A stretch of DNA of 64,000 nucleotides from Tichowtungia aerotolerans (GTDB lineage Bacteria; Verrucomicrobiota; Kiritimatiellia; Kiritimatiellales; Tichowtungiaceae). The notes under the pieces are model-generated. The model saw nothing but the letters and a program-made list of their open reading frames with translations, was not told where the DNA came from and made no database searches. A program made the translations under genes and the position numbers. The stretch covers positions 3,352,900 through 3,416,899 of the forward strand of contig NZ_CP047593.1 in the NCBI RefSeq assembly GCF_009905215.1, given 5' to 3'. Positions 1 through 64,000 of the stretch are shown here, one piece after another. Position 1 is the first letter of the stretch. Each line of letters begins with the position of its first letter.

Positions 1-1
1 T

Positions 2-445
2 CACGCCCGGTTCAATGCTGTCAGCAAGGAATATCGTTATTTTATCTGGAACGGTCCGGCCGTTCCGCCGGAGCTTCGACTGTACCGCCTGCATGAACGG
101 CGCAAACTCAATATCGCTGCCATGAAACAGGCAGCGCAACTCCTGGTCGGAGAACACGACTTCGCAGCATTTACCGCCAACCCAAAACGGGAAATCGGCG
201 GCACCGTTAAAACCGTTACCCAGGTTTCTATTTCGCGATCGAGGGATGGAGATGTGGTAATCCGTGTCAAAGGAACGGGATTCCTCTATAAAATGGTTCG
301 CTCCATTGCCGGATTCCTACTGCGCGTTGGAGCAGGGGAGCTGCAACCGGAAGATACCAAACGGTTTCTGGCGGTCGCCACTCGTACCAACGAAATCCCG
401 ACCGCCAAGCCTCTGGGCCTTTTTCTCTGGAAAGTGGATTATTGA
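2..445 (+). CDS. truA: tRNA pseudouridine synthase A, C-terminal part (5' end outside window)
   Basis: TruA converts U38-U40 in the tRNA anticodon arm to pseudouridine. The frame is open from base 2 and begins HARFNAVSKEYRY, the TruA segment that follows the catalytic Asp; that Asp lies upstream of the window. The segment GTGFLYKMVRSIAGFLLRVG and the ending PLGLFLWKVDY are typical of the family's C-terminal domain. The stop at 443-445 is followed by a strong hairpin terminator. The gene is truncated only by the window edge. Confidence 0.93.
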   Translation, partial: HARFNAVSKEYRYFIWNGPAVPPELRLYRLHERRKLNIAAMKQAAQLLVGEHDFAAFTANPKREIGGTVKTVTQVSISRSRDGDVVIRVKGTGFLYKMVRSIAGFLLRVGAGELQPEDTKRFLAVATRTNEIPTAKPLGLFLWKVDY

Positions 446-478
446 TTAGGGGATTACTTTTCCCCGAATTCTTCGATG

Positions 479-510
479 AAAAAACCGTCGAAAAATTCTC
501 CGACGGTTTT
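479..510. terminator. Bidirectional terminator between truA and the SHOCT lipoprotein gene
   Basis: The arms AAAACCGTCG and CGACGGTTTT enclose an 11-nt loop, with an A tract on the left and a T tract on the right. It can serve truA (+) and the convergent lipoprotein gene (-). Confidence 0.85.
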
Positions 511-532
511 CTTTGCTGGCTTTAGTGAGAAA

Positions 533-1147
533 TCAAAGCGTTTCGACTAAAGCCTTTCTTTTGGTCTCGTATTCTTGCGGAGTAATTAACCCGTTATCTT
601 TCAGGTCCTTTAGGTCCTTTAGTTTTTTCGAGGTTTCCATGGAGGCCAATAAGGGGGCTTCTTTTTCTGAAATATTCTGTGCATTATGGTTTTGAGACAG
701 GTTTCCATATACCGTGTCGTCAAGCTTCCACATTGCGCCAGTCAGCGGATCAACAATTACGATGCCGATTAGTCCTCCAAATATGACGTTACCGATGTAC
801 CATGGGTCCATTCCGGCAGAAAGGGAACAAGATCCCTGATGATATCCATTTTTATCAAATTGGAATGTGTAGCGCTCCGGAGAAAAGAACCCAGAGCTGG
901 CTTCTAAAGAAAGAGTTGCCGGAGTTATAGCTTTATGAACGGTGACTCCTTTTTTGTTTTTTACACACACTGTGGCTCCTGGAGGGTTGCTTTGAATGGT
1001 AACTGGATATTGTGATTTACTCACGATGCTGGCACATCCTGTGACGAATAGAAAAACTGATGTTGCCAAAAGAAGACTCCCAGCGCGGACACAAACTATG
1101 TTTTTTTCACAACAAACCTTTCTTTTATGATTTTTAATAAAAAACAA
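533..1147 (-). CDS. Lipoprotein with SHOCT-like C-terminus
   Basis: A 204-residue protein with a basic N-terminus, a hydrophobic stretch and a lipobox (FVTGCAS), so it is probably lipidated and membrane-anchored. The middle resembles a PEGA-type beta domain (YPVTIQSNPPGATVCV), followed by a short glycine/isoleucine-rich hydrophobic segment. The last ~30 residues (LKDLKDNGLITPQEYETKR) match the SHOCT pattern found at the ends of many oligomerising proteins. The only upstream start in this frame is TTG at 1147, with no strong ribosome site, so the start is uncertain. Function unknown. Confidence 0.7.
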   Translation of the reverse strand: MFFIKNHKRKVCCEKNIVCVRAGSLLLATSVFLFVTGCASIVSKSQYPVTIQSNPPGATVCVKNKKGVTVHKAITPATLSLEASSGFFSPERYTFQFDKNGYHQGSCSLSAGMDPWYIGNVIFGGLIGIVIVDPLTGAMWKLDDTVYGNLSQNHNAQNISEKEAPLLASMETSKKLKDLKDLKDNGLITPQEYETKRKALVETL

Positions 1148-1252
1148 GAGTGATCTGGTTAAGTTGATATATAAATAAGTATTTTATGTAAATATATTAC
1201 ATAATTAAATGTCGCAAAGCGCTATTTTATTTTATGCTGTCGAAGACAGAAT

Positions 1253-1760
1253 ACCCCGGCTTTAGCCGTGGATGAATGAGCCCGAAGGCGGTATGCTGAT
1301 TGAGGAAGTACGACTGGGAGCTCATTGTGCATACCGTCTTCAATATCACGTTGTGTGGGTATGTAAATACCGCCGGAGGATCCTGATGCCTGGAGTCCGA
1401 AGTTATCTTGAAAAGGTGTTGCGTGGGCTGCAGCGAAGTATGCCCGGCGTGGAAATTGAGATAATCGGCTTCGACGGAGATCATATGCACATGGTGATGG
1501 TCATCCCGCCGAAATACAGCATCTCGGACGTGATGGAAAATATGAAAAGCCGATCATCGTCGGTCATGCGCAAAAAGTTAAGTGGCTAGCCAAGGTTTAT
1601 TGGAAGGAAAATATTATGTGGTCGCCGGGCTACTTCGTGAGCAGTGTTGGCGTCGACGAAGCGATAATTAAAAGATATGTCGAATATCGAGGACGGAAGG
1701 ATTCAGGTCGGCTTCGCCAGGAGCTGTAATGAAAATTAGAACCCCGGCTTTAGCCGGGGT
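1253..1760 (+). mobile_element. IS200/IS605-family-like insertion sequence, probably defective
   Basis: A transposase reading frame is flanked on both sides by almost the same small hairpin: CCCCGGCTTTAGCCGTGG at 1254-1271 and CCCCGGCTTTAGCCGGGG at 1742-1759. Subterminal hairpins in the same orientation, rather than terminal inverted repeats, are what IS200/IS605 elements use as ends. The exact cleavage sites are not resolved. Confidence 0.65.
1272..1729 (+). pseudogene. tnpA: IS200-like Y1 transposase TnpA split by a -1 frameshift
   Basis: Frame 1 (1272-1589) gives 105 residues with the HUH metal motif (GDHMHMVM) and YHVVWVCKYRRRIL, then stops at TAG 1587-1589. The rest of a normal TnpA continues in the -1 frame from 1577 to the TAA at 1727-1729 (VKWLAKVYWKENIMWSPGYF, then EAIIKRYVEYRGR with the expected catalytic Tyr). 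The joined length of ~155 residues suits the family. The shift point is C AAA AAG, so either one base was lost or -1 slippage occurs. I call it a pseudogene but cannot exclude programmed frameshifting. Confidence 0.75.
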
Positions 1761-1771
1761 TATCTATGACG

Positions 1772-1807
1772 AAAACCGCCTCGAGAATTTTCTCAAGGCG
1801 GTTTTTG
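1772..1807. terminator. Bidirectional hairpin terminator
   Basis: AAAACCGCCT and AGGCGGTTTTT flank a ~13-nt loop. It lies between the IS (+) and the DUF3332-like lipoprotein gene (-) and fits both directions. Confidence 0.8.
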
Positions 1808-1828
1808 TTTTATAAGTTTAGGCTATTG

Positions 1829-2122
1829 TTACATCTGAGCAGCAACGCTGCGCAGGCACATCTCATTTCCAGACGGGGCTTCAACGGAGTCCATCGGATT
1901 TTCGCCGGTCCAGAATTCTACACTGTTGAAGATCAGGCCGTCTGCCAGAGTAGACAGGCTGTAAACCGGGAGAATAATGCAGCCCAGGAAGGCCACTTCA
2001 TCAACCCATTTATCTTCAAAGCTGGTCTGCCACGTATGTACTTTTTTGGTCAGGACAAATGGTCCGGTACATCCGGTGAGCAGAATGCTCAGTGTAATTA
2101 CGCTGAGAAGGATTTTCTTCAT
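1829..2122 (-). CDS. Small DUF3332-like lipoprotein
   Basis: A 97-residue protein with a clear lipoprotein signal (MKKILLSVITLSILLTGC). The segment FVLTKKVHTWQTSFEDKWVDE, then IILPVYSLSTLADGLIFNSV and EFWTG, is the pattern of DUF3332 proteins, a family of unknown role. AAGGAG lies 7-8 nt before the ATG. The C-terminal extension after EFWTGENP is poorly conserved in type. Monocistronic between the terminator at 1772-1807 and divergent rpe. Confidence 0.78.
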   Translation of the reverse strand: MKKILLSVITLSILLTGCTGPFVLTKKVHTWQTSFEDKWVDEVAFLGCIILPVYSLSTLADGLIFNSVEFWTGENPMDSVEAPSGNEMCLRSVAAQM

Positions 2123-2270
2123 AACAATCTCCTTATGTTTTATGTGTTTCCCTCTATAGAAAAAACTATTGAATTTCTTTCAGGGAGGCAAATGGAAATG
2201 TGCTGCTTCTTGCTTTTTCGTTTTGGCTCCAGTACCGTTTCTGCCTTTATTTAATAAGGAGATTTTTTAA

Positions 2271-2945
2271 ATGCCGAAAATCGAAATTATGCCGTCCATT
2301 CTGGCCGCGGACATGGGAAATCTGGAGGCGGGAATCCGTTTGTGCGAAAAATCCGGCGCAGACCAGATTCATGTGGACGTGATGGATGGAGTGTTTGTGC
2401 CGAATATCAGCATGGGGCCGGCCGTAGCGGCGATGGCTGATCGTGTGACAGATTTGCCACTCGATGTGCACCTGATGCTCCTGCATCCCCAGAATCATAT
2501 CGAAGCTTTTGCCAAGGCCGGATCGGACACAATACTCATTCATATTGAAGCGGAGTGTGATGTGGAAGATACGCTAAAAAAAATCCGCGATCTCGGCTGC
2601 CGTCCGGGAATCACTGTAAATCCGCCAACGCCGGTCGATTCCATTTTCCAAACCTTGGAAAAAGGGTTGGTCGAAGAGGTTCTTATTATGTCAGTCAACC
2701 CTGGATTTGGAGGTCAGGGTTACATTGCTGGTGTGGAAAGCAAGGTGGCTGAGATTCGCCGGCGCTACCCGGACATGCTTATTTCCATTGATGGAGGAAT
2801 CGGAGCGGAAACCATTAAACCCGCAGCCGCTCATGGTGCCAACCTGTTTGTAGCCGGCACATCACTTTTTAAGGCACCTGATATGGGAAAAGCCGTTTCC
2901 GATCTGCGCGCAAGCGCTGAAACTGCTTATTGCACCGCACTTTAA
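2271..2945 (+). CDS. rpe: Ribulose-phosphate 3-epimerase
   Basis: Interconverts D-ribulose 5-phosphate and D-xylulose 5-phosphate in the pentose phosphate pathway. The 224 residues are the usual size. The TIM-barrel motifs are present: PSILAAD near residue 8, HVDVMDG (His34, Asp36), DVHLM (His67), VNPGFGG phosphate loop at 142-148 and SIDGG with the catalytic Asp at ~174. A good AAGGAG precedes the ATG. The next gene, lepA, begins 20 bp after the stop. A 15-bp TTCCA/TGGAA palindrome lies inside the coding region (2646-2660), where it encodes FQTLEK. Confidence 0.96.
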
Positions 2946-2965
2946 TTTACAATCAAAAGTCATCT

Positions 2966-4771
2966 ATGTCCGATCTGTCTCATATCCGAAATTTTTGTAT
3001 TATCGCTCACATTGACCATGGGAAATCAACCTTGGCCGACCGGATCCTGCAGCTGACCGGCGCGGTGGAAGAGCGCAAAATGAAAGAACAGCTGCTCGAT
3101 GATATGGATTTGGAGCGCGAGCGCGGCATTACCATTAAAGCGCACCCGGTTTCGATGAATTACAAGGCCAAGGACGGGAAAACCTATCAGTTCAATCTGA
3201 TCGACACTCCCGGTCATGTCGATTTTTCTTATGAGGTCTCCCGCAGTCTGCAGGCCTGTGAAGGCGCCATCCTGGTTGTCGACGCAGCACAGGGAGTTGA
3301 GGCACAAACGGTTTCGAACACGTATTTGGCAGAAGAGCAGAATCTGGCGATTTTCCCTGTACTGAATAAGATTGAGCTGCCGAATGCGCAACCGGAGGTC
3401 GTGGCTCAGCAGATTGAGGATCTTCTGGCTATTGAAGCTTCGGATTGTCTGACGGTCAGCGCAAAAACGGGGCAGGGGATCGCTGAGGTTCTTGAGGCTG
3501 TTGTCGCGCGGATTCCTCCACCCAAACCGGGAGTCGATTCGTCGGCTCGCGGGCTGGTTTTCGACTCGAAATATGATGCTTTCCGCGGCGTCGTTGTGTA
3601 TTTGCGCCTGTTCAGCGGCAGCCTGAAGCCTGGAGAGAAAGTCCGGATGATGGGGTCCGAAATGGATTATGAAATCAAAGAGGTCGGAATTTTCGCGCCG
3701 GATCCAACTCCTGTGAAAGAGCTGAAAGAAGGATCGGTCGGATATGTGATTGCCAACATCAAGGATGCCTCCGAAATTCAGATTGGTGACACGATGACCT
3801 CAGCACGGCATCCGGCCGCAACGCCGTTACCAGGCTTCAAGGAAATTCACCCGATGGTGTTCGCCGGAATTTATCCGATTGAAACATCCGATTATGAAAA
3901 GCTCGGAAAGAGCCTCGACAAACTGAAACTTAACGATGCTGCATTTACGTATCAGGCAGAATCGTCTGTTGCCCTGGGTTTTGGTTTCCGTTGCGGTTTT
4001 CTGGGACTGCTCCATATGGAGATTGTTCAGGAACGCCTGCGGCGGGAGTTCGATCTTGATATCATCGCATCTTATCCAAACGTTATTTATCGCGTTAATT
4101 TGAAGAGCGGCGAGACCCTTGAAGTCGATAACCCGACCATGCTCCCTGATGTGATGCAGGTGCAGAGTATGGAAGAGCCTTTCATCAAGGCGACTATCAT
4201 CACTCCAACGGATTGCCTCGGTGACATGATGCAGCTGATTATGGAGAAGAGGGGAGAGATTACTCACACGGACTCTATTGACGCACAGCGCGTGATGCTG
4301 ACCTGTGACCTGCCCTTGAATGAAGTGCTGATCGACTTTTACGACCGCCTCAAAAGCATCAGCCGCGGCTACGCCTCCATGGACTACGAGTATGCCGACT
4401 ATCGCGAATCCGATCTGGTCAAGATGGATATTCTGATACACAGCGAACCGGTTGATGCGTTTTCTGCTATTGTCCATCGGTCCAAAGCGGTCTATCGCGG
4501 CCGCCAAATGTGCGCATCGCTCAAGGATGTGATTCCGCGCCAGGCCTTTTCCGTTGCCATTCAGGCTGCGCTCGGCGGGAAGATTATTGCCCGCGAAACG
4601 ATTCGGGCATATCGCAAGGACGTAACCGCCAAGTGCTATGGCGGTGATATTTCCCGAAAACGGAAACTGCTTGAGCGCCAGAAAGAGGGTAAAAAGAAAA
4701 TGAAAAGCATTGGGAAAGTGAATATCCCCCAGGAAGCTTTCATTGCTGTGCTGAAAACGAAACAGGAGTAA
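2966..4771 (+). CDS. lepA: Elongation factor 4 (LepA), ribosomal back-translocase GTPase
   Basis: A translational GTPase that acts on stalled or mistranslocated ribosomes. I choose the ATG at 2966 ([22 protein letters not shown]), giving 601 residues, the family norm; an upstream ATG at 2930 would run into rpe. Visible are the G1 P-loop AHIDHGKS, G3 DTPGHVDF, G4 NKIEL, the LepA-specific C-terminal segment [20 protein letters not shown] and the ending VPQEAF-like [12 protein letters not shown]. No strong ribosome site precedes the chosen start, so coupling to rpe is possible. Confidence 0.96.
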
Positions 4772-4859
4772 AGGAACGGATTGATGGAGAAGGGGACTGG
4801 CGGGCTATTGAACTTCAATAATACCTCAATTCCAGAGCTCCATTGCCTGCAGCTTAATC

Positions 4860-6026
4860 ATGAATTTTTTTAAAATCCGCAAAGCACGTAAAGAACTCAA
4901 AGAGATTCTTCATCACGCAAAACATATACGGCATATGCATGAGGACATTGGTGACCCTCAGCTTCTATCAGAATTAAAATCAGCAGAAGAACGGGCCCAA
5001 AACATCCGAAAAGGAACTGACGTCACTGCCATGGAAGCCGTCGGCAGCGAAGTCTGCGACATTTGCGAAAAAGTCGCGCCGCCGAGACCACAGCATAAAA
5101 TCCGGGAAAACGTAGAAGTTCTTTTTGTAGCCATTGCAGCTGCAATGGCGATCCGCGCCCACTTTTTTCAGCCTTTTAAAATTCCGACAGGCTCCATGCA
5201 GCCTACCTTGTATGGAATTACGGTCCGTCCGCTGGAGGAGGGGGAATCAACCGCCTTGCCGGTTCGCATTGCCAAGTTCTTCTGGAAGGGCGAGGTTTTT
5301 CTGAATAACGACACGTTGTTTGATCGACTCGCAAAACTTGTCACGGTAGGGAAAGAGTACACGGCCACTGCGCATGCAGACGGATACATCCGCATGCATG
5401 AAATCGACGGACGGGTACTTCCTGATTATCGGGATAATTTTGACGGCGGAAAGACCATTACGATTTATCTCGGAAATACTCCGCATGTTGTTTCCCAGGC
5501 GACCGTCCGGTACAGCCGTTACGGTGAATATATCCGCAAAGGTGAGTCAATGCTGCGAGGTGTTGCCAAGGCTGGGGATTACATCCTCGTGAACCGAATG
5601 AAATACAATTTTTTCCCTCCCAAACGCGGAGATATCGTGGTGTTCGATGCTAAGGATGTTGCGCGTGATGCGTATTACATTAAACGCCTGGTCGGACTGC
5701 CGGACGAAACCGTTTCTGTGAATCCGCCTTATCTGACTGTCAACGGAAAAAAACCAACGGATCGACGATTCCAAAAACTTTTTCACAATGATAAGTACAA
5801 CGGTTATGTTTATGGAACGTACGCCTCCAATCTTACGCCGCTTATTGGAAAACCGGGAGAATCCATTACCTTGGCAAATGACGAATATCTCTTCTTCGGA
5901 GACAATACGTTGAACAGCCTCGACGGCCGTTACTTTGGCGGCGTTAAACAAGAGCGGCTTCTGGGAACCGCATTCTTTGTCGGACTGCCGTTTGACCGTG
6001 CCGGCAGGGTTGAAACCATTCATTAA
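4860..6026 (+). CDS. lepB: Signal peptidase I, enlarged form
   Basis: Removes signal peptides of exported proteins at the inner membrane. The 388 residues comprise a charged N-terminal region of ~85 residues, one membrane segment (VEVLFVAIAAAMAIRAHFF, ~86-104), the Ser box IPTGSMQPTL with catalytic Ser ~112, and the Lys box RDAYYIKRLVGLP with catalytic Lys ~275. The ending contains YLFFGDNTLNSLDGRYFGG. About 160 residues separate the Ser and Lys boxes, much more than in E. coli LepB, so a large domain is inserted there. It lies 88 bp after lepA, probably co-transcribed, as in many bacteria. Confidence 0.93.
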   Translation: MNFFKIRKARKELKEILHHAKHIRHMHEDIGDPQLLSELKSAEERAQNIRKGTDVTAMEAVGSEVCDICEKVAPPRPQHKIRENVEVLFVAIAAAMAIRAHFFQPFKIPTGSMQPTLYGITVRPLEEGESTALPVRIAKFFWKGEVFLNNDTLFDRLAKLVTVGKEYTATAHADGYIRMHEIDGRVLPDYRDNFDGGKTITIYLGNTPHVVSQATVRYSRYGEYIRKGESMLRGVAKAGDYILVNRMKYNFFPPKRGDIVVFDAKDVARDAYYIKRLVGLPDETVSVNPPYLTVNGKKPTDRRFQKLFHNDKYNGYVYGTYASNLTPLIGKPGESITLANDEYLFFGDNTLNSLDGRYFGGVKQERLLGTAFFVGLPFDRAGRVETIH

Positions 6027-6873
6027 TTTTCAAAACTCGGTTCCGAAAAAAGTCCTCAAACCCAGTGCCTTATGAACGGCTTAAAAAAACAGGTTTCGGA
6101 GCGATTTCAATGATCCAAAACAGAGGGTTATTCAGGATCAAAAATCTCGTATCTTAACAATCTGTTTTAATCGGCTTTGGGAGTCTGATTGTCGGTTCAT
6201 AAAATCAACCTGCTGAGATTCGCACGGATGATTTTCGAACGACCTGCGGGGCGAAATATGAGCCAGAAAAAGCAGCTCAAAAACCGCTCTGAAGTTCGAT
6301 GAATCGAGCTTCCTTCTGTGAGAGTTTTTTCAAGGTCTGACAATTAATTTTGGCATCTTTTGTTTTCAAAATCCGGCTCTCTCGATGAGAGATATTCTGT
6401 AAGAAGAATGGCGGATGGTGAAAGAAACCTGTCTGGCTTTCGAGAAACCGATATCCGATGGGCAGTAGTGTATCCACAGGCAAAACCCCTTGTCGGGCAA
6501 CCCTTAATGTAACGTCGCATAATATATCTTATGTCTAATGCATAGATGTAGACACCACAATATAATGTGTTTGGTGGGTAAATTGTCGATAAGTGGCTCC
6601 TAGTGGCGACTTATTAACAACACCGCAGTAGATTGTGTTGAGAACGTGAAGAGTTCTTTCACACGGGATTCCTGTAACGAGGAATAATTACTGTTTAAAA
6701 TGAAAACGCACGGCACTGGGTGCGATACATCTCTGGTAGACGTGTGATTGATGAGTCTTCGCCTGCCCGTATTTAACTTACTTCAGAGACGGTATCCGAG
6801 GATAAAAAGACAACCTCATCTAATCTAAAACAAGCAATTGGCGAATCGCTGTACGGGGCTTTTGGATGCATAA
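6027..6873. other. ~850-bp stretch without a convincing gene
   Basis: Codon structure is poor on both strands. The longest frame (68 codons, minus strand, 6277-6483) has no ribosome site and no recognisable product. I looked for rnpB, tmRNA, SRP RNA and 6S RNA hallmarks and saw none. The stretch ends in a perfect terminator that also reads correctly for the plus strand, so a plus-strand small RNA between ~6480 and 6870 is possible. Base composition is more AT-rich than the neighbouring genes. Confidence 0.4.
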
Positions 6874-6902
6874 AAAAAGCGCCTCGTTTGAGGCGCTTTT
6901 TC
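6874..6902. terminator. Strong bidirectional terminator
   Basis: AAAAAGCGCCTC, loop GTTT, GAGGCGCTTTTT: a 12-bp perfect stem with A and T tracts. It terminates the rng-rodA-mrd-mre operon on the minus strand and could end an unidentified plus-strand transcript. Confidence 0.9.
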
Positions 6903-6918
6903 AAGGGTTGAAGCCGGC

Positions 6919-8505
6919 TTATTTGTCGTTTTCAACGCTGGAGTAAATCACCTTTTTTGTCTCTTCGTTGGTGATGGTGAACTCCTCCATGTGGAAGTGC
7001 GGATCGGAGACAAATGTCAGATGTCCGTGGAACTTCTGTTCCATGGCAATCAGCGTCTCTTCGTCTTCTCTCCGCAGGCGATCAAGCACGGTCGGGTTGA
7101 CTGTGATTTTCATGTTATGCGCACCTTTGTCTTTACGTAGTGCGGCAGACAAGCGACGCTGCAATTCCACGCTCATGGTCAGGGAGGATTTGACCCGCCC
7201 TCTCCCACCGCAATAATCGCACTCAACATAAGTGGAGGTGTAGACACTTTCCTCATAACGCTGGCGAGTCATCTCAAGCAGGCCGAGTTGAGAAATCGGC
7301 AAGACGTTGGTGCGGGCCTTGTCTTTTTTCAGAGCGTCCTTGAGGGTTTTGTAAACCGTGTTCTGGTCGCGTTTTGTTTTCATGTCGATGAAGTCGATTA
7401 TGAGCAAGCCACCGATGTTGCGCAGACGCATTTGCCGGGCCACTTCATCGGCCGCCTCGATGTTGACAGCCAGAATCGATTCTTCTGCATTTTTTCCGCC
7501 TTTGTGCCGACCCGTATTGACGTCAACAGCAACCAGCGCTTCTGTTTCGTCAAAAATCAGATATGCGCCGGATTTCAGCCAAACTTTGCGCCGGAAAATG
7601 GATTCAATCTGTTTTTCGACATCAAAGTAATCAAAGATCGGCTCTTCACCTCCATACATCTGCACCCAGTTTCTCGAGCGACGAGAATACTTGGCAATCA
7701 TGCTGCGGATCATTTCATAGGTCTGCTTGTTGTCGACAAAAACACGGTCGATATCCTCTGTAAGGTAATCGCGGACTACGCGCTCAGCCAGCTTGGGTTC
7801 GCTATACAGGCAGCACGGAGCGGGTTTGTTTTTAATTCCATCATCAATTTCTTTCCAGATTTCAATCAGCGTACGGGCATCGCGAACAAAGCTGGTTTTG
7901 CGGGTTCCTGAGCCGGCAGTGCGAACAATGATTCCGACGTTTTCCGGAATGGGAAGACGAGCCAGAATCTTCTTCAGGCGATTGCGCTCCTTTGTGTCAT
8001 CAATCTTCTTGGAGATTCCTTTCAGACCGGTTCCCGGCATCATGACCAGAAAACGTCCCGGAACACTGAGGTTGGCACTGACGCGCGGCCCCTTGGTTCC
8101 GATTGCATCTTTCGTAACCTGCACAATAATTTCTGATCCGATCGGGAACTTTTTAGCCATCTCTCCCGGAGAAAACTTGCGGCGGCGACCGCTGTTGCGG
8201 CGCGCACCTTCCTGCTCCGCCAAACGAGCCGCATCTTCAGGAATCATGTCCCAGTAATGGATGAAGGCGTTTTTCTTCATGCCGATATCCACAAAGGCGG
8301 CTTGCAGTCCATCCTCCAGATTCTGGATTTTTCCTTTAAAAATACTGCCGACAATCCGGTTGTCGTCCTCACGTTCGATATGAAAATTGTCGAGTTTGCC
8401 TTCGTCGAGCACCGCAACTCGCGTTTCGAGCGGTTCGATATTGATGAGGATCTCTTTTTTCATCCGTCCGTTCTTTTTCAATTTTCCTGTAATCTGTTTG
8501 AGCAT
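6919..8505 (-). CDS. rng: Ribonuclease G/E family endoribonuclease
   Basis: A single-strand endoribonuclease of the RNase E/G family (rRNA maturation, mRNA decay). I choose the ATG at 8505, with AAAGGAG upstream, giving 528 residues; the frame stays open further upstream but that stretch overlaps rodA and looks like a shadow. Visible are the S1 domain (GSIFKGKIQNLEDGLQAAFVDIG), catalytic magnesium-site segments VDVNTGRHKG and LLIIDFIDM, and the zinc-link CDYCGGRGRV. The long RNase E scaffold tail is absent, hence RNase G type. It is the last gene of the cell-shape operon, an arrangement known from other bacteria (mreBCD-cafA). Confidence 0.92.
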   Translation of the reverse strand: MLKQITGKLKKNGRMKKEILINIEPLETRVAVLDEGKLDNFHIEREDDNRIVGSIFKGKIQNLEDGLQAAFVDIGMKKNAFIHYWDMIPEDAARLAEQEGARRNSGRRRKFSPGEMAKKFPIGSEIIVQVTKDAIGTKGPRVSANLSVPGRFLVMMPGTGLKGISKKIDDTKERNRLKKILARLPIPENVGIIVRTAGSGTRKTSFVRDARTLIEIWKEIDDGIKNKPAPCCLYSEPKLAERVVRDYLTEDIDRVFVDNKQTYEMIRSMIAKYSRRSRNWVQMYGGEEPIFDYFDVEKQIESIFRRKVWLKSGAYLIFDETEALVAVDVNTGRHKGGKNAEESILAVNIEAADEVARQMRLRNIGGLLIIDFIDMKTKRDQNTVYKTLKDALKKDKARTNVLPISQLGLLEMTRQRYEESVYTSTYVECDYCGGRGRVKSSLTMSVELQRRLSAALRKDKGAHNMKITVNPTVLDRLRREDEETLIAMEQKFHGHLTFVSDPHFHMEEFTITNEETKKVIYSSVENDK

Positions 8506-8525
8506 AGTTGGTGCTCCTTTCCTTT

Positions 8526-9650
8526 TTATACTGTGCGACGCCGGATATAGACGCTTTGAACCAACCCGAGAGCCCCCATGGTTGTAACCATGAAGGAACC
8601 TCCGTAACTCATCAGGGGCAGCGGCAGTCCGGTAATCGGCATCAGGCCGATGGTCATCGCGATATTGATGAAAACATGTGTAAACAAAAGCACGCCGATG
8701 CCGGCCGCAAGCAGGCGCCCGAACAAATCCTGGGCCAGCACCGCGGCACGCATACAGCGCACGGTAATCGTTGTGTAAAGCACCAGCAGCAATCCGCCGC
8801 CGGCAAATCCTGTTTCTTCCGCCACGACCGAATAAATGAAGTCGGTCGGAGCGACAGTTCTCGGCAGAAAGCCGAGAATATTCTGGGTTCCTTTTAAATA
8901 ACCTTTCCCCAGCAGCCCGCCGGAACCCACGGCGATCTGCGACTGCAGTTTGTTCCATCCGGCACCCAGCGGATCCTGACTGACGTTCAGATACACCAGA
9001 ACCCGGCTTTTCTGATAGTCGGTCAGAAAAGGACAGGTGTCCGGGAAAAAACGCAACCAAACACCTAATGTGATAAGGCCAAGCAGGCCGATAACGATCA
9101 ACAACACAATCGGTTTGACGGGTGTTCCTGAGCAGAACAGCATAGCAAGCGTTACAGGAATCAGCACCATACTGGTTCCAAGGTCCGGTTCAATTACAAT
9201 CAGAAAAAACGGAACAGCCATCAACGCGAATGCTTTGAAAAACGCTCCGACGTCATCGGTATCTGTCGCCGGGTCACTCAAAACTCCGGCCAATGTGAAG
9301 ACTACCCCAAGTTTTGCAAATTCGGACGGTTGCAGGTCGAATCCAGGCATTGGAATCCATCGATGCGCATTGTTCTTTTCCGGAAAAAGGAACACCAGAA
9401 CCAGTCCGGCCAGCGTTGCAGCATAGGTCCACCAATGAAGTTCCTTGAACTTGCGATAATCGAAGGCTGTTGCGGCAGAATAACATCCCAGACCAATGGA
9501 AGCCCAGACAACCTGGCGAAGCGCTTTTCCGCTGAGAGTTGTGTCACCATTTTGATATCCCGCACTGAAAATAAAAAGAAAACTCAAAAAGAGCAGCGCG
9601 AGAATTGTGCCGAACATCGTCCAGTCAAAGCGGCGGATTCGTTTAATCAT
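8526..9650 (-). CDS. rodA: Rod shape-determining SEDS glycosyltransferase RodA
   Basis: Polymerises lipid II into glycan strands in the elongasome together with PBP2. The 374 residues have about ten membrane segments. SEDS motifs: QPSEFAKL, IEPDLGTSM, DPLGAGWNKLQSQIAVGSGG, then PTDFIYSVVAEETGF with the essential Asp, and the ending MTIGLMPITGLPLPLMSYGGS. Its ATG at 9650 overlaps the stop of mrdA (9647) by 4 bp, so the two are translationally coupled. The next gene, rng, starts 20 bp after the rodA stop. Confidence 0.95.
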   Translation of the reverse strand: MIKRIRRFDWTMFGTILALLFLSFLFIFSAGYQNGDTTLSGKALRQVVWASIGLGCYSAATAFDYRKFKELHWWTYAATLAGLVLVFLFPEKNNAHRWIPMPGFDLQPSEFAKLGVVFTLAGVLSDPATDTDDVGAFFKAFALMAVPFFLIVIEPDLGTSMVLIPVTLAMLFCSGTPVKPIVLLIVIGLLGLITLGVWLRFFPDTCPFLTDYQKSRVLVYLNVSQDPLGAGWNKLQSQIAVGSGGLLGKGYLKGTQNILGFLPRTVAPTDFIYSVVAEETGFAGGGLLLVLYTTITVRCMRAAVLAQDLFGRLLAAGIGVLLFTHVFINIAMTIGLMPITGLPLPLMSYGGSFMVTTMGALGLVQSVYIRRRTV

Positions 9651-11488
9651 GACTGCACCCTCCCCTCGCTTTTGAGTTTTTCAAACAGACCGCTCAACAG
9701 AATTTTCAGACGAGGCCCAACCGTCCTGCCGCCGGAAGCCCCATTCTCAATCAAAAATGCCACGGCGTACTGCGGATTATCGAACGGTGCAAATGCAATC
9801 ATCCAGGTGTGTTTTTTTGTTTTCCGTTTTCCATTAACCATCACCCAGTATTCAGCAGTTCCTGTTTTGCCGGCAAAATCGAGCCCTTCAACTGCTGCCT
9901 GTTTTCCGGTGCCATCCTTTGCCATAATCACATCGTGCATTCCGCCTCGCACGGCAGTCAGGGCGGTTTGCGACCAGTCCATTCTTCCTTCTTTTCGAAT
10001 CGGAGCATCCGTGAAAGAGTCATCTTCCGGAGGGCGGTAGGCCTGTATCAGTCTCGGTTTATACAGAGTACCGCCATTGGCTATTGTCGCTGTCATCATG
10101 GCCATCTGTATCGGCGTAACCGCGAGAAAACCTTGTCCAATCGACAGGTTGCAGCTATCACCATCGGTCCAAGCACCATGATTCGTTTTTCGTTGCCACT
10201 CCTTGTCTGGCAGCAGTCCTGCGGCCTCATAGTCTACTTCCACACCGGTTTTTTGGCCAAACCCGGCTTTGTCCGCCTGTTCGACAACGGGCTCCCAGCC
10301 ATTTTCTAAAATGGTTTTGAAAAAATAAACATTGGCGGAACGCATCAGTGCTCCGCGCAGATCACGCTCTCCGTGCCCTGCCCAGTTCCAGTCGCGCATC
10401 ACCCTGCGTCCGACACGGAATGCCCCCGGACAGTCATACACGGTGCTGACCGCGTGGGGATTGACGGTCGAAGCAGCCAGCCCGACGAACGGTTTGAATG
10501 TACTTCCAGGAGGATAGGTTCCTGCAACAGCCCGGTTCAGCAGAGGTTTCGCAGGGTCGTCAGACAGACGCCTCCAGTCCTTGGAAGTAATATACGGCAC
10601 AAACAGGTTTGCGTCATAACTTGGAGCACTGACCATCGCCAGCACATCACCGTTGTTCGGGTCCATCACAACGACCGCGCCTTGATTGGTTCCCAGCGCT
10701 TGATGAGCAAGCAGCTGCACCTCAATATCCAGTGTCAAACGAAGGTCTCCGCCTCGTCTGGGTTCGCGGCGCGCCAGTTCATCGTGGTGATAACCGGACA
10801 CATCGATCTGGACAATTTTTCCGCCGGCTTCGCCGCGCAGGAAGGGATCAAACAGTTTTTCCAGACCGGCCCGTCCGCCCATCTCAGGAAGATAATAGTT
10901 GTATTTCTCCTCTTCGTTTAATTTGCCGGGATCAGCCTTTCCGACATAGCCGATCAAATGAGACGTGTAAGGACTGTAAGGATATTGCCGGGTCATTTGC
11001 GTATATAAATCAACGCCGGGAATATTCAACGCCTGCTCTGCAAAACGCGCCATGGGCTGCATGCCGATATCCCGCCAAAGGATCAGAGGCAGCGGCAACC
11101 GAAGGTGTATATGCTTGCGAACATCATCACGATCCACCTTTGGAGGCAACCCGGTCATGGCAGAGACCTGATCGATCACTTCCATCGAGTGATCGATGGT
11201 TTTGGCCCATGGTCCGGGGCGACGGATGTTTTCCAAATACATCGCGATGGAATAATCCGGACGGTTATCGGCAAGGCACAGATCGTTGCGGTCGTAAATC
11301 TTTCCGCGAATCCCGGGCATCCGTATCCGCCGAAGGCTCTGGACCTGTATACGATCCTCAAACCGCGATGAATCAGCCACCTGAAGCCGCCATAACGACC
11401 CCATCAAAAACAGATAGGCTGCCGCCATACAGGCCAGCGCAACGTAAATACGCAAGGCAGGAAACTCTCTGGTACGCCGGATGCGCAT
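9647..11488 (-). CDS. mrdA: Penicillin-binding protein 2 (elongasome transpeptidase)
   Basis: D,D-transpeptidase that cross-links peptidoglycan during elongation. The 613 residues carry an N-terminal membrane anchor (~12-32), a dimerisation/pedestal domain and a transpeptidase domain with SxxK (PGSTFKP, Ser329), SxN (SAN, 384-386) and KTGTAEY (Lys541). Length and motif spacing match class B PBP2. It overlaps rodA by 4 bp and shares one base with the mreD stop, so mreC-mreD-mrdA-rodA is one tightly packed transcription unit. Confidence 0.95.
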   Translation of the reverse strand: MRIRRTREFPALRIYVALACMAAAYLFLMGSLWRLQVADSSRFEDRIQVQSLRRIRMPGIRGKIYDRNDLCLADNRPDYSIAMYLENIRRPGPWAKTIDHSMEVIDQVSAMTGLPPKVDRDDVRKHIHLRLPLPLILWRDIGMQPMARFAEQALNIPGVDLYTQMTRQYPYSPYTSHLIGYVGKADPGKLNEEEKYNYYLPEMGGRAGLEKLFDPFLRGEAGGKIVQIDVSGYHHDELARREPRRGGDLRLTLDIEVQLLAHQALGTNQGAVVVMDPNNGDVLAMVSAPSYDANLFVPYITSKDWRRLSDDPAKPLLNRAVAGTYPPGSTFKPFVGLAASTVNPHAVSTVYDCPGAFRVGRRVMRDWNWAGHGERDLRGALMRSANVYFFKTILENGWEPVVEQADKAGFGQKTGVEVDYEAAGLLPDKEWQRKTNHGAWTDGDSCNLSIGQGFLAVTPIQMAMMTATIANGGTLYKPRLIQAYRPPEDDSFTDAPIRKEGRMDWSQTALTAVRGGMHDVIMAKDGTGKQAAVEGLDFAGKTGTAEYWVMVNGKRKTKKHTWMIAFAPFDNPQYAVAFLIENGASGGRTVGPRLKILLSGLFEKLKSEGRVQS

Positions 11489-11988
11489 TATATACGCCTC
11501 CGTTTTCTTTTCGATTTATGCACGAGAAACGCAATTGTAAAATAGACGGTCGGAGCCGTTAAAATTCCCAGCAGGAGCCCCCCGCCCATGCGGACAGCCA
11601 GCAACCCAAAAGAAATCGAGCGCAAATCGCCCAACGAAAATACAATGTAAAAATAAAGCGTTTTAAGGCTCACCGCCAGCAGTCCCAGCACACAATAGGT
11701 GATCGGTTGGTCAGAAAACAGCTCGGTCTTCAGCGCGTGCAGGCCGATTCCCAGCAAAAGGAAAAAGGGACTCGAAATTCCAAGCGGCGTCGGTGAAAAA
11801 ACATCATAAAGCAGGCCGGCCAGTACCGCCGCATAAATAACAGCCCCGCGGTCCGAATGAAGCACTACGACCATTAACAGCGCCGTCAGAATCGGCCAGT
11901 CGAGAGAGCCTGTTAAGGCCCAGCGTGGAAGCAGAGTCTGAAGCGCCGCCCCGATCATCAGAAGAAGAGTAATCCGAAGCAGGCTCAT
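11488..11988 (-). CDS. mreD: Rod shape-determining membrane protein MreD
   Basis: A 166-residue polytopic membrane protein with about five hydrophobic segments (for example LLRITLLLMIGAALQTLLP and AVIYAAVLAGLLYDVFSPTPLG, the latter the family's most conserved stretch). MreD has no enzymatic function; it bridges MreC and the PBP2-RodA synthase. It overlaps mreC by 4 bp upstream and touches mrdA downstream. Identification rests mostly on topology, the DxxSPTPLG segment and position between mreC and mrdA. Confidence 0.9.
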   Translation of the reverse strand: MSLLRITLLLMIGAALQTLLPRWALTGSLDWPILTALLMVVVLHSDRGAVIYAAVLAGLLYDVFSPTPLGISSPFFLLLGIGLHALKTELFSDQPITYCVLGLLAVSLKTLYFYIVFSLGDLRSISFGLLAVRMGGGLLLGILTAPTVYFTIAFLVHKSKRKRRRI

Positions 11989-12806
11989 TCTTCACCTCCT
12001 TCAACAGCGGTTACAAAAACAACATCGGTCAGGTTAATCACGGCCTGCGGAAGAATCTCCGCAATTTGATACAGCTCTGCATCCTCAGTTCGAATGGCTT
12101 CAATATAACCGATAACCACATCGCGTGGAAAAACACCCCCCAGTCCGGATGTCACCACTTCATCTCCAATCTGGATCGGGATGTCTTTATGGATAAAGCG
12201 CATCTCAACGACCGGATACCCTTTTAAATTAACCCCTGCGCCTCGGACCAGACCAAATGAACCGGTTCGACTGATGCGGGCAGATACTTCGCAGGCTGGA
12301 TCGGAAAGCAAAAGAACATTGGCGGAGTGCGCAGAAACCGTTGAAACACGCCCGACCAGACCGTCCGGAGAAATAACCGCGCGATTGGAAAAGACCCCTT
12401 CCCGGGTTCCTTTTGCCAATCGGATACTTTGCCACCATCCGTTAATGCTGCGGGCAGCCACTTCGGCGGCAATCAGGGCTTTTGCCTGTCGATCATGAAA
12501 AGCCAGCATTCGGCGAAGCTTAAGGTTTTCCTCTTGAATACTTTTGCTCAGGCGGGCTTCCGCCTGCAGGCGTACGACTTCCCCCTTCAGTCGACGGTTT
12601 TCTTCAACCATTCCCCCGAATCCTCGCATGGTGTCAACACCCGCCTTGAGACTGTGCCCCGCTTGGAGGAGTCCGGACTGGATCGGGCTTATCAGGTCCC
12701 AGAAGAAACCCTTAACCCGGACGGTATAGCCGTCCGGAAGCAACAGGATCAGCGCCAGCACACAGGCTGCCGCACACCATTTTAAAACCGTTCTTTTTTC
12801 AACCAT
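11985..12806 (-). CDS. mreC: Rod shape-determining protein MreC
   Basis: A periplasmic scaffold that activates PBP2-RodA. The 273 residues hold an N-terminal membrane segment (VLKWCAAACVLALILLLPDGY), a coiled coil (~60-105, ENRRLKGEVVRLQAEARLSKSIQEENLKLRRML in two helices), then the double beta-barrel MreC core with AVISPDGLVGRV, LLLSDPACEVSARI and DEVVTSGLGGVFPRDVVIGYI. It lies 68 bp downstream of mreB and overlaps mreD by 4 bp. Confidence 0.93.
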   Translation of the reverse strand: MVEKRTVLKWCAAACVLALILLLPDGYTVRVKGFFWDLISPIQSGLLQAGHSLKAGVDTMRGFGGMVEENRRLKGEVVRLQAEARLSKSIQEENLKLRRMLAFHDRQAKALIAAEVAARSINGWWQSIRLAKGTREGVFSNRAVISPDGLVGRVSTVSAHSANVLLLSDPACEVSARISRTGSFGLVRGAGVNLKGYPVVEMRFIHKDIPIQIGDEVVTSGLGGVFPRDVVIGYIEAIRTEDAELYQIAEILPQAVINLTDVVFVTAVEGGEE

Positions 12807-12874
12807 CGACTCGTTCCGGTGGTCCTTTTTTTTTCAGAACCTGGAGGACTGAGTCTGAAACGAAAACTCCGCGC

Positions 12875-13939
<1,065 letters not shown>

Positions 13940-14068
13940 CTAAAATCAATAAGTGATTCATAATTGCTTGTTTAAGCAAAACCGGTCAAGAGGAAACACG
14001 GAGCATTATCTGCTTTCCCACTCTTCGGAAACTCCAGTCCCCCTCTTTTCCCAATCTCTGGCAAACCG

Positions 14069-14665
14069 TTACTTCGCAAACGGCGGCGTGGCGACTGATG
14101 GCTGGACCGGCTTCAGTCCACGCTTCGCAGCTTCATCCGCGTAGCGTTTTTGCCACGGCGGCGAATAGTTGATGCCCATCCGGTCGAGATCCTCGAGCGA
14201 CCGGTAGTCACGGGTTACGCAGAATGGATCCGGAGTGGGCGGAAGCTCAAAACAGAATGCCGCCGCACGCATCACCATGCGTTGAATACGACGGGCAAAC
14301 TTTTCAGCATCATCGGTTTGCAGCGGATGCGCATTCACGATGCCGATACCGCTTTCCGGATACACCTTCAAATGCTCATCATGAGGCAAATCGGCGAGTA
14401 CAATAAAGGTGATGTCACTTTCACTTTTGGCTTTTTCGGCGGCTTTTTCCAACGTTTGGAAATCCTTTGGTCCGGCCAGCGACTGATTTTCTTCAGTCCG
14501 CACCCGCACATGCAGTTCTTTTTCAGCAAATGCCCGGACTCTTTCCAGCAGTTCTGCGTTCACCGCACCGGCATTTACAATGTTTATAGCCTTTTCCTGC
14601 GCAGTTGTGGCGCATCCGGTTGTCAAAAAAAGTAATCCACTTAAAAACAAGATAATCTTACGCAT
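14069..14665 (-). CDS. Lipoprotein, possibly a degenerate archaemetzincin-like protein
   Basis: A 198-residue protein with a lipoprotein signal (MRKIILFLSGLLFLTTGCAT). The distal part (VMRAAAFCFELPPTPDPFCV, then DYRSLEDLDRMGINYSPPW) is laid out like the end of archaemetzincin peptidases, where a zinc-binding HExxHxxG helix is followed by DPxCVM and SLEELD. The zinc ligands are absent here, so any such relationship implies a non-catalytic protein; this is inference. A TTCCA/TGGAA palindrome at 14447-14461 encodes FQTLEK inside it. It sits divergently from the secretion operon. Confidence 0.6.
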   Translation of the reverse strand: MRKIILFLSGLLFLTTGCATTAQEKAINIVNAGAVNAELLERVRAFAEKELHVRVRTEENQSLAGPKDFQTLEKAAEKAKSESDITFIVLADLPHDEHLKVYPESGIGIVNAHPLQTDDAEKFARRIQRMVMRAAAFCFELPPTPDPFCVTRDYRSLEDLDRMGINYSPPWQKRYADEAAKRGLKPVQPSVATPPFAK

Positions 14666-14738
14666 TAAAAACTCCTTTTATCTGTGAAACACGATTAGTA
14701 TTCTGATGTTTTTACGACACAAATTACAAACCTGTTTT

Positions 14739-15989
14739 ATGCCCGTTTTCAAATACATTGCCCGAGATACAAAAGGCACGCGGGTCGACGGCACCTTAAC
14801 GGCCGCCGATCGCAACAGTGCTATGCGAATGCTGCAGCAATCGGGGCACACCCCGCTTTCCCTGACTCAAACGGCAGAAGAAACAGCCGCGAAAGGCGGA
14901 TCTTCGAAAAAATTCCGGTTGAATTTCACGCTTTCGACCGGCCGGGCCAGTCGCTTGAAACCGCGGGCCATGCTGCTGTTCACTCGCGAGATGGCCGACC
15001 TCCTGGCCTCCGGCATGACGCTTGGCCGCGCGCTGCACACCCTCGCCCGCCGCGACTCCGAACCGATCTATAACATGATTGTCTCACGGTTGCGCGATGA
15101 AGTGGTTCAGGGAAGCTCCCTTTCAGATGCCCTGAAAATCTACCCGGAAACCTTTCCGCAGCTCTACGTGAGCATGGTTCGCGCCGGGGAAGCCGGAGGA
15201 GCTCTTGCCGATGCCCTAACCAGCCTTTGTACTCATTACGAGCGCGTACAGGACGCCCGCAATAAAATTGTATCCGCCATGGTCTATCCGTCCATCATTC
15301 TGACTTTCGGCATTCTCTCTGTCATCGGACTCATGATCGGCATCATTCCAAAATTCGCCATCATTTTTGAGGATCTCGGCGGCACCATGCCCCTGCCCAC
15401 CCGTATCCTGATGACCATCAGCAGCGGAATGATCCGTTACGGCTGGCTTATGATTCTCATTCTGATCGGTCTGGGAATGGCGTTTCGCCGTTTCTTACGC
15501 ACCGAAGACGGACGGAAATGGCTGGATAACCGCCAATTGAAAATGCCGGTGGTTTCAAAAATTGCCCGGGCAAACGCGTTCGCCCATTTTGCCCGAACGC
15601 TGGAAACCCTGATCCGCAACGGTGTACCGATCTTAAAAGCGCTGACTATTTCCAGTGAAACAGTTGGAAACAGCGTGATTGCCGCTGAAATCGCAGATGT
15701 GCGCACCCGTGTTACCGATGGGTCCAGTATTGCCGGTCCGTTGGCTGCCGGAGGCGTATTTCCTCCTCTTCTAACTGATATGCTGGCCGTCGGAGAGGAA
15801 ACCGGAGATCTTCCCGGCGCCCTTTCCCAGATTGCTCGGCGCTACGACGAAGAACTTGACTTTAGTATTAAACTGTTAACGACTGTCATGGAGCCAGTGC
15901 TGATTCTCAGCATGGGGCTCCTGATCGGATTTGTAGCCATCAGCATGCTGATGGCAGTGTTCGATCTGACCAGTGGTCTGAGCGCCTAA
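14739..15989 (+). CDS. gspF: Type II secretion / type IV pilus inner membrane platform protein GspF
   Basis: Polytopic platform protein that couples the cytoplasmic ATPase to pseudopilus assembly. I start at the ATG at 14739 (MPVFKYIARDTKGTRVDGTL, the canonical beginning), giving 416 residues; an ATG 33 bp upstream is less likely. Two GspF repeats are visible: FTREMADLLASGMTLGRALHTL and FARTLETLIRNGVPILKAL, each followed by membrane segments. The ending EPVLILSMGLLIGFVAISMLMAVF is typical. First gene of the plus-strand cluster; the ATPase gene gspE is not adjacent. Confidence 0.93.
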   Translation: MPVFKYIARDTKGTRVDGTLTAADRNSAMRMLQQSGHTPLSLTQTAEETAAKGGSSKKFRLNFTLSTGRASRLKPRAMLLFTREMADLLASGMTLGRALHTLARRDSEPIYNMIVSRLRDEVVQGSSLSDALKIYPETFPQLYVSMVRAGEAGGALADALTSLCTHYERVQDARNKIVSAMVYPSIILTFGILSVIGLMIGIIPKFAIIFEDLGGTMPLPTRILMTISSGMIRYGWLMILILIGLGMAFRRFLRTEDGRKWLDNRQLKMPVVSKIARANAFAHFARTLETLIRNGVPILKALTISSETVGNSVIAAEIADVRTRVTDGSSIAGPLAAGGVFPPLLTDMLAVGEETGDLPGALSQIARRYDEELDFSIKLLTTVMEPVLILSMGLLIGFVAISMLMAVFDLTSGLSA

Positions 15990-16007
15990 AAAACGAAAGG
16001 AGATCCA

Positions 16008-16385
16008 ATGAACAACCGTAGATCAAAAGAAGCTTTTACACTCATCGAAATCATGCTCGTAGTCGTGATTATCGGGATCATCGTCGGTATCGCTGCTCCA
16101 AAAATCAGCGGCAAGTTTGGCAAAGCACAGAATGTAGCTGCGCGCGCCAGCCTCAAAGCGGTCGAGGGAGCGATTCAAAGTTATGAAATGGACAACCTGC
16201 GCCTGCCGGATACTCTGGAAGATCTGACCAAACAGAAAGACGGCAACGGCCCTTACCTCAAACCCAGTGAACTGATGGACCCATGGAGCCAGAAATACAA
16301 ATACACCAAAGGCGGCTCTCACGGCATTGGCTTTGACCTGTCTACGACGTCTCCGGATGGAACAGAATTCAACAACTGGGATTAA
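16008..16385 (+). CDS. gspG: Major pseudopilin GspG
   Basis: Main subunit of the type II pseudopilus. The 125 residues have a short leader, a class III signal EAFTLIEIMLVVVIIGIIVG with the Glu+5, and the C-terminal GspG region (DNLRLPDTLEDL, GPYLKP, DPWSQKYKYTKGG, FDLSTTSPDGTEFNNWD) with the acidic calcium-loop layout. The cleavage residue before F is Ala rather than Gly, which is unusual but tolerated by prepilin peptidases. AAAGGAG lies 6-7 nt before the ATG. The prepilin peptidase gene is not in the window. Confidence 0.95.
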   Translation: MNNRRSKEAFTLIEIMLVVVIIGIIVGIAAPKISGKFGKAQNVAARASLKAVEGAIQSYEMDNLRLPDTLEDLTKQKDGNGPYLKPSELMDPWSQKYKYTKGGSHGIGFDLSTTSPDGTEFNNWD

Positions 16386-16422
16386 GGAGAATGGGATGGT
16401 GGAATAACGGAGTAATGGAGTA

Positions 16423-16926
16423 ATGGAAAACAGCAGTCCGATGTTCCCGCATTCCGATACTCCGCTCTCTCGCGGATTTACACTAATTGAAGTGATGCTG
16501 GTGGTGGTGATTATTCTGATCGCCGCCGGCATGGCCGTTCCAATGCTCAGCGGATCTTCGGACGCGGCACAAATGCGTGATGCTGTGCGCTCGACCATTC
16601 GACTCTCACGCTACGCCCGCAGCATGGCAATCCTGAACCAGGCCGACTGTACGCTGTCGTTTTCCACGAACCGCATAACACTGGCCGGAACAGAAGGAAC
16701 GCTCGCAGAGCGCCGGATCTCGGACAAGATTACCATTGCGGATTTCGAAAATCTGGCGAAAGAAGACCGCCGGGACACCGACGAGGATGAAGAAGGAAAG
16801 AAAGTGATCTTTTATCCAACCGGAATGAACGACGGGTTTGAAGTAACTCTGGAAGACGAAGACGGCCGCAGTCACACCATCAAATGCAACCCCATTACCG
16901 GCAAAGTAACCACAGACGAGGATTAA
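16423..16926 (+). CDS. gspH: Minor pseudopilin GspH-like
   Basis: A 167-residue protein with prepilin signal RGFTLIEVMLVVVIILIAAG (Gly before Phe, Glu+5) behind a 19-residue leader. The body (AAQMRDAVRSTIRLSRYARSMAILNQADCTLSF) fits GspH/FimT. Its start lies in a tandem 9-bp repeat (GGAGTAATG) inside an imperfect hairpin at 16408-16464. The stop overlaps the possible upstream start of the next gene. Confidence 0.85.
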   Translation: MENSSPMFPHSDTPLSRGFTLIEVMLVVVIILIAAGMAVPMLSGSSDAAQMRDAVRSTIRLSRYARSMAILNQADCTLSFSTNRITLAGTEGTLAERRISDKITIADFENLAKEDRRDTDEDEEGKKVIFYPTGMNDGFEVTLEDEDGRSHTIKCNPITGKVTTDED

Positions 16927-16952
16927 TGATTTTCGGGAGACAGGGATTAATC

Positions 16953-17420
16953 ATGCAACGGCTTTTTCCAACGTTTGGAAAAACACCCGTGCATTTTTCC
17001 GGGGTTTGGAAACGCTGTGCCAAATCTAAAACCGGCATGACCCTCATTGAGGTGATGCTGGCGATCGTCATCCTTGGCATTGGCGCCGGAATCCTTTTGG
17101 TGGCCATATCGCGCTGTATGGCAGTGGCCACAAAAGCCCAGCATTACAGCCGCGCACATCGACTGCTGTTCCAGGTTGAAGCCGAAAACCCAATTACTCG
17201 CGGGGAGATTGACGAAGGCACTGAATCCGGCACTTTTGACGACGGCTACAGCTGGGAACGGGAAATCACCGAAAGCGAAGACGAAGGCCGCGAAGGCCTC
17301 TATACGATTCGTACGAGAATCACATGGTCTACCCGCGGACACAATGCGTTCGAAGAAGTTCAGCAATATCTGTATATCCCCCTGGATAAGGATGAGCTGA
17401 AAGCACGGAGGGGCTACTGA
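16953..17420 (+). CDS. gspI: Minor pseudopilin GspI-like with palindrome-derived leader
   Basis: The prepilin signal TGMTLIEVMLAIVILGIGAG (cleavage after Gly, Glu+5) is followed by a ~130-residue body typical of GspI (HRLLFQVEAENPITRGEIDEG). I prefer the ATG at 16953, with AGGG upstream; the ATG at 16926 is an alternative. The leader is long (28 residues) because two TTCCA/TGGAA-type palindromes (16966-16980, 16997-17011) are translated inside it as LFPTFGK and HFSGVWK. It shares one base with gspJ (TGATG). Confidence 0.83.
   Translation: MQRLFPTFGKTPVHFSGVWKRCAKSKTGMTLIEVMLAIVILGIGAGILLVAISRCMAVATKAQHYSRAHRLLFQVEAENPITRGEIDEGTESGTFDDGYSWEREITESEDEGREGLYTIRTRITWSTRGHNAFEEVQQYLYIPLDKDELKARRGY
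16966..17011. repeat. Pair of TTCCA-type palindromes in the gspI leader
   Basis: TTCCAACGTTTGGAA at 16966-16980 and TTCCGGGGTTTGGAA at 16997-17011; both are translated within the prepilin leader. Confidence 0.7.
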
Positions 17421-18085
17421 TGCACCGCCGCGGTTTTACCCTGCTCGAAATTATGGTGGCCATCGTGATCCTTTCGATCGCCATGACCGTGGCGTGGCAG
17501 ACCTTTTCCTCTGCAACCCGCTCCTGGACATCCGCCCGACGGCTGATGGATGAAACGCATCACGGAGACTTTGTGCTGACCCAGCTGACCGCCGCCCTGC
17601 GCTCGATGGCGTTCTTTGATTCTCTGCCCGAACAGTACGGCTTTCGCATGGAACGCAACCGCGATGGTGAATACGGAGAGCATTCCATCAGCTGGGTCAC
17701 CGCCAGCAAGGCATTCCTGCCCAAAGGAACCGAGTTCGATCACGGAATGCACCGAATCGAGGTCGGCGCAGGCGAAGACGACGACGGCAATGACGGCCTG
17801 CTGGTCACTGTCTGGCGGCACATTGCCGATGAAGATGATGATGTTGAGAAACAAAGCTGGGTTGTCAGTGACGTCATCAAAGGCCTCGGCTGCGCGGTAT
17901 ATAACGTGAAAGACGAAAAATGGGACGAAGAATGGGAGGAAACCAACGCCATCCCCGGCCTCATTGAAATCACCCTCTACGCCGACCCGAAAGAAGAAGG
18001 AGACGACCCGATCGAATACCGACAGCTCATCGAAATCCCGCTCGGCCCGCCCGTCACCAACGAAGTGGATGCTGCGTCGCAATGA
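17420..18085 (+). CDS. gspJ: Minor pseudopilin GspJ-like
   Basis: A 221-residue protein beginning with prepilin signal RRGFTLLEIMVAIVILSIAM (Gly before Phe, Glu+5) and the following helix with TFSSATRSWTSARRL. The body is very acidic, with Asp/Glu runs, and carries the J-type layout SWVTASK and NDGLLVTVWRH. Its stop overlaps the gspK start by 4 bp (ATGA). In the secretion machine it would pack at the pseudopilus tip with I and K. Confidence 0.85.
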   Translation: MHRRGFTLLEIMVAIVILSIAMTVAWQTFSSATRSWTSARRLMDETHHGDFVLTQLTAALRSMAFFDSLPEQYGFRMERNRDGEYGEHSISWVTASKAFLPKGTEFDHGMHRIEVGAGEDDDGNDGLLVTVWRHIADEDDDVEKQSWVVSDVIKGLGCAVYNVKDEKWDEEWEETNAIPGLIEITLYADPKEEGDDPIEYRQLIEIPLGPPVTNEVDAASQ

Positions 18086-19110
18086 ACCCAGAACCGAATT
18101 TGATTGTGAATACCGAAAGCAAAAAAGAATTGAGCAAAAAACGTAAATCCGGCGTAGCGCTGATTATCGTCATGTGGGTTTTGGTGCTGGTCGCGATGAT
18201 CGTCAGTTCGTTTGCGTTTGAGATGAAACTGGAATCTCAGATTATCACCGCTCAGCGCAAGCGCCTGAAAGCCGATTATCTGGCCCTGTCCGGCGTGGAA
18301 CTGGCAAAGGTGATGCTCGTGTTTGAAGAAGATCCGCTGGAGGGGGACGATGTTATTTATGATGATCCATGGCTCGCAAAAGCTGCTCAGCTGAGTGAAG
18401 GCGTCCCCGTGAGCGTGGAAGAAGAAATGGGCGGCGGCGTCATTAAGCTGAATATTAATTTTGAAGAAGGTCAGCGGGGAATCAGCAGCCTGAGCGACGA
18501 TGAGTGGAAAGAACTGTTCGAGCAGACCGGAGTCCCGGCTGCCTACAGTTCCGAGTTGCTCGGCTGCCTTAAGGACTGGCAGGACGAAAACGACCTGCAC
18601 GAGCTTAACGGAGCAGAGTCTGACGATTCGTTTTATCGGGATCGGGGCTATAAGTGTAAGAACGCCCCGATCGACACGGTCGACGAACTGCTGCTGATTA
18701 AGGGCTGGACTGAAGAAATTGTATACGGAACGCCGACCAACAAGCTTGATGAGACAGAATATCCAATGCTCGGAATCGCTGAGTTTCTGACTACCTGGGG
18801 CGAGGGAAAAGTGAACCCGAACAGTGCCAGCGAAGAGGTTCTGCGCAGCATGTATCTCAGCGAAGACGTCATTGAAGCCATTATGGAAATGCGACTGGGC
18901 CCGGACGGCGAAGCCGGAACCGATGATGACGGACTGACCGAAGAGGATTTCAATCAACTGGGGCTCGATCCAGAAAAGTTCACCCTGACACCGGAATTCG
19001 CAAAAATCACATCGGTTGGCGAGGTCGATGGAATCACGGCACAAATCTCTTCGGTTTTTAGACTCGGCGAAGAGGAGCCGACTCCTCTATTCTGGCTGGA
19101 AGAACGTTAA
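18082..19110 (+). CDS. gspK: Minor pseudopilin GspK-like
   Basis: A 342-residue protein with basic leader and prepilin-like hydrophobic helix KSGVALIIVMWVLVLVAMIV. As is usual for GspK, there is no Glu at +5. The large alpha domain follows (GCLKDWQDENDLHELNGAE, APIDTVDELLLIKGW, VNPNSASEEVLRSM). It is the largest pseudopilin and caps the tip. It starts within the gspJ stop and precedes gspL by 2 bp. Confidence 0.87.
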   Translation: MNPEPNLIVNTESKKELSKKRKSGVALIIVMWVLVLVAMIVSSFAFEMKLESQIITAQRKRLKADYLALSGVELAKVMLVFEEDPLEGDDVIYDDPWLAKAAQLSEGVPVSVEEEMGGGVIKLNINFEEGQRGISSLSDDEWKELFEQTGVPAAYSSELLGCLKDWQDENDLHELNGAESDDSFYRDRGYKCKNAPIDTVDELLLIKGWTEEIVYGTPTNKLDETEYPMLGIAEFLTTWGEGKVNPNSASEEVLRSMYLSEDVIEAIMEMRLGPDGEAGTDDDGLTEEDFNQLGLDPEKFTLTPEFAKITSVGEVDGITAQISSVFRLGEEEPTPLFWLEER

Positions 19111-19112
19111 TC

Positions 19113-20519
19113 ATGTTAATCAGTACACACACAACCGGAATTCATTACACTGACGAAATTGTCGAGTGGGCTGTATTGCGTAAGAACCGCGCAGGCACGG
19201 AAAAAATACTCGAAGGAGCTCACCCGGTTCCGGAAGGTTTTTTTGATCAGGAGGACGCTCCGCTTTTTCCCTCCGAAGTGCTGGAGCACAGCCGCAAGGA
19301 GTTTAAGGGAATCGTAACCGTATCCCTGCCCTCTGCACACCTGCTGATGCGCGTACTGGAACTGCCGTCGTCCGACCCGGACGAACTTCGCAGCATGGTG
19401 GAGCTTCAGATGGATCGGGTTTCCCCCTTCCCTTTGGAGCAAATGGCTGTTTCCTACGAAGTGCTCAAGCAGAACGAAGAACACTCCCGGGTTCTTGCCA
19501 TTGCCGCCCAACGCAACACGATTGATCGCCTGGGAGATCTTTTTAAAGAACAGAACGTATACATCCGCAGTCTGGATGCTGAGATTCTGGCATGGTGGAG
19601 CCTGCTGATTGCTCACGGCGATGTTCCCTGTCAAGGCCGGGTGCTTCTGATTCTTGAAGAACACACTGAATTTTCGATGATCGTGGTCGATCACGGTGTG
19701 CCGGTCTGTTTTCGGTCCCTGGAGCTTTTTCACAACTATACGGATGAAAAAGTAGTCGGCGAGATCATTGAAGACATCCAGCACACGCTGTTGTCGCTCG
19801 AAACAGAGTATCAGGAAAACAACCGGTGTCTGACCGAGGTCTGGAGCCAATCGGAACTGCCGAAAACGCTCATTGAAGGACTGCGTTCCATTTCTCCCCG
19901 AGGTGTCAACCAGCATGATCTGGGCTCCCTGCCCTCCCTTGCGGAAGGGCTTGCTTTGCGCTCCGCAGAACGGGGAGTACATCATGCAGAGCTGGTTCCT
20001 CGGGAATGGGTGGACCTGCAGCGCCGCCGGCAGATCATGAAAATCACCACGGTTGCATCCATTGCGGTGCTCAGTGTATGGATAGCAGTCATTTCCATCA
20101 CAGGAACAATCTTTGCGGTACAGAAGTCGGCTGCGAATAGCGTCCGCAAAGAGGCGGCTCTGTACGCAGAACCGGCCCGGGCGGCACAGGATGCGCGTGC
20201 CGAAAAGGAATCGCTCGAAAAATATGCAGACCGCACCCATTCCGTTTTAGAGGGGTTGCTGGAAGTGACCCAACTTCTTCCGGAGTCTCTGGAGCTCAAC
20301 TCGTTTGATTACACAAAAGGCAAGGCGATTCATCTGCGAGGATCCGGCCCGCGAACCGAACCGATCTATGACTATTTCCAGAAACTGGGCGCATCCCGCC
20401 AGTTTAAAGCCATTAAGGATGAAAAACAGAGCATGCAGATTAAACAGGGCCAGCGCCAGGAAGGATTCTCGGTTACCGTCCTGCTTCCGGAAATCGCTGC
20501 CACGGAGGACTCGCCATGA
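19113..20519 (+). CDS. gspL: PilM-PilN-like fusion (GspL equivalent)
   Basis: The 468 residues form an actin-like cytoplasmic PilM/GspL domain (1 to ~310, with PSAHLLMRVLELPSSDPDELRSMVELQMDRVSPF), one membrane helix (~318-338, IAVLSVWIAVISITGTIFAV), then a coiled coil and ferredoxin-like PilN domain with GLLEVTQLLPESLELNSFDY. GspL of classical type II systems has this layout, while pili split it into PilM and PilN. It would recruit the ATPase to the membrane platform. The last codons overlap gspM by 4 bp. Confidence 0.8.
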   Translation: MLISTHTTGIHYTDEIVEWAVLRKNRAGTEKILEGAHPVPEGFFDQEDAPLFPSEVLEHSRKEFKGIVTVSLPSAHLLMRVLELPSSDPDELRSMVELQMDRVSPFPLEQMAVSYEVLKQNEEHSRVLAIAAQRNTIDRLGDLFKEQNVYIRSLDAEILAWWSLLIAHGDVPCQGRVLLILEEHTEFSMIVVDHGVPVCFRSLELFHNYTDEKVVGEIIEDIQHTLLSLETEYQENNRCLTEVWSQSELPKTLIEGLRSISPRGVNQHDLGSLPSLAEGLALRSAERGVHHAELVPREWVDLQRRRQIMKITTVASIAVLSVWIAVISITGTIFAVQKSAANSVRKEAALYAEPARAAQDARAEKESLEKYADRTHSVLEGLLEVTQLLPESLELNSFDYTKGKAIHLRGSGPRTEPIYDYFQKLGASRQFKAIKDEKQSMQIKQGQRQEGFSVTVLLPEIAATEDSP

Positions 20520-21061
20520 AAATCTCACGGCGCGAAATGCTCATAGGAATCCTGACCTTGTTTATAGCACTGTTCGGCCTCACATACTGGCTGGGCGGTT
20601 CCAGGATTGCTGAACACAAAGCAATCATTGAGGAAAAGGAAAAGCTGCTGCGGCAGATCCAGTTGCACAAACGGATTATCGCCGAACAGGGCAGCTGGAC
20701 AAACCGGCTGAGCGAACTGCAATCCCAGCTTCCGGTTTACGACCGCAAGGTATCGGTTACCGGTGAAATTCTCAAAGAGATCAAAAGCATGGCTGACGGC
20801 ACCGGCCTGGATCTCACGAAAAGCCGGGCTAACCGTGAAAAACAGGTCGGGACCCTCTACGAGCTAAGCGTGATCTGTGACTGGGAAGGCGAACTCGAAG
20901 AACTTGTCCGTTTTCTCTATCAGGTCAACGAACAGGGCTTACGGTTCGATATTCGAGAGTTGTCCGTGCGCCCTGACGCCAAGCGCGCCGGAATTCTGCG
21001 CGGCGACATGATTATTGACTGTGCTTATCGCCGCAGTGACGAAGCAGCCTCTGCAAATTGA
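20516..21061 (+). CDS. gspM: PilO/GspM-like inner membrane protein
   Basis: A 181-residue protein: one N-terminal membrane helix (MLIGILTLFIALFGLTYWLGG), a coiled coil (~35-80) and a small ferredoxin-like domain ending RGDMIIDCAYRR. This bitopic layout is that of GspM/PilO, the partner of the gspL product. It overlaps gspL by 4 bp and precedes gspD by 53 bp. Confidence 0.82.
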   Translation: MKISRREMLIGILTLFIALFGLTYWLGGSRIAEHKAIIEEKEKLLRQIQLHKRIIAEQGSWTNRLSELQSQLPVYDRKVSVTGEILKEIKSMADGTGLDLTKSRANREKQVGTLYELSVICDWEGELEELVRFLYQVNEQGLRFDIRELSVRPDAKRAGILRGDMIIDCAYRRSDEAASAN

Positions 21062-21114
21062 AATAATGGATGATTTGTGCTAATTTGAACGACTTCTAAC
21101 CTGGGACGAACTAA

Positions 21115-23403
21115 ATGAAAAAGCGAATTGTTTACGGATTCATAGCCGGCCTGCTGGCATGCACAGCCCTTCTTTTGGATGCGCAACAGGCACCGTCAAT
21201 GGCACCAACAATCCAACCGAAACCGCAGCCGCCACAAAAAGACGAGCAGCTCTTCTCTCAGAGCTTTGCGGATTCACCGTTGGAAATGCTGGTGGATTTC
21301 TACAATGAATGGGTCGGCCGCACGCTCATTATCCAGGCCGACCTTTCACCGACCATCAGCCTGAAATTCAGCAAGCTCACCAAAAAAGAAGCCATGCAGG
21401 CCATCGAAACGGTTCTGGCCATGAACGGTGTAGCGCTCGTTCCGATGGGCGAAAAGTTTCTGAAGGTCGTTCCCATCGACAGCGCCCGTCAGGAAGGCAT
21501 GTCTATTAAACCCTTTGACCCGGAAGAAAGCTATGTTCCGGCCGATCAGCTCATTTCGCAAATCATCCCCTTACGCTACGTGGTCTTTACCGATGTTCAG
21601 GCCGTTGTCCAGCACCTGATCCACGGCTATGGAAAAATCCAGTCGCTTGAGCGCATCAACAGCATTCTGATCACCGATACCTCTGCAAACATCGCCCGAA
21701 TCGTTGAAGTCCTCGCGATGCTCGACCAGCCACTCGAACAGATCGAACCGCGGATCTATCAGCTCAACCACGCCAAAGCCGACGACATTGCCTCCAAACT
21801 GAAAGAACTGGTGGAAGCCGCCCAGCCGAGTACCACCAAGCAGGAAGTTGTTGCGGCTGCCAGAACAATTCCCGGCGTCATTCGCGCCCCGACAACCAAA
21901 ACGGTTGCGGTGCCCGGCAGCTCCGCCGGCGATGAAACCCAGATGATTCAGGGAGAAGTCAAATTTGTCTCCGACGAACGCACCAACATCCTCATTGTCT
22001 TTTCTAAACAGGCGAATTTTGATTTTTTTGACCGCATCATCAAAGTGCTCGATGTCCCGGTTGACCCGGAAGTTGTCGTGGAGACGATCAATCTCGAATA
22101 TGCCGAAGCTTCAGAAATCTCCGGTATCCTGAACGAGTTTGTCGGAGCCGCTCAGGCGGATGAAGAAACCAAAAAAGCCCAGACCGGCGATACCGCGGAA
22201 TCCGGAAGCAGCCGCAGCCTCAACGATGTCGTTGCCCAGCGTGCGTCCGCCAAGCGCGAAATCAGCGCTGCCGCTAAAACCGCCATCGGTCGCCTCTCCG
22301 AAGATACAAAAATCCTTTCCGACGAACGCACCAACTCGCTCCTGCTTATGGGAAACAAAGGCGATGTCGAAGCCCTCAAATCCGTTATCGCCAGGCTCGA
22401 CGTCATGCTCCAGCAGGTTATGATCGAAGCCGTAATTATTAGTGTTGGGCTCGATGATTCGATTCAAAGTGGAATTCAGTGGGTCTACCAAAATCAACCT
22501 GGATACGGTGATGTTCGGTATAAAAAAGAAATCCGGGATGTAACAACTTATGACAATAACAATAATCCAATTATTACTCCCACTGTCTTTGAAGTTCCGG
22601 AGTATGTTGAAGGAAAGCTAAACAGAACCGGTTTTGATGCGGATGACCTAGCAGATAATATGGTTGGTGGAGCTCTAACTTATTATGGATTATTTCCAGA
22701 GATAAACTTAGAGACCATTATCAGTGCAGCGAAATCTGACAGCAATGCGAGGGTCCTTTCCACTCCTGTTGTCTTAACTACAGACAACACAGAAGCAACG
22801 ATTACCATTGCGGATGAACGCCCGGTCATCACTTCCTCGATCAACAGCGGCAGCAGTTCCGTCAACAACGGCTACAGCGCACGCGCCACCTATGAATACA
22901 AAACCATCGGGATTGACCTGACGGTCACGCCGCGCATCAACCCGAAAAACTTTGTATTGATGGAAATCAATCAGTCGGCGGACGACGTTGGCGGCAACGT
23001 AACCGTGGATGGCAACGAAGTGCCGATTATTCAAAAACGCGAAATTACGGCCACCGTAGGAGTCAAAGATAAAGAAACAATTATTCTTGGAGGACTGGTT
23101 CGCAAGTCCAACTCCGAAAGCGCCACTAAAATTCCGCTGCTGGGGGACATTCCGCTGCTGGGCTGGCTTTTCAGCTCACACAGCAAATCGGATGACCGCC
23201 AGGAGCTGGTTGTCCTTCTTACACCCTACGTGTTGAACAATCCGGAAGAAGCGCAGGCTGAAACGATCCGCCGGTTTGAATCCAGTGATTCGAAAAACAG
23301 CGAATGGCCACGCGGCTGGTCGCTCAGCGAACTCGCCAACGATGAGCCGGAAAAAGAGGAATGGAAAACCGGCAAAAAAGCCGAAGGCGGTGAATCGGAA
23401 TAA
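21115..23403 (+). CDS. gspD: Outer membrane secretin GspD
   Basis: Forms the outer membrane channel. The 762 residues hold a signal peptide (~1-22, cleaved near LLDAQQA), N0 and N1-N3 domains (LRYVVFTDVQAVVQHLIHGYGKIQSLERINSILITDT; DERTNILIVFSKQ), and the secretin domain (TIGIDLTVTPRINPKNFVLMEINQS, ETIILGGLVRKS, KIPLLGDIPLLGWLFSS, ELVVLLTPYV). A C-terminal charged tail (~60 residues) may bind a pilotin. Residues ~440-562 (22432-22800) are encoded by distinctly AT-rich DNA with different codon choice, suggesting a recombined segment. Confidence 0.94.
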   Translation: MKKRIVYGFIAGLLACTALLLDAQQAPSMAPTIQPKPQPPQKDEQLFSQSFADSPLEMLVDFYNEWVGRTLIIQADLSPTISLKFSKLTKKEAMQAIETVLAMNGVALVPMGEKFLKVVPIDSARQEGMSIKPFDPEESYVPADQLISQIIPLRYVVFTDVQAVVQHLIHGYGKIQSLERINSILITDTSANIARIVEVLAMLDQPLEQIEPRIYQLNHAKADDIASKLKELVEAAQPSTTKQEVVAAARTIPGVIRAPTTKTVAVPGSSAGDETQMIQGEVKFVSDERTNILIVFSKQANFDFFDRIIKVLDVPVDPEVVVETINLEYAEASEISGILNEFVGAAQADEETKKAQTGDTAESGSSRSLNDVVAQRASAKREISAAAKTAIGRLSEDTKILSDERTNSLLLMGNKGDVEALKSVIARLDVMLQQVMIEAVIISVGLDDSIQSGIQWVYQNQPGYGDVRYKKEIRDVTTYDNNNNPIITPTVFEVPEYVEGKLNRTGFDADDLADNMVGGALTYYGLFPEINLETIISAAKSDSNARVLSTPVVLTTDNTEATITIADERPVITSSINSGSSSVNNGYSARATYEYKTIGIDLTVTPRINPKNFVLMEINQSADDVGGNVTVDGNEVPIIQKREITATVGVKDKETIILGGLVRKSNSESATKIPLLGDIPLLGWLFSSHSKSDDRQELVVLLTPYVLNNPEEAQAETIRRFESSDSKNSEWPRGWSLSELANDEPEKEEWKTGKKAEGGESE

Positions 23404-23447
23404 TTCGGCCGAGACCCGGCAACCAACAGCCTCGCTCCGTTTCTGCG

Positions 23448-23472
23448 AGGATTGGCTCTGTGAGCCAATCCT
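23448..23472. terminator. Perfect hairpin between convergent gspD and the phosphatase-superfamily gene
   Basis: AGGATTGGCTC, loop TGT, GAGCCAATCCT: an 11-bp perfect stem but no T tract on either side. It may be a weak terminator or an mRNA 3'-end stabiliser. Confidence 0.55.
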
Positions 23473-23497
23473 GACAACGTAATGCAACCTCATTACC

Positions 23498-24337
23498 CTA
23501 TCCGAAAAACTTCAGAATTGCCGGCGCAAGCTGATCGATCCGCTCCAACGGCCGAAAACGATCCGGTTGCGAAAGATACAGAGGAACCGGGTTAACGGTG
23601 TGGCTTCGAACAGTCATGTCCTCAATATTCCCGTGGTCACTGGTAACGATCAGCTGGCCATCGAAACTCCACAGTTCGGAGAAGAAACAATCCAGTTTTT
23701 CCAGGGTTTTAAAAACCAGATGCTTATCGCCGCGGTGTCCGGCGTGATCGGTCTGGAAAAATTCAAACAACGTAAAGTCATGATCGTTGGCTACATCGAT
23801 CAGATGTTTTCCCGCCTCTTCCGGAGTTATCAGCGGTCCGTCGTATCCGCGTTCGGCCCTGATCTTCTCGCGGGTTAGATCGTGGCAGACCGCACGGTTC
23901 GCCAGCAGATCTGCTTTGCCGCGCACACCGCCGAGCGCGGCCAGAGTGGCCACGGTGGTCACTGATTCGCGACGCGGCGGGATGTGTGCCACATCGTCCA
24001 GCCAGTAAGCATTGGCGAATGTGCAGGCTTTTCCTGCCCTGAGCAGGCCGGAAAACACGTTGTGCTCCTGCACCAGGGTTTTCAGCCGCGGCGGAGGAAA
24101 GCCTTCGATGTGCCGTCCCATCAGCTTGGGAGCGTTAAGGCCGGTTAAGAGAGCCGCCTGCCCGGTTGCGCTTTGCGGCAGCCCCGGGACTCCAAGCTGT
24201 GCATCCAAAGGAACCGATGAGTTCAGCATTTTTCCAAGGTTTGGAAAATAACTGCGATCCGCCAGTGGATTGACAGCAGGATCATCGGAGCCGAGGCCGA
24301 AACCATCGATAAATACAAATAATACCTTCTGTTTCAT
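23498..24337 (-). CDS. Alkaline phosphatase/phosphoglyceromutase-superfamily metalloenzyme
   Basis: A 279-residue protein with the superfamily's metal ligands in order: LFVFIDGFGLG (first Asp), PQSATGQAALLTG (Thr/Ser nucleophile), FQTDHAGH and VTSDHGNIED, then RSHTVNPVPLYL. It is much shorter than cofactor-independent phosphoglycerate mutase and lacks its inserted phosphotransferase domain, so the substrate is unknown. A TTCCA/TGGAA palindrome (24232-24246) encodes PNLGK near the N-terminus. Convergent with gspD. Confidence 0.75.
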   Translation of the reverse strand: MKQKVLFVFIDGFGLGSDDPAVNPLADRSYFPNLGKMLNSSVPLDAQLGVPGLPQSATGQAALLTGLNAPKLMGRHIEGFPPPRLKTLVQEHNVFSGLLRAGKACTFANAYWLDDVAHIPPRRESVTTVATLAALGGVRGKADLLANRAVCHDLTREKIRAERGYDGPLITPEEAGKHLIDVANDHDFTLFEFFQTDHAGHRGDKHLVFKTLEKLDCFFSELWSFDGQLIVTSDHGNIEDMTVRSHTVNPVPLYLSQPDRFRPLERIDQLAPAILKFFG

Positions 24338-24402
24338 AATGCTTAGTTTTAGTCTTACTCCGAATCATTATATCGGCCAATCGATTAAGAGGAGAACCGC
24401 AA

Positions 24403-24927
24403 ATGAAATTCATTGAGCTCGCAAGACAACGCGTCAGTATTCGTTCCTATTCCGACCGGGTTGTCAGTCAAAAAATGCTGAATGAGGTGCTGGAGGCCGG
24501 ACAGATGGCTCCAACTGCCTGCAATTATCAGCCCTTCCAGTTTGTCGTTGTGAAAGAAACGGAAAACCTGAAGGCCCTCGCGGAGGCGTATCCTGCGGAT
24601 TGGTTTGCTGAAGCTCCGATAGTGATTGCAATCTGTACGCAGCCCAAACAGGCCTGGCACCGAAAAAAACACGATAATCGATGCTACGCCGATGTCGATG
24701 CCGCGATTGCGGCTGATCACATGACGCTGGCAGCTGCAGATTTGGGGCTTGGCACGTGCTGGATCGGTGCCTTTGATCCTAAAAAGGTCCGGAAAGTACT
24801 GCAGGTTCCCCGCAGCGCAGAACCGCTGATTTTGTTAACACTCGGGCATCCCAATGAAACGGGACGCCCCAAACAGCGCAAGCCGATGAATGAACTGGTG
24901 CGGCTTGAGAACTGGAACAACGAATGA
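24403..24927 (+). CDS. Nitroreductase-family flavoprotein
   Basis: A 174-residue FMN-dependent oxidoreductase-type protein. The FMN-binding start RQRVSIRSYSDRVV, the segment GQMAPTACNYQPFQFVVV and the later AAADLGLGTCWIGAF are the family's signatures. Substrate cannot be told from the sequence. GAGGAG precedes the ATG. It overlaps the following hydrolase gene by 4 bp (ATGA), so the two are coupled. Confidence 0.88.
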   Translation: MKFIELARQRVSIRSYSDRVVSQKMLNEVLEAGQMAPTACNYQPFQFVVVKETENLKALAEAYPADWFAEAPIVIAICTQPKQAWHRKKHDNRCYADVDAAIAADHMTLAAADLGLGTCWIGAFDPKKVRKVLQVPRSAEPLILLTLGHPNETGRPKQRKPMNELVRLENWNNE

Positions 24928-25706
24928 TTGGTATACTGATTTTAAAACTGATGGTGCTGGCGATTCTGGTTTATGCCGGTGCAGTCATCTTCATGTGGGT
25001 TCGACAGGATCGTTTTCTGTTCAAGCCGAATCATTGGGAGCCCCTGCCGGAGTTCGAAAAATACCGATGGGATCGGGAAGTTAACGGCGTAAAGCTTCAG
25101 GGATGGTTTCTGGATAAAGGCTGTGATAAAACCGTCATCTATCACGGAGGAAATGCCGAAGACCTCGCCGGACACTGCGACGTTCTTTTCCAGGGGTTAA
25201 CAACCAACGCCCTGCTCGTGAACTACCGAGGTTACGGACAAAGCGAAGGCCGGCCGGCGGAAAAGGACATGATCGCCGACTGCATCGCAGTGCTTGATCT
25301 GTTCTGTAAAGAAAAAGCGGTTCCCTTTTCTTCCATCTTCCTGATGGGACGCAGCCTCGGCAGCGGAGTGTCGGTTCAGGTCGCGGCGGCCCGCCCTGAG
25401 GTCGCCGGGGTCATTCTGGTGACTCCGTACGAAAGCATTGCCGCCATCGCCCGCTTTCAGTATCCGTGGCTGCCGATCGAACGACTGCTCCATCATCCTT
25501 TCCAATCCATTGACTTTGCTCCGGCTCTAAAATTGCCGGCGCTGGTTCTGCTTGCCGAATTTGATGAAGTGATTCCGGTTGAAAGCGGGCTCAGGCTGGG
25601 CAGCGCCTGGGGCGGACCAAAAGAAATCATCACCCTGCCCACCGGGCATATGGACATTAATGAACATCCGGATTACTTCACCGCCATCAACCGGTTTGTG
25701 AAATAA
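24924..25706 (+). CDS. Membrane-anchored alpha/beta hydrolase
   Basis: A 260-residue protein with an N-terminal membrane helix (ILILKLMVLAILVYAGAVIFMW), then an alpha/beta hydrolase fold: LLVNYRGYGQSEG, the nucleophile elbow LMGRSLGSGVS (Ser), acid AEFDEVIPVESG and the catalytic His in TGHMDINEH. It resembles the YfhR/bem46-type 'BAAT-like' hydrolases, whose substrates are unknown. Coupled to the nitroreductase gene. Confidence 0.85.
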   Translation: MIGILILKLMVLAILVYAGAVIFMWVRQDRFLFKPNHWEPLPEFEKYRWDREVNGVKLQGWFLDKGCDKTVIYHGGNAEDLAGHCDVLFQGLTTNALLVNYRGYGQSEGRPAEKDMIADCIAVLDLFCKEKAVPFSSIFLMGRSLGSGVSVQVAAARPEVAGVILVTPYESIAAIARFQYPWLPIERLLHHPFQSIDFAPALKLPALVLLAEFDEVIPVESGLRLGSAWGGPKEIITLPTGHMDINEHPDYFTAINRFVK

Positions 25707-25741
25707 TTCCCGCGCAAAGCCGCAGAGGAGCAAAGAGTTGC

Positions 25742-26125
25742 TTATTCTTCGAGACCGTTAACCGCCCGAACAATTCCATCTTTCATTAAAACCGCGCCAA
25801 AATTGAGCAGCAGTCCCAATTTAAGTCCAGTAAGCCGGAGATAGGTTTGGAGTTGCTTGCGATGAACAGCAGTCACTGCCTCCACTGACTTTAGCTCCAG
25901 AATAACTTTTCTTTCGATAATGATGTCAGCACGGAAACCTTCATCAAACTGAACTCCGTCATACACAATGGGAACAGCAACTTGCCTTTGAACTGACAGC
26001 CTGCGGCGCTCTAGTTCCCGGGTAAGAACAATTTCATAAACAGATTCCAGCAACCCCGGTCCCAGCGCTCGATGAACTTTTACAGCAGCATCAACGACTT
26101 CTTTAGAAATGTCATTTTCACTCAT
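25742..26125 (-). CDS. GxxExxY protein (PD-(D/E)XK-like fold)
   Basis: A 127-residue protein of the GxxExxY family: VHRALGPGLLESVYE carries the defining motif, followed by DGVQFDEGFRADIIIERKVILELKSVE, the PD-(D/E)XK-like core (D...ExK). The family is widespread in environmental bacteria, often as isolated single genes. Its biological role is not established. Flanked by convergent hydrolase and co-oriented EamA genes. Confidence 0.88.
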   Translation of the reverse strand: MSENDISKEVVDAAVKVHRALGPGLLESVYEIVLTRELERRRLSVQRQVAVPIVYDGVQFDEGFRADIIIERKVILELKSVEAVTAVHRKQLQTYLRLTGLKLGLLLNFGAVLMKDGIVRAVNGLEE

Positions 26126-26157
26126 GATGCCTCCATGTCTAACCCAAATAACTCAGC

Positions 26158-27084
26158 TTAGCGCCTTTGCGGCTTTGCGCGAGAACTTTTCCCGGGGGTC
26201 AAAGCAGTAATCATTCCGGCGAGAATAAAAATTCCGGCCAGGATTTCCGGTGTGCTGAATTTCTCATCGAGAATCAGCCACGCAAAAAAGGCCGCGGCGA
26301 ACGGTTTCAGGAAAAACGCCATGGATCCAGTCCCGGCGCCGACGTGGCCGATTCCATGAATATACAGGAAGTAGCCAATTGCTGTGCCAAAGATCGCCAG
26401 GTAAACGGTACCGAACCAATCGACGGCTCCATATTCCGAAAAAGGAACGCCCTCCAGAGTAAAAGCGATTGGGAGAAGAATGACGCCGCCGATCAGGGAT
26501 GCCAACGTGATGATTGTCAGCGCGCCGTAACGAGGAATGATCTTTTTGGAAAAGACCGTATACAAAGCAAAGGCCAGAGTCGCTGCCGCCATGATCAGAA
26601 TTCCCTGAAGGCCCACTCCGTCGGCCCGATCTTTTGCCAACGCTCCCACGCCGGTCAGGCAAAGCAGTACGGCACCCAATTTGCGCAGAGTAATCTTTTC
26701 AGAAAGCATCAGCGCGGCAAACAAGACAACAAAGACCGGATTGCAGCTGAAGATCAATGCGGCAATATTGGCCGGCAGAAACATGATTCCGAGATGAAAC
26801 AGACTGGCCATCAGCGTAACGCCAACCAGTCCGACCCCGAAAAGAACCATCCAGTCCCGCAGTCCGATTCTGACATTTCGCCGGCGCAGTTCTGAACGGG
26901 CGGGTGCGGCCAGTACAAGACCGGTAATCACAAAGCGAAAGCAGGCCAGCCAGAATGGATTGCTTCCAGCGATGCCGTCACCGATCTGCATTAACTTGGA
27001 AGCCACTTCGACCGTACTGAACAGTAAAACTCCCAGAATCAGAGCTGTCAGACCGATTCCGGAGGAACGCTCCGGCCCGCTCAT
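26158..27084 (-). CDS. EamA/DMT-superfamily transporter
   Basis: A 308-residue integral membrane protein with ten predicted helices in two EamA halves (first ending in LCLTGVGALA, second with ATLAFALYTVFSKKIIPRYGAL and FLKPFAAAFFAWLILDEKF). Drug/metabolite transporters of this type export amino acids or other metabolites; the substrate is unknown. The start at 27084 overlaps the def stop by 4 bp, so def and this gene form an operon. Confidence 0.88.
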   Translation of the reverse strand: MSGPERSSGIGLTALILGVLLFSTVEVASKLMQIGDGIAGSNPFWLACFRFVITGLVLAAPARSELRRRNVRIGLRDWMVLFGVGLVGVTLMASLFHLGIMFLPANIAALIFSCNPVFVVLFAALMLSEKITLRKLGAVLLCLTGVGALAKDRADGVGLQGILIMAAATLAFALYTVFSKKIIPRYGALTIITLASLIGGVILLPIAFTLEGVPFSEYGAVDWFGTVYLAIFGTAIGYFLYIHGIGHVGAGTGSMAFFLKPFAAAFFAWLILDEKFSTPEILAGIFILAGMITALTPGKSSRAKPQRR

Positions 27085-27632
27085 TTTGCGCCTTTGTTCT
27101 GCTTTACAAGGGTCTTCAGCTTTCCGGCCTTGAGAATCTTTTCAACGGGCGTCATGTGATCGACCAGCAACACTCCGTTCAGATGGTCATTTTCATGCTG
27201 AATCGCACGGGCAAGCAATCCTTTCGCATTCAAAGTCTGTTCGTTACCGTCTCGATCCAGATAACGCAAAACAACTTCCTTAGGACGGGTTACTGAAACC
27301 TGAATTCCCGGGAAGCTCAGACAGCCCTCATCCATCACGTCGGTTTCTTCAGATGCTCCAATAACTTCAGGGTTGAAAATTACCAGAGGCATTTTTACAC
27401 CGGGATTCAGGGGCAGTCCCTCTTTGTCCTGATCCGCCCGCGCAGGAATATCCAGAATAAACAAAGCTTCAGTGCGGCCGATCTGTTCGGCCGCCAGACC
27501 GATGCCGTCTGCGGAATACATCAGCCCGAACATACGGTCAGCCAGCTTGCGCAGATCATCCGTTACCTCTGCTACCGGTTCGGCTTTTTTACGCAGGATC
27601 GGATTGCCATAGGTTGTAATTGGGTTTGCCAT
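27081..27632 (-). CDS. def: Peptide deformylase
   Basis: Removes the formyl group from new proteins' initiator methionine. I choose the ATG at 27632 (MANPITTYGNPILRKKAEPV), with GAGGAG 5 nt upstream, giving 183 residues; the open frame upstream overlaps the divergent radical SAM gene and is not needed. The three metal motifs are present: GIGLAAEQIG, EGCLSFPG (Cys ligand) and QHENDHLNG (two His ligands and catalytic Glu). Confidence 0.95.
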   Translation of the reverse strand: MANPITTYGNPILRKKAEPVAEVTDDLRKLADRMFGLMYSADGIGLAAEQIGRTEALFILDIPARADQDKEGLPLNPGVKMPLVIFNPEVIGASEETDVMDEGCLSFPGIQVSVTRPKEVVLRYLDRDGNEQTLNAKGLLARAIQHENDHLNGVLLVDHMTPVEKILKAGKLKTLVKQNKGAK

Positions 27633-27671
27633 TTTTCTCCTCAGATTTTCAAAAACATGTATTTTAACGGA

Positions 27672-29126
27672 ATGCAGATTGTTTTCACAACGTTTAACGC
27701 CCGCTATTCGCATACATCTCTTTCTCTTCGCTGCCTGCGCGCGAATTTGGGGGGCCTGCATGAACTCTCGGAAATTGTAGAGTTTGATATCCGGATTTCC
27801 CCGCAGGTCGCCGCCGAAAAACTGCTGGCCCAACACCCGCAAATCCTGCTCTTCAGTGTATATATCTGGAATATCATGGTCACCTTTGAGACCGTTCACA
27901 TTTTGCGGCTTCTGCGGCCGGACCTGAAAATCATTATTGGCGGACCGGAAGCCAGTTATGAATATGAAGAGAATTCACTGTTTCAACTGGTGGACCACCT
28001 GATCCGCGGAGAAGGTGAAACTGTTATCGAGAAAACCTGTCGCGATCTGCTGAAAGGAAATTCCCTGCCGAAAGTCATTGAATCACCTCCGGCAGATCTG
28101 GCAGTCGTCGCCCTTCCCTATGAGGAATACACCGATGAAGACATAGCCCACCGCCGGATCTATGTGGAGAGCACCCGAGGGTGCCCTTTTTCCTGTGATT
28201 ACTGCCTGTCCTCCCTTGAACATGGCATTCGCACAGTACCTTTGGATCGTCTTTTTCCAATATTCGGAAAACTGATTGAGCGCGGCGCCCGAATCTTTAA
28301 ATTCATTGATCGAAGCTTCAACGTCTGTACGGATCATGCTGCATCGGTAATGGAATTCTTCCTCGAAAACCAATGCGACGGCATGATGCTGCATTTGGAG
28401 TGGGAACCGCATTTGCTGGAAGAACGGCTGGAAGCACTTCTTCGCAAAGCTCCCAGCGGATTTTTTCAACTGGAAGTGGGCGTGCAGACCTTTACGCCCG
28501 AGGTCGCCGAACGGATCAACCGGAGACTGAACAGTAACGCAGTCGAAAACAATATCCGTCTGCTCAGCACATTGCCCTCTGTCCATTTGCATGCCGACCT
28601 GATTGCCGGGCTTCCCGGCGAAACCATGGATAGTCTTGCCCGAAGCTTCGATCAACTTCAGGCCTGCGGTCCACATGAAATACAGCTGGGCATCCTCAAG
28701 AAACTGCGGGGAGCGCCTATTGCAAAACACGATCAGGAATTTGAAATGGTCTACAATACGGCTCCCCCGTACGACGTGCTTCAGACGTCTACAATGTGTT
28801 TTCCAGAACTGCAGGCCGTACGCCGCTTTGCCCGTTTCTGGGACATTACGGTGAACAATGGACGGTTTCCAGACAGCTCCCCATTGATTTGGAAAGACCA
28901 ACCCTCTGTTTTTAACGCATTTATGGAATGGAGCCAGTGGCTTTACACTCAGACACATGCCGTCTTCGGCTTTACCCCTGCCCGACTCGGCCGTCTTTTG
29001 GGCCGGTTTTTAACTGAAAAGAGGAACCTGTCGGACAAAGAAGTGTCTGCAGCCATTGAGCACGATCTCGGCGCATCAGCAACTGGAGCCAAAGGAATGG
29101 AGCGGCAGGCTCGAAGAAAACAATGA
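27672..29126 (+). CDS. B12-binding radical SAM protein (DUF4080 type)
   Basis: A 484-residue protein. The N-terminal cobalamin-binding-like Rossmann domain (VFTTFNARYSHTSLSLRCLRAN; KIIIGGPEASYE) is followed by a radical SAM domain with CxxxCxxC in RGCPFSCDYCLSS. The C-terminal part fits DUF4080, a family of unknown reaction. I start at the second ATG (27672). A TTCCA-type palindrome (28255-28269) encodes FPIFGK just after the cluster motif. It overlaps udk by 4 bp and is divergent from def. Confidence 0.85.
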   Translation: MQIVFTTFNARYSHTSLSLRCLRANLGGLHELSEIVEFDIRISPQVAAEKLLAQHPQILLFSVYIWNIMVTFETVHILRLLRPDLKIIIGGPEASYEYEENSLFQLVDHLIRGEGETVIEKTCRDLLKGNSLPKVIESPPADLAVVALPYEEYTDEDIAHRRIYVESTRGCPFSCDYCLSSLEHGIRTVPLDRLFPIFGKLIERGARIFKFIDRSFNVCTDHAASVMEFFLENQCDGMMLHLEWEPHLLEERLEALLRKAPSGFFQLEVGVQTFTPEVAERINRRLNSNAVENNIRLLSTLPSVHLHADLIAGLPGETMDSLARSFDQLQACGPHEIQLGILKKLRGAPIAKHDQEFEMVYNTAPPYDVLQTSTMCFPELQAVRRFARFWDITVNNGRFPDSSPLIWKDQPSVFNAFMEWSQWLYTQTHAVFGFTPARLGRLLGRFLTEKRNLSDKEVSAAIEHDLGASATGAKGMERQARRKQ

Positions 29127-29716
29127 GCGCCCCGAAAGTCATAGGAATTGTCGGCGCATCCGGGTCCGGAAAAACAACCATTGCCGGAGAGCTGGCGAAA
29201 CTCTGCGGAGAAACCTGCATGGTTTCACAAGACAACTACTATCAGGACCTGCCCGATGATGCGGATGCGGAGCAATGGAACTTTGACAACCCAGATGTCA
29301 TTGATTTGGCACAGCTTGCCCGTGATTTGAAAACTCTCAAGAACGGCCGCCCGGCCGAGGCTCCCCGATATATCTTTTCAAGCCATCGTCGCGCCCCGGA
29401 CCGCATTTTATTGCACCCGTCTCCGGTGATTCTTGTGGAAGGTCTGTTTCTTTTTGTCTTACCGGAACTGCGCAACGTTTTTGATCTCAAAGTATTCATC
29501 GATATTCCGATGGCAACCTGTCTGGAACGCCGGGTGCGGCGTGACGTCTGCGAACGCGGACGGATCGAAACAATTGTCCGCAGACGCTGGCAGGAACAGG
29601 TGGAACCTGTGTTTAAACAGCTGGTGGAGCCATCCCGGAAATCGGCTGATTTTGTCCTCAACCCCGAAGGTCTGACACCCCGCCAGTGCGCCGAAGAAAT
29701 TTTCAAAATAAAATAA
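29123..29716 (+). CDS. udk: Uridine kinase family protein
   Basis: A 197-residue P-loop kinase (GIVGASGSGKTTIAG) with the uridine kinase/phosphoribulokinase layout: SQDNYYQD, NFDNPDVIDLAQL and ILVEGLFLF. It would phosphorylate uridine or cytidine in nucleoside salvage. Slightly short at the C-terminus compared with E. coli Udk (213). Last host gene before tRNA-Val. Confidence 0.85.
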   Translation: MSAPKVIGIVGASGSGKTTIAGELAKLCGETCMVSQDNYYQDLPDDADAEQWNFDNPDVIDLAQLARDLKTLKNGRPAEAPRYIFSSHRRAPDRILLHPSPVILVEGLFLFVLPELRNVFDLKVFIDIPMATCLERRVRRDVCERGRIETIVRRRWQEQVEPVFKQLVEPSRKSADFVLNPEGLTPRQCAEEIFKIK

Positions 29717-29726
29717 AATGTGTGGA

Positions 29727-29755
29727 TTGACACATCCCGATGTCTTCGGTACCTT
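29727..29755 (+). promoter_or_regulatory. Sigma-70 type promoter of tRNA-Val
   Basis: TTGACA at 29727-29732, 17-nt spacer, TACCTT at 29750-29755; transcription would start a few bases before the tRNA 5' end (29769). Confidence 0.6.
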
Positions 29756-29768
29756 CTCCTCTCTTTTC

Positions 29769-29850
<82 letters not shown>

Positions 29851-29851
<1 letters not shown>

Positions 29852-29883
29852 CTCCTTGGCATTCAGCGCCTTGGAGTTTTTTT
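29851..29883 (+). terminator. Element-supplied terminator behind tRNA-Val
   Basis: ACTCC-tt-GGC, 7-nt loop, GCC-tt-GGAGT followed by seven T. It replaces the original chromosomal terminator, which is now stranded at 63745-63771. Confidence 0.8.
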
Positions 29884-29923
29884 GTTTCCGGAAAATGTCT
29901 CTGACTCGCGGGAAATCTGCGTG

Positions 29924-29945
29924 AGTGTGGCAAAAGTGTGGCTTT
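29924..29945 (+). promoter_or_regulatory. Putative integrase arm-type site, left
   Basis: Contains GTGTGGC-AAAA-GTGTGGC, two 7-bp direct repeats 11 bp apart. The same 22-bp sequence recurs in the same orientation at 63539-63560 near the other end, as expected for P and P' arm sites of a tyrosine integrase. Function is inferred from position and repetition. Confidence 0.6.
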
Positions 29946-30009
29946 GCCCCGTTTGATTTCCCGCCTTGTGCCAAAACAACGCATTGCGTTTACAACAAGG
30001 AGATGAGTC

Positions 30010-31320
30010 ATGGGACTGGAACTGAGACGGGATAAAAATCACAACCTCCGCTCGAAGTGGTGGTATGGCCGATACATGGTTGACGGGAAACGGCACTTCA
30101 CAAATCTGGGTGTCGAGGTGAAGGGAAAGGTGCCTGAAAACCTGCGCGAACGAGGTGACACGGCCTTTGAATGCTCCCGCACGCTGGCGGCGGCAAAGAT
30201 GAAGGAGCTGCTTGCCGAAGCGCATAACACAAAGACGGCGAAGCATCACCTGCAGGAGCTTTACGAAATTAAGGCGGGTGAAAACATTGCCCAGATTCCG
30301 CTGACGGAACTGGAGGCACACTGGGAGGTGCTGCCTACAAAGCGTAAGCGATCCGCTCAGCAGGCAAAAAACATGAAGGCGAATATTCGGATGTTTCGGG
30401 AGTACATCGAAGCGAATTTCCCGTCAGCAAAGCTGATGTCGCAGATTACCCGCCGGATGGCATTGGGCTGGATGAAGGACATTAACGATCAGGGACTGTC
30501 GGCGACCAGCTACAATGTAAAGCTGTCGCTCCTCCGTGGCATCTTTGAGCAGCTCGGGCCGGAAGCGGGCATGATTGCCAATCCGTTTGCGGGCATTCCC
30601 TACCGCGCCCTGAATACGGTTCATCGTCAGCCGTTCACCCAGGAAGAGCTGAACAAGATTCTGACTCACTGCGACCCGATTCTGCGTCCGGTGGTGCTGA
30701 CGGCCATGTGCACGGCGATGCGGCGCGGTGACTGCTGCCGGCTAAAGTGGGATTCCGTTGATCTGGCCGGCGGCTTCGTGACGGTGAAAACATCCAAAAC
30801 CGGCGAAGTAGCCGAAATCCCTCTGTTTCCGGTTCTACGGGCGGAACTGGAGCACCTGCCCCGCTCCAGTGAATACGTTTTCCCGGAAGCCGAGGAAATG
30901 TATCGCACCAACGTCCACGGTCTTTCATGGCGCTTTAAGAAGGCTCTCAAGGATGCCGAAATCACCGATACGGTGGTTGACCGGGAAGACACCCGCATGA
31001 AAGCCAGCGTGAAGGATTTTCATTCTCTGCGGACTACCTGGATTACAATGGCGCTCTCCGCCGGTGTGCCGATGGAGCTGGTTCGGCGGGTCACAGGCCA
31101 TTCCACTGTCGATGTGGTCTTGAAACACTATTTCCGGCCCGGCAAAGATGCATTCAAAGCGGCATTGGAAACCGCCATGCCGAAGATGCTGACCGGCGGG
31201 GAGCAGAAAAATGAGAAGCCGAAAGATGCCCTGCTTAAACTGATTGAACGGGCGGACAAGGTCTCAAAGAAAGATTTCGTGGCCAAGGTCGCCAAGATTG
31301 CCGAGGAAATGGCGGCGTAA
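30010..31320 (+). CDS. int: Tyrosine recombinase integrase
   Basis: A 436-residue site-specific recombinase catalysing integration at tRNA-Val. The N-terminal arm-binding and SAM-like core-binding domains (~90-195) precede a catalytic domain with Arg in AMRRGDCCRLKW (~238), Lys in TSKTGE (~263), HSLR (His338, Arg341), GHST (His364) and the nucleophile Tyr374 in LKHYF. AAGGAG lies 7-8 nt before the ATG. It is the only confident plus-strand gene of the element and sits 160 bp from attL. The lysine-rich C-terminal tail of ~50 residues is longer than usual. Confidence 0.95.
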   Translation: MGLELRRDKNHNLRSKWWYGRYMVDGKRHFTNLGVEVKGKVPENLRERGDTAFECSRTLAAAKMKELLAEAHNTKTAKHHLQELYEIKAGENIAQIPLTELEAHWEVLPTKRKRSAQQAKNMKANIRMFREYIEANFPSAKLMSQITRRMALGWMKDINDQGLSATSYNVKLSLLRGIFEQLGPEAGMIANPFAGIPYRALNTVHRQPFTQEELNKILTHCDPILRPVVLTAMCTAMRRGDCCRLKWDSVDLAGGFVTVKTSKTGEVAEIPLFPVLRAELEHLPRSSEYVFPEAEEMYRTNVHGLSWRFKKALKDAEITDTVVDREDTRMKASVKDFHSLRTTWITMALSAGVPMELVRRVTGHSTVDVVLKHYFRPGKDAFKAALETAMPKMLTGGEQKNEKPKDALLKLIERADKVSKKDFVAKVAKIAEEMAA

Positions 31321-31417
31321 TTCTGAGGACAGAAGTCAGACGGGGCTCTGGGCAGGAGTTCCGTTTGATTTTTCCAAGGGTTGGAAAAAATAATTCCAAA
31401 AAATTTTGGGCACCGAT

Positions 31418-31639
31418 CTACCGAATCCAGGACGTGATGGTTTTCAGGACGGTGATCAGGCCGGTCGGGTTGGTGGAGAGCAACACGATCAGGCTGGTGA
31501 GGAAGACCAGATTCCACTTTTCGAGCTTTGTAACCCGGCCATTGGTTCTGGCGGCGTGGGTGTGGATGGCATCGAGCTTTTCGTCGATGCGGTCAAAACG
31601 CTGCTGGCAGCCGTCGGGCAGTTCATCACAGGATTTCAT
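31418..31639 (-). CDS. Small holin/XhlA-like protein
   Basis: A 73-residue protein: a predicted coiled coil (RFDRIDEKLDAIHTHAARTNGRVTKLEKW) then one membrane helix (LVFLTSLIVLLST) and a short basic end. This coiled coil plus membrane layout is that of XhlA-type phage lysis accessory proteins. It is the last gene of the late block and starts where the upstream peptidase gene stops. Function inferred from layout and position. Confidence 0.6.
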   Translation of the reverse strand: MKSCDELPDGCQQRFDRIDEKLDAIHTHAARTNGRVTKLEKWNLVFLTSLIVLLSTNPTGLITVLKTITSWIR

Positions 31640-32163
31640 CAGGCGGCTCCTTCCGTTCGCAAAATCTCATCGAGTTTAAGGCGGGGTGAAAAGTTGATGA
31701 TGCCGGGGGAGACACGCCACGGGGGAATGCGATCGAGCAATTTGAAATCGACGTGCATGAGACCGGCAAAGGCGAGGCAACTGCAGAACCACGCATCGGG
31801 GTTGTAGTCTTCAATGCGGAAGGTTTGCGGGTCGAAGGTTTGCGGATCGCGTCGGGTGACAAAGCGGGTAATTCCGTTCCAGAAGGCATACGGCTTGCCG
31901 AGTTCGCCGATCAGCCACGAGGTAAACTCCTCGGCCTGCATGTGGGTCAGCTCGGGCAATGTGTAGGCTTTTACGATAGTGCCGGGCGTGTGCTGCGCAT
32001 GAAGAGAATCGACAATGCGCACACCGTCTTCTTCCCGGCTTTTCCACGCTTCGCAGACGCGGCCATCATCAAATTCTATGGCCGTGTGCGACGTACGGTT
32101 CCACGTAAAGAACCGAACGGTCTGGCTCAGGCGACTGATTCCTTCATATTGGAGAATTCTCAT
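31639..32163 (-). CDS. NlpC/P60-like (YiiX-type permuted papain fold) protein
   Basis: A 174-residue protein with the order His before Cys expected of permuted papain-fold peptidases: TSHTAIEFDDG, then DAWFCSCLAFAG. Such proteins act as amidases on peptidoglycan or on lipid-linked substrates. Between a holin-like gene and a small lipoprotein it is the best candidate for the element's cell wall hydrolase. No signal peptide. It overlaps the lipoprotein stop by 4 bp. Confidence 0.65.
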   Translation of the reverse strand: MRILQYEGISRLSQTVRFFTWNRTSHTAIEFDDGRVCEAWKSREEDGVRIVDSLHAQHTPGTIVKAYTLPELTHMQAEEFTSWLIGELGKPYAFWNGITRFVTRRDPQTFDPQTFRIEDYNPDAWFCSCLAFAGLMHVDFKLLDRIPPWRVSPGIINFSPRLKLDEILRTEGAA

Positions 32164-32345
32164 TGGGCTACCGGGATTTGAGCGTCGAGCTGGCCGCCGC
32201 CTTCAAAGCCGGTTGTGGCCTCAGTGTCATTTGTTCCAAGCGCGTTAATGGCCGGACTGCGGCTGTTGATCAGCGAGAGGTTGAGCGTTGTAGTACATCC
32301 GGCCAAAATGCCGGTTGCCAGCAGGATGGTTATCTTCATTACCAT
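32160..32345 (-). CDS. Small phage-type lipoprotein
   Basis: A 61-residue protein with lipobox (ILLATGILAGC). Start chosen at 32345, where GGAGG sits ~8 nt upstream; an upstream in-frame ATG at 32396 lacks a ribosome site. The mature part is Asn/Thr/Gly-rich. Its place in the lysis block suggests an outer-membrane spanin-like role, but no partner i-spanin is evident. Confidence 0.55.
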   Translation of the reverse strand: MVMKITILLATGILAGCTTTLNLSLINSRSPAINALGTNDTEATTGFEGGGQLDAQIPVAQ

Positions 32346-32869
32346 GAGATTGCCTCCACTTCTTCGTTGGTTGTGGCGGAGTCGATCTGGACACATAGAG
32401 CCGCCTCTTTTGCAAACTGCGCTTCGATGAAGTCGTGCATTGCGGACTCCAACGCAATGATCGTCGCATTGGACAGGGTGATAAACGTGCCCTCGGACGT
32501 TTTCCAGTTTGAAACCGTATAGGTTTCGTCCTCCGTGGCCCGGACCTTGGCGGCAGTCAAAAGGGAGCGGGTGCGCTCATCAGTACGACAGAACATGCCG
32601 GAGGCTTCATCGGTGAATCCACCGAACTCCGCATCGTAACGGGATGCCGCAATCTTTGCCTTTTGGGTTTCCTGAGCTTTTGAAAGTTCCGGAATATCCT
32701 GTATCAGCGTTTCTGAACCAAAATCCCAGATGCACGGATACGAGCCTGAAAGCAGCTCTTCCATTTCTTCCGTGACGGTAACAGCAAGAGTGTCGTCGGT
32801 CGCCATGGCCCCGCCATTCGGATAATACAAAACGGCTCCACTTATTTTATTCACTTCGATTTGCTTCAT
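32339..32869 (-). CDS. DUF4376-like phage tail-fibre-associated protein
   Basis: A 176-residue protein. The central and C-terminal part (KIAASRYDAEFGGFTDEASG, CRTDERTRSLLTAAKVRA, TLSNATIIALESAM) has the layout of DUF4376, found in proteins encoded beside or within tail fibre genes. A receptor-binding or assembly role is possible. It overlaps the lipoprotein start by 7 bp. Confidence 0.6.
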   Translation of the reverse strand: MKQIEVNKISGAVLYYPNGGAMATDDTLAVTVTEEMEELLSGSYPCIWDFGSETLIQDIPELSKAQETQKAKIAASRYDAEFGGFTDEASGMFCRTDERTRSLLTAAKVRATEDETYTVSNWKTSEGTFITLSNATIIALESAMHDFIEAQFAKEAALCVQIDSATTNEEVEAISW

Positions 32870-32878
32870 GACTGCTCC

Positions 32879-33400
32879 TTAGTCTGCAACTGCGTAGGCG
32901 TGATAAACAACTGCTCGCGGCGGATACGGCCCCCAGCCAGGCAGAGGGGCATGATCCATATCCATCCAATCGCCCATCGGATGCGCGGGTTGTGCGAATG
33001 TCCCAACATAGTCTCCGTTAATCGTGCAGGTTGAACTGGCAAAATCGAACGTGCTTGATCCGAGCATATACAGCGAAACATCAGACGGATCGACCCAGCC
33101 AACGACCGTCGTGGTTGATCCGATTGCCACTCCATCGATAACGAGTGTTCCTCCCCCGTAAATAAGCTGAGCCGTTAAATAAACTGTGTTTTTAAGAACA
33201 GCCCAATTGTCATCGGAACTTTCCCCGCCTTCTACGGTGAGCATTTCAACACGGCCACCTTCGTTGGTAATGACAGCGATGTCGCCGACGGCAAGACCGG
33301 ATAACGCCAGCTTGGTGGTGTTGTCAGCCACTTCGGAGACAGCGCAGCCGCTTCCTTCAAAACCGGCCACTCGGCCGTCGATGGTCCAAGAATTTATCAT
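32879..33400 (-). CDS. Virion-type protein of unknown function
   Basis: A 173-residue protein rich in Gly, Ser, Thr and Val, predicted mostly beta, with no recognisable domain (LSGLAVGDIAVITNEGGRV; VYLTAQLIYGGGTLVI). Beta-rich composition and position between a beta-sandwich-like gene and the DUF4376 gene suggest a surface or fibre component. Its start overlaps the upstream stop (TGATG). Confidence 0.6.
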   Translation of the reverse strand: MINSWTIDGRVAGFEGSGCAVSEVADNTTKLALSGLAVGDIAVITNEGGRVEMLTVEGGESSDDNWAVLKNTVYLTAQLIYGGGTLVIDGVAIGSTTTVVGWVDPSDVSLYMLGSSTFDFASSTCTINGDYVGTFAQPAHPMGDWMDMDHAPLPGWGPYPPRAVVYHAYAVAD

Positions 33401-33711
33401 CAGTTTGCCTTTCGGATGATTTCGACCGTGCCGTTGATGGCGGTTGAAGTGACGGTGAGCACGTCGTTCAGATTGAAGATGTACGGCGCTTCGGGAATCC
33501 AGGCCGCGGACTGGTTATCAGCCAGATCGACGGTGGCGAGTTGAAAGCTCGTATCGCCGGTTGTGCGGGTGACGGTCAACGTAGCCGTGACCGGCTCATC
33601 AAAAGTGAACAGGACGGCAACCGGAACCCAGGAGCTGTGCGCCTGTGTGTTGGTGATAGAAACAGTGCCGGTGACCAGCGAGTGAACGCTGCTCATATCA
33701 TTAGATTGCAT
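33400..33711 (-). CDS. Small beta-rich virion-type protein
   Basis: A 103-residue protein, predicted beta-sandwich (SWVPVAVLFTFDEPVTATLTV; FNLNDVLTVTSTAINGTVEI). No family recognised. Translationally coupled to the next gene, probably structural. Confidence 0.55.
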   Translation of the reverse strand: MQSNDMSSVHSLVTGTVSITNTQAHSSWVPVAVLFTFDEPVTATLTVTRTTGDTSFQLATVDLADNQSAAWIPEAPYIFNLNDVLTVTSTAINGTVEIIRKAN

Positions 33712-33722
33712 TGATTTGCTCC

Positions 33723-34127
33723 TTATTCTTCAACAACAGAAAGGGATGCGTAAGACGGCGCAGACTGAACTGCCGCTACGACAATCGGAATGGAACCCAT
33801 CCAAACGGCACGCAAAAAGACGTCGGCACGGATGGCAGCGGCGTTTTCGGCTTCAGTGATCGCCAGCCCGATTTCCTTTTTCAGTTCAAAGAGAATCGTG
33901 GTCTGCGCCTGACGCACACAGGAATCATGGATTGCAGTCTCCGGTGACGACGGAACCGGTGCCGCGTTGGCCGCCATTGCAGATCGGTACTCGGTGGCAA
34001 TGGTGCCTATGATGTCTGCAAGCCGTCCGCCCTTATCCGGATCGTCCGTGAGCCACTGCTGATACGACGCATAAACCGTGGGGTTCATGATCGATTCGAT
34101 GTAGGAGACTGTCAGTTCTTTCCACAT
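33723..34127 (-). CDS. Unknown phage protein, possible head completion factor
   Basis: A 134-residue, mostly helical protein (ESIMNPTVYASYQQWLTDDPDKGGRLADII; HDSCVRQAQTTILFELKKEIGLAITEAENAAAI). In Mu-type heads, a small helical connector or completion protein is encoded right after the capsid gene. That analogy is positional only. A hairpin at 34177-34199 separates it from the capsid gene. Confidence 0.5.
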   Translation of the reverse strand: MWKELTVSYIESIMNPTVYASYQQWLTDDPDKGGRLADIIGTIATEYRSAMAANAAPVPSSPETAIHDSCVRQAQTTILFELKKEIGLAITEAENAAAIRADVFLRAVWMGSIPIVVAAVQSAPSYASLSVVEE

Positions 34128-34176
34128 GATTTTTCAGAAGGCTTTAGGCGTTAGGCTATAGGCTTTAGGGAAAATG

Positions 34177-34199
34177 CCGCCCGGGGATTAGCCGGGCGG
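34177..34199 (-). terminator. Hairpin downstream of the capsid gene
   Basis: CCGCCCGG and CCGGGCGG enclose a 7-nt loop, with a short T run after it on the minus strand. It is preceded (34138-34170) by degenerate repeats of GGCTTTAGG/GTTAGGC. It could reduce expression of genes after the capsid gene. Confidence 0.6.
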
Positions 34200-34205
34200 A
34201 GCGGT

Positions 34206-35147
34206 TTAGCTGGCGGAGACGTTGATGCGTTTTGCGGCGGATTCGTTGGAAACCTGGACGTCTTCGGACCAGTCGAACTTGGCGACTTCGACGCGGCCAT
34301 CGTCGCGCTGGTAGGAGCCGGGAACCATGAAGCGGTTCATGAGCCGGAAGGTCTTCATGAAAGACGGATCGCGGCGGGTCGGCTGCGCTTTGCGGGCAAA
34401 GACGAGCACGGCGGAATCGAGCAGGAATTTGACATCCTCATCGACGCCTTCGGGCGCATCGTCAAACACCATGTAGCTGGTGCGCACTTCGGGCGAACCG
34501 ATGAACAGCTCTCCGGCGTTGGCCTGAGTCGGTACGGCAAGACCGACACCACTGCGGGCACCGGAACCGACAACAAAACGCCCGCGAACCTTGGTCTGAT
34601 TTTTGAACACGTTCCATGCGGACGCGCCGAACAGAACGCCGATGTTCATGAGCGAGCCGTATTTGCAGGCTTTGATGACATCAAGAATCGTGTCGTCAAT
34701 GTCGGCAACCGGATCGGCGGCATCGTTCCAAGTGGAATCCGCGCCAGGGCCGACGGCTTCGACGGCCAGGTCGATCACGGTTTTTTCGTGAGCCAGACCG
34801 GCGACTTCGGCGACGGCGACCGCGCCTTCGCGGAGCATGTTTTCCAGACCTTCTGCTTCGAGCTGTTCGAGATTATCCACCGGATAATCGAGAGCATGCG
34901 GGGAGCAGTTGAAGGTGGCATCGCTGACTTCGAAGCGCAGTTCGGACGCGCGGCCTCCGAGCGCACGAAGCGTCTTCGGAATGTGGAAGCGGTGCTTTTC
35001 GGTGTATTTCTTGAACCGTCCGGTCGAAGTCGGGACTTCGATGGTCGGGGCGATGAAGTCCGCCACGGGCATGATGGCGCTTTGAGCGGCACCCTGCGCG
35101 AACTGGCGGAGCATCGGACTGGAACTGATTGTAGTCAAACGGGACAT
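34206..35147 (-). CDS. Major capsid protein (HK97-fold candidate)
   Basis: A 313-residue protein with the style of HK97-fold capsid proteins: N-terminal IMPVADFIAPTIEVPTSTGRFKKYTEKHRF, a long spine-helix region (EGLENMLREGAVAVAEVAGLAHEKTVIDLAVEAV), MNIGVLFGASAWNVFKNQTKVRGRF, and the late PTRRDPSFMKTFRLMNRFMVPGSYQRDDG. It lies directly after decoration and protease/scaffold genes, the standard head order. No N-terminal delta domain is visible, consistent with a separate scaffold. Confidence 0.85.
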   Translation of the reverse strand: MSRLTTISSSPMLRQFAQGAAQSAIMPVADFIAPTIEVPTSTGRFKKYTEKHRFHIPKTLRALGGRASELRFEVSDATFNCSPHALDYPVDNLEQLEAEGLENMLREGAVAVAEVAGLAHEKTVIDLAVEAVGPGADSTWNDAADPVADIDDTILDVIKACKYGSLMNIGVLFGASAWNVFKNQTKVRGRFVVGSGARSGVGLAVPTQANAGELFIGSPEVRTSYMVFDDAPEGVDEDVKFLLDSAVLVFARKAQPTRRDPSFMKTFRLMNRFMVPGSYQRDDGRVEVAKFDWSEDVQVSNESAAKRINVSAS

Positions 35148-35162
35148 GGGATTCTCCTTTGG

Positions 35163-35585
35163 TTAAGAAATGGTGATGGTTCCGAGGTTGGCGGGACGAG
35201 CGAGCACGAGCTGGTCGGCAACTGCTTTTTCTTCAGCAATGGCAACGACGCGGTAGGTTCCGGCAGCGCCGGGCAACACAGTTACTTTTCCGGCCTGCCC
35301 TTCAACTGACGGATCGGCCAGTACAAGTTTATCTCCCGGGAGACAGGAGCCGATAAGGGGAAGTCGCACGTTGGCGGCAGGCGACAACGGAAGGAAGTAT
35401 CCGGCTTCGTCGGCGGCGGCACCTTCGAGAATCAGATAGAGGGCGAGATCATCCTGATTGCTCGGCAAACGCGCCCACGGCCCAATAAGGTTGTGGGTGA
35501 GGACTGCGAGATGATCCGAGGCGGCGGTGAGGTCTTCACCACAGGGGAACGTTACGGGACCGAATTTGACGTTGGACTGGGACAT
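35163..35585 (-). CDS. Capsid decoration-like protein
   Basis: A 140-residue, beta-rich protein (NVKFGPVTFPCGEDLTAASDHLAVL; LVLADPSVEGQAGKVTVLPGAAGTYRVVAIAEE). Small beta proteins between protease/scaffold and capsid genes are generally head decoration or stabilisation proteins (DUF2190/gpD-like place). The C-terminal part, with 'V.G.AG.Y.VVAIA', fits DUF2190. Good AAGGAG upstream. Confidence 0.65.
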   Translation of the reverse strand: MSQSNVKFGPVTFPCGEDLTAASDHLAVLTHNLIGPWARLPSNQDDLALYLILEGAAADEAGYFLPLSPAANVRLPLIGSCLPGDKLVLADPSVEGQAGKVTVLPGAAGTYRVVAIAEEKAVADQLVLARPANLGTITIS

Positions 35586-35603
35586 GGTATTTCTCCTTTT
35601 TGG

Positions 35604-36107
35604 TTAATCAGCGAATTCCTGTTCGGCACGGCGGAAGGCATCGGTATAAACGATTCCTTCGGCCTTCATAATTTCATTTGCCCGGTTGCGGATTTTGACC
35701 GCCTTGGATTCAGAGGCGGCGGCGTCCCGATTGCGGGTCGCGGCAATCTTTGAATCGCGGTTATGAAGCGGGCGGCGGGTATCCGCAGCCGGAGCGGCGG
35801 CAGGCTTTTGGGTTTTCAGGTTTTTGAATACCGCCTCGGTCAGTTCGCGGTTTTCAATAAACTGAGCGCGGACTTCGTCGCGGTTTTCGATCAGGGCGGC
35901 GTTGGCTTCGCAAAAGGCATCGGCGTCCGCTTCGAGCTGGGCGGTCTGAAGATCGGCGAGCGAGCTTTCGGCGGTTTCCGCCCGGTTGGTCAGCGCGGCG
36001 GCTTCATCCGCCGTCGCCATGTTTTCAATGGCAGCGATCAGATCGGCCTCGGCGGTATCGGCGGGCAGATTCAACTTATTGAGCAAAGCATCAATGACAG
36101 GTTGCAT
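35604..36107 (-). CDS. Nested head scaffold protein from internal start
   Basis: In-frame internal start (MQPVIDALLNKLNLPADTAE) preceded by AAAGGAG 6-7 nt upstream on the minus strand. The 167-residue product is helical and Glu/Ala-rich, like phage scaffolds. Known precedent: Mu Z and lambda Nu3 are nested in protease genes. The ribosome site is seen directly; expression is inferred. Confidence 0.65.
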   Translation of the reverse strand: MQPVIDALLNKLNLPADTAEADLIAAIENMATADEAAALTNRAETAESSLADLQTAQLEADADAFCEANAALIENRDEVRAQFIENRELTEAVFKNLKTQKPAAAPAADTRRPLHNRDSKIAATRNRDAAASESKAVKIRNRANEIMKAEGIVYTDAFRRAEQEFAD

Positions 36108-36638
36108 GGTTTTCTCCTTTTGAATTTTGCCTAAAGCCGAAAAATCAAACGGCTCGGCGGGGTTACGGTTCGAAAGGGGCAAAATCCCCTTTAAATTGGG
36201 GTCGTTGGTGACGGCGGCATTCAAAAGGCGCACCGGACGAAGGCGGTCGTTGCCCAGATCTTCGCAATCCGATTTCGCCCAGACCGGAGACAGGAAACGA
36301 TAGCGACCGCCCTTTACGGCGGCTTCGCCGGTATCGCTCCAACGAATCTGGGCAAACAGTCCGCCGCCGTTCGGCATCAATTTCAGATCGGTGATCCAGC
36401 CAGCCGCTTCGGAATGTTTGGCCGCATCAAGGGAGAAATGATCGAAGTCGATCAGCAGACCGGGGAAATTGTCAGACGAATTTTTGATTGTTTCAAACGC
36501 TGTGACCATTCGGTTACAGGCGGCCTCGTCAATGATCTGGGTGACTCCAGCGGCGGCATGGGGAAATTCGCCCAGCGGGGCGAGCTGATACCAGCCGTCC
36601 TTGGGAAGCTCAAAATTACGATTCAGGATTAAGTTCAT
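35604..36638 (-). CDS. Mu gpI-like head maturation protease with C-terminal scaffold
   Basis: A 344-residue protein. Residues 1-165 are Mu I-type protease (GLLIDFDHFSLDAAKHSEAAGWI; GGRYRFLSPVWA; LLNAAVTNDPNLKGILPL). The rest is a coiled-coil scaffold (AAALTNRAETAESSLADLQTAQLEADADAF). Between them lies a copy of a repeat otherwise found at gene starts, read in frame as FDFSALGK. An internal ATG at 36107 has a perfect ribosome site, so the scaffold is probably also made separately, as Mu makes gpZ from within I. Confidence 0.85.
   Translation of the reverse strand: MNLILNRNFELPKDGWYQLAPLGEFPHAAAGVTQIIDEAACNRMVTAFETIKNSSDNFPGLLIDFDHFSLDAAKHSEAAGWITDLKLMPNGGGLFAQIRWSDTGEAAVKGGRYRFLSPVWAKSDCEDLGNDRLRPVRLLNAAVTNDPNLKGILPLSNRNPAEPFDFSALGKIQKEKTMQPVIDALLNKLNLPADTAEADLIAAIENMATADEAAALTNRAETAESSLADLQTAQLEADADAFCEANAALIENRDEVRAQFIENRELTEAVFKNLKTQKPAAAPAADTRRPLHNRDSKIAATRNRDAAASESKAVKIRNRANEIMKAEGIVYTDAFRRAEQEFAD
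36130..36152 (-). repeat. Start-associated repeat, copy 1 (before nested scaffold start)
   Basis: Minus-strand GTTTGATTTTTCGGCTTTA, 45 bp upstream of the ATG at 36107. Here it lies inside the protease frame and is translated. Confidence 0.6.
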
Positions 36639-36660
36639 GGCCTAAGAGCAAAAATCAAAC
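36639..36660 (-). repeat. Start-associated repeat, copy 2 (portal stop/protease start)
   Basis: Minus-strand GTTTGATTTTTGCTCTTA, directly abutting the protease ATG; its TGA is the portal stop codon. Confidence 0.6.
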
Positions 36661-37803
36661 GGACTGTTTTTCAGTGAGGGTGTAGCCGGTCTTTTCGGAA
36701 AGCTCGGCGGGGTCGATCTGCATACCGGCGGACTTGAGATCAATCGCATCCTGCACCACCTGGCTGGTGGCATGATTGAGACCGGGCGAAAACTCGAAAT
36801 ACGCCAGCGGCGGCTGTCCGGGAAAAAATTCAGCGAGAAGCGGCACGTCAATCGCGTTCTGCAAAACACCCGCCAAGGTGACGGCGTCTGACTTGGCGAT
36901 CTGAAGGAAGCTGTCCTGATGCGCACTGCCGGCGAGCGTTCCGCTGCCGGGCTGGGCAAGCATGGTCAGCAGTCCGCCGGTGGCGGCAATGGTGATCTGC
37001 TCATCGAGATATTTGATTTGTTCCTGAAACGGCGGCTTCTCGCCTCCGCCGGTCACAAACTTAATGTCACTCTCATGCGGCAGGAATCCTCGCCCGTTGG
37101 AAAGAATTTGCTCGGCGACGGCCTGATATTCCTTTTGTTTGGCTTCGTCTGCGTTGGGAGGCCCGACCAGGAAGATTGAGGGAATGCCATAAACCGAGAG
37201 GAAGGAATCCCAGTCTGATTGCGACAGGTTTTTGCGCAAATAGAGAACACTCAGGATGCGGTCGAGTGCCGGTGCCTCAAGGAGAACAAAGTTTTCCGGC
37301 TTGATGGACTCGCCGCGCCGGTGGCCGGAGACCGCTCCAGCGTTGTATTCCCAATCGCCGAACAGGCCGTCGCGCACCCAGAACCATTGTTCGACGGGCT
37401 CAAGGCGTTCAATTAGGCCGCCGGGTGTCCAATGTTTTTCGAGGTGGGCAAAGCCCCGGAAGAAACCGGTGAAGAGGAAGGAAACCGCTTCGCGAAAATT
37501 ATCGATGCTGTCATAGACCATGCGCAGGAAGTCGGCCTGCTCCTGGGCGAGCACATTGTCCTGTTCCTGCGAAACGATGCGCACATCCCAATCGAGAGAA
37601 AGCAGCGCAGCGCGGCGGCGCTGAATGACCGAATGGATCATCGCGTCGGAACGTTCCATGTAATAATAGAACCATTGGAGGTCGGCATACTCGCCGCGCT
37701 CCCCGGATTCCTGCAGGGCGACCAGCCTCTGCATGTTCAGCCCGCGCAACGGGTTGGTGGAGTCGCGATAGCCGTGGTCTTTAGTTGAGCAGATGTAGCG
37801 CAT
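36655..37803 (-). CDS. Portal protein, Mu gp29/DUF935 family
   Basis: A 382-residue protein; the ring of this protein forms the DNA channel of the head. Family features: DLQWFYYYMERSDAMIHSVIQRRRAALLSLDWDVRI, FLRMVYDSIDNFREAVSFLFTGFFRGFAHLEKHW, and NFVLLEAPALDRILSVLYLRKNLSQSDWDSFLSVYGIPSIF. Somewhat shorter than Mu gp29 (512), mainly at the C-terminus. It lies between TerL and protease, the usual Mu-like head order. Confidence 0.88.
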   Translation of the reverse strand: MRYICSTKDHGYRDSTNPLRGLNMQRLVALQESGERGEYADLQWFYYYMERSDAMIHSVIQRRRAALLSLDWDVRIVSQEQDNVLAQEQADFLRMVYDSIDNFREAVSFLFTGFFRGFAHLEKHWTPGGLIERLEPVEQWFWVRDGLFGDWEYNAGAVSGHRRGESIKPENFVLLEAPALDRILSVLYLRKNLSQSDWDSFLSVYGIPSIFLVGPPNADEAKQKEYQAVAEQILSNGRGFLPHESDIKFVTGGGEKPPFQEQIKYLDEQITIAATGGLLTMLAQPGSGTLAGSAHQDSFLQIAKSDAVTLAGVLQNAIDVPLLAEFFPGQPPLAYFEFSPGLNHATSQVVQDAIDLKSAGMQIDPAELSEKTGYTLTEKQSV

Positions 37804-37822
37804 AAAATTATCTCTTTGTTTA

Positions 37823-37846
37823 TGCCGTAAGGCGAAAAATCAAATC
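37823..37846 (-). repeat. Start-associated repeat, copy 3 (terL stop/portal start)
   Basis: Minus-strand ATTTGATTTTTCGCCTTA right after the terL stop, ~20 bp before the portal ATG. Confidence 0.6.
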
Positions 37847-39116
37847 AGCCGGGCAGAATGCGGGGACGTTTAGCGAAGGGTGAAAAGCGGCCTCTGGGCG
37901 TGAGCGGCAGCATCGGGCCGACAGATTCGGTTTCCCAACGGCGGTGATTGGCGAGAGCGAGTGCCATCACGCAATCGTCGTGGAATCCCGCCGGGGCGTT
38001 GTACGAAAACCGTCCACGGGCCGAAATTTCGTATTCGTACCGCTGCATCTCGTTAGTGAGAACCTGCCACTCTTCCGGCCAGCTCACCCGCTGTTGTTCG
38101 ACGGCAACAATGAGCCGTTGGACCAGTTCCACTTTGGATTGCGCCGTGAATTTAAACGGTTCGATGTTGGAATACCGTCGCGCCAGATCGTCATAGATCG
38201 GGTCGCCGGCGCCGGTCGCGTCCAGAATGATGCGCCCGCGCCATTTGCGGGCGAACTCAAGGATGCGGTCTTTTTGGATCGGCCAGTCGAGCTGGTTGAA
38301 GCGTTCCATGTCGAAGCAGCGGCCCGTCCGCTGATTCATGGCGACAAGCACGGTAAAATCGGTATGCTTGGCGACATCGCATCCGATGACCACCGCCCCC
38401 GCGCGGTCTTCGCGGGTCAAAGCTCCTTGAGGGAACAAACAGGACGAGACGTTTCGGAACACCCCTGCGCTATCTTCAAGGAACTGCGCTTCGTATTCCT
38501 GCTTGAACACATCGGCAGGCAGAGTCCGTTTGGCATCCTCCCATTCCAAAGACGGAAAGTAAGGGCTGTCCGAGCTGGGGAATTGGAAAGCTGCGTAGTC
38601 CGGCTCTGCCGGATCTTCGCCGCGAGTGAACAGATCGTAGAACCAGTTTCGGCCCTTCGGGGTCGAAATGAACACGGCCCAGCCCAACGTCTGAGCAATC
38701 GTCGGGCGCAGGATGTAGTTCCACACATCCGGCGGCACGACGGCGGCCTCGTCCACCACCACGCCGCGAAAGCCGTAGCCGCGAATATTTTCGGGGTTGT
38801 CGGCAGAGAGGAACCAGATGCGGGTCGTGCCATACGGGCCGTCAAACTCGGCGCGGGTCGGAGTGCGCCCGACGAACCGCACAAAACCACCGGCAATGTC
38901 GCGCAAGGCTTCTTTGCCGCGCTCGGCGACGTTGTAGGTCGGCGCAACCCAGCCATAGTCGCCGGGAGCTAAGGCTCCTCGGTCGAGCAGCTCTCCGGCA
39001 AGGCAGAGGGTTTTCCCGAAGCGTCGCCCGGTGCAGATAACGCGGAAGCGTCTGTCGCGGGCGTCGTGGATAATCTGTTGCCCTCGGTGGGGACGGTAGT
39101 TGAGAGTGATAGCCAT
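37845..39116 (-). CDS. terL: Terminase large subunit
   Basis: DNA packaging motor. I choose the ATG at 39116 (MAITLNYRPHRGQQIIHDAR), giving 423 residues. ATPase motifs: Walker A CTGRRFGKT (~27-35) and Walker B GVVVDEAA. Nuclease domain: VVIGCDVAKHTDFTVLVAM and ILDATGAGDPIYDDL. The first 148 bp overlap the 3' end of the small terminase gene in another frame. Confidence 0.92.
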   Translation of the reverse strand: MAITLNYRPHRGQQIIHDARDRRFRVICTGRRFGKTLCLAGELLDRGALAPGDYGWVAPTYNVAERGKEALRDIAGGFVRFVGRTPTRAEFDGPYGTTRIWFLSADNPENIRGYGFRGVVVDEAAVVPPDVWNYILRPTIAQTLGWAVFISTPKGRNWFYDLFTRGEDPAEPDYAAFQFPSSDSPYFPSLEWEDAKRTLPADVFKQEYEAQFLEDSAGVFRNVSSCLFPQGALTREDRAGAVVIGCDVAKHTDFTVLVAMNQRTGRCFDMERFNQLDWPIQKDRILEFARKWRGRIILDATGAGDPIYDDLARRYSNIEPFKFTAQSKVELVQRLIVAVEQQRVSWPEEWQVLTNEMQRYEYEISARGRFSYNAPAGFHDDCVMALALANHRRWETESVGPMLPLTPRGRFSPFAKRPRILPG

Positions 39117-39358
39117 GAGACGACTCCATCGTTTTCGATTTGCAAAGACGCTTCTTTGGGAAGCAGCGGCATGATGATGCGGCGGAAGAACCAAACGGGA
39201 TCACGCTCCAGCGACTTCTGGAGTCCATTGCGAAGAGTTTGCATCGTGGTTTCATCGCCGAGCATCTCGTCGAGCGTGTCGAGCGCGAGCATGCGCCCAG
39301 CGCCCGATCCTCTGGGTCGGCCTGCGGGATTTCCTGATTGTCCGGGCTTAAATTTCAT
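38969..39358 (-). CDS. terS: Small terminase subunit candidate (DUF5681-like N-terminus)
   Basis: A 129-residue protein beginning KFKPGQSGNPAGRPRGSG, the DUF5681 motif common in small terminase-like proteins, followed by a helical region (MLALDTLDEMLGDETTMQTLRNGLQKSLERDPVWFF). The last ~49 residues (Ser/Thr/Pro-rich, low complexity) overlap terL in a different frame, so the tail is probably constrained by terL. It is the first gene of the head block. Confidence 0.7.
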   Translation of the reverse strand: MKFKPGQSGNPAGRPRGSGAGRMLALDTLDEMLGDETTMQTLRNGLQKSLERDPVWFFRRIIMPLLPKEASLQIENDGVVSWLSLSTTVPTEGNRLSTTPATDASALSAPGDASGKPSALPESCSTEEP

Positions 39359-39381
39359 GCCCTAAGGTGAAAAATCAAACG
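39359..39381 (-). repeat. Start-associated repeat, copy 4 (terS start)
   Basis: Minus-strand GTTTGATTTTTCACCTTA directly abutting the terS ATG, with no gene upstream to explain it as a coding remnant. Confidence 0.6.
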
Positions 39382-40255
39382 ACAGCCTGAGGGCGGTGTT
39401 TGCCGTTTCACTTTGTTTCACTGCCGTCGCTTCGCGCCAGCCACTGCCTACGGCGGTCAAATTGTTTCAGGTTTCCTGTTAAAACAGGGAAAAACAGGGG
39501 GCGCGGAGCGCCCGCGACGCGCCGGAAGGGGGGTCCCTCCGGGGGGAAACCAAGAATGTGAAACATTCTGAAACGGAGCGGACTCCGTCGTTCCAGTCAG
39601 TCGATGCATCTTCGATGTCCACCCACCCCCGCCCTTCGGGCACCCCCTGCCTCCGTCCGAGGGTCGGAAGGATTTTGTCCGGGGTTTGGAAAAAATCCGG
39701 CCCCGCGTTCCGATGGTTGGAAAATTTCCGCTTCCAGTTTTGCCGCTGCGCTTCTTTTCGGGAATACGAAAAGCACTTTCGCCCCGCGCGGCGGGTCTCA
39801 GGTCCGAGCATTGGAAAATCTGGGGCTTGTTCTTCCAGAGCTTGGAAGAATTCCTTCCAAGGGTTGGAAAAATCCGACGGATTTCTTCCAGACATTGGAA
39901 AAAATACCGCGCCCCCGGCAAGGGAGGCCGAAGGCCGCGACGCTATTGCGGCGAACTTTTCCGAAGGCGGCGGCAAGGGAGGGAACCGCAGAATGACGAA
40001 CAAGGAATGCCGAATCCTGAAGGTTGGAAATTCGCCGGTGTGGGTGGGATGAGATTCGCCGCCGAGGAAATTCCCGTGGGGGTGAACGGAAGCGGTGGGC
40101 GTGGAGCAATAGCATAGGCGGGAGGTCGGCTGGGCGTTGCGCGTCGCCGCCTCGGGACGTGCTGCTTCCCGCTACGTTTCGCAGGACCGAATCCCGGCTC
40201 CGCTTTGCGCCGCGCCTGCCGCTGGAGTGAGACACCACCCCCACTGGACTTGACT
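39382..40255. other. Non-coding GC-rich stretch with hairpins and clustered palindromes
   Basis: No convincing gene on either strand; the long open frames are stop-poor GC artefacts without domain or ribosome site. It contains hairpins such as CCTGTT/AACAGG, GGGCGC/GCGCCC and AGAATGT/ACATTCT (39553-39569), plus three 15-bp TTCCA/TGGAA palindromes between 39833 and 39900. It may be the leader of the late transcript, since the sigma-like regulator and head genes lie on either side. Confidence 0.5.
39833..39900. repeat. Cluster of three 15-bp TTCCAnnnnnTGGAA palindromes
   Basis: TTCCAGAGCTTGGAA (39833-39847), TTCCAAGGGTTGGAA (39855-39869) and TTCCAGACATTGGAA (39886-39900), with weaker copies at 39708-39722 and 39802-39815. 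Same motif as the copies scattered through the whole window. Confidence 0.75.
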
Positions 40256-40259
40256 TAAA

Positions 40260-41230
40260 CACGGGGCTGGCGCGGTTTGTGCCGCGACGAAGGAGCAGCA
40301 GAAACCGTGACAGCTATGGGGAAAAGGGGTGAGGCCGAAGGCCGAGGGGAAAACGGGGCACCGAAAGGGCGTATTCGCCCGAAGGTCGCTGGGGTTTCCC
40401 CTTTTATGCTACGAGACAATACCTCCGAAGCCCGAAGGGCGGAGAGCGAGGCGGGCCTGACAGAACCAGTTCTGTTGAGTGAACCGGCCAATCCAAAGGA
40501 CACGTCGCATAATGGGGCCATTATGCCTGATGTTTCCGGTCCTTCTGAGTTTACGAAGAAGGTTGGATGGCCGGTGAACGTGCCCGCCGCTGCAAGCTCC
40601 TTTGGCCGTGAAGGAGCGACAGCGACTGAGGGGCCTGAGAAGGCCGCTGAATTCCAGTAAGCATGGCGTTGGAACTGAAGCGGCCATAGACCACCCCCCG
40701 GAGGGAGGTCCGCGCAGCGGACAGCCCGAGGACGACCGCCCCGGGACATGATGTGTGAAATTCGGACGGTTACGAGACCGAAGGGCGAGTGATCCGTACG
40801 GATGAGCACATGATGTTTCGGGATCAGCGGGCGGCCGAGGTAGGAAGCCCGTGAAGCGATGGACTGAATGAGCTCACCGGACTGACGTCTGCGAATAGCA
40901 GGCCGAAGGACGGTTGAGCGAAACAGGACAGCGCTTGACGGGCGATCATGGTGGCGCTTGTTCCGCCACCCGACAATCTGAGCGGATGCGATCCGAGGGA
41001 GGGCAACCGGAAGACAGTCTGAAAGCAAGAATGGGGGTTCCGTAGGAAGCGGTTCCATTCTTGATTTCAGTCTGGCGACGGTTCCAAAGCCCGACCGAAG
41101 GCGGAGACCAACGAGCCGAGCTTTGAAGACAGCCGAACGTCTGCCGGAACGAGGTACGAGAGACGGCAGTAGGCAGGCTGGATGAAAAGGACGGCTGGTT
41201 GGGCGCCGTACAGCAGGAAATCATGACAGT
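40260..41230 (+). ncRNA. Candidate ~1-kb structured non-coding RNA (strand tentative)
   Basis: No coding potential, but dense helices. A three-way junction is closed by ACCGGCC-a-ATCCAA (40483-40496) with TTGGAT-GGCCGGT (40563-40575). It holds GCATAATG/CATTATGC (40507-40526) and CCTTCT/AGAAGG (40541-40562). Further stems: GCTCCTT/AAGGAGC (40596-40617), GGTGGCG/CGCCACC (40950-40970), a 15-bp stem with one mismatch (41019-41034 with 41055-41070), CTGCCG/CGGCAG (41141-41169). Many CCGAAGG and GCCCGAAGGGC mini-hairpins. Loops and joins on the plus strand are A/G-rich, as in structured RNAs, which is why I put it on plus, opposite to the neighbouring genes. Large ornate RNAs (GOLLD, ROOL) are known from phages; I cannot assign this to either. 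Confidence 0.5.
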
Positions 41231-41234
41231 GTAT

Positions 41235-41702
41235 TCACTGGCAGGATTTCTGCCAAGACGGACGACGGGAACGCCAACGCTGACGCTTCGCCGCCTTCTC
41301 AGGAAACAACGCACGAAGAATCGGAAAATCACGCATAGCCATCTTATGGCGCATATCGGCAAGCTGGGTGGACGTACCCTGACGTTCGGCAATGTCCTTG
41401 TACCGCAAACCCTGAAACCGCCACGCAACAACATCGCGTTGCTCGGGGGGAAGCTCCATCAACGCTTCAACAAACTTCGATAAAACCTCAACCGGCATCT
41501 CCTCCGCCAGCGGAACGGTTGATTTCGTACGCTCAAACGCCGGATGCTCGATAGGCTCCAGAGGGCGATCCGTATCAAGGTAGACTGAATAAAACGTATC
41601 CTCACCCAGCTTGCAGGTCGCACAAGGCATCGCGCCCCAGGGAACGCCGTCATAATCACCGCGCAGGATGGCTTCGGAGTACTGACAGGAATGACAGGTC
41701 AT
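41235..41702 (-). CDS. Sigma-like transcriptional regulator with zinc-binding N-terminus
   Basis: A 155-residue protein. Start at 41702 with GGAGG 6 nt upstream. N-terminal CHSCQY...CATCKLGED looks like a zinc site. The later LMELPPEQRDVVAWRFQGLRYKDIAERQGTS matches sigma-70 region 4 helix-turn-helix ('LP..qR.v...r..glsy.eIAe..g.s'). It probably activates the late block downstream. It sits between the candidate RNA and the repeat-rich origin-like segment. Confidence 0.7.
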   Translation of the reverse strand: MTCHSCQYSEAILRGDYDGVPWGAMPCATCKLGEDTFYSVYLDTDRPLEPIEHPAFERTKSTVPLAEEMPVEVLSKFVEALMELPPEQRDVVAWRFQGLRYKDIAERQGTSTQLADMRHKMAMRDFPILRALFPEKAAKRQRWRSRRPSWQKSCQ

Positions 41703-41732
41703 AATACACCTCCGGCGCAGAGGGAGAAAGTA

Positions 41733-41981
41733 ATGACGCGCCCGAAGGGATAATGACGCGGACAAGAGAGCCAAAAGCGCGTCATCATAGGGAGAGAATT
41801 TTTAATGACGCGGAACATGACGCGCAGGAAACCACTGCAAACAGGGCTCTGCGTCATCTGCGTCATTATACCATTAGTATTAGAAATATAATATAAATAG
41901 GGAAAACCGCCCCCCAGCGTGTCCGAACAGGGCGAAATACGCGTCTGAGAGACTTTTTCAAATATGATGTCACATGACGCG
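41733..41981. repeat. Iteron-like cluster: eight TGACGC motifs around an AT-rich segment
   Basis: ATGACGCG at 41733, 41753, 41805, 41817 and 41974; inverted CGCGTCAT at 41778; GCGTCAT at 41851 and 41860. Between them 41863-41900 is almost pure A/T. The layout resembles a replication origin with a DNA unwinding segment, or operator sites for the adjacent regulator. Confidence 0.6.
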
Positions 41982-41987
41982 CTCGGG

Positions 41988-44093
41988 CTAAAACGGGACT
42001 TTTTCATCGTCATCTCCTTGTGAAAGCTGTGCGATATTGATGTCCCAAATCCGGGTAGCATGTTGGCGACGCTGGGAAAGTGGATAGCCTTGGGATGCGA
42101 GCTTGGATAATTCCCGTCCGACCTGACGGGTGGTGTATTTAGAAGCGATACCGGCGAGACCGTCCTGATCGTTCAGCATGGCCGAAAGAAGCTCGGTCGC
42201 CGAACCGGTCCAGACATCGGAAACCTGTCCCTCGAAAAATTTCAGCAACACTTCAAGGAACGAATAGGCACTGGATGAATGACGCGCCGCCTCGAACAGA
42301 GACGCTTCGCAATACGTTTGAACACCGTAGCGGGAATCACCCAGCACGTGATCCGGCGGCGACCAGTCGAGAAGCCATCGCAGGAGAAACGGCAACTCCG
42401 CCTGAATAATGTCCGCCACATTGTTGGGAAAGGTAAAGGTATCCCGCTCCGCCACACGGAAGAGATTGATTTTATCGCGGTTCGACAAATCCACATCGGG
42501 AAGAATACGAATCGACTCCGGGTCGGTGTTACAAGTCACCACCACACGACCGTTCCACTCGATCAGTTTGTCCACGCGATATTTTTCACGAACAGAAAAG
42601 GTACGATTGGCCGCCATCTTCTTAATCAACGCGGAAAACTTGAGATGAGATTTGTTATCGGTCAGAGGAACGACATCATCGACCGCCCAGACGGCAGAAT
42701 TAAACAGGTGCGAATTGAAACCGTCTTCACCGGACAAAAACGACGAAGCATCAATATGGCCGCCGAAAGTGCGGGAGAGAATCAGGGTCGAGAGCAGAGT
42801 TTTTCCAGTGTTCGGAACGCCGGCAAAAAAGGACGCCTGACCGGGAAGCATTTTTCCGGCAAGAGCGGAAGAATACCAACGCCGCAACCAGGCATAGAAA
42901 TAATCGAGCTGCTCTGCCGGATCGAACAGGGAAGTAAAATAAGAATTCAACCACGGGAAATCGGTGTCGGGATCGACCTCTGTTTTCTCCGAAGGTTGCA
43001 TGACCGAAACCGTGGAAATATTCAAAACCCGGAAACCATTGACGTACACAATCCCCTTCGGGCGATGGATCAACGGTGCCGCACATTCAATGGCCTGCTC
43101 ATCCTGAATTTGGGATAACGCCTGATCGACTTCACTAATGGATGAACCTCTCGGAACTGCCGTACTGAGGCCCCGCTTCACCTTCAGAAACAGAGCCATA
43201 TCCGATTTGTTTTTCGCCTGCCACTTACCGTTGGAAAGCTGCACCCAATAATCACGACCGTCAAAATAAGCTGAGGAAACCGCTCCCCCGATCTGATCGG
43301 CCTGGAACTGACGTACGAACTTCCCGCCGAGAATTGCCGACCACGGAACGAACGCCTGTCCTCCGGTAAAACATTGCATCCCGGACTCACGGATGACCGC
43401 CGCTGTTTCATTGTCGGCTGACGCATCCCAGAACCGGGCACCGCGCACGCCGACTTCAAACTCACCCTGCCATTGTCCCGGATATTGTTTTTCAACTTCT
43501 GCCGCGATCAGCTCCATCGGGATCGAAGGACCTAATTTTTTCCATGCGTAGTTATGGGTCGATTCAACCGCCCACTGCATCATGAAGGGAGCCGGAATTA
43601 CATCGTCCGACAGATGAACCCATTCCGTACCGGCCTCGTAGTATTTTGCCGGATCTTCAAAGGCATCCGTATCGAGACCAACCAGAATTTTTGAGAGCTT
43701 GAGTTTTTTCTTAACGTGCTTGAGCAGCTTCGCCGTCAGATCATTTTTGTGCAGCGGAAAGGGTTTCTCCAGTTTCCACAGTAATCGAGCACCGCCTGAA
43801 AAGGTTCGGCAGATGTATTGGGGTTTGAAATCTCCACACCGTTCCAAAACCGTGTCGCGCATGTGTTGATCGATCTGTCCATCGTAGTCGGCAACCAGCC
43901 AGTGCAGGAAGACCGCCGGATTGTTTTTGGAATCAATGCGGGATGCGGCGACCAATCCTTCGAGACCAGAATAAAAACAGTGATCCACATCGGGTTTGTT
44001 CCACTTTGTTTTCCGAGGTGCCTGAGTCGTTGTATTCCACGGTTCACATTCGGTGGCATGACAGGAGGATAAATTTTTGAGGGATAAAAGCAT
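41988..44093 (-). CDS. Primase-helicase (D5-like superfamily 3 helicase)
   Basis: A 701-residue protein. The N-terminal half resembles archaeo-eukaryotic-type primase modules (LHWLVADYDG; YICRTFSGGARLLWKL; LVGLDTDAFEDPAKYYEAG). The C-terminal half is an SF3 helicase: Walker A FAGVPNTGKTLLS, Walker B AVWAVDDVV, and VVVTCNTDPESIRIL (motif C with sensor Asn), followed by a winged-helix-like end. It would start replication of the element. A TTCCA-type palindrome (42803-42817) coincides with the Walker A codons. It is 10 bp from the polymerase gene. Confidence 0.85.
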   Translation of the reverse strand: MLLSLKNLSSCHATECEPWNTTTQAPRKTKWNKPDVDHCFYSGLEGLVAASRIDSKNNPAVFLHWLVADYDGQIDQHMRDTVLERCGDFKPQYICRTFSGGARLLWKLEKPFPLHKNDLTAKLLKHVKKKLKLSKILVGLDTDAFEDPAKYYEAGTEWVHLSDDVIPAPFMMQWAVESTHNYAWKKLGPSIPMELIAAEVEKQYPGQWQGEFEVGVRGARFWDASADNETAAVIRESGMQCFTGGQAFVPWSAILGGKFVRQFQADQIGGAVSSAYFDGRDYWVQLSNGKWQAKNKSDMALFLKVKRGLSTAVPRGSSISEVDQALSQIQDEQAIECAAPLIHRPKGIVYVNGFRVLNISTVSVMQPSEKTEVDPDTDFPWLNSYFTSLFDPAEQLDYFYAWLRRWYSSALAGKMLPGQASFFAGVPNTGKTLLSTLILSRTFGGHIDASSFLSGEDGFNSHLFNSAVWAVDDVVPLTDNKSHLKFSALIKKMAANRTFSVREKYRVDKLIEWNGRVVVTCNTDPESIRILPDVDLSNRDKINLFRVAERDTFTFPNNVADIIQAELPFLLRWLLDWSPPDHVLGDSRYGVQTYCEASLFEAARHSSSAYSFLEVLLKFFEGQVSDVWTGSATELLSAMLNDQDGLAGIASKYTTRQVGRELSKLASQGYPLSQRRQHATRIWDINIAQLSQGDDDEKVPF

Positions 44094-44102
44094 GGGGTCT
44101 CC

Positions 44103-45995
44103 TTATTTGGTGTATCGGTTAAAAATTCCGGCTTCGGCATCGACGGGACATCCGGACAGCCACTCCGGCGTGGTCTGCATGATTTTGAGGATTTGTTTTT
44201 TCGCTCCCTCTGCCTGTTCTTTGGGGACTTCAACGATCACTTCGTCGTGAACGTGAAAAACGATTCTTCCAATGCCTGAACGGTGGATTTCTAAAAGATG
44301 TTCAGCGAACAGATCTCTTGCGGTGGCCTGGACAAGATTTTCACAAAGCAGTCCGCCGTACACGCTCCGCTCCCGTCCTCCCCGAACGGTTCTGGCCGCA
44401 AAATATCCACGCGGTGTTTTGTGAACATCGAAATAGTTCAAGCATCGCCCGGAAGGCAGCTCGATTGAATAGTCACCACCTGCGCTTCGTTTAAAATCCC
44501 GGTCCAGTCTGTTCCAGAGTCTGGAAATTTTCGGATTCTTAGCCCGGAAATCGGCAACGGTTTGTTTTGCTTCAGCGAATGAGAGTTCAATCCCTCCCAG
44601 ATTTTTCGCAACGGTCATAAATTTTTTCGGGCCGCATCCGTACCCCAAACCCAGCACACGGGCTTTCGCCAGCGAGCGCATTTCAGGGTCTTTTTCTTTC
44701 AGGGGCTCTGCGTCGCTGTATCCCATCGTCGCACGAGCATGCGCTTCGTAAACATCCACACCATCCTGAACAAGAGAGAGGAATTCATGGTCATCAATCA
44801 GCCATGCGAGAATGCGGGGTTCAATTTGAGACAGATCGGAAATGACAAACACACATCGTTGCCGCTCCCCTGTCGGGTCGCTTCTTTTGTCTCCGCCAAA
44901 AGCACTTTCGCAATAGCTCAGGTCGCTCGGTATGAAACATTTCCGAAGGTCTGCGCCGAACAGTTCGCCTCTCGGCATATTCTGGACATTGAACCCGGCG
45001 TCGCCGGACCATCTTCCGGGGACTGCCCCGAAATATTTCATTCCATAAGGAAATCGCCCTGCGGCCGTTTTCCTTTGTTTGGAAGATGAAGACGGTGCGG
45101 ATTCGGAACAAGGCAGGCTGGAAGCCTGCGATACGGGAACAACCCTATTACGGACGGTGTAGAATCGGGAAAGCAGCATGTTGGTTCTGCGGAAAATCCG
45201 CATCGCATTTACCCAGGGATACTCATCGCCGTATTTTTCTTCCCACTGTTCACAAAGCGGTGAATCCATCGCCAAGGATGCCGGTGCCGGGATACCTGCC
45301 TTTCGACATTCGAGCGCAAGCTGACGGTGTGACAACGGAGTGTCTTCATTAAAATCATCCACCCAGGGCAAAAGCTGAACCGCATCGAACCGCTGTTTTT
45401 CCAAGGTCTGGATACATTTTTCCAGAGTCTGGAAATCAACATGGATTCCCTGTTGTCCCCATTCAAACGTCAGCGTTGCCAGCACCTGTTCATCCCTCGG
45501 CCAAAGGTGATGATGTTTTTCCCAAAGCAGGAAACAGAGACGTGCATCCTCCAGCGCATAGTCGGTCATGGCATTGTCTTTAAACAGATCGCCGGTGGTT
45601 TGTCCGCACGCTTTGCTTCGTTGGGTTTTGTCCACCTCGATACCGAGAAGCTCTTTACACGCGCCTTTCAAGTTTCGGGGTGCTTGCAGGTACACCGCCA
45701 TTGATGCGGTGCATCTCCAGCCACCGGGTTGAATCGGCGGAATGATTTTCTGTTCCTGAAGCCGCTTGAAAACCAATGAGTCAAAGGCTGCGTTGTGCGC
45801 CAGCAGCAAAGCACCTTCCAGTTTTTCCCAGCATTGGAAATCTTTCGGATGTCCTACCCATTGGAAATCGTCGCCGTAGATCGACATGAGATAGGCATCA
45901 AATTTCGGATGGTGAACATAGCTCCACGCATCCATTTTTTTCAGGGAGTAGCCTCGGTCGTAAAATGTTTCAAAGTCGATAGCGAATACAGACAT
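44103..45995 (-). CDS. Family A DNA polymerase with 3'-5' exonuclease domain
   Basis: A 630-residue phage-type polymerase. Start chosen at 45995 (MSVFAIDFETFYDRGYSL). Exonuclease motifs: DFETF, LLAHNAAFDSLVF and DYALEDARL. Polymerase motif A: FVISDLSQIEPRILAWL; motif B helix: RSLAKARVLGLGYGCGPKKF; motif C: FHVHDEVIVEVP. No Shine-Dalgarno precedes the ATG; instead a TTCCA/TGGAA palindrome (46002-46016) occupies that place. Four more copies of the palindrome lie inside the gene, two in tandem encoding repeated TLEK. Confidence 0.93.
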   Translation of the reverse strand: MSVFAIDFETFYDRGYSLKKMDAWSYVHHPKFDAYLMSIYGDDFQWVGHPKDFQCWEKLEGALLLAHNAAFDSLVFKRLQEQKIIPPIQPGGWRCTASMAVYLQAPRNLKGACKELLGIEVDKTQRSKACGQTTGDLFKDNAMTDYALEDARLCFLLWEKHHHLWPRDEQVLATLTFEWGQQGIHVDFQTLEKCIQTLEKQRFDAVQLLPWVDDFNEDTPLSHRQLALECRKAGIPAPASLAMDSPLCEQWEEKYGDEYPWVNAMRIFRRTNMLLSRFYTVRNRVVPVSQASSLPCSESAPSSSSKQRKTAAGRFPYGMKYFGAVPGRWSGDAGFNVQNMPRGELFGADLRKCFIPSDLSYCESAFGGDKRSDPTGERQRCVFVISDLSQIEPRILAWLIDDHEFLSLVQDGVDVYEAHARATMGYSDAEPLKEKDPEMRSLAKARVLGLGYGCGPKKFMTVAKNLGGIELSFAEAKQTVADFRAKNPKISRLWNRLDRDFKRSAGGDYSIELPSGRCLNYFDVHKTPRGYFAARTVRGGRERSVYGGLLCENLVQATARDLFAEHLLEIHRSGIGRIVFHVHDEVIVEVPKEQAEGAKKQILKIMQTTPEWLSGCPVDAEAGIFNRYTK

Positions 45996-46067
45996 GGCAG
46001 TTTCCAGAGGTTGGAAGGTTGAAAAAAGGGAGAGGCGCGCCCGGAGGTCACGCCCCACCCATCCGGG

Positions 46068-46838
46068 TTACAGCAGGGTTGTGAGGAATTCGATGAACTC
46101 GTCACCGTGCTTGCCGTGCTGACGAAGACGGGGAACAAACACGAGATTGGTTCCCAGTTTTTCGCGGCGCACCTGAAGCGTCCATTTGCCTTTGTGCAGT
46201 TCCGGCAGTCCGGTTTCCTTGTTGCGCAGGGCGAACCGGGCGGCGGTGTTGATCGCTTTTCCTGCCCGGCTGTAGGCCGATCCCTTCATTGTCCACAGAG
46301 CCAGCTCATAGGCTTTGCCGTCCGGTCCCTGAATCGAGAATTCCTCGGCCAGTTCCTCCGTCGGTGATTCGATGAGAACCAGAGCGGTGAGCATCGGACG
46401 CCACGGCGGCTTCTCGTCGTTGCGCCAATCAATCCAGCCCCCGCGCTCGTGAACTTCATCGAGCGTATCCACCGTTTCCGGGGTTTCGTCAGACTCATAC
46501 GGCAGATTCTCGGAAAACTGCTTTTTGGCATTCAGGATCGTGACATTGAGTGCCTCGCCCCATGTTTTCGGATCGGTCGATGCAGGCAGGACAATGATGT
46601 CCTTGTTCAGCACGACCGCGCCGGGATCGAAGTCCTCGGAAAGCGGCCCGACACTCTGCACGATGTTGATTCGGGGAAGACGAAAGTCGCCTTCTTCGAA
46701 GTCACCGGCAATTCCTCCAATAGGCGGAATTTCAGATGCCGGATGACTGAGTTCTGCTGCCGGCACGGTGGCCGGTACCGCTGATTTTTCTTCTGCGGCT
46801 TCGGTTTTCTTGTCTTTTTTGAACGATGATGTAGCCAT
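46068..46838 (-). CDS. Replication-module protein of unknown family (DUF2815-like position)
   Basis: A 256-residue protein with a low-complexity N-terminus (KKDKKTEAAEEKSAVPATVPA) and a beta-rich body (FRLPRINIVQSVGPLSEDFDPGAVVLNKDIIVLPAS; PMLTALVLIESPTEELAEEF; KWTLQVRREKLGTNLVFVPRL). In related phages the gene between DUF2800 and the polymerase is a DUF2815 single-strand DNA-binding protein; that role is inferred from position only. I do not recognise the family. Confidence 0.6.
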   Translation of the reverse strand: MATSSFKKDKKTEAAEEKSAVPATVPAAELSHPASEIPPIGGIAGDFEEGDFRLPRINIVQSVGPLSEDFDPGAVVLNKDIIVLPASTDPKTWGEALNVTILNAKKQFSENLPYESDETPETVDTLDEVHERGGWIDWRNDEKPPWRPMLTALVLIESPTEELAEEFSIQGPDGKAYELALWTMKGSAYSRAGKAINTAARFALRNKETGLPELHKGKWTLQVRREKLGTNLVFVPRLRQHGKHGDEFIEFLTTLL

Positions 46839-46862
46839 TGTATTTTCTCCTTATTTTTTGGG

Positions 46863-47939
46863 TTATCGTTCTTTTGCGAGATAGGTGACGTCCGGATCGG
46901 TGAGGCAGAGTCCTTCCGCTGTCAGAAGCTGGTTCAGTTTCCGAACGGCTTTGGCTCCCTGTCCGCGTTCCTGAATGGATTTGACGGCTTTTTCCAGTGA
47001 GGTGACTGAGATCGAACAGGCCGGGAGGAACTGTTCCAGCGGAAGGTCAAATTCCGCATGGACAATGTCCCAGACCGCTTCGAGCTGTTTGATGACTCGC
47101 CGACCGCTGCGGTGTTTGAGCTGGTAGCCGGGAATCTCCTGGCCGTTGCGAACCATCTCCAGCGCATGAGCTTTGACCGCCTTGGCCCATTCGACCAGAA
47201 CAGGGGCGAGACGCAGTGCCAGCGCCATCTGATCGGGTTCCGCAATCTCCAACGGATCCATGACCGCCGGGAGCTCCAGACGTTCGGGAAGCTTTTCGAC
47301 TACCATCATCGCCTTGGCGGTCAGTGCCGGGCAAAGCGCCTTGGCCCCGCAGTACTGGCAGTTGTCAGGATGCGGATTATAAGGGCCGTTCGGGTCTTCG
47401 GCCTTTTCAATTACGGTGGCGACTCGGTCGCGCATCCGGTCATAATCAGCAGATCGGGTGAAGGTGTGCTCTGTCCGCAAGTCACAACGCGGTTGCAGAA
47501 AAACCACCGTCACCTCATCCACACCGAAGAGGTCAAAAACACCCAGCGCGTACGCCTGGCCTTGCAGATTGGTTTCCGCATCTTCGACTTGGATTCTGCC
47601 GAACTTGTAGTCAACAAGGGTTGCAGAATGCGCGCCGAGAAGGATCACATCAGCAGTGCCGAACGTTAACCCGCAAACGTCCACCGTCAATTCTGTGTAG
47701 CGAATACAGCCGGGGATTTCTGCCTGAATCTGATCGACCGCTTCGAGGCACTCGTGCACCTGAGCGATCTGCTCGGGGGTGAGTCCATCGAGACGGCCTG
47801 CCTCGGCGGCTTCGTGCATTTTGGTTCCCTCGTCTGCCGCCTCGGATGAACCGGGTCGGTTCTGCCAGTGCGGACAGATTTCCTTGTTTTTCAAGGATGA
47901 GGGGCCGTGCTTTGCGTGGATGGAGTTAGTCATCGCCAA
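46863..47939 (-). CDS. DUF2800 / Cas4-RecB-like PD-(D/E)XK nuclease
   Basis: A 358-residue protein. N-terminal SSLKNKEICPHWQNRPGSSEAADEGTKMHEAAEAG, then TFGTADVILLG, TLVDYKFGR (the D...ExK-type core) and NLQGQAYALGVFDLF. A Cys cluster (NCQYCGAKALCPAL) suggests an iron-sulfur cluster as in Cas4/AddB. DUF2800 genes regularly sit in phage replication modules with DUF2815 and polymerase genes. It probably processes DNA ends in recombination. Confidence 0.88.
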   Translation of the reverse strand: MAMTNSIHAKHGPSSLKNKEICPHWQNRPGSSEAADEGTKMHEAAEAGRLDGLTPEQIAQVHECLEAVDQIQAEIPGCIRYTELTVDVCGLTFGTADVILLGAHSATLVDYKFGRIQVEDAETNLQGQAYALGVFDLFGVDEVTVVFLQPRCDLRTEHTFTRSADYDRMRDRVATVIEKAEDPNGPYNPHPDNCQYCGAKALCPALTAKAMMVVEKLPERLELPAVMDPLEIAEPDQMALALRLAPVLVEWAKAVKAHALEMVRNGQEIPGYQLKHRSGRRVIKQLEAVWDIVHAEFDLPLEQFLPACSISVTSLEKAVKSIQERGQGAKAVRKLNQLLTAEGLCLTDPDVTYLAKER

Positions 47940-48189
47940 ACTCCTTGATCATGCCCATCTGCATGCACCTCAAAATGCAAAGCATGGCGGCAAGGAAGAG
48001 GCCGAACCAAAACTCCATGTCCTGCGCAGCCGCAAAGGCGATCATGACCCAGAAGAAGGCTTCCAAAGCCAGAATACACACAGTTAACAGGATGCGTTCC
48101 CGGGTGTATTTGCGCGAAGAGCGCGTGAGTTCTTCTCGGACCTCGTCGGTGATTTCTCTTTTCAGTTCATTTTTTTCATAGGTTTCCAT
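47926..48189 (-). CDS. Small membrane protein with two helices
   Basis: An 87-residue protein. Start chosen at 48189, GGAG ~8 nt upstream. N-terminal charged helix (ETYEKNELKREITDEVREELTRSSRKYTRERI), then two hydrophobic segments (LLTVCILALEAFFWVMIAFAA and FWFGLFLAAMLCILRCM). No family recognised. It overlaps the DUF2800 start by 14 bp. Confidence 0.6.
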   Translation of the reverse strand: METYEKNELKREITDEVREELTRSSRKYTRERILLTVCILALEAFFWVMIAFAAAQDMEFWFGLFLAAMLCILRCMQMGMIKEFGDD

Positions 48190-48328
48190 AGTAAATACTC
48201 CGTATTTCTGTTGATAAGTTGATGGTTGGTGAGAGCCCGCGCCCGGCATGTTGCGAACCGGGCACGGTAAAAAGCCACAGTTGCATCGGAGATGGTGGGC
48301 CGCGTGCTGGATGGGGATGTTTCATCAT
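48176..48328 (-). CDS. Possible 50-codon gene coupled to the ERCC4 nuclease gene
   Basis: ATGATG at the ERCC4-type gene's TGA (ATGA overlap) with GGAGGG 3-4 nt upstream, a strong ribosome site. The product (MMKHPHPARGPPSPMQLWLF...) is Pro-rich without recognisable domain and runs 14 bp into the membrane protein gene. The ribosome site could instead be incidental, as it lies within the codons for QEGE. Confidence 0.3.
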   Translation of the reverse strand: MMKHPHPARGPPSPMQLWLFTVPGSQHAGRGLSPTINLSTEIRSIYYGNL

Positions 48329-48777
48329 TCGCCCTCCTGCGCTTTGAGGTCTTCGAAGCGGCGTTTGAGGATGCAGGCCACATCACGTGCAGCACCGAGC
48401 GCATCTCCCGAAAACAAGCAATGCACTCCGTGCACGTACTCAAGGATGGAAAGTTGCCGATAAATAAACTGCGGTGTCACCCGGCGGTGCTTAAATCGCG
48501 AGAAATCAAAGCATTCGATGTCTTCACGATTGGCCTCAATCACATAGAAAAGACGCGGGAAGCCGGCGGCACGGGCACGTTTGAGTTTCCGCAATTCGCG
48601 AGAAAAATTTTTCTGTAGTGCAACCGAAGAAATAAAATCCGGTAGGCTTTTTCTCTCCACTGCGAACCCGCTATCAAGGTGGATGGCATAGTCAAAAACA
48701 GGTAGGCCAACCCGCACGGTTTCATGTCCCTCAAACTGAAGAACCCTTTGCTCGCGGCTGTCACAGGCCAAGATCAC
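48325..48777 (-). CDS. ERCC4-type nuclease
   Basis: A 150-residue protein. ERCC4/XPF nuclease motifs: ILACDSREQRVL, HLDSGFAVERKSLPDFISSV (the ERK core) and RLFYVIEANREDI. It would cut branched or flap DNA in recombination or replication. It starts with GTG inside the stop of a 55-codon gene (GTGA overlap). Short size is usual for phage ERCC4 nucleases. Confidence 0.85.
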   Translation of the reverse strand: MILACDSREQRVLQFEGHETVRVGLPVFDYAIHLDSGFAVERKSLPDFISSVALQKNFSRELRKLKRARAAGFPRLFYVIEANREDIECFDFSRFKHRRVTPQFIYRQLSILEYVHGVHCLFSGDALGAARDVACILKRRFEDLKAQEGE

Positions 48778-48941
48778 AGTTCACCGCCTTCTGCTACAGC
48801 ATGCTTGGCGAAAAATTCCTCTGGATCATCAATGCCAAACTGGAAGTTGAACTGTTTAAACAGACAATCGATTGCCGCTTCGGCAGCATCGCCACCGTCT
48901 TGGGCGAGCTGGTAGTTTTGGAGGAAGGTTTGCTTATCCAC
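48774..48941 (-). CDS. 55-residue acidic protein with GTG start
   Basis: Begins GTG at 48941, with GGAGG 6 nt upstream, and reads MDKQTFLQNYQLAQDGGDAA, then a helical acidic body ending AEGGEL. It fills the gap between the HTH gene (8-bp overlap) and the ERCC4 gene (4-bp overlap), so three genes are coupled in a row. Too short for family recognition. Confidence 0.65.
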   Translation of the reverse strand: MDKQTFLQNYQLAQDGGDAAEAAIDCLFKQFNFQFGIDDPEEFFAKHAVAEGGEL

Positions 48942-49224
48942 GGGAGACCTCCTCTCCGCTAGCCAAAGCCACTACGTCCGCATAACGTAGGCGCCGCGAA
49001 CCGGGATAAAGTTCTACAGGCTCAAGGCGGCCCGCTTTCAGGATTCTCCAAAGCGTTGATCTTGAAGTATTCAAAAGTCTTGTAGCTTCACCCATTGTCA
49101 ACAGCAAGGGCTCGTCGATGCGCAGGGGGATGCCTTCTCCCTGAAGAATACGAAGTGCCCGAGATTTTTGTTCGGGTTCAGCCTGAAAGACGGCTTGGAT
49201 CAATTCGTCGTTTGTAACGTCCAT
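48934..49224 (-). CDS. Excisionase-type helix-turn-helix protein
   Basis: A 96-residue protein. LLTMGEATRLLNTSRSTLWRILKAGRLEPVELYPGSRRLRYADVVAL is the MerR-like 'excisionase' HTH (helix 17) with the wing residues SRRLRY. Proteins of this size act as Xis or as transcriptional regulators. AAGGAG lies ~7 nt before the ATG. It is the first gene of the replication block, directly after the terminator at 49255-49298. Confidence 0.8.
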   Translation of the reverse strand: MDVTNDELIQAVFQAEPEQKSRALRILQGEGIPLRIDEPLLLTMGEATRLLNTSRSTLWRILKAGRLEPVELYPGSRRLRYADVVALASGEEVSRG

Positions 49225-49254
49225 TTGTCAGCTCCTTGTTCGGGGCTGACGGCA

Positions 49255-49298
49255 TAAAAAAACCGCCAACCAGTTGTTCTGTACAACTGGGAGGCGGG
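49255..49298 (-). terminator. Terminator between cargo operon and replication block
   Basis: On the minus strand CCGCC-tc-CCAGTTGT pairs with ACAACTGG-tt-GGCGG, followed by seven T. A second perfect 9-bp hairpin (GTTGAGAAG/CTTCTCAAC, 49314-49336) covers the stop of the upstream gene. Confidence 0.88.
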
Positions 49299-49335
49299 AA
49301 AAACGGCTTCACCGTTGAGAAGACGGGCTTCTCAA

Positions 49336-50553
49336 CTACGACCAAATGATTTTATCTGGTGGAAAATAGGACAGTTTAATCCCTTTAGAGAGATGGGATG
49401 AAAGGTGTCGGCCAAACGACTGAGCCGATGGCTCTTCCATTTTTTGCAGTTTTTTTTCAACCGCACGAATAGCACAGCCAACATTCTGCCGAGCCTTTTG
49501 ACCGCTGTCGGTGAAAACAGCCTTGTCTTCGTTGTTTATGATCCGCACAAGTTTTTCTACCTGCTCCTCCAACTCTGCGGCCTCCATTACCCGACCTTCT
49601 TCACGCGCGATAACGCTTTCAGAACGGAGACGACGGCACTCCTTGGCATAGTCGACCATTGCCTGAGCATCGTGCTTTTTCACAACGGTTTCTTTGGTTC
49701 GAATTGATTCCTTGGCAGGGTTTATTTCGACCTCCAACTCCAAAGCCGGAATCGTTTCGCCAGGGTGGTGTAAGAGATAGTTAATGTAACGCGGCCCTAA
49801 ATTATCATTTATGGAAAATGGAGGAGCGCCCTCAAAAACAACCTTCCAGCTGTCTCCCTCTTTGCGGAATAAATAGCGAATCCCATTATCAGAAGCAGAG
49901 CTAACTACAGGGGCTGCCAAACCGGCCTGAAACTCATGAATTTTTTCAGAGGCTGAATCTACGAACCCGAACTCGGTGTCAAGAATCTCAAAATCATCCT
50001 GCAAGGTGAGGAAGCACGAGCCCCTTTCAGCGAGAAACGCTTCCAGTTCGTGTGAGTATGATCCGCCGATGAAAACAAACGGTTTGTCGGTGGAAAGTGA
50101 ACAGAGAAATGTGCGGTAGTCGGCGGGCGTTGGGAAAAGTGCGGCATAAACCGGGTAGCGCTGACCTCGAACACAGAGAGAGCCAAGCCGCCAAGCGGAA
50201 TTCCAGTTTTCCAAGGGTTGGAAATCCAAATCGATCCCGAGACCATCCGTACAGGATCGATAGAAGGCCGCCGGGTTCAACGACTTCAGGATGCGGTCAT
50301 CGTCTTTAATGCCCTCGACAATTGGGCATATCGCAAATTCGTCATCCGAAATTGCAGTGGAGGTGCCGTCCTGTGCCGGTTGCAGCCTGAGCTGGCCACC
50401 GCAGCAGGAGCAATAATACGTCTCACTCAATGGGGCATCAGGCAATGCGACCATGAAGCGTGAAAGGACGCGATAGGCCGTTCCCAGCCTACCGCGCCAC
50501 TCCGCATCCACACAGGGTGCTGTGCCGAGCAGTTCGAGCACCTTATGCGGCAT
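49336..50553 (-). CDS. Uncharacterised cargo protein A with zinc-ribbon-like site
   Basis: A 405-residue protein. The N-terminal region holds YYCSCCGGQLRL, a half zinc site. The middle has CVRGQRYPVYAALFPTPADYRTFL and FVFIGGSYSHELEAFLAE. The C-terminal ~170 residues (RYLFRKEGDSWKVVFEGAPP, LGPRYINYLLHHPGETIPALEL, ARQNVGCAIRAVEKKL, FGRHLSSHLSKGIKLSYFPP) resemble a domain found at the end of many bacterial regulatory ATPases and adenylate cyclase-like proteins ('GlryLa.LL..Pg', 'AR..V...i..al..i', 'HL...i.tG'). No catalytic motif seen. It overlaps the next gene by 11 bp. Confidence 0.6.
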   Translation of the reverse strand: MPHKVLELLGTAPCVDAEWRGRLGTAYRVLSRFMVALPDAPLSETYYCSCCGGQLRLQPAQDGTSTAISDDEFAICPIVEGIKDDDRILKSLNPAAFYRSCTDGLGIDLDFQPLENWNSAWRLGSLCVRGQRYPVYAALFPTPADYRTFLCSLSTDKPFVFIGGSYSHELEAFLAERGSCFLTLQDDFEILDTEFGFVDSASEKIHEFQAGLAAPVVSSASDNGIRYLFRKEGDSWKVVFEGAPPFSINDNLGPRYINYLLHHPGETIPALELEVEINPAKESIRTKETVVKKHDAQAMVDYAKECRRLRSESVIAREEGRVMEAAELEEQVEKLVRIINNEDKAVFTDSGQKARQNVGCAIRAVEKKLQKMEEPSAQSFGRHLSSHLSKGIKLSYFPPDKIIWS

Positions 50554-51706
50554 GCGCCACCTGCTGCACGAGATTAATCATGATGCCCGACTGACGAATC
50601 CAATCATCCAGTGCTGAATAATCTGATTCCCTACTGTAGTTGGCGACATTGCCGGCCATAATCTGTACAGAACGAGGCGATTTTGCCCCCTCGAACAGCA
50701 CATCAAACTTCGCATAGCGAATCACTACGCCAGGCGGCACAAACGGCTTATTGCGCAGCTTTTTACTTTTCGCCATATCGGGAGATTTTTCGACACGGGT
50801 GATCCCAAATGAGCCGGGGAAGACATAGCCCACTTCCTTCCAGCGAATGCTATCGATGCCGGCAATGCCGGAGCAGTCCAGAAAAGCAGGATCGTTGTCG
50901 AACAGAATGTTAAGGGAATAAACATCCCGGTCGGCAAAATACTCCTGCTTACCAAACAGGAATTGGCCGAACTCCTGCCGATACTCGCCACGCAGCGATT
51001 TGTGGCAATTGATGCGCAGCGTTCCATGAGCCTTATCGTACACTATCACGTCATACTTCAAGGGGCGTACAAATACCACTTCCGGAGTCCCGGAGTCCCC
51101 CATAAAAGGAACCCGCTCCAAAAAACCAGTACGCCGAACAAGGAACCAAATCTCATCGGTGCCCTTATCCTCATATTCGATTACCTTGACCGCGCCGGAA
51201 TCGCACCCCGGCAGCACATCTGCCAGACCCTGCTCAAGATCATGGATTGACCCAATCTCCGAACGCACAAGCGGATGAACCTCACCAAGAGTTGGAGAAC
51301 AGGTGCAGAAAGAGCGCTTGCGCCACGTCTGCACACGGGACTTGGCAGCCTCCAACAGCCCCGGGTGACGCAGCCACGTCAGCATAATAAAGTCATGAAC
51401 CGAAAAGGCATCAGGAGCATAACCCAGAATGATGTTTCGGGCATTCGCCTCCTTGATGACTTTATCCCGTCCTGACTGGGAGGCCATTTCTTCAATAAAG
51501 AAGGCAGCCTCCAACAGCTCCTGCGGGGTGTCTGAGTGGACCTGAGTAAACAGAGAGATAATCTCTTCGTAATCAAAGGTTTCTGCAGACAGCTTAATCT
51601 TCCGAGCCTTGAGGTACGCCTTGAAGCGGTTCAAAAACTCGATGAGAACCGGTACTGAAAAGTTTTGCAGTACCCCGAGAGAGGTGAATTTGGTTAGCTT
51701 TGCCAT
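50543..51706 (-). CDS. Uncharacterised cargo protein B
   Basis: A 387-residue protein without recognised family. Features: helical N-terminus (VPVLIEFLNRFKAYLKARKIKLSAETFDYEEIISLF), a short Cys pair (RSFCTCSPTLGEVHPLV), then a beta-rich half (EIWFLVRRTGFLERVPFMGDSGTPEVVFVRPLKYDVIVYD; TLRINCHKSLRGEYRQEFGQFLFG). Tight overlap with protein A suggests a complex. It reads like a sensor or scaffold rather than an enzyme. Role unknown; a defence function is only inferred from its accessory location. Confidence 0.6.
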   Translation of the reverse strand: MAKLTKFTSLGVLQNFSVPVLIEFLNRFKAYLKARKIKLSAETFDYEEIISLFTQVHSDTPQELLEAAFFIEEMASQSGRDKVIKEANARNIILGYAPDAFSVHDFIMLTWLRHPGLLEAAKSRVQTWRKRSFCTCSPTLGEVHPLVRSEIGSIHDLEQGLADVLPGCDSGAVKVIEYEDKGTDEIWFLVRRTGFLERVPFMGDSGTPEVVFVRPLKYDVIVYDKAHGTLRINCHKSLRGEYRQEFGQFLFGKQEYFADRDVYSLNILFDNDPAFLDCSGIAGIDSIRWKEVGYVFPGSFGITRVEKSPDMAKSKKLRNKPFVPPGVVIRYAKFDVLFEGAKSPRSVQIMAGNVANYSRESDYSALDDWIRQSGIMINLVQQVAHAA

Positions 51707-51721
51707 AAACGCACCTCCCGG

Positions 51722-51952
51722 CTAGCCTTGAATGTCGCGCGGATCATGGCCGGTGTACGTATTACGTTCCCGGATCTGACCACCCCGATTGCAAAGGAAG
51801 GCTTCACCGCCTTCGCGCTTTGCAATTTCACGAGACTTGTCCCAGGCTTCCGCCTGAGTGCGAAACACCCCGCTTGCGCGGGAAGCGCCTTCGCGCTTTG
51901 CCTGCCAGGTGTTATCTGGCCTTTGTTTGGTCCATACGTTAGGACTCTTCAT
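51722..51952 (-). CDS. DUF2188-family small protein
   Basis: A 76-residue protein. The layout VWTKQRPDNTWQAKREGASRASGVFRTQAEAWDKSREIAKREGGEAFLCNRGGQIRERNTY(T)GHDP is that of DUF2188 (written here with its key parts: W.vk.ega.ra, TqaeA, rGgqIreRnTYg.DP). It heads the operon with proteins A and B (15 bp gap). The family's role is unknown. GGAG lies ~7-8 nt before the ATG. Confidence 0.75.
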   Translation of the reverse strand: MKSPNVWTKQRPDNTWQAKREGASRASGVFRTQAEAWDKSREIAKREGGEAFLCNRGGQIRERNTYTGHDPRDIQG

Positions 51953-52183
51953 TTTCTTTTCTCCATGTTAAGGCGGAAAAATCCGCCGTTTCCGGTTGAA
52001 GAAAAGAGGCCCGATTGGTAGCGTAATTATTGATTTGTACCCGCCCCTGATCGAGCCTCCGCGTTCGGTTGCCGGAAAGTGGCCGCGCCAACGGTCATTT
52101 TTCCGGTAGGCACCTAACGCTCAGGACCCCGTGCCCTGTTCTTCAAATTCTCTGTCAAATTTCATCTGTTTCATTGGCTTTCC

Positions 52184-52750
52184 TTAAAACGGCACGTCCA
52201 GATCATCATCCTGGGACATCGGCGGCTGGGAAGGTGTCGGAGACGGCGGGGCTTGAGGTGCAGGGTTTGGTGTCGGCGGCGGCACTGAATGCGGAGACGC
52301 CGGCGGTGTTTCTGCAACAGGCGTCACCTGTTCTGCTTTCTTTGAAGCTCTACTAACATTCCGAGGTTTGCTCAGGTCGAACAGGATCATGTCGTACTGG
52401 TCGCTCCATTCCGCATCATAGGACTGCGTTTTTTTATCCTTATAGGGAATGTCGTGAAACTGGAGAAACGCCTTGGCAGAAAAATGACCTGACGGCTGTT
52501 TTTGCTGACTGTTTGCCTTGGGCTGCCGAACAATCAACTTAATCGCTCCGGGAATTGAGTCGTCCGTGGTCGGCTTAACTCCTACAATCTGGGCATCCTT
52601 ATCGTAAAACAAGAGTACATGTGTATCCTGCTTCAACAGGTCAAAACGCTTCAACGCTCCCGAGGAAACACCCACTGTGCCATTCGGTCTCACACTGAAT
52701 TTTGCATCAAAATTTGAACCCACTTCTGTGAACGGAACTAGATTTAGCAT
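52184..52750 (-). CDS. DNA-binding-type protein with SSB-like acidic C-terminus
   Basis: A 188-residue protein. A compact N-terminal domain (KFSVRPNGTVGVSSGALKRFDL, VLLFYDKDAQIVGVKPT, SAKAFLQFHDIPYKDKKTQSYDAEW) precedes a Pro-rich linker and the ending DDDLDVPF. That end is close to the DDDIPF tip by which single-stranded DNA-binding proteins recruit partners. The N-terminal domain is not a recognisable OB fold. Its promoter region carries a perfect palindrome. It may coat DNA or act as a decoy for SSB partners; inference. Confidence 0.6.
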   Translation of the reverse strand: MLNLVPFTEVGSNFDAKFSVRPNGTVGVSSGALKRFDLLKQDTHVLLFYDKDAQIVGVKPTTDDSIPGAIKLIVRQPKANSQQKQPSGHFSAKAFLQFHDIPYKDKKTQSYDAEWSDQYDMILFDLSKPRNVSRASKKAEQVTPVAETPPASPHSVPPPTPNPAPQAPPSPTPSQPPMSQDDDLDVPF

Positions 52751-52887
52751 GGCTGACTCCTTAAATTTTCAGAAGAAGCTACTCTCGCATACCCGCCTTG
52801 TCAACGCCTTGTTGTCAAAATTACACAACATTTTGCATAACCACGGGCAGGGATGACACAAGATGCCACTTCGGCGTGCAGAGCAAA

Positions 52888-52909
52888 TTGTTCAATAAAT
52901 ATTGAACAA
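52888..52909. promoter_or_regulatory. Perfect palindromic operator-like site
   Basis: Arms TTGTTCAATA and TATTGAACAA separated by AA. It lies 140 bp upstream of the SSB-tail gene, in an otherwise non-coding 330-bp gap between that gene and res. TTGACA occurs twice just downstream on the minus strand (~52797-52815), a possible -35 region. Confidence 0.6.
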
Positions 52910-53079
52910 AACGGGTTAAATCGCAAGCGAAACGTCTTCCACAAGTCTATCCGCAAATCCGGATTTACACATGAATTGGTCATTCTGTTGCTCATCTTGT
53001 TTCACCTCTGCTACACGGCCTAGCATCAAACCAGCAACAACACGCCATCAACCCATCGTCAATCTGGCGCAAAACTCTA

Positions 53080-56000
53080 TCAACTCACCAGCTCCATGAG
53101 CTTGCCGTAGCTGTCGACAACGTCGTATTTGACTTGGTCGGTGGTGATTTTTGAGAAGAATTTTTTGGCGCACTTGATTTTGCACTGCTCAATTTCACGC
53201 AATTCCAGCGAGGACATGGAGCCTTTGGTTTCGGCAATGAAGTAGATGTGCTTGACCGTGCCCTCTTTAAAGGCGATGGCCCAGTCCGGGTTGTAGTTGC
53301 CGACCGGCGTGGGAATGGAGAAGCCTTTGGGCAGTTTGGCGTAGACCACGACCTCGGCGCTGGTGTCGAGTGTCCGAACGAACTCGGTTTCATTTTTGGA
53401 GTCGGTAAAGACGTAATCGTAGATATGCCGCTCCGCTTTGACCGCCTTTTTAAAATCTTCCTGCGGTTTTTCGGCAGTAAAGATGTCGCTATCATAGCGT
53501 TCTTCAATCGGATCATAGGCAAGGTGCTCGACGATGACGGTCGCCTTCTGCTCATTGATGATGCGAGCAGCCTTATTGAGGAAGTCTTCAGGATTGGCGC
53601 GATATTGAACGAATACGGAGGCGCGCATCTGTTTGAGGATAGCGGCAATGGTACGGCGCGTCAGACAGGTATCTTCCGCCAAGCGACCCAGCAGATCGTA
53701 TTCAACGGCGGAATGCGCCGTGCTATTGAGTTTTTGCGTGGCCGTCTCTTTGATGGCGAAGCCGGAACCGCTTTTGAGTCCCTCGTATGAAATTTTGTCA
53801 CCCTGAACGCCGCTTTCGACCACATACTGCAAACGAGCGATTTTCAGGTCGGCATTCAGGTGTTCCACGCATTTACCGACCAACTCGTCCGTATCAAACT
53901 CCACGGTGTAGGCAGCCTTGCGGTTGATCTTTTCCCACAGGACTTTGAATTCCGCCTTTTCAAAATTTTTGTTGAGCGGGTTAGGTTTTACTGTCCGGCC
54001 ATTTTCAAATTCGGGCAGCATGGCATCGCTGAATACGCTGTCGATCAGGCGTACAATCTGGGGCGCGTATGGCTGCAGGCTTTCAGGAAGTTCTGCGAGC
54101 GATTCTGAATCCTTGGCATCGTGATAGGTCTTGGTGATTTCCTTCTTCGAATCGACGTACTGATTCTGGATCAGATAGAAATAGAGGTCGGCGGCCATCT
54201 GGTCTGATACCTCCACGTTGCCCTCAGCGGTGCGCAGAACCTTACCCTTAAAATAGGCTTCGTCGGCCTTGCGCGGACGGGCAGAAAGTGAATCGGCGAT
54301 TTCTTTCTGAAGACTTGCAGTAAAATCCTTGTAGCTCTCGCTGGCGATGACCGTGAGGCGGTTAATGTGATGCACTGTGGCACCGCATGAAAGCGGGTCC
54401 ATGCGGTCGCCGGCCTGGTTTACACAAAGACGAAGGCCGCGTCCGACCTCCTGCCGCTTGCGGATGGTGCTGTCGCTGTGCTTCAGCGTACAGATGACAA
54501 ACACATTCGGATTGTCCCACCCCTCGCTCAATGCGGAGTGGGAGAAAATAAAGCGCACCGATTCATCCAGCGAAAGCAGGCGTTCCTTGTCTTTCAGGAT
54601 CAGATCGTAGGCGTCGACATCGTCGGCCTGTTTTTCTTCGCCGCGTCCTTTCACCTTCGGGTCAATGAGCCGCTTGCTCTTTTTATCGATGGAAAAATAG
54701 CCGTTGTGGGTTTTGTGAACGGGAATGTGCTGGAGGTAGTGTTTATAGGGATTGTCCTCCAGCTCCAGATATTCATTAAGCGCCTGACGGTATTCCTCCT
54801 CGAACATCTGGGCGTATTCGCCGGGCAGCTCCTCGGAATCTTGGTACTGACGATATTTGGCAACCTCGTCGATGAAGAACAGGGAGAGTGTTTTGATGCC
54901 CTTGTAGAAGTTTTCCTCTTCCTTCTGCAGGTGGGCGCGAACCGTTTCGCGGATCTGGATGCGGCGCAGTGTGTTTTCGTTGATGTCGCCGGACGCTTCG
55001 CCGGAGCGCAGCTCCGCGCCGTTTGAAAAGGTAACGGTATCGGTAACTGCGTCAATATCGGTCACGACAAAGTCCCGGTACTGATCCAGATTGCCGGACA
55101 GCTCATAGAGCTTGTCGCCCTTGCCGAAGCGCTGAACCACGCGCTTAATGCCGCTGGACTGCCGTTTTTCAAATTCAATGCGGGCAACCGGCGGCTTGGA
55201 GGCGGAAACCTGTATGCCCTCCAGATAGAGATAGGCGTTGGTGCCGGCCAGACCTTTGACGGAGATGCCGCGCACGGCGATCTTTTTGACCAGCTTGCGG
55301 TTATAGGCATCGAGCGCATCCAGGCGGTGGATTTTGTTGTGCTCGGTTTTGTGGGTGGCGGAATAGCGCAGGATGGCCAGCGGGTTGAACTCCTTCAGGG
55401 ATTCCGCCGTCTTTTTACCTTCGAGCTTTTGCGGCTCGTCGAGAATCAGAACGGGATGGTTTTTCTTGATGACATCAATGGGGCGGCGCGACTGAAAATC
55501 GTCCAGTTCCTCATAGATACGTCGGGCATCCTTACCACGAGCGGCAAACGCCTGTGCGTTAATGATCATCACATTGATTCCGCCGTCCGACGAAAAGCTC
55601 TCCACCTTGTGAAGCTGTTTGGAGTCGTAAATGAACGGGCGGGCCTGCTTGCCGTATTCCTCCATGAAGTGTTCGGCGGTGATTTCGAAGGATTTTGCGA
55701 CTCCTTCGCGGATGGCGATGGAGGGAACCACCACAATAAACTTGGACCAACCGTAGCGGCGGTTCAGCTCGAACATGGTTTTGATGTAGCAGTAGGTCTT
55801 GCCGGTACCGGTCTCCATTTCGATGTCGAGATTGACCGGACAGGACGGCTTGGAAACAACAGTCGGGGACAGAGGCAGGTTCTGGCGGTGCTGGACGGCG
55901 TGGATATTTTCCAGCAACTGCCCCAAATTGAGCTTCAGCTCATGATTGCGGAAACCGGGCAAATCGGGGTCGGTGGTAAATTCCGTCTGGCCTTTGCGCT

Positions 56001-56124
56001 CCTTACGAATGCCAGGGTCGAGACGGTACTGCGCCCGCTCCACCTTGGGCTGCCCGCAAAAGCAATCCACGACCGATTCGACAGCGTCGGTTTGGTAGTC
56101 CTGTTTGGTAAACTTGAGCTTCAT
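53080..56124 (-). CDS. res: Type III restriction enzyme, Res subunit (helicase-nuclease)
   Basis: A 1014-residue SF2 helicase: motif [16 protein letters not shown] (~102-116), motif Ia [13 protein letters not shown], motif [13 protein letters not shown] (DEPQ in place of DEAD/H), motif III RYSATHK and motif [13 protein letters not shown]. The C-terminal nuclease has the PD-ExK core: NPDWAIAF then IAETKGS. It cuts DNA when partnered with Mod. Its ATG shares a base with the mod stop (TAATG). Last gene of the cargo operon. Confidence 0.93.
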
Positions 56125-58076
56125 TAGATGGACTTCACTTCCGTGCCGGGGGAGAGGGTTTTGAAGAGCTGTTCGACGTTGTGTTTGAGGGAGTCGTCGA
56201 AGGCGTCGTCACGGAAGACGGCGCGCAGCGGCTTGTGGGCGGCCATCTTTTTGACGGTCTCTTCGGACAGCTCCAGATCGAAACAGGCCAGCAGGTCGTT
56301 TTCGTTGACCAGCCAGACGGCTTTGCCGTCGATGGACTGCTTTTCGATTTTTGCGGAGAGCGGGACGCCCCAGTCGAGCATCACCTGGAAGAGCAGGTCT
56401 TCCGCTGTGCGGTCTTCCTTGATGTGGGCAGTAAACAGATCGAGGTCTTCTTGCTTGAGCTGATCCGGCGTGTACCACACGTCGTTCATGTTGGACTCAT
56501 CCACCTTCAGCACCCGGAAGCCGACATCGGGCATTGCCGATTGCGGATTGTCGATTGCCGATTGATCGCTCAACAAATCCGGCTCTTTGGCAGCCGCTTT
56601 TTGCTTAGCCTCCAGCTCCTCTTTGATCTTCTGTCCGGCCCGGCGAATACGCTCTTTGCCGACTTCGGCAATCGTTTTATACCCCGCCTTAAATGCTTCG
56701 CTCTTTTCATCACAGGCTTCCGGCAACTGAACCATGATGTACTTTCGGTTGCCGCCATCCGCAGCGTTCATTTTCATAACAGCATGCGCAGAACTTGCTG
56801 ACCCGGAAAAATAGTCCACAAGTATGTCGGATGGCCCCGTTAATCCGACCTGCAATAATTTAACAATAAAATTTGATGGCTTGGGGAAGCTGAATATCTG
56901 TGCGTTTCCAAACAGTTCTATAATTTCGTTAGTCCCGTGTTGTGTAAAAACATCATCGATTAATGAAAATGCTTTCCCCTTGCGCATTACTCCTTTGCGA
57001 TCTTTCAGATATTGCTTTGTATGTACAGTCCACCCTCCGCTTTTACTCTTTAAAAACTCAAGCTCTCCACATGCCAGAGCATCTTCGACACGATCCTTAC
57101 CCCAAAGCCATTGGCGCTTGGGGTGAACTTCAGAGCCATCGGGCGCAGGTATCGGAAACACCAAATTTTTACGTTCTCCCATGCTTTTGGTCGCTTCAAG
57201 TGGATGGGTACGATACGGGCCACGGACAGAGAAATTTTGATCCTTCTGCTTGTAGTACCTTTTGATGGACTCTTCCGTTAACGGCACCTCGATGTTCGCT
57301 AAGTTTGATGCGCTTTTTGCATACATCAGGGCATACTCATGTACTGAAATCAAAAACTTCTCTTTTGCGCCGCCACCATATCGTTTTTTCCAAATGATGG
57401 AGTCGATAAAATTCTCTGTGCCAAAAACCTCATCGCATAGTTTTCGAAGGCTGGAAACCTCATTATCATCAATCGAAATGATCATAACGCCATCATCCCG
57501 AAGCAATTGATGGGACAGCCGCAATCGCGGCATCATCATCGTGAGCCAATCCGAATGATAACGACCATTAGACTCTAGGTTGGCAACCAACCGTCCGCCT
57601 TCTTCATCCTTCTGCCCTGAATCGAGCTCATACTCGTCCTTGTCGGCAGTAAAGTTGTCCGCATAGATAAAATCCTGCCCGGTGTTGTAGGGCGGATCGA
57701 TGTAGATCATTTTGACCTTGCCGAGGTAGGTTTCCTGGAGGAGCTTGAGGGCTTCGAGGTTGTCTCCTTCGATGTAAAGGTTTTCGGTGGAGTCGAAGTC
57801 GACGGATTCTTCGCGGCAGGGGCGCAGGGTTTTGTTGATGGGGGCATTGGCGGTGGCAATGGCTTCGCGCTTGCCGGGCCAGTTGAGCGAATAGCGCTCG
57901 GCGGGGCCTTCGACGACATCGGCGGAGAGCTCCTGACGCAGGAGGTCAAAATCGACGGAGCGTTTCAGCGTGCCGTTGTCGTCCTCGGCTTCGGTGATGC
58001 AGCCGGGGAAGAGCGCGGCGATTTTATCGATGTTCATTTCCACCCCGTCGGGGCTTTTCATATCCAGATTTTCCAT
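56124..58076 (-). CDS. mod: Type III DNA methyltransferase, Mod subunit
   Basis: A 650-residue beta-class adenine methyltransferase. Start chosen at 58076 ([20 protein letters not shown]), GGGAG upstream; the open frame further upstream overlaps the DUF4391 gene. Motif [16 protein letters not shown] comes before motif [15 protein letters not shown], the beta-class order. The target recognition region lies between (~300-430) and is noticeably more AT-rich than its flanks (56.77-57.60 kb), as expected from exchange of specificity. It methylates the site that Res checks. Confidence 0.93.
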
Positions 58077-58095
58077 GCGTATCTCCCAAGAACTA

Positions 58096-58743
58096 CTAGC
58101 TGATTTTCTCCAGCTCAGCGGACAGTGTACGGATTTCAGCGTTGATTTCGACTTTTCGATTAAACTGTTTCTCTTTTTTGAGGCGGCTCTGGAGCTTTTT
58201 GAGCTCGTTTTGCTTTTTGCGGGCCAGATTGAGCCGCTGAACCATTTCCCCCAACGGTTCGTCTTTACGCGGAGAGTTTCCAATGATTGGAAGCATCATC
58301 TGCTCGTAAAGCGCTTTGATGTTCAGCGCGACGGGCAACGGGTCTTCGCCCGGAGTCTTCAGCCAGTCGGTTTCGAAGCGTCCGCCAATGACCCAGTTTT
58401 TGGTCCCGTCTGTGGCGGGGCGTTTATAAGCCGCAACATTCTTGACCTGCCTCTGGCTGAGCAGCCGAAAGATGATGGGGTACGGGATGGCTTTATCAAT
58501 CGAGTCCAGTACCGCCACATCGAGCTTGTCGGCTCGCAGGCGGATGTCGAAGACCTCAATTTCCGAATAGCCGCCTTTGGCTGGAAGTTTGAGGGTTTCG
58601 CGGGACAGTTTGTATGCCCAGATGATTTCTTCGACCTGCTCCACAAAGAGGCTCTTTACCTTTTTGGACGGGCGGGCTTTGGAATAGATCAGGCTTTTAG
58701 GGACCGTTTTGCCGAAGGCCGCTTTTTGAGGATAGGCAAACAC
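58096..58743 (-). CDS. DUF4391 protein of the restriction operon
   Basis: A 215-residue protein matching DUF4391 (KAAFGKTVPKSLIYSK, VEEIIWAYKLSRETLKLPA, FDIRLRADKLDVAVLDSIDKAIPYPIIFRL, then KRPATDGTKNWVIGGRFETDW) and ending in a coiled coil (RLNLARKKQNELKKLQSRLKKEKQ). To my knowledge DUF4391 genes recur between such helicase and mod genes; biochemical role unknown. A TTCCA/TGGAA palindrome lies inside (58278-58292). Confidence 0.85.
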   Translation of the reverse strand: MFAYPQKAAFGKTVPKSLIYSKARPSKKVKSLFVEQVEEIIWAYKLSRETLKLPAKGGYSEIEVFDIRLRADKLDVAVLDSIDKAIPYPIIFRLLSQRQVKNVAAYKRPATDGTKNWVIGGRFETDWLKTPGEDPLPVALNIKALYEQMMLPIIGNSPRKDEPLGEMVQRLNLARKKQNELKKLQSRLKKEKQFNRKVEINAEIRTLSAELEKIS

Positions 58744-58744
58744 G

Positions 58745-61700
58745 CTATGCGTCCTCCCGGATCACTATAAAGGCGACCAGCTCAAAGTCATCAATGCCTT
58801 TGATGGTATTCAGCAGAGCGGTGGTGCCCCCAGAAGAGAAGAGGCTTTCCACATCCTTTTCCTCGTTGCGGTCGATCATGGATGCAATGCCGAGATCAAG
58901 CAGTTGCGAATACGCCTCCATGTTGCGGCCATCATTCGTTTCCGCATTAAAGGGGTTGTATAGCGACGGAATCGGCTCGGACTGCCCTTTGCAGGCCGAA
59001 CGGAGCAGATCAAGAATCGGCTTCACATCCGTGTGGTGCAGCTTCACTTCGCCGTCCTGCCCGACATAGACCAGATAGTACGGATGCAGGCGGTTGTGCC
59101 CGCCGACATTCACCCCGTGATTGGTGTTGCGCAGCACGAAGACCCCTCCAGGCTCCCAGCCCTTCTCCGGGTCGGCTCCGACAACGGCGTGCATGCCCCG
59201 GGGGGCGTGCGACAGCTCGCCGTGTTCTTTGACATAGTTGACCAAATCCATGCGAAAATCATTCAGCCCCATGTCGGTGATGGATACGCCGGTTTTGACA
59301 TCCTCCAGATCAATGACCTCTTCCTGAAGCCGTGCGAGCTGCTGTTTGCGGAATGCTAGATCGTTGGCTTCCGCGCTCAGGACGTTGTCGTCGCCGGTCG
59401 CCGAAACATCAGCGATAATCATGCGGTTTTCGACGCGATCTTTGAGGTTGATGTAGTCATCGAGGGAAATATCGGGCCAGAAGTTGACCAGTTGGATTTC
59501 ATCATTGCGCGAACCGATACGGTCAATTCGACCGAAGCGCTGGATGATGCGTACCGGGTTCCAGTGAATGTCGTAGTTCACCAGATAGTCGCAGTCCTGA
59601 AGGTTTTGGCCTTCGGAAATGCAGTCGGTGCCGATCAGCAGGTCAACCTCTGCGGGTTCATCCGGAAGAATGGCGGCCTTTTCTTTGGAAACCGGGGAAA
59701 AGAGCGTCAGCAGGGACTGGAAGTCATACACGTTGTCGAGTGTTGATTTGGGGCGGTCGCTGCCGGTGACTTTCCCCACGTGCAATTGGTGCTCTTTATT
59801 AAAGTGAGGGGCCAGGTTGTCGTAGAGGTAGTCGGCGGTATCGGCAAAGGCTGTAAAGATCAGTACCTTGCGGTTTCCCTCATTGATCGGGTTGGCCAAT
59901 TTGTTTTCGATCAGCTCTTTGAGCTTCTGAAGCTTGCTGTCTTCCTCCGAGCCGATCTTCCACATCTCCTGCAACAGTTCGGACAGGACGGCAAGGTCTT
60001 CTTCCAGATCGAAGGCCCAGGACTCCAAATCCATATCGGCCAGATCAATTTTCACTTTGCCGCCAATGGTCTCGTCGTCGGGGCTGGGCAAATATTCTTC
60101 GTCCGGCTCGGCGTTCTCAATGGCGTCCGAACAATCCGCAAAACTGGCTTTTTCTCCGGTTTCCTTAAAGCGGCGGATTTTCTCCAGCGTGTTTTCGTGG
60201 TTGTTCTGCAATGCCGCCAGAGTGAGGCGAAATGCTTCTACAGAGCTCTCCAGCCGTTTCAGCAGGTTCACTGTCATCAGCGCCTGTAAGCTGCGCTCGC
60301 GGTCGGCCTGTTTGAGCCGGGAAAGTCCGCCCTGAACCTGCGTGTCGTACATAGCCTCGTATTTGGCCAGGCGACTTGGGAGGATATAGCGGAACGGTGC
60401 ATAGACCGCCATTTTTACGCTGACGAGCTGCTGAAAGATTTCATTAAAGCCAATGACATCGGTTCGGGATGTCAGTGGGCTGTGATAGGACTCCGGTATC
60501 CTTCGTGTCGGGAACTGGCCGATGTCTTTGGTGTCGTAATATTTCTGGATGTGCTTGCGGGAGCGGGCAATCGTGACGCTATCGAGCATCTCGAAGAAAT
60601 CAAAATCGAGTGAATCAAGGATGGCCTGGGGCGTGCGCTGCTCCGGCGGCATCTTCGACCAGAGATTAAAGGCCGCCTGCGCCCGTCGGAATATCTCGTT
60701 AATATCCTTTTCGGTGTGCAGCTTGCGGTTCAGGTTGTCGGCTTCGCCCTCGTATGCGAGAGCGAGCTGGTTTTTCAGGTCGGTAAAGCGGTTATTGACC
60801 GGGGTGGCTGAGAGCATCAGCACTTTGGTTTTCACGCCGGCACGGATCACCCGGTTCATCAGTTTTTGATACCGGGTTTCATGGTCCTTGAACTGGGCGT
60901 TGTTTCTGAAGTTGTGAGACTCATCAATCACAACCAGATCAAAGTTGCCCCAGTTGATTCGATCCAACGGGATTCCCAGCGAATATCCTTTGTCGCGTTG
61001 TAAATCGGTGTGACAAAGCACCGTGTAGTCGAACCGATCCTTAGCAAAGATGTTCGTCACCAGCGGTTGATTGTAGTTCTGCCAGTTGTCGGCCAACTTT
61101 TTAGGGCAAAGCACCAAAACTGATTTGTTGCGCAGCTCGTAGTATTTCACCACGGCCAATGCCGTGAATGTTTTTCCCAAGCCGACGCTGTCAGCCAGGA
61201 TGCAGCCGTTGTAGGTCTCCAGTTTGTTGATGATGCCGACGGCGGCATCGCGCTGGAAGTTAAACAGCTTTTTCCAGATAAGGCTGTCCTGATACCCGGT
61301 CAAATCATTAGGCATGAAGTCCTCAGAAATGTCCTCCAAAAACTCATTGAAGATGTTGTACAGCATCAGGAAATAGATGAACTCCGGGGAGTTTTCCTTA
61401 TAGATTGCCGCAATGTGCTCACAAACCTGCTCTGTAACATCGGTAACCTTTTCCTGATCCCGCCAGATTTGATCAAACAGCTTGAGGTACATGCCCGCTT
61501 GTGACGAATCCGTCATTTTATTGACGAAGTTGGAAACCGCATCGCCTTTTTCATAGCCGAGATCCACGGCAGTAAATCCGTGAAGCGGGAGGTATGCCGT
61601 TTGCTCTTCTTCTGAGCCCACACAGGCAAATTGCTGCATCGGAGCGGTCGAGCTGTTGGATTTGAACGAGGCTTTCCGGCGTAACCAGTCTGCACACTCC

Positions 61701-62017
61701 CTAGCGACCGCCCGCTGAGTCAGCTCGTTTTTAAGGCGGATTTCAAACTCCGTTCCGCCCAGGTCGCATTCCCGCTGAATCTTTGGAATATGAAACTCCC
61801 GCTTCTCCCTGCGCACCTTGTCGGTAACCTGATCCGGGACAAAAGTAGGAGCAGTAAAAATGAATTCCACCGCCTCCACCTGTTCCAATTCGGCCTTCAG
61901 CGCTTCATAGGCGTAGATGGAAAAGCATGATGCAGCAATCTGTAGCTTTGAGTTTGGCTTGATCGTCTGCTTCAGATCATCCCCGAAAAGCTGATTTATA
62001 TTGTCAAGAATCTGCAT
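58745..62017 (-). CDS. SNF2/HepA-like helicase of the restriction operon
   Basis: A 1090-residue protein. Start chosen at 62017 (MQILDNINQLFGDDLKQTIK). The N-terminal part (~20-150, LQIAASCFSIYAYEALKAELEQ) resembles PLD-like modules. Then SF2 helicase: GCILADSVGLGKTFTALAV (I), LVLCPKKLADNW (Ia), LVVIDESHNFRN (II, DESH), LMLSATPVNNR (III), and the second lobe KVLIFTAFADTADYLYDNL, LLIGTDCISEGQNLQ, RIIQRFGRIDRIGS (VI). No nuclease motif seen. Helicases of this type accompany many restriction and defence operons, probably translocating on DNA. Confidence 0.88.
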   Translation of the reverse strand: MQILDNINQLFGDDLKQTIKPNSKLQIAASCFSIYAYEALKAELEQVEAVEFIFTAPTFVPDQVTDKVRREKREFHIPKIQRECDLGGTEFEIRLKNELTQRAVARECADWLRRKASFKSNSSTAPMQQFACVGSEEEQTAYLPLHGFTAVDLGYEKGDAVSNFVNKMTDSSQAGMYLKLFDQIWRDQEKVTDVTEQVCEHIAAIYKENSPEFIYFLMLYNIFNEFLEDISEDFMPNDLTGYQDSLIWKKLFNFQRDAAVGIINKLETYNGCILADSVGLGKTFTALAVVKYYELRNKSVLVLCPKKLADNWQNYNQPLVTNIFAKDRFDYTVLCHTDLQRDKGYSLGIPLDRINWGNFDLVVIDESHNFRNNAQFKDHETRYQKLMNRVIRAGVKTKVLMLSATPVNNRFTDLKNQLALAYEGEADNLNRKLHTEKDINEIFRRAQAAFNLWSKMPPEQRTPQAILDSLDFDFFEMLDSVTIARSRKHIQKYYDTKDIGQFPTRRIPESYHSPLTSRTDVIGFNEIFQQLVSVKMAVYAPFRYILPSRLAKYEAMYDTQVQGGLSRLKQADRERSLQALMTVNLLKRLESSVEAFRLTLAALQNNHENTLEKIRRFKETGEKASFADCSDAIENAEPDEEYLPSPDDETIGGKVKIDLADMDLESWAFDLEEDLAVLSELLQEMWKIGSEEDSKLQKLKELIENKLANPINEGNRKVLIFTAFADTADYLYDNLAPHFNKEHQLHVGKVTGSDRPKSTLDNVYDFQSLLTLFSPVSKEKAAILPDEPAEVDLLIGTDCISEGQNLQDCDYLVNYDIHWNPVRIIQRFGRIDRIGSRNDEIQLVNFWPDISLDDYINLKDRVENRMIIADVSATGDDNVLSAEANDLAFRKQQLARLQEEVIDLEDVKTGVSITDMGLNDFRMDLVNYVKEHGELSHAPRGMHAVVGADPEKGWEPGGVFVLRNTNHGVNVGGHNRLHPYYLVYVGQDGEVKLHHTDVKPILDLLRSACKGQSEPIPSLYNPFNAETNDGRNMEAYSQLLDLGIASMIDRNEEKDVESLFSSGGTTALLNTIKGIDDFELVAFIVIREDA

Positions 62018-62120
62018 CTCATCCCTAACTGGCGCGACTTTCCAATGATTGGAAACTTTGTACACTTTTTTTACCAAGCGTGGAAGCGAAGGCTGAAACA
62101 ATCTGAAAAAGTACCGCGTT

Positions 62121-63062
62121 TTACTCAGATTTTAATTTCAGCCGGTTGAGAGCGGCGTAGTCTTCGAGCAGCAGCTCTTGCAGGCGGGTTCGTCCGCCGT
62201 CCTGTACGCATTGGTCATCGATGCGGAGATAGAGCGGCACCAAGGCCGACTCTTCCGCTTGTTCCCGATGGGCCGTTGCGACGGCGAGCAGTAGAATCCG
62301 CACCCGGTCGGCTGCGGTTTCGGCGTCGATGGCGTCCAGCATTTGATCGAGCGGCGGATTGAGCGGGTTTCCGCGTCCGCCAGCCGTGATGATGTTTTCC
62401 AGCGCCATCTCAAGCTCGGGCAGTGTCATTCCGCTGATTTTCGGATCGCCGGCCAGCGTTTCGGCGACGGGCATGAGTTTGGCGCGTTTGTGGCCGTGGA
62501 CAGCGGCAACGCTTCCTTCGCCGAGGCTTACGCATCCATCCCAAAGGATCGGTAACAGCCAGCAAAGGAAAAGAGTCAGGGCCTGAATCGCAACCCAAAG
62601 CATCTGCGCCAGAAAGACGATGATGACCACTGCGGCCTGCACGGCGAAGGCAGCCAGGGCAAAGACGGCATAGACCATCTGGATGGTGGCGGCGTTCTTG
62701 CCGCGTATCTGTACGCCCCCGATTTTGACCGATGAGCGGTTGGGCTTCATCCAGTTGAAGGTACCGATAGCCGTTTTGGTGGATGCACTGATTCCGCTTT
62801 TGGAAAGGTTGAGTTTGGTCGGGCCTTTGCCGTACCGGCCCCGCAGCCGGAAATTGCCGTTCTGGAATCCGGCATTGGTTCCTTTGGCAATGCGGGTGGT
62901 TGCCCGCACACCATGTTTGGAATTGGCGGTTAGATTGAGCCCGGCGACTTTGATCTGCTCCCGAACGGCGACCCCGCCGGTGCGGCTGATCCGCAAATGA
63001 CGTCCACGGTGCTCAATCCGCTTCTGCCTGCCGTCGCTGTCTTTCTCTCCGATGTTGAACAT
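62121..63062 (-). CDS. Membrane protein with conserved glycine/arginine-rich N-terminal domain
   Basis: A 313-residue protein. N-terminal ~120 residues are basic and beta-rich with repeated patterns (HLRISRTGGVAVREQ, NLTANSKHGVRATTRIAKGTNAGFQNG, RLRGRYGKGPTKLNLSKSGISAST). Two or three membrane helices follow (MVYAVFALAAFAVQAAVVIIVFLAQMLW, LFLCWLLPIL), then a helical cytoplasmic domain. I have seen similar proteins only as hypotheticals. It precedes the helicase gene by 103 bp in the same orientation, so it may be part of the defence operon. Confidence 0.6.
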   Translation of the reverse strand: MFNIGEKDSDGRQKRIEHRGRHLRISRTGGVAVREQIKVAGLNLTANSKHGVRATTRIAKGTNAGFQNGNFRLRGRYGKGPTKLNLSKSGISASTKTAIGTFNWMKPNRSSVKIGGVQIRGKNAATIQMVYAVFALAAFAVQAAVVIIVFLAQMLWVAIQALTLFLCWLLPILWDGCVSLGEGSVAAVHGHKRAKLMPVAETLAGDPKISGMTLPELEMALENIITAGGRGNPLNPPLDQMLDAIDAETAADRVRILLLAVATAHREQAEESALVPLYLRIDDQCVQDGGRTRLQELLLEDYAALNRLKLKSE

Positions 63063-63071
63063 AACAGTTTC

Positions 63072-63302
63072 CTAAAAGCGCGGCTCGGTTCCGTAAATAT
63101 CCAACTCGCAATCGGTGCATTTCCAGCGGGGGTCGTCATCTGCAACACAACAGCCGCCGAGAACAATGCGGCCTGCCTCAAGATCACGATCTAGCTTTTC
63201 GTCAAACATGGGCATGCCGAACAGATAGGACGCAATGCGATCCGATCCGCATTTAGGGCATTTGCGCGGCTTGCGGGTTCTTCTGATTTTGTCCTCTTCC
63301 AT
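63072..63302 (-). CDS. Small zinc-ribbon protein
   Basis: A 76-residue protein. KCPKCGSDRIASYLFG and PRWKCTDCELDIYG form a four-Cys zinc ribbon, and a third pair (GGCCVADDD) lies between. Known from many bacteria as a stand-alone protein of unknown role. First gene of the minus-strand cargo operon, 10 bp before the membrane protein gene. Confidence 0.75.
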   Translation of the reverse strand: MEEDKIRRTRKPRKCPKCGSDRIASYLFGMPMFDEKLDRDLEAGRIVLGGCCVADDDPRWKCTDCELDIYGTEPRF

Positions 63303-63688
63303 GAAGGACTTATACAGTCCGCAACCTCAAACCTCCAGATTTCAATCCAACGATGAGAGATTGACTTTCGGCATCTTCGGGTGTGTCATTATTGAAATTT
63401 CAGAGTGCCGTATCTGGCCGTTTCGGACGTGTGCGCGACGCCTCTAAACGAGTAGCACGTTGCCCCGGATGGGTGCTCTGACCTCTTGCGAAACATGCAA
63501 GAAACAGCCCAGAAATCGGGGCTGAAACGGTCTGAAAAGTGTGGCAAAAGTGTGGCTTTTACCCGTCAAAAACCGCCGTTTTTCATGCTTTGTCAACGGG
63601 CTTGACACACGCCCGAAAATATCGCAAGGTGCGCATAGTCAGAGACTTACTGAAACAGTTTGACTCATGGCTGAATGGCCAATGATGG
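63303..63688. other. Right-end non-coding segment of the element
   Basis: No gene seen on either strand. It should hold the promoter of the cargo operon and the right arm of the attachment site (63539-63560). Confidence 0.5.
63539..63560 (+). promoter_or_regulatory. Putative integrase arm-type site, right
   Basis: Contains GTGTGGCAAAAGTGTGGC; exact 22-bp copy of 29924-29945 in the same orientation, 130 bp inside attR. Confidence 0.6.
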
Positions 63689-63689
63689 G

Positions 63690-63740
63690 TTGACATGCAA
63701 GAGGTCACAGATTCGAATTCTGTATCGCCCACCACTTCAA
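63690..63740 (+). repeat. attR: attR: 51-bp core repeat with 3' half of tRNA-Val
   Basis: Duplicates 29801-29851 with one difference. 63690-63734 is a tRNA 3' fragment starting in the anticodon loop, without a 5' half. Confidence 0.93.
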
Positions 63741-63744
63741 ATCA

Positions 63745-63771
63745 CTCCCAATCCAATGATTGGGAGTTTTT
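63745..63771 (+). terminator. Original tRNA-Val terminator, displaced by the element
   Basis: CTCCCAATC, loop CAAT, GATTGGGAG then five T. It now lies 34 kb from the tRNA promoter. Its T run overlaps the stop of the minus-strand 3D gene. Confidence 0.85.
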
Positions 63772-64000
63772 AGTTCCAAACCTGCACGCGCAGACGCTTT
63801 CGGCCCCATTTCAGCGCGTCAGCGTGCGAGTTGAAAAACAGATCGATCCGAGCCGGACCCTTGATGTCTCCGCCGCGATCTTCCACTTTTCCTGTTCCGT
63901 AGCCGGGAATATACATGACGGTTCTGAACGGATAATAATGCGTGTCAGCGGCAATCGTTCCTTTTTTTGCCTTCGTGCCTGACGCGGTGATCCCGACTTT
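63770..64000 (-). CDS. 3D-domain protein, C-terminal part (5' end outside window)
   Basis: The last 76 residues read GTIAADTHYYPFRTVMYIPGYG, then VEDRGGDIKGPARIDLFF and SHADALKWGRKRLRVQVWN before TAA at 63770-63772. This is the 3D domain (named for three Asp, all visible), found in MltA-like lytic transglycosylases and Rpf/YabE-type cell wall enzymes. Only the catalytic C-terminal domain is in the window, so the full architecture is unknown. Host gene to the right of the element. Confidence 0.88.
   Translation of the reverse strand, partial: KVGITASGTKAKKGTIAADTHYYPFRTVMYIPGYGTGKVEDRGGDIKGPARIDLFFNSHADALKWGRKRLRVQVWN

Follow-up and report, generated by a model that had tools for sequence, protein, structure and literature searches.

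Can an integrated element that encodes a head and a packaging motor, with no tail module beside them, be a phage in its own right, or must it borrow its tails? The question is raised by a 33.9-kb element of Tichowtungia aerotolerans, which lies in a window of 64,000 nucleotides (the whole stretch of DNA that was analyzed) and which an earlier note had taken for a possible capsid-forming satellite. We conclude that it represents a new lineage of tailless phages or else a large satellite that takes its tails from elsewhere.

Results

An Integrated Element Present in Four Copies

Direct repeats of 51 bp, which agree at 50/51 positions, bound the element at both ends and bear out the extent of 33.9 kb claimed earlier; the left one lies within the 3' part of a tRNA gene.

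29769-29845, tRNA-Val(gac), 3' part containing the left attachment repeat
29801..29851, no strand, left attachment repeat, partner at 63690-63740
30010..31320, plus strand, tyrosine integrase, 436 aa (PF00589, 1.2e-16; phrog_1, 7.5e-46)
48934..49224, minus strand, excisionase-like HTH_17 protein (PF12728, 2.5e-6)
53080..62101, minus strand, defence cargo: type III restriction-modification (53080-58283) and SNF2-type helicase (58745-62101)
63690..63740, no strand, right attachment repeat

The earlier note had also described an element with its own polymerase and restriction cargo. Both are present: PADLOC recognized the type III system (REase_III, 1080 bits; MTase_III, 7.9e-220) as well as HKD+Snf2 (4.9e-134) in the cargo, and a family A polymerase stands among the replication and regulation genes.

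41235..41774, minus strand, sigma-70 region-4-like regulator, possible late-gene activator (PF08281, 3.4e-8)
41988..44093, minus strand, primase-helicase, 701 aa (PF19263 DUF5906, 2.3e-6; phrog_1156, 3.2e-7)
44103..46058, minus strand, family A DNA polymerase, 651 aa (PF00476, 8.7e-24)
46068..46838, minus strand, 256-aa protein, putatively ssDNA-binding by position only, without a family match, kept in four elements
46863..47939, minus strand, DUF2800 PD-(D/E)XK exonuclease (PF10926, 4.3e-33)
48325..48777, minus strand, ERCC4-type nuclease (PF02732, 8.2e-12)

The complete host genome (G000) holds four related, colinear elements, E1-E4, which sit at different tRNA genes where a tRNA gene was found; in CAMBRF01, such elements occur on three contigs. 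For every gene pair computed among the four copies, dN/dS was 0.00-0.35: the copies are intact and under purifying selection. Replication genes of its own, as in an autonomous tailless phage, are present in the element, with E3 as the exception for the polymerase. Self-replication is not uniform, since a comparison of the four copies showed that E3 is missing the polymerase and has a primase of another kind.

A Mu-Like Head Module with a Neck Adaptor

The terminase subunits, portal, protease/scaffold, decoration and capsid proteins named in the earlier note were all located, the decoration protein without a family match, and are followed by a neck adaptor.

38969..39358, minus strand, terminase small subunit-like, 129 aa (PF18932, DUF5681, 4e-8; position)
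37845..39194, minus strand, terminase large subunit, 423-449 aa depending on the start chosen (phrog_2, 8.2e-49; PF03237, 6.7e-11)
36655..37803, minus strand, portal, 382 aa (PF06074 Portal_Mu, 4.6e-48)
35604..36638, minus strand, Mu-like prohead protease/scaffold, 344 aa (PF10123, 1.5e-28)
35163..35585, minus strand, decoration-like protein, 140 aa (position and conservation)
34206..35147, minus strand, major capsid protein, 313 aa (phrog_1005, 5.8e-27)
33723..34127, minus strand, head-tail (neck) adaptor, Mu gp36-like, 134 aa (hhalign and Mu neck fold)

The 134-aa protein was one of those for which structure matches to tail components would have counted against the satellite idea. A match was found, to a neck adaptor rather than to the tail proper. 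Compared by hhalign with the adaptor of tailed relatives, the protein scored 98.9% (E 2.3e-17); this comparison used 10 of 14 first-after-capsid proteins and left out L041, L046, L093 and L101, in which that position holds a different protein with a signal peptide. The homology was confirmed by an independent search that started from the L093 adaptor alone. In structure, the protein matched the Mu neck at Z 10.2-10.5, with 10.5 for the subunit that we take to be gp36, and the fold also matched Sf6 gp7 (Z 6.6) and P22 gp4 (Z 5.8).

With a Mu-type portal, protease and neck adaptor all present, the element belongs to the Mu-like head lineage of Caudoviricetes. It is not a Mu-like phage as a whole: sheath, tube, baseplate and transposition genes were absent among the scanned element proteins, and Baseplate_J was absent from the whole host genome. 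Its terminase is of the phrog_2 type, with Tunturiibacter phage Tunturi_4 nearest (34.7%) and Thermus phage P23-45 lower (30.9%), and its major capsid protein had no match among 50,697 phage records.

Tail Genes across the Clade

The capsid genes of the four copies fall in a 44-row clade of PVC-group elements (bootstrap 100, SH-aLRT 91). Using home-made profiles, we counted tail genes wherever 3 kb or more follow the capsid gene, at 31 clade loci and 53 loci of other relatives. The adaptor was found at 31/31 clade loci and at 50/53 of the others. In contrast, the tail terminator was found at 0/31 versus 37/53 (Fisher 1.6e-11), and the tail tube at 0/31 versus 23/53 (Fisher 5e-6). The earlier note had proposed looking for constant absence of tail genes in relatives, and this is what loci of the same clade display. 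Because the profiles miss tails too, leaving 16/53 of the other loci without a terminator match, absence at a single locus proves little, and it is the contrast between the groups that carries the argument. Two loci outside the 44-row clade, L106 and L125, are likewise without terminator and tube.

A PHROG scan of the tail-less set (29 loci; 119/181 post-capsid proteins) returned no tail-named family and one head-tail connector, while the control (15 other loci; 119/158 proteins) returned 77 families, the first 25 of which include tail fibre, tape measure, tail collar and adaptor; we replaced this tally by the home-made profiles since PHROGs covers these phages poorly. At eight loci, the capsid gene and the integrase lie on one stretch, merely 1.6-5.1 kb apart. 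With four colinear copies, dN/dS below 0.36 and a clade-wide pattern, absence of the tail module goes beyond chance or decay.

Proteins Encoded after the Capsid Gene

Beyond the adaptor, the module continues with six small genes.

33400..33711, minus strand, jelly-roll virion-like protein (p103), 103 aa (AF2 pLDDT 92.8; BFVD match)
32879..33400, minus strand, variable fibre/spike, 173 aa (N-terminal W-x-x-D-G anchor common to the post-p103 gene of relatives)
32339..32869, minus strand, fibre-associated DUF4376 protein, 176 aa (PF14301, 5e-19; phrog_10508, tail fiber, 4.3e-22)
32160..32345, minus strand, small lipoprotein, about 61 aa, possible spanin (lipobox read off the sequence)
31639..32163, minus strand, permuted papain-like (C92, YaeF/YiiX) enzyme, 174 aa, lysis or membrane-attack candidate
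31418..31639, minus strand, small membrane protein, 73 aa, putatively holin-like by its layout (coiled coil, then membrane span)

At 176 residues, the DUF4376 protein is the largest product after the capsid gene, as had been claimed. The accompanying claim of a head module without tail genes holds for tube, sheath, baseplate and tape measure among the element proteins scanned, but not for fibres, since PHROGs names this same protein a tail fiber protein. Searches of the 103- and 176-residue proteins, which the earlier note had also suggested, thus led to a fibre-associated protein in the latter case and, in the former, to a jelly roll similar to small proteins of phage virions: the BFVD match of p103 is a phage virion structural protein (TM 0.78/0.76). 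No function can be read from this fold, because the jelly roll is so widespread (TNF, nucleoplasmin, GOLD; Z up to 9.5). The 173-aa protein had no significant family match in Pfam or PHROGs. Overall, these three proteins, of 103, 173 and 176 aa, have the appearance of jelly-roll and fibre proteins.

The W-x-x-D-G motif opens the product of the post-p103 gene at most loci, in relatives directly after a predicted signal peptide, so that by sequence this fibre is a fixed anchor with a variable rest. One relative's fibre carries YadA-head repeats (PF05658, 1.2e-19), and BNR-propeller and caspase-like domains also occur among post-capsid proteins of relatives. A 752-aa protein (L077) and a 753-aa protein (L061) matched neither Pfam nor a solved structure, and the former had no match in a PHROGs scan either. 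In one sub-branch (L025-L027, L067, L076), a fibre was not recognized between the capsid gene and the integrase or contig end; in L076, this interval encodes just 159-, 84-, 95- and 134-aa products. The 174-aa enzyme itself has no Pfam match and is homologous, at 36-42% identity, to proteins of L077 and L080, which match PF05708 Peptidase_C92 at 3.2e-6 and 2.5e-5. The 73-aa membrane protein, without a family match, is kept in all four elements (dN/dS 0.00-0.12).

Signal peptides were counted by our own rule of thumb, not by SignalP, leaving out L108 (a 26-residue capsid match without a capsid gene call). They were predicted for 75/163 post-capsid proteins in 53 tail-less loci versus 49/392 in 70 others, and for head genes in 2/183 and 7/183, respectively; over a chromosomal control (14/53), the post-capsid excess is modest (p 0.016). 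Export does not by itself point to a lost tail, since tailed relatives (e.g., L047, L101) have signal-peptide fibres too. p103 and the fibre both carry the signal peptide in L015, L018, L019, L020, L021 and L053 and both lack it in E1-E4; unexported, the two proteins of E1-E4 could hardly be used anywhere except in the particle.

Search for a Helper

A tailed helper prophage in the same genome, as the earlier note had envisaged, was not found. Eight queries (Baseplate_J, PhageMin_Tail, Phage_portal, GpA_ATPase, phrog_2 TerL, PF03354, related tube and related terminator) detected neither a tail nor a second terminase in the complete host genome, where a virulent helper would be invisible; the phrog_2 TerL search recovered exactly four terminases, those of E1-E4. 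A lone weak GpA match was, by its sequence, a zinc-ribbon-like protein and not a terminase. A related tailed phage is present in the same genus (G012), and among 14 congeneric genomes the tail-less elements and this related tailed phage never occur together.

Discussion

We favor, with confidence just short of even, an autonomous "neck-and-fibre" tailless phage over a tail-borrowing satellite. On this view, which we again place a little below an even chance, PVC-group bacteria harbor a lineage of self-replicating, temperate phage-like elements, this one among them, from which the tail was lost while the head, the packaging motor and the neck adaptor of Mu type were retained. The computed basis is a complete head module, adaptor homology, clade-wide absence of terminator and tube, an own set of polymerase, primase and nucleases, and purifying selection, alongside modular fibre genes whose products are predicted from signal peptides to be exported in relatives. 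After excision, the element would replicate itself, and the sigma-like factor may switch on the late genes. The 134-aa adaptor would close filled heads, and the jelly roll and W-x-x-D-G fibre, mounted directly on the neck or head, could act as receptor-binding spikes; in relatives, both would pass through Sec and meet the heads at envelope rupture during lysis. Opening of the envelope, perhaps at entry as well, may fall to the holin-like protein together with an enzyme of the C92 or phospholipase-A2-like kind. What would result is a tailless or neck-and-fibre phage.

Against this reading, we know of no tailless HK97-fold virus of bacteria, no DNA-delivery device was identified, and the retained adaptor is exactly what a borrowed tail would dock onto; the missing polymerase of E3, the tailed phage of the same genus, signal-peptide fibres in tailed relatives and the sub-branch without a recognized fibre likewise speak against it. 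That these are HK97-fold, terminase-packaging phages truly free of tails, with a head, Mu-type neck and directly mounted spikes that in most members are Sec-exported and join the head at envelope rupture, and that membranes are opened by a C92 or phospholipase-like enzyme instead of tail-driven delivery, is a possibility to which we give distinctly less than an even chance.

As a satellite, the proposal of the earlier note, the element would make its own heads and dock them through the adaptor onto tails of a co-infecting or resident tailed phage. On our reading, its fibres would then retarget the particle or tether it to the helper; we consider this a real, if doubtful, contender. Its taillessness, self-made heads and retained adaptor stood up. 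In the available text of PMC10690885, capsid-forming PICIs (cf-PICIs) are integrative, with their own TerS, TerL, portal, protease, capsid and head-tail connector and without tail genes. Capsid, protease, portal, connector and terminase genes are all present here, and tail genes were absent in the element scans and clade profiles; an HNH endonuclease next to the packaging genes, a further cf-PICI trait, was sought, and no HNH family occurred among the element proteins scanned, which cover the small ORFs in part. The same text describes the Streptomyces phage satellites MulchRoom and MiniFlayer as having their own head genes and a head-to-tail adaptor, MiniFlayer adding its own tail fibre; tethering to a helper is described for MiniFlayer. 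In favor of the satellite, the same capsid family and a homologous adaptor are found in tailed phages, including one from this genus, several copies per genome occur (four in G000, three contigs of CAMBRF01), and E3 is without a polymerase. What did not fit is the gene richness: with a family A polymerase, primase, sigma-like factor, probable lysis genes and modular receptor-binding fibres, the element exceeds the cf-PICI definition as worded there. It differs further in its size of 33.9 kb and its PVC hosts, and MulchRoom and MiniFlayer lack replication genes. Nor did the complete host genome yield the tail of a helper or another terminase, and tail-less element and tailed phage were together in none of the 14 genomes (0/14), although a virulent helper would escape view.

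The remaining readings fare less well. A minimal short-tailed phage, in which p103, the fibre and the DUF4376 protein make up, on the adaptor, a podovirus-like tail of very small length, would agree with the Sf6 gp7 and P22 gp4 matches and with fibre genes directly following, but we regard it as improbable: no nozzle, needle or ejection protein was recognized, p103 is a plain jelly roll, and sister elements such as L076 leave little between capsid gene and integrase. Tail loss is a common form of prophage decay; even so, a decayed prophage or gene-transfer-agent-like remnant, the "degraded phage" of the earlier note, is very improbable given four intact, selected copies, an intact attachment repeat, a clade-wide pattern and a full replication set. 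Signal peptides, lipoboxes and the YadA-head, BNR-propeller and caspase-like domains of relatives could mean that the exported proteins are surface proteins of the lysogen (adhesion or superinfection exclusion), whatever the particle is. We give this hardly any credence, since the four copies lost export yet kept the same N-terminal anchor under selection, and the genes lie in the late structural operon.

Among known phages, the element shares with Mu the portal (PF06074), protease (PF10123) and neck fold, but differs in lacking tail genes, in its terminase type and in a site-specific integrase that replaces transposition genes. Tailed PVC phages of the same capsid family (e.g., L093, whose capsid is identical to that of L017 in the same genus) have a 50% identical capsid, a homologous adaptor and some exported virion-region proteins; unlike the element, they possess tail terminator and tube, and their terminase is about 25% identical. 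Tailless double-jelly-roll phages such as the Autolykiviridae differ from it in capsid fold and packaging. Both integrate and are tailless, the present element by its gene content; genomes of those phages are below 16 kb in the available text of PMC11630473.

The tail is regarded as the delivery device that defines HK97-fold viruses of bacteria. In the literature searched, which leaves most subscription journals and bioRxiv outside, no description of this lineage was found. If the element is tailless, with the tail lost under selection throughout a clade and the neck kept, it would open a way to study tail-free DNA delivery by such a head. If it is a satellite instead, tail-borrowers can match phages in gene richness, encoding polymerase, lysis and receptor proteins themselves. 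Signal peptides on the fibre-region proteins of PVC phages raise, in addition, the testable question of how virions acquire exported parts.

Organization of Element E1 and Its Three Relatives in the Same Genome

The window derives from a complete genome (3.88 Mb, single contig), and its element, E1, spans 33.9 kb from repeat to repeat. Apart from the integrase, all assigned genes lie on the - strand. The analysis confirmed every head and packaging gene that an earlier note had named from the sequence.

Features of element E1 (window coordinates)
29801-29851: left attachment repeat, 51 bp, inside tRNA-Val(gac)
First gene of E1, + strand: integrase
31418-39358, - strand: late block
Minus strand: sigma-70 region-4-like gene (PF08281, 3.4e-8)
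Minus strand: replication block (primase-helicase, family A polymerase, DUF2800 exonuclease, ERCC4 nuclease)
Minus strand: excisionase-like gene
Minus strand: defence island (type III restriction-modification system and SNF2-type helicase)
63690-63740: right copy of the 51-bp repeat, 50/51 identical to the left copy

Between the terminase and sigma-like genes, a stretch lacking convincing genes (39650-40040) holds clustered degenerate TTCC-N-TTGGAA motifs, which occur elsewhere in the window as single copies. Where the replication genes meet the defence cargo (49336-51706) lies an unassigned pair encoding 405 and 387 aa; neither protein matched Pfam or PADLOC, and diverged pairs take its place in other elements.

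Using the E1 capsid protein, we found three further copies in the same genome (E2-E4; 95-96% identity), colinear with E1 at mostly about 75-90% DNA identity. E2 adjoins tRNA-Val(cac) and E4 tRNA-Pro(cgg), while neither a tRNA nor an integrase was found near E3, which is exceptional in its different primase and missing polymerase. Since dN/dS was below 0.36 for all gene pairs in which it could be computed, the four elements do not look decayed.

Absence of Tail Genes and Presence of the Adaptor

Relatives were collected by scans (35 viral contigs, 56 genome loci, then more viral contigs), and a tree was built from the sufficiently long capsid proteins of 114 loci. A single clade held 44 of the 114, including E1-E4, with support of 100/91, the bootstrap being not fully settled. 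The record titles of the relatives mention Kiritimatiellota, Lentisphaerota, Verrucomicrobiota and, for a single contig, Armatimonadota; the nearest named relative by capsid gene is from a Pontiellaceae bacterium of the Kiritimatiellota (L053). A set of 50,697 phage records contained no match to the E1 capsid protein and hence no described phage of this type.

We then took a tailed relative outside the clade (L093), built profiles from its adaptor, its tail terminator and its tube-like protein, and ran them against six-frame translations of 123 loci. Where 3 kb or more of sequence followed the capsid gene, the adaptor was present in 31/31 of the tail-less group vs. 50/53 other loci. The "terminator" and "tube," names read from gene order and sequence for profiles themselves unlabelled, were found in 0/31 vs. 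37/53 (Fisher 1.6e-11) and 0/31 vs. 23/53 (Fisher 5e-6), respectively, in DNA mostly downstream of the capsid gene, with few upstream parts read. The lack of tail genes described in the earlier note is thus constant, for terminator and tube, among the 31 tail-less loci. In eight loci, the capsid gene and integrase share one stretch and are 1.6-5.1 kb apart, which leaves no room there for a tail module; in the complete element E1, no tail gene appeared elsewhere among its scanned proteins.

The 134-aa protein is, by profile and predicted structure, a head-tail adaptor. In a profile comparison it matched adaptors from ten non-clade relatives (98.9%, E 2.3e-17), and its model (pLDDT 86) matched the phage Mu neck subunit at Z 10.2-10.5, followed by Sf6 gp7 (6.6) and P22 gp4 (5.8); unrelated chains did not exceed 4.2.

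Fibre-Like, Exported and Candidate Lysis Proteins

The 103-aa protein, p103, was modeled as a confident jelly roll (pLDDT 92.8); its matches in PDB were generic, and a comparison with predicted viral proteins gave, among others, structural proteins of phage virions (TM 0.78). The gene after it (fibre; 173 aa in E1) varies in length and content from element to element, while W-x-x-D-G opens the protein in most loci, behind the signal peptide where present; L072, L097 and L105 are the exceptions listed, two having other layouts or truncated gene calls. One version carries YadA-head repeats (PF05658, 1.2e-19). Such an arrangement, in which the anchor stays the same and the remainder can be exchanged, is that of a receptor-binding fibre. 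The 176-aa protein is a DUF4376 protein, grouped by PHROGs with tail fibres. In E2-E4, a sulfotransferase-like gene, so labeled by a family scan of the E2 copy (L005 11074-11706), lies between the fibre and DUF4376 genes.

Signal peptides are mostly present on p103 and fibre in relatives (on both in L015, L018, L019, L020, L021 and L053) and missing from both in E1-E4. With a home-made predictor, they were called in 75/163 post-capsid proteins of the tail-less group vs. 49/392 elsewhere, compared to 2/183 head proteins of that group and 14/53 chromosomal proteins. Such starts are unusual for virion proteins. Fibre-region proteins of tailed relatives carry them as well, so export is more widespread among these phages and not specific to the tail-less group; signal-peptide-like starts in tailed PVC phages occur on fibre-region or post-capsid proteins at L047 18147-20624, L101 5964-7751 and 9117-11156, and L093 10982-11371. 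Exported proteins also lie between the decoration and capsid genes of L054, L055, L058, L064 (84 aa), L024 (245 aa), L031 (250 aa) and L106 (217 aa); very different in length and similar in a DPxTxxRExxRV-like N-terminal stretch, they are possibly head fibres.

In E1-E4, a C92-like permuted papain enzyme, labeled through homologues matching PF05708 (L077, L080), adjoins a small membrane protein. The last late genes of other clade members gave sub-threshold matches to prokaryotic phospholipase A2 (E 0.0007-0.03), and those candidates that were read have an HD pair; a sixth candidate, from L025, had no match.

Phospholipase A2-like candidates (sub-threshold match)
L022 11655-12053
L055 7355-7750
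L057 6043-6405
L058 15058-15492
L076 10461-10865

We infer a lysis role for this slot. Beside the lysis genes, E3 (8711-10135) and E4 (8903-10330; both local coordinates) encode a 474/475-aa protein, 93% identical between them, whose N-terminus we take to be Schlafen/AlbA-like. The late region of one tail-less element encodes a caspase-domain (Peptidase_C14) lipoprotein (L055 6286-7098, E 1.2e-16). Proteins of 752-1032 aa split the protease from the scaffold part of the prohead gene in L077 (6491-8749), L106 (5950-8214), L072 (3710-6808) and L073 (5799-8891); the 752-aa L077 protein had no match in PHROG, Pfam or solved structures.

Satellite or Autonomous Phage

A satellite borrowing tails from another phage has precedent in what two reports describe for cf-PICIs and MiniFlayer (PMC10690885; PMC11389934), and retention of the adaptor is in its favor. 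However, a search of the host genome for tail, portal and terminase genes found none beyond E1-E4, a search to which a virulent or unrelated helper would be invisible. Among 14 genomes of the family, most being incomplete drafts, three carry tail-less elements and a fourth (G012) a related tailed phage, with none carrying both. We regard borrowed tails as a somewhat less probable explanation, because the element has replication, sigma-like and fibre genes as well as probable lysis genes, and these, together with the lack of a visible helper, favor autonomy. Our tentative preference, held at just short of even confidence, is that E1 may be an autonomous tailless phage whose receptor proteins would be mounted on the neck or head.

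Follow-up and report, generated by a model that had tools for sequence, protein, structure and literature searches.

The window that we analyzed, a 64,000-nucleotide stretch corresponding to positions 3352900-3416899 of the single-contig 3.88 Mb genome of Tichowtungia aerotolerans (order Kiritimatiellales), contains a prophage that adjoins a tRNA-Val gene (29769-29845) and a phage integrase gene (30010-31320). The genes of the prophage are on the minus strand, and a predicted RNA of about 1 kb that sits amongst them is on the plus strand. An earlier note on this DNA had set it between the late regulator and the head genes, and this placement is confirmed: the RNA lies between a gene for a sigma-70 region 4 protein and the small terminase-like and terminase genes; the gap without a recognised gene runs from 39359 to 41234 and is longer than that note had stated. 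The features of the locus, in window coordinates, are the following.

34206-35147, minus strand: major head protein (profile matches)
36655-37803, minus strand: Mu-type portal (profile matches)
37845-39194, minus strand: large terminase gene (phrog_2, 8.2e-49; the listed ORF start overlaps the preceding gene)
38969-39358, minus strand: small terminase-like gene (DUF5681; PF18932, 4e-8)
39464-39560, no strand assigned: second conserved noncoding block, ~700 bases before the 5' end of the RNA, kept in Pontiella
40262-41230, plus strand: predicted large structured noncoding RNA, its core conserved in three sister prophages and viral contig L045 (z -12, homologues, covariation)
41235-41774, minus strand: sigma-70 region 4 protein gene, convergent with the RNA (PF08281, 3.4e-8)
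41988-44093, minus strand: primase-like gene (profile matches)
44103-46058, minus strand: DNA polymerase A (profile matches)

Three diverged copies of the RNA are present elsewhere in the same genome (2574553-2575976, 2944413-2945312 and 704251-705262). These are 73-86% identical to it over the main aligned parts, and each lies at the same position in a prophage of the same layout. Further members were identified in genomes of the same genus, in Pontiella and on four viral contigs, and one (L050) comes from a MAG that is labelled as proteobacterial. Two successive covariance models of the 5' domain, R1 and then R2 (39 sequences), find members well beyond the order, in several families of the class, and at least 29 of the 346 class genomes have a match at E <= 1e-3, the weakest of which are unconfirmed. 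Because only 10-12 candidates were scored per genome where genomes were many, these genome counts are lower bounds. In a phylum sample of 388 genomes spread evenly, the only genomes outside the class among the matches listed were G135 and G177, and both were rejected as members since the matches are hairpins of attC sites. Searches of INPHARED and PLSDB returned no match to the RNA. A scan by primase added no new phage; one by TerL yielded phages L079-L081, two of which, L079 and L080, have P1-like hairpins solely on the strand of the genes and were not accepted as members. We also left out L246, a weak match that lies 2.7 kb from terminase genes and shares their strand. The pattern hits L047, L049, L055, L215 and L216 were chance. 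So were most of the pattern hits in the class, and of these we retained none that lacked a paired helix.

In those phage loci that were checked, the RNA lies just before the terminase genes, with the sigma-factor and primase genes on its other side, on the strand opposite to the late and terminase genes, and in nearly all phage loci it is directly beside the small terminase-like gene. One locus, L038, has a primase, the sigma gene, the RNA and an integrase, and nothing within 20 kb of it matches a terminase. The RNA also occurs in satellite-like elements that have an integrase, a primase and a repressor but lack capsid genes. Non-phage copies adjoin tyrosine recombinases, DnaG-like primase or HTH repressors (L162, L207), or RHS-repeat genes, recognized by Pfam in L240/L241 and by reading in L207, L242 and L243. 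Since its settings thus include phages, recombinase loci and RHS loci, the RNA travels with mobile elements and is bound to no single kind of them. Its presence in four prophages of one genome, its class-wide occurrence in non-phage elements and its orientation against the phage genes had not been foreseen in the earlier note. We also observed that L240/L241 (G205:C43) belong to a direct duplication of 12.8 kb that carries an integrase, a P1-like copy of the RNA and a protein of 1672 aa in which RHS repeats are combined with a peptidase C39 domain, and that in each of L165 (9914-11700) and L162 the RNA core is followed by several P1-like hairpins in tandem.

Folded as RNA, the plus strand of 40260-41230 has a predicted energy of -456.1 kcal/mol, compared to a mean of -368.1 (sd 7.3) for shuffled sequences (z -12.0), and the minus strand gives a z of -6.2 (20 dinucleotide shuffles per strand). 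The claim that a large structured RNA lies here is borne out both by this value for the plus strand and by helices that covary in relatives. The helices and domains predicted in it are listed below with the evidence for each.

40262-40358, plus strand: 5' domain, the most widely conserved part (matches models R1/R2)
40266-40314, plus strand: P1, 40266-40280 with 40300-40314 (covariation score)
40333-40343, plus strand: P2, GGCC 40333-40336 with GGCC 40340-40343 (both sides changed in four pairs, class-wide)
40346-40401, plus strand: P3, GGGGAAA 40346-40352 with UUUCCCC 40395-40401 (sequence comparison by eye)
40460-40475, plus strand: P4, ACAGAAC 40460-40466 with GUUCUGU 40469-40475 (by eye)
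40483-40575, plus strand: three-way junction closed by P6, 40483-40496 with 40563-40575 (doubly changed cells)
40498-40537, plus strand: P5b/P5 (covariation score)
40541-40562, plus strand: P7, CCUUC 40541-40545 with GAAGG 40558-40562 (alignment comparison by eye)
41019-41070, plus strand: 3' stem, 41019-41034 with 41055-41070 (doubly changed pairs)

The P1 core is UGGCGCG/CGUGACA, with a fixed G.A and a fixed G.U. In P6, ACCGGCC (40483-40489) pairs with GGCCGGU (40569-40575), and the helix continues across one bulged A as AUCCAA (40491-40496) with UUGGAU (40563-40568). The junction that P6 closes, which encloses P5b/P5 and P7, is exactly where the earlier note had drawn it, single bulge included, and it covaries in relatives. 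Within it, P5b pairs 40498-40506 with 40529-40537, and P5 pairs GCAUAAUG (40507-40514) with CAUUAUGC (40519-40526). The same note had described a 15-bp stem with one mismatch at 41019-41070; its place and its mismatch stand, and the stem covaries, but it is 16 positions long. From these comparisons the predicted architecture is that of a class-wide 5' domain (P1-P3), followed by P4, a P5 hairpin domain and then lineage-specific modules.

To ask whether pairing is maintained between homologues we counted cells in which both sides of a pair had changed, and compared these counts, and a covariation score, with shuffled controls. For P1, 53 cells had changed on both sides versus 17.6 in shuffles and the score was 0.359 versus 0.108, with 0 of 500 shuffles reaching either (25 distinct arm pairs, apical loop removed); its variable part reads GGUUU/AAACC in the window, GGCAU/AUGCC in L161 and UGAAACC/GGUUUCA in L165. 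When the 39-sequence alignment fitted to R1, which leans to the R1 structure, was used, the P1 count was 91 cells versus 26. P5/P5b scored 0.270 versus 0.118 in shuffles (0 of 500) across 12 sequences from phages and non-phage elements, P6 together with P5 had 16 doubly changed cells versus 6.1 (0 of 500), and in the 3' stem 7 of 16 pairs had changed on both sides in five sequences, versus 2.3 in shuffles (0 of 500). For P1, P2, P5/P5b, P6 and the 3' stem alike, none of the 500 shuffles matched the doubly-changed-cell count or score, and slid controls were all far below the observed values. The number of both-side-changed pairs, as distinct from cells, does not beat shuffles for P1, P5/P5b or P6. 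As MAFFT misregistered some helices, the arms of P1 and the 3' stem were trimmed before counting. P3, P4 and P7 were judged by eye, outside the count test, and paired changes are seen in each: P3 is GGGGGAG/CUCCCCC in a sister copy, P7 is CCGCUG/CAGCGG and CCCCGG/CCGGGG in relatives, and the P4 hairpin is present, with the order kept, in class-wide members. These shuffle and pair-count controls ignore phylogeny and relatedness, R-scape not having been run; a chance result is nonetheless unlikely given the breadth of the class, the several independent helices, and the up to four standard pair types found at a position. Stems without compensatory changes in homologues would, according to the earlier note, have refuted its reading, and such changes are present.

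Several properties point to the plus strand as that of the RNA. G-U cells outnumber A-C cells by 33 to 3 in P1 (24 of the 33 G-U cells at one conserved position) and by 13 to 2 in P5. Folding energy is clearly lower for the plus strand in 28 of 29 homologues, with a mean difference of 46 kcal/mol over all 29; in the remaining homologue, L208, a copy truncated after ~100 bases, the two strands are equal. The purine richness previously remarked on for the plus strand is confirmed by a GC skew of +0.19 and an AT skew of +0.18. Because part of the difference in energy between strands comes from positive G and A skew, we treat energy as support and not as independent proof; wobble pairs, folding energy and purine skew nevertheless agree on the plus strand. 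We are highly confident, from sequence comparison, that 40260-41230 specifies a plus-strand RNA whose structure is under selection.

The earlier note had called for a comparison with Rfam, naming GOLLD, ROOL and group I/II introns. No Rfam family, these included, was matched at its gathering threshold, and a search of the window stretch at E values up to 10 with permissive filters gave nothing credible, the list consisting only of eukaryotic miRNA/lncRNA models and one sRNA model, far below their own thresholds. For want of an Rfam match we do not file the RNA under GOLLD, ROOL or introns, and the possibility of a group I/II intron was dropped; the Rfam models recognise no catalytic core in it. 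It is long, noncoding and phage-carried with many covarying helices, and so meets the criteria for a large ornate RNA of phages and mobile elements. The suggestion that this is a large RNA of the phage kind, possibly of a new class, is therefore supported by the compensatory changes, the broken reading frames (see below) and the lack of an Rfam match, and we conclude that it represents a class of its own among the large structured noncoding RNAs that mobile elements carry, here those of Kiritimatiellia. No such RNA in Kiritimatiellota was reported in the literature that we searched, which mostly excluded subscription journals.

GOLLD rises during lysis, forms a 14-mer cage and in phages lies frequently, if not obligatorily, near tRNA islands, and ROOL forms an octameric RNA-only nanocage. 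The packaging RNA of phi29, which is structured and tied to DNA packaging, has ~174 nt compared to ~1 kb here and the Kiritimatiellia RNA has no Rfam match; membership in a phi29-like group was considered and dropped. Both GOLLD and ROOL are RNA-only nanocages held by kissing loops and A-minor contacts (PMC12286853). GOLLD, which phages and prophages carry, is a structured RNA of very large size and unknown function in which one region is universally conserved and the remainder is variable (PMC12286853; PMC7567579). The Kiritimatiellia RNA resembles it in size, in its phage and prophage setting and in having one conserved region with the rest variable, but its conserved domain is at the 5' end whereas that of GOLLD is at the 3' end, in our searches it was found only in Kiritimatiellia, and it is not beside tRNA islands. 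The sole tRNA in the window is the Val tRNA at 29769, at the integrase and ~10 kb from the RNA. ROOL is likewise a large phage and prophage RNA with many helices and no known function, often near tRNA islands, and the ROOL solved by cryo-EM has 659 nt (PMC12286853). The Kiritimatiellia RNA is likewise large and rich in helices and differs from ROOL in its length of about 1 kb and in having neither an Rfam match nor a tRNA island nearby. In the phage ICP1, which has no tRNAs, the most abundant transcript is a comparable noncoding RNA of ~800 bases from an ORF-less space of ~1 kb (PMC7567579). That RNA is at a lysis cluster in an unrelated phage, and our comparison with it consists only of the INPHARED search, which gave no match.

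Other explanations must be weighed against that of a large RNA. Its fixed place beside the terminase genes makes a role in packaging the main rival, with the locus acting as a pac or cos DNA site or its product docking on the portal in the manner of the much smaller phi29 RNA. Adjacency to the small terminase-like gene in phages fits such a role, as does carriage by capsid-less satellite-like elements, which is expected for hijacked packaging. However, the RNA and the terminase are on opposite strands, pairing is kept as that of a single strand, L038 has no terminase match within reach and the RHS-locus copies have none nearby; we consider packaging unlikely. There is also a slim chance that the locus is an antisense or cis-acting regulator, a plus-strand transcript that starts near the late operon, reads into the sigma gene from its 3' side and sets the early-late switch. 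While in phages the RNA does run towards the sigma-factor gene and away from the late operon, a simple regulator needs no covarying structure of ~1 kb, and the non-phage copies have other neighbours.

A further alternative is suggested by P1, whose core, with its fixed G.A and G.U, also makes up the variable hairpin in 17 attC sites of G177 and in three of G135. Loci L252 and L253 (G177) and L254 (G135) are Verrucomicrobiota integron cassette arrays with such hairpins, the shared element being the variable terminal hairpin core nGGCGYG...CRUGACn. The stretch could accordingly be imagined as a hairpin element acting at the level of DNA, either a mobile palindrome cluster or a set of attC-like single-stranded recombination sites, and the tandem P1-like hairpins of some loci (L165) and the tyrosine recombinases near several copies are in keeping with this. 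Yet only P1 is common to the two: the Kiritimatiellia RNA has no cassette arrays, and R'' and R' (GTTRRRY) boxes flank the hairpin in none of the family loci. Genome counts of the hairpin pattern are near or only modestly above the reversed control, not REP-like, and the reading as a REP cluster was dropped. The excess of G-U over A-C and the strand difference in energy fit RNA, and multi-helix junctions covary, which together make a DNA element quite improbable. That the stretch is a protein-coding gene, represented by the mechanically called ORF of 267 aa (minus strand) or that of 127 aa (plus strand), we can practically discount. Both ORFs exist, but in GC-rich sequence long frames arise by chance on either strand, neither Pfam nor PHROG has a match for the 267-aa ORF, and indels between homologues (1, 2, 10, 11, 13, 38 and 61 bases) are mostly not multiples of 3 and break the frames; with no ORF conserved in homologues, the absence of a coding signal reported earlier holds.

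We return, then, to a large structured RNA, and propose a mechanism for it by analogy with GOLLD and ROOL. The RNA would be transcribed as a separate unit in the lytic phase, an inference for which there are no transcript data, and its product would be the RNA itself and not a protein. It would fold and probably self-associate into a multimeric particle as GOLLD and ROOL do, although assembly has not been assayed, and this particle might serve the element late in infection as a scaffold for RNA or protein, or as a sink or shield for either. In four of six distinct P5 hairpins with four-base loops the loop is self-complementary (GAUC twice, AAUU and CGCG; binomial 2e-4, post hoc), though not in the window, where it reads GGGC; we take this as a weak hint of self-association. 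The multimeric late particle on its own remains tentative, and we would not rely on it. Our reading of a structured plus-strand RNA, its own lytic transcript and a GOLLD/ROOL-like particle, taken together, we judge to be somewhat probable. The fullest version, a new giant RNA class of mobile elements that is sequence-unrelated to GOLLD and ROOL, self-assembles, is shared by phages, integrase-primase elements and RHS loci, and is in part an attC-type hairpin, is a conjecture about which we are rather doubtful. The non-phage copies at RHS loci do not fit a purely lytic role.

To our knowledge only a handful of RNA families this large exist in bacteria and phages, and those of phages are without known function. 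A further, independent class of giant RNA offers a new test system for what giant phage RNAs do: its place, beside a sigma factor and terminase, is fixed, one genome holds four natural copies, and a cultured bacterium, Pontiella sulfatireligans, has a member. Were self-assembly to prove true, more than two origins of RNA cages would be implied.

Regarding the sequences that flank the RNA, we found no plus-strand promoter of the sigma-70 type for it, and the one promoter-like site, at 41256-41228 on the minus strand, is no more than expected by chance. This site lies in a conserved stretch at the 3' end of the RNA (41228-41256, minus strand) that is duplicated in the sister copy L028. Upstream, the block at 39464-39560 (GGGGCGCGGAGCGC...GGAAGGGGGGTCCCTCCGGGGGGAAACC) is very conserved, occurs in Pontiella too and is present twice in L039; it is possibly a late promoter or a packaging site. 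The palindrome TTCCANNNNTTGGAA occurs 41 times in the window (<=1 mismatch, both strands) versus 2.2 expected, for example at 39708-39900, and four of its sites are clustered upstream of the RNA. Elsewhere in the window, 53080-62101 on the minus strand carries what appear, by reading, to be type III restriction-modification genes and a SNF2-type helicase.
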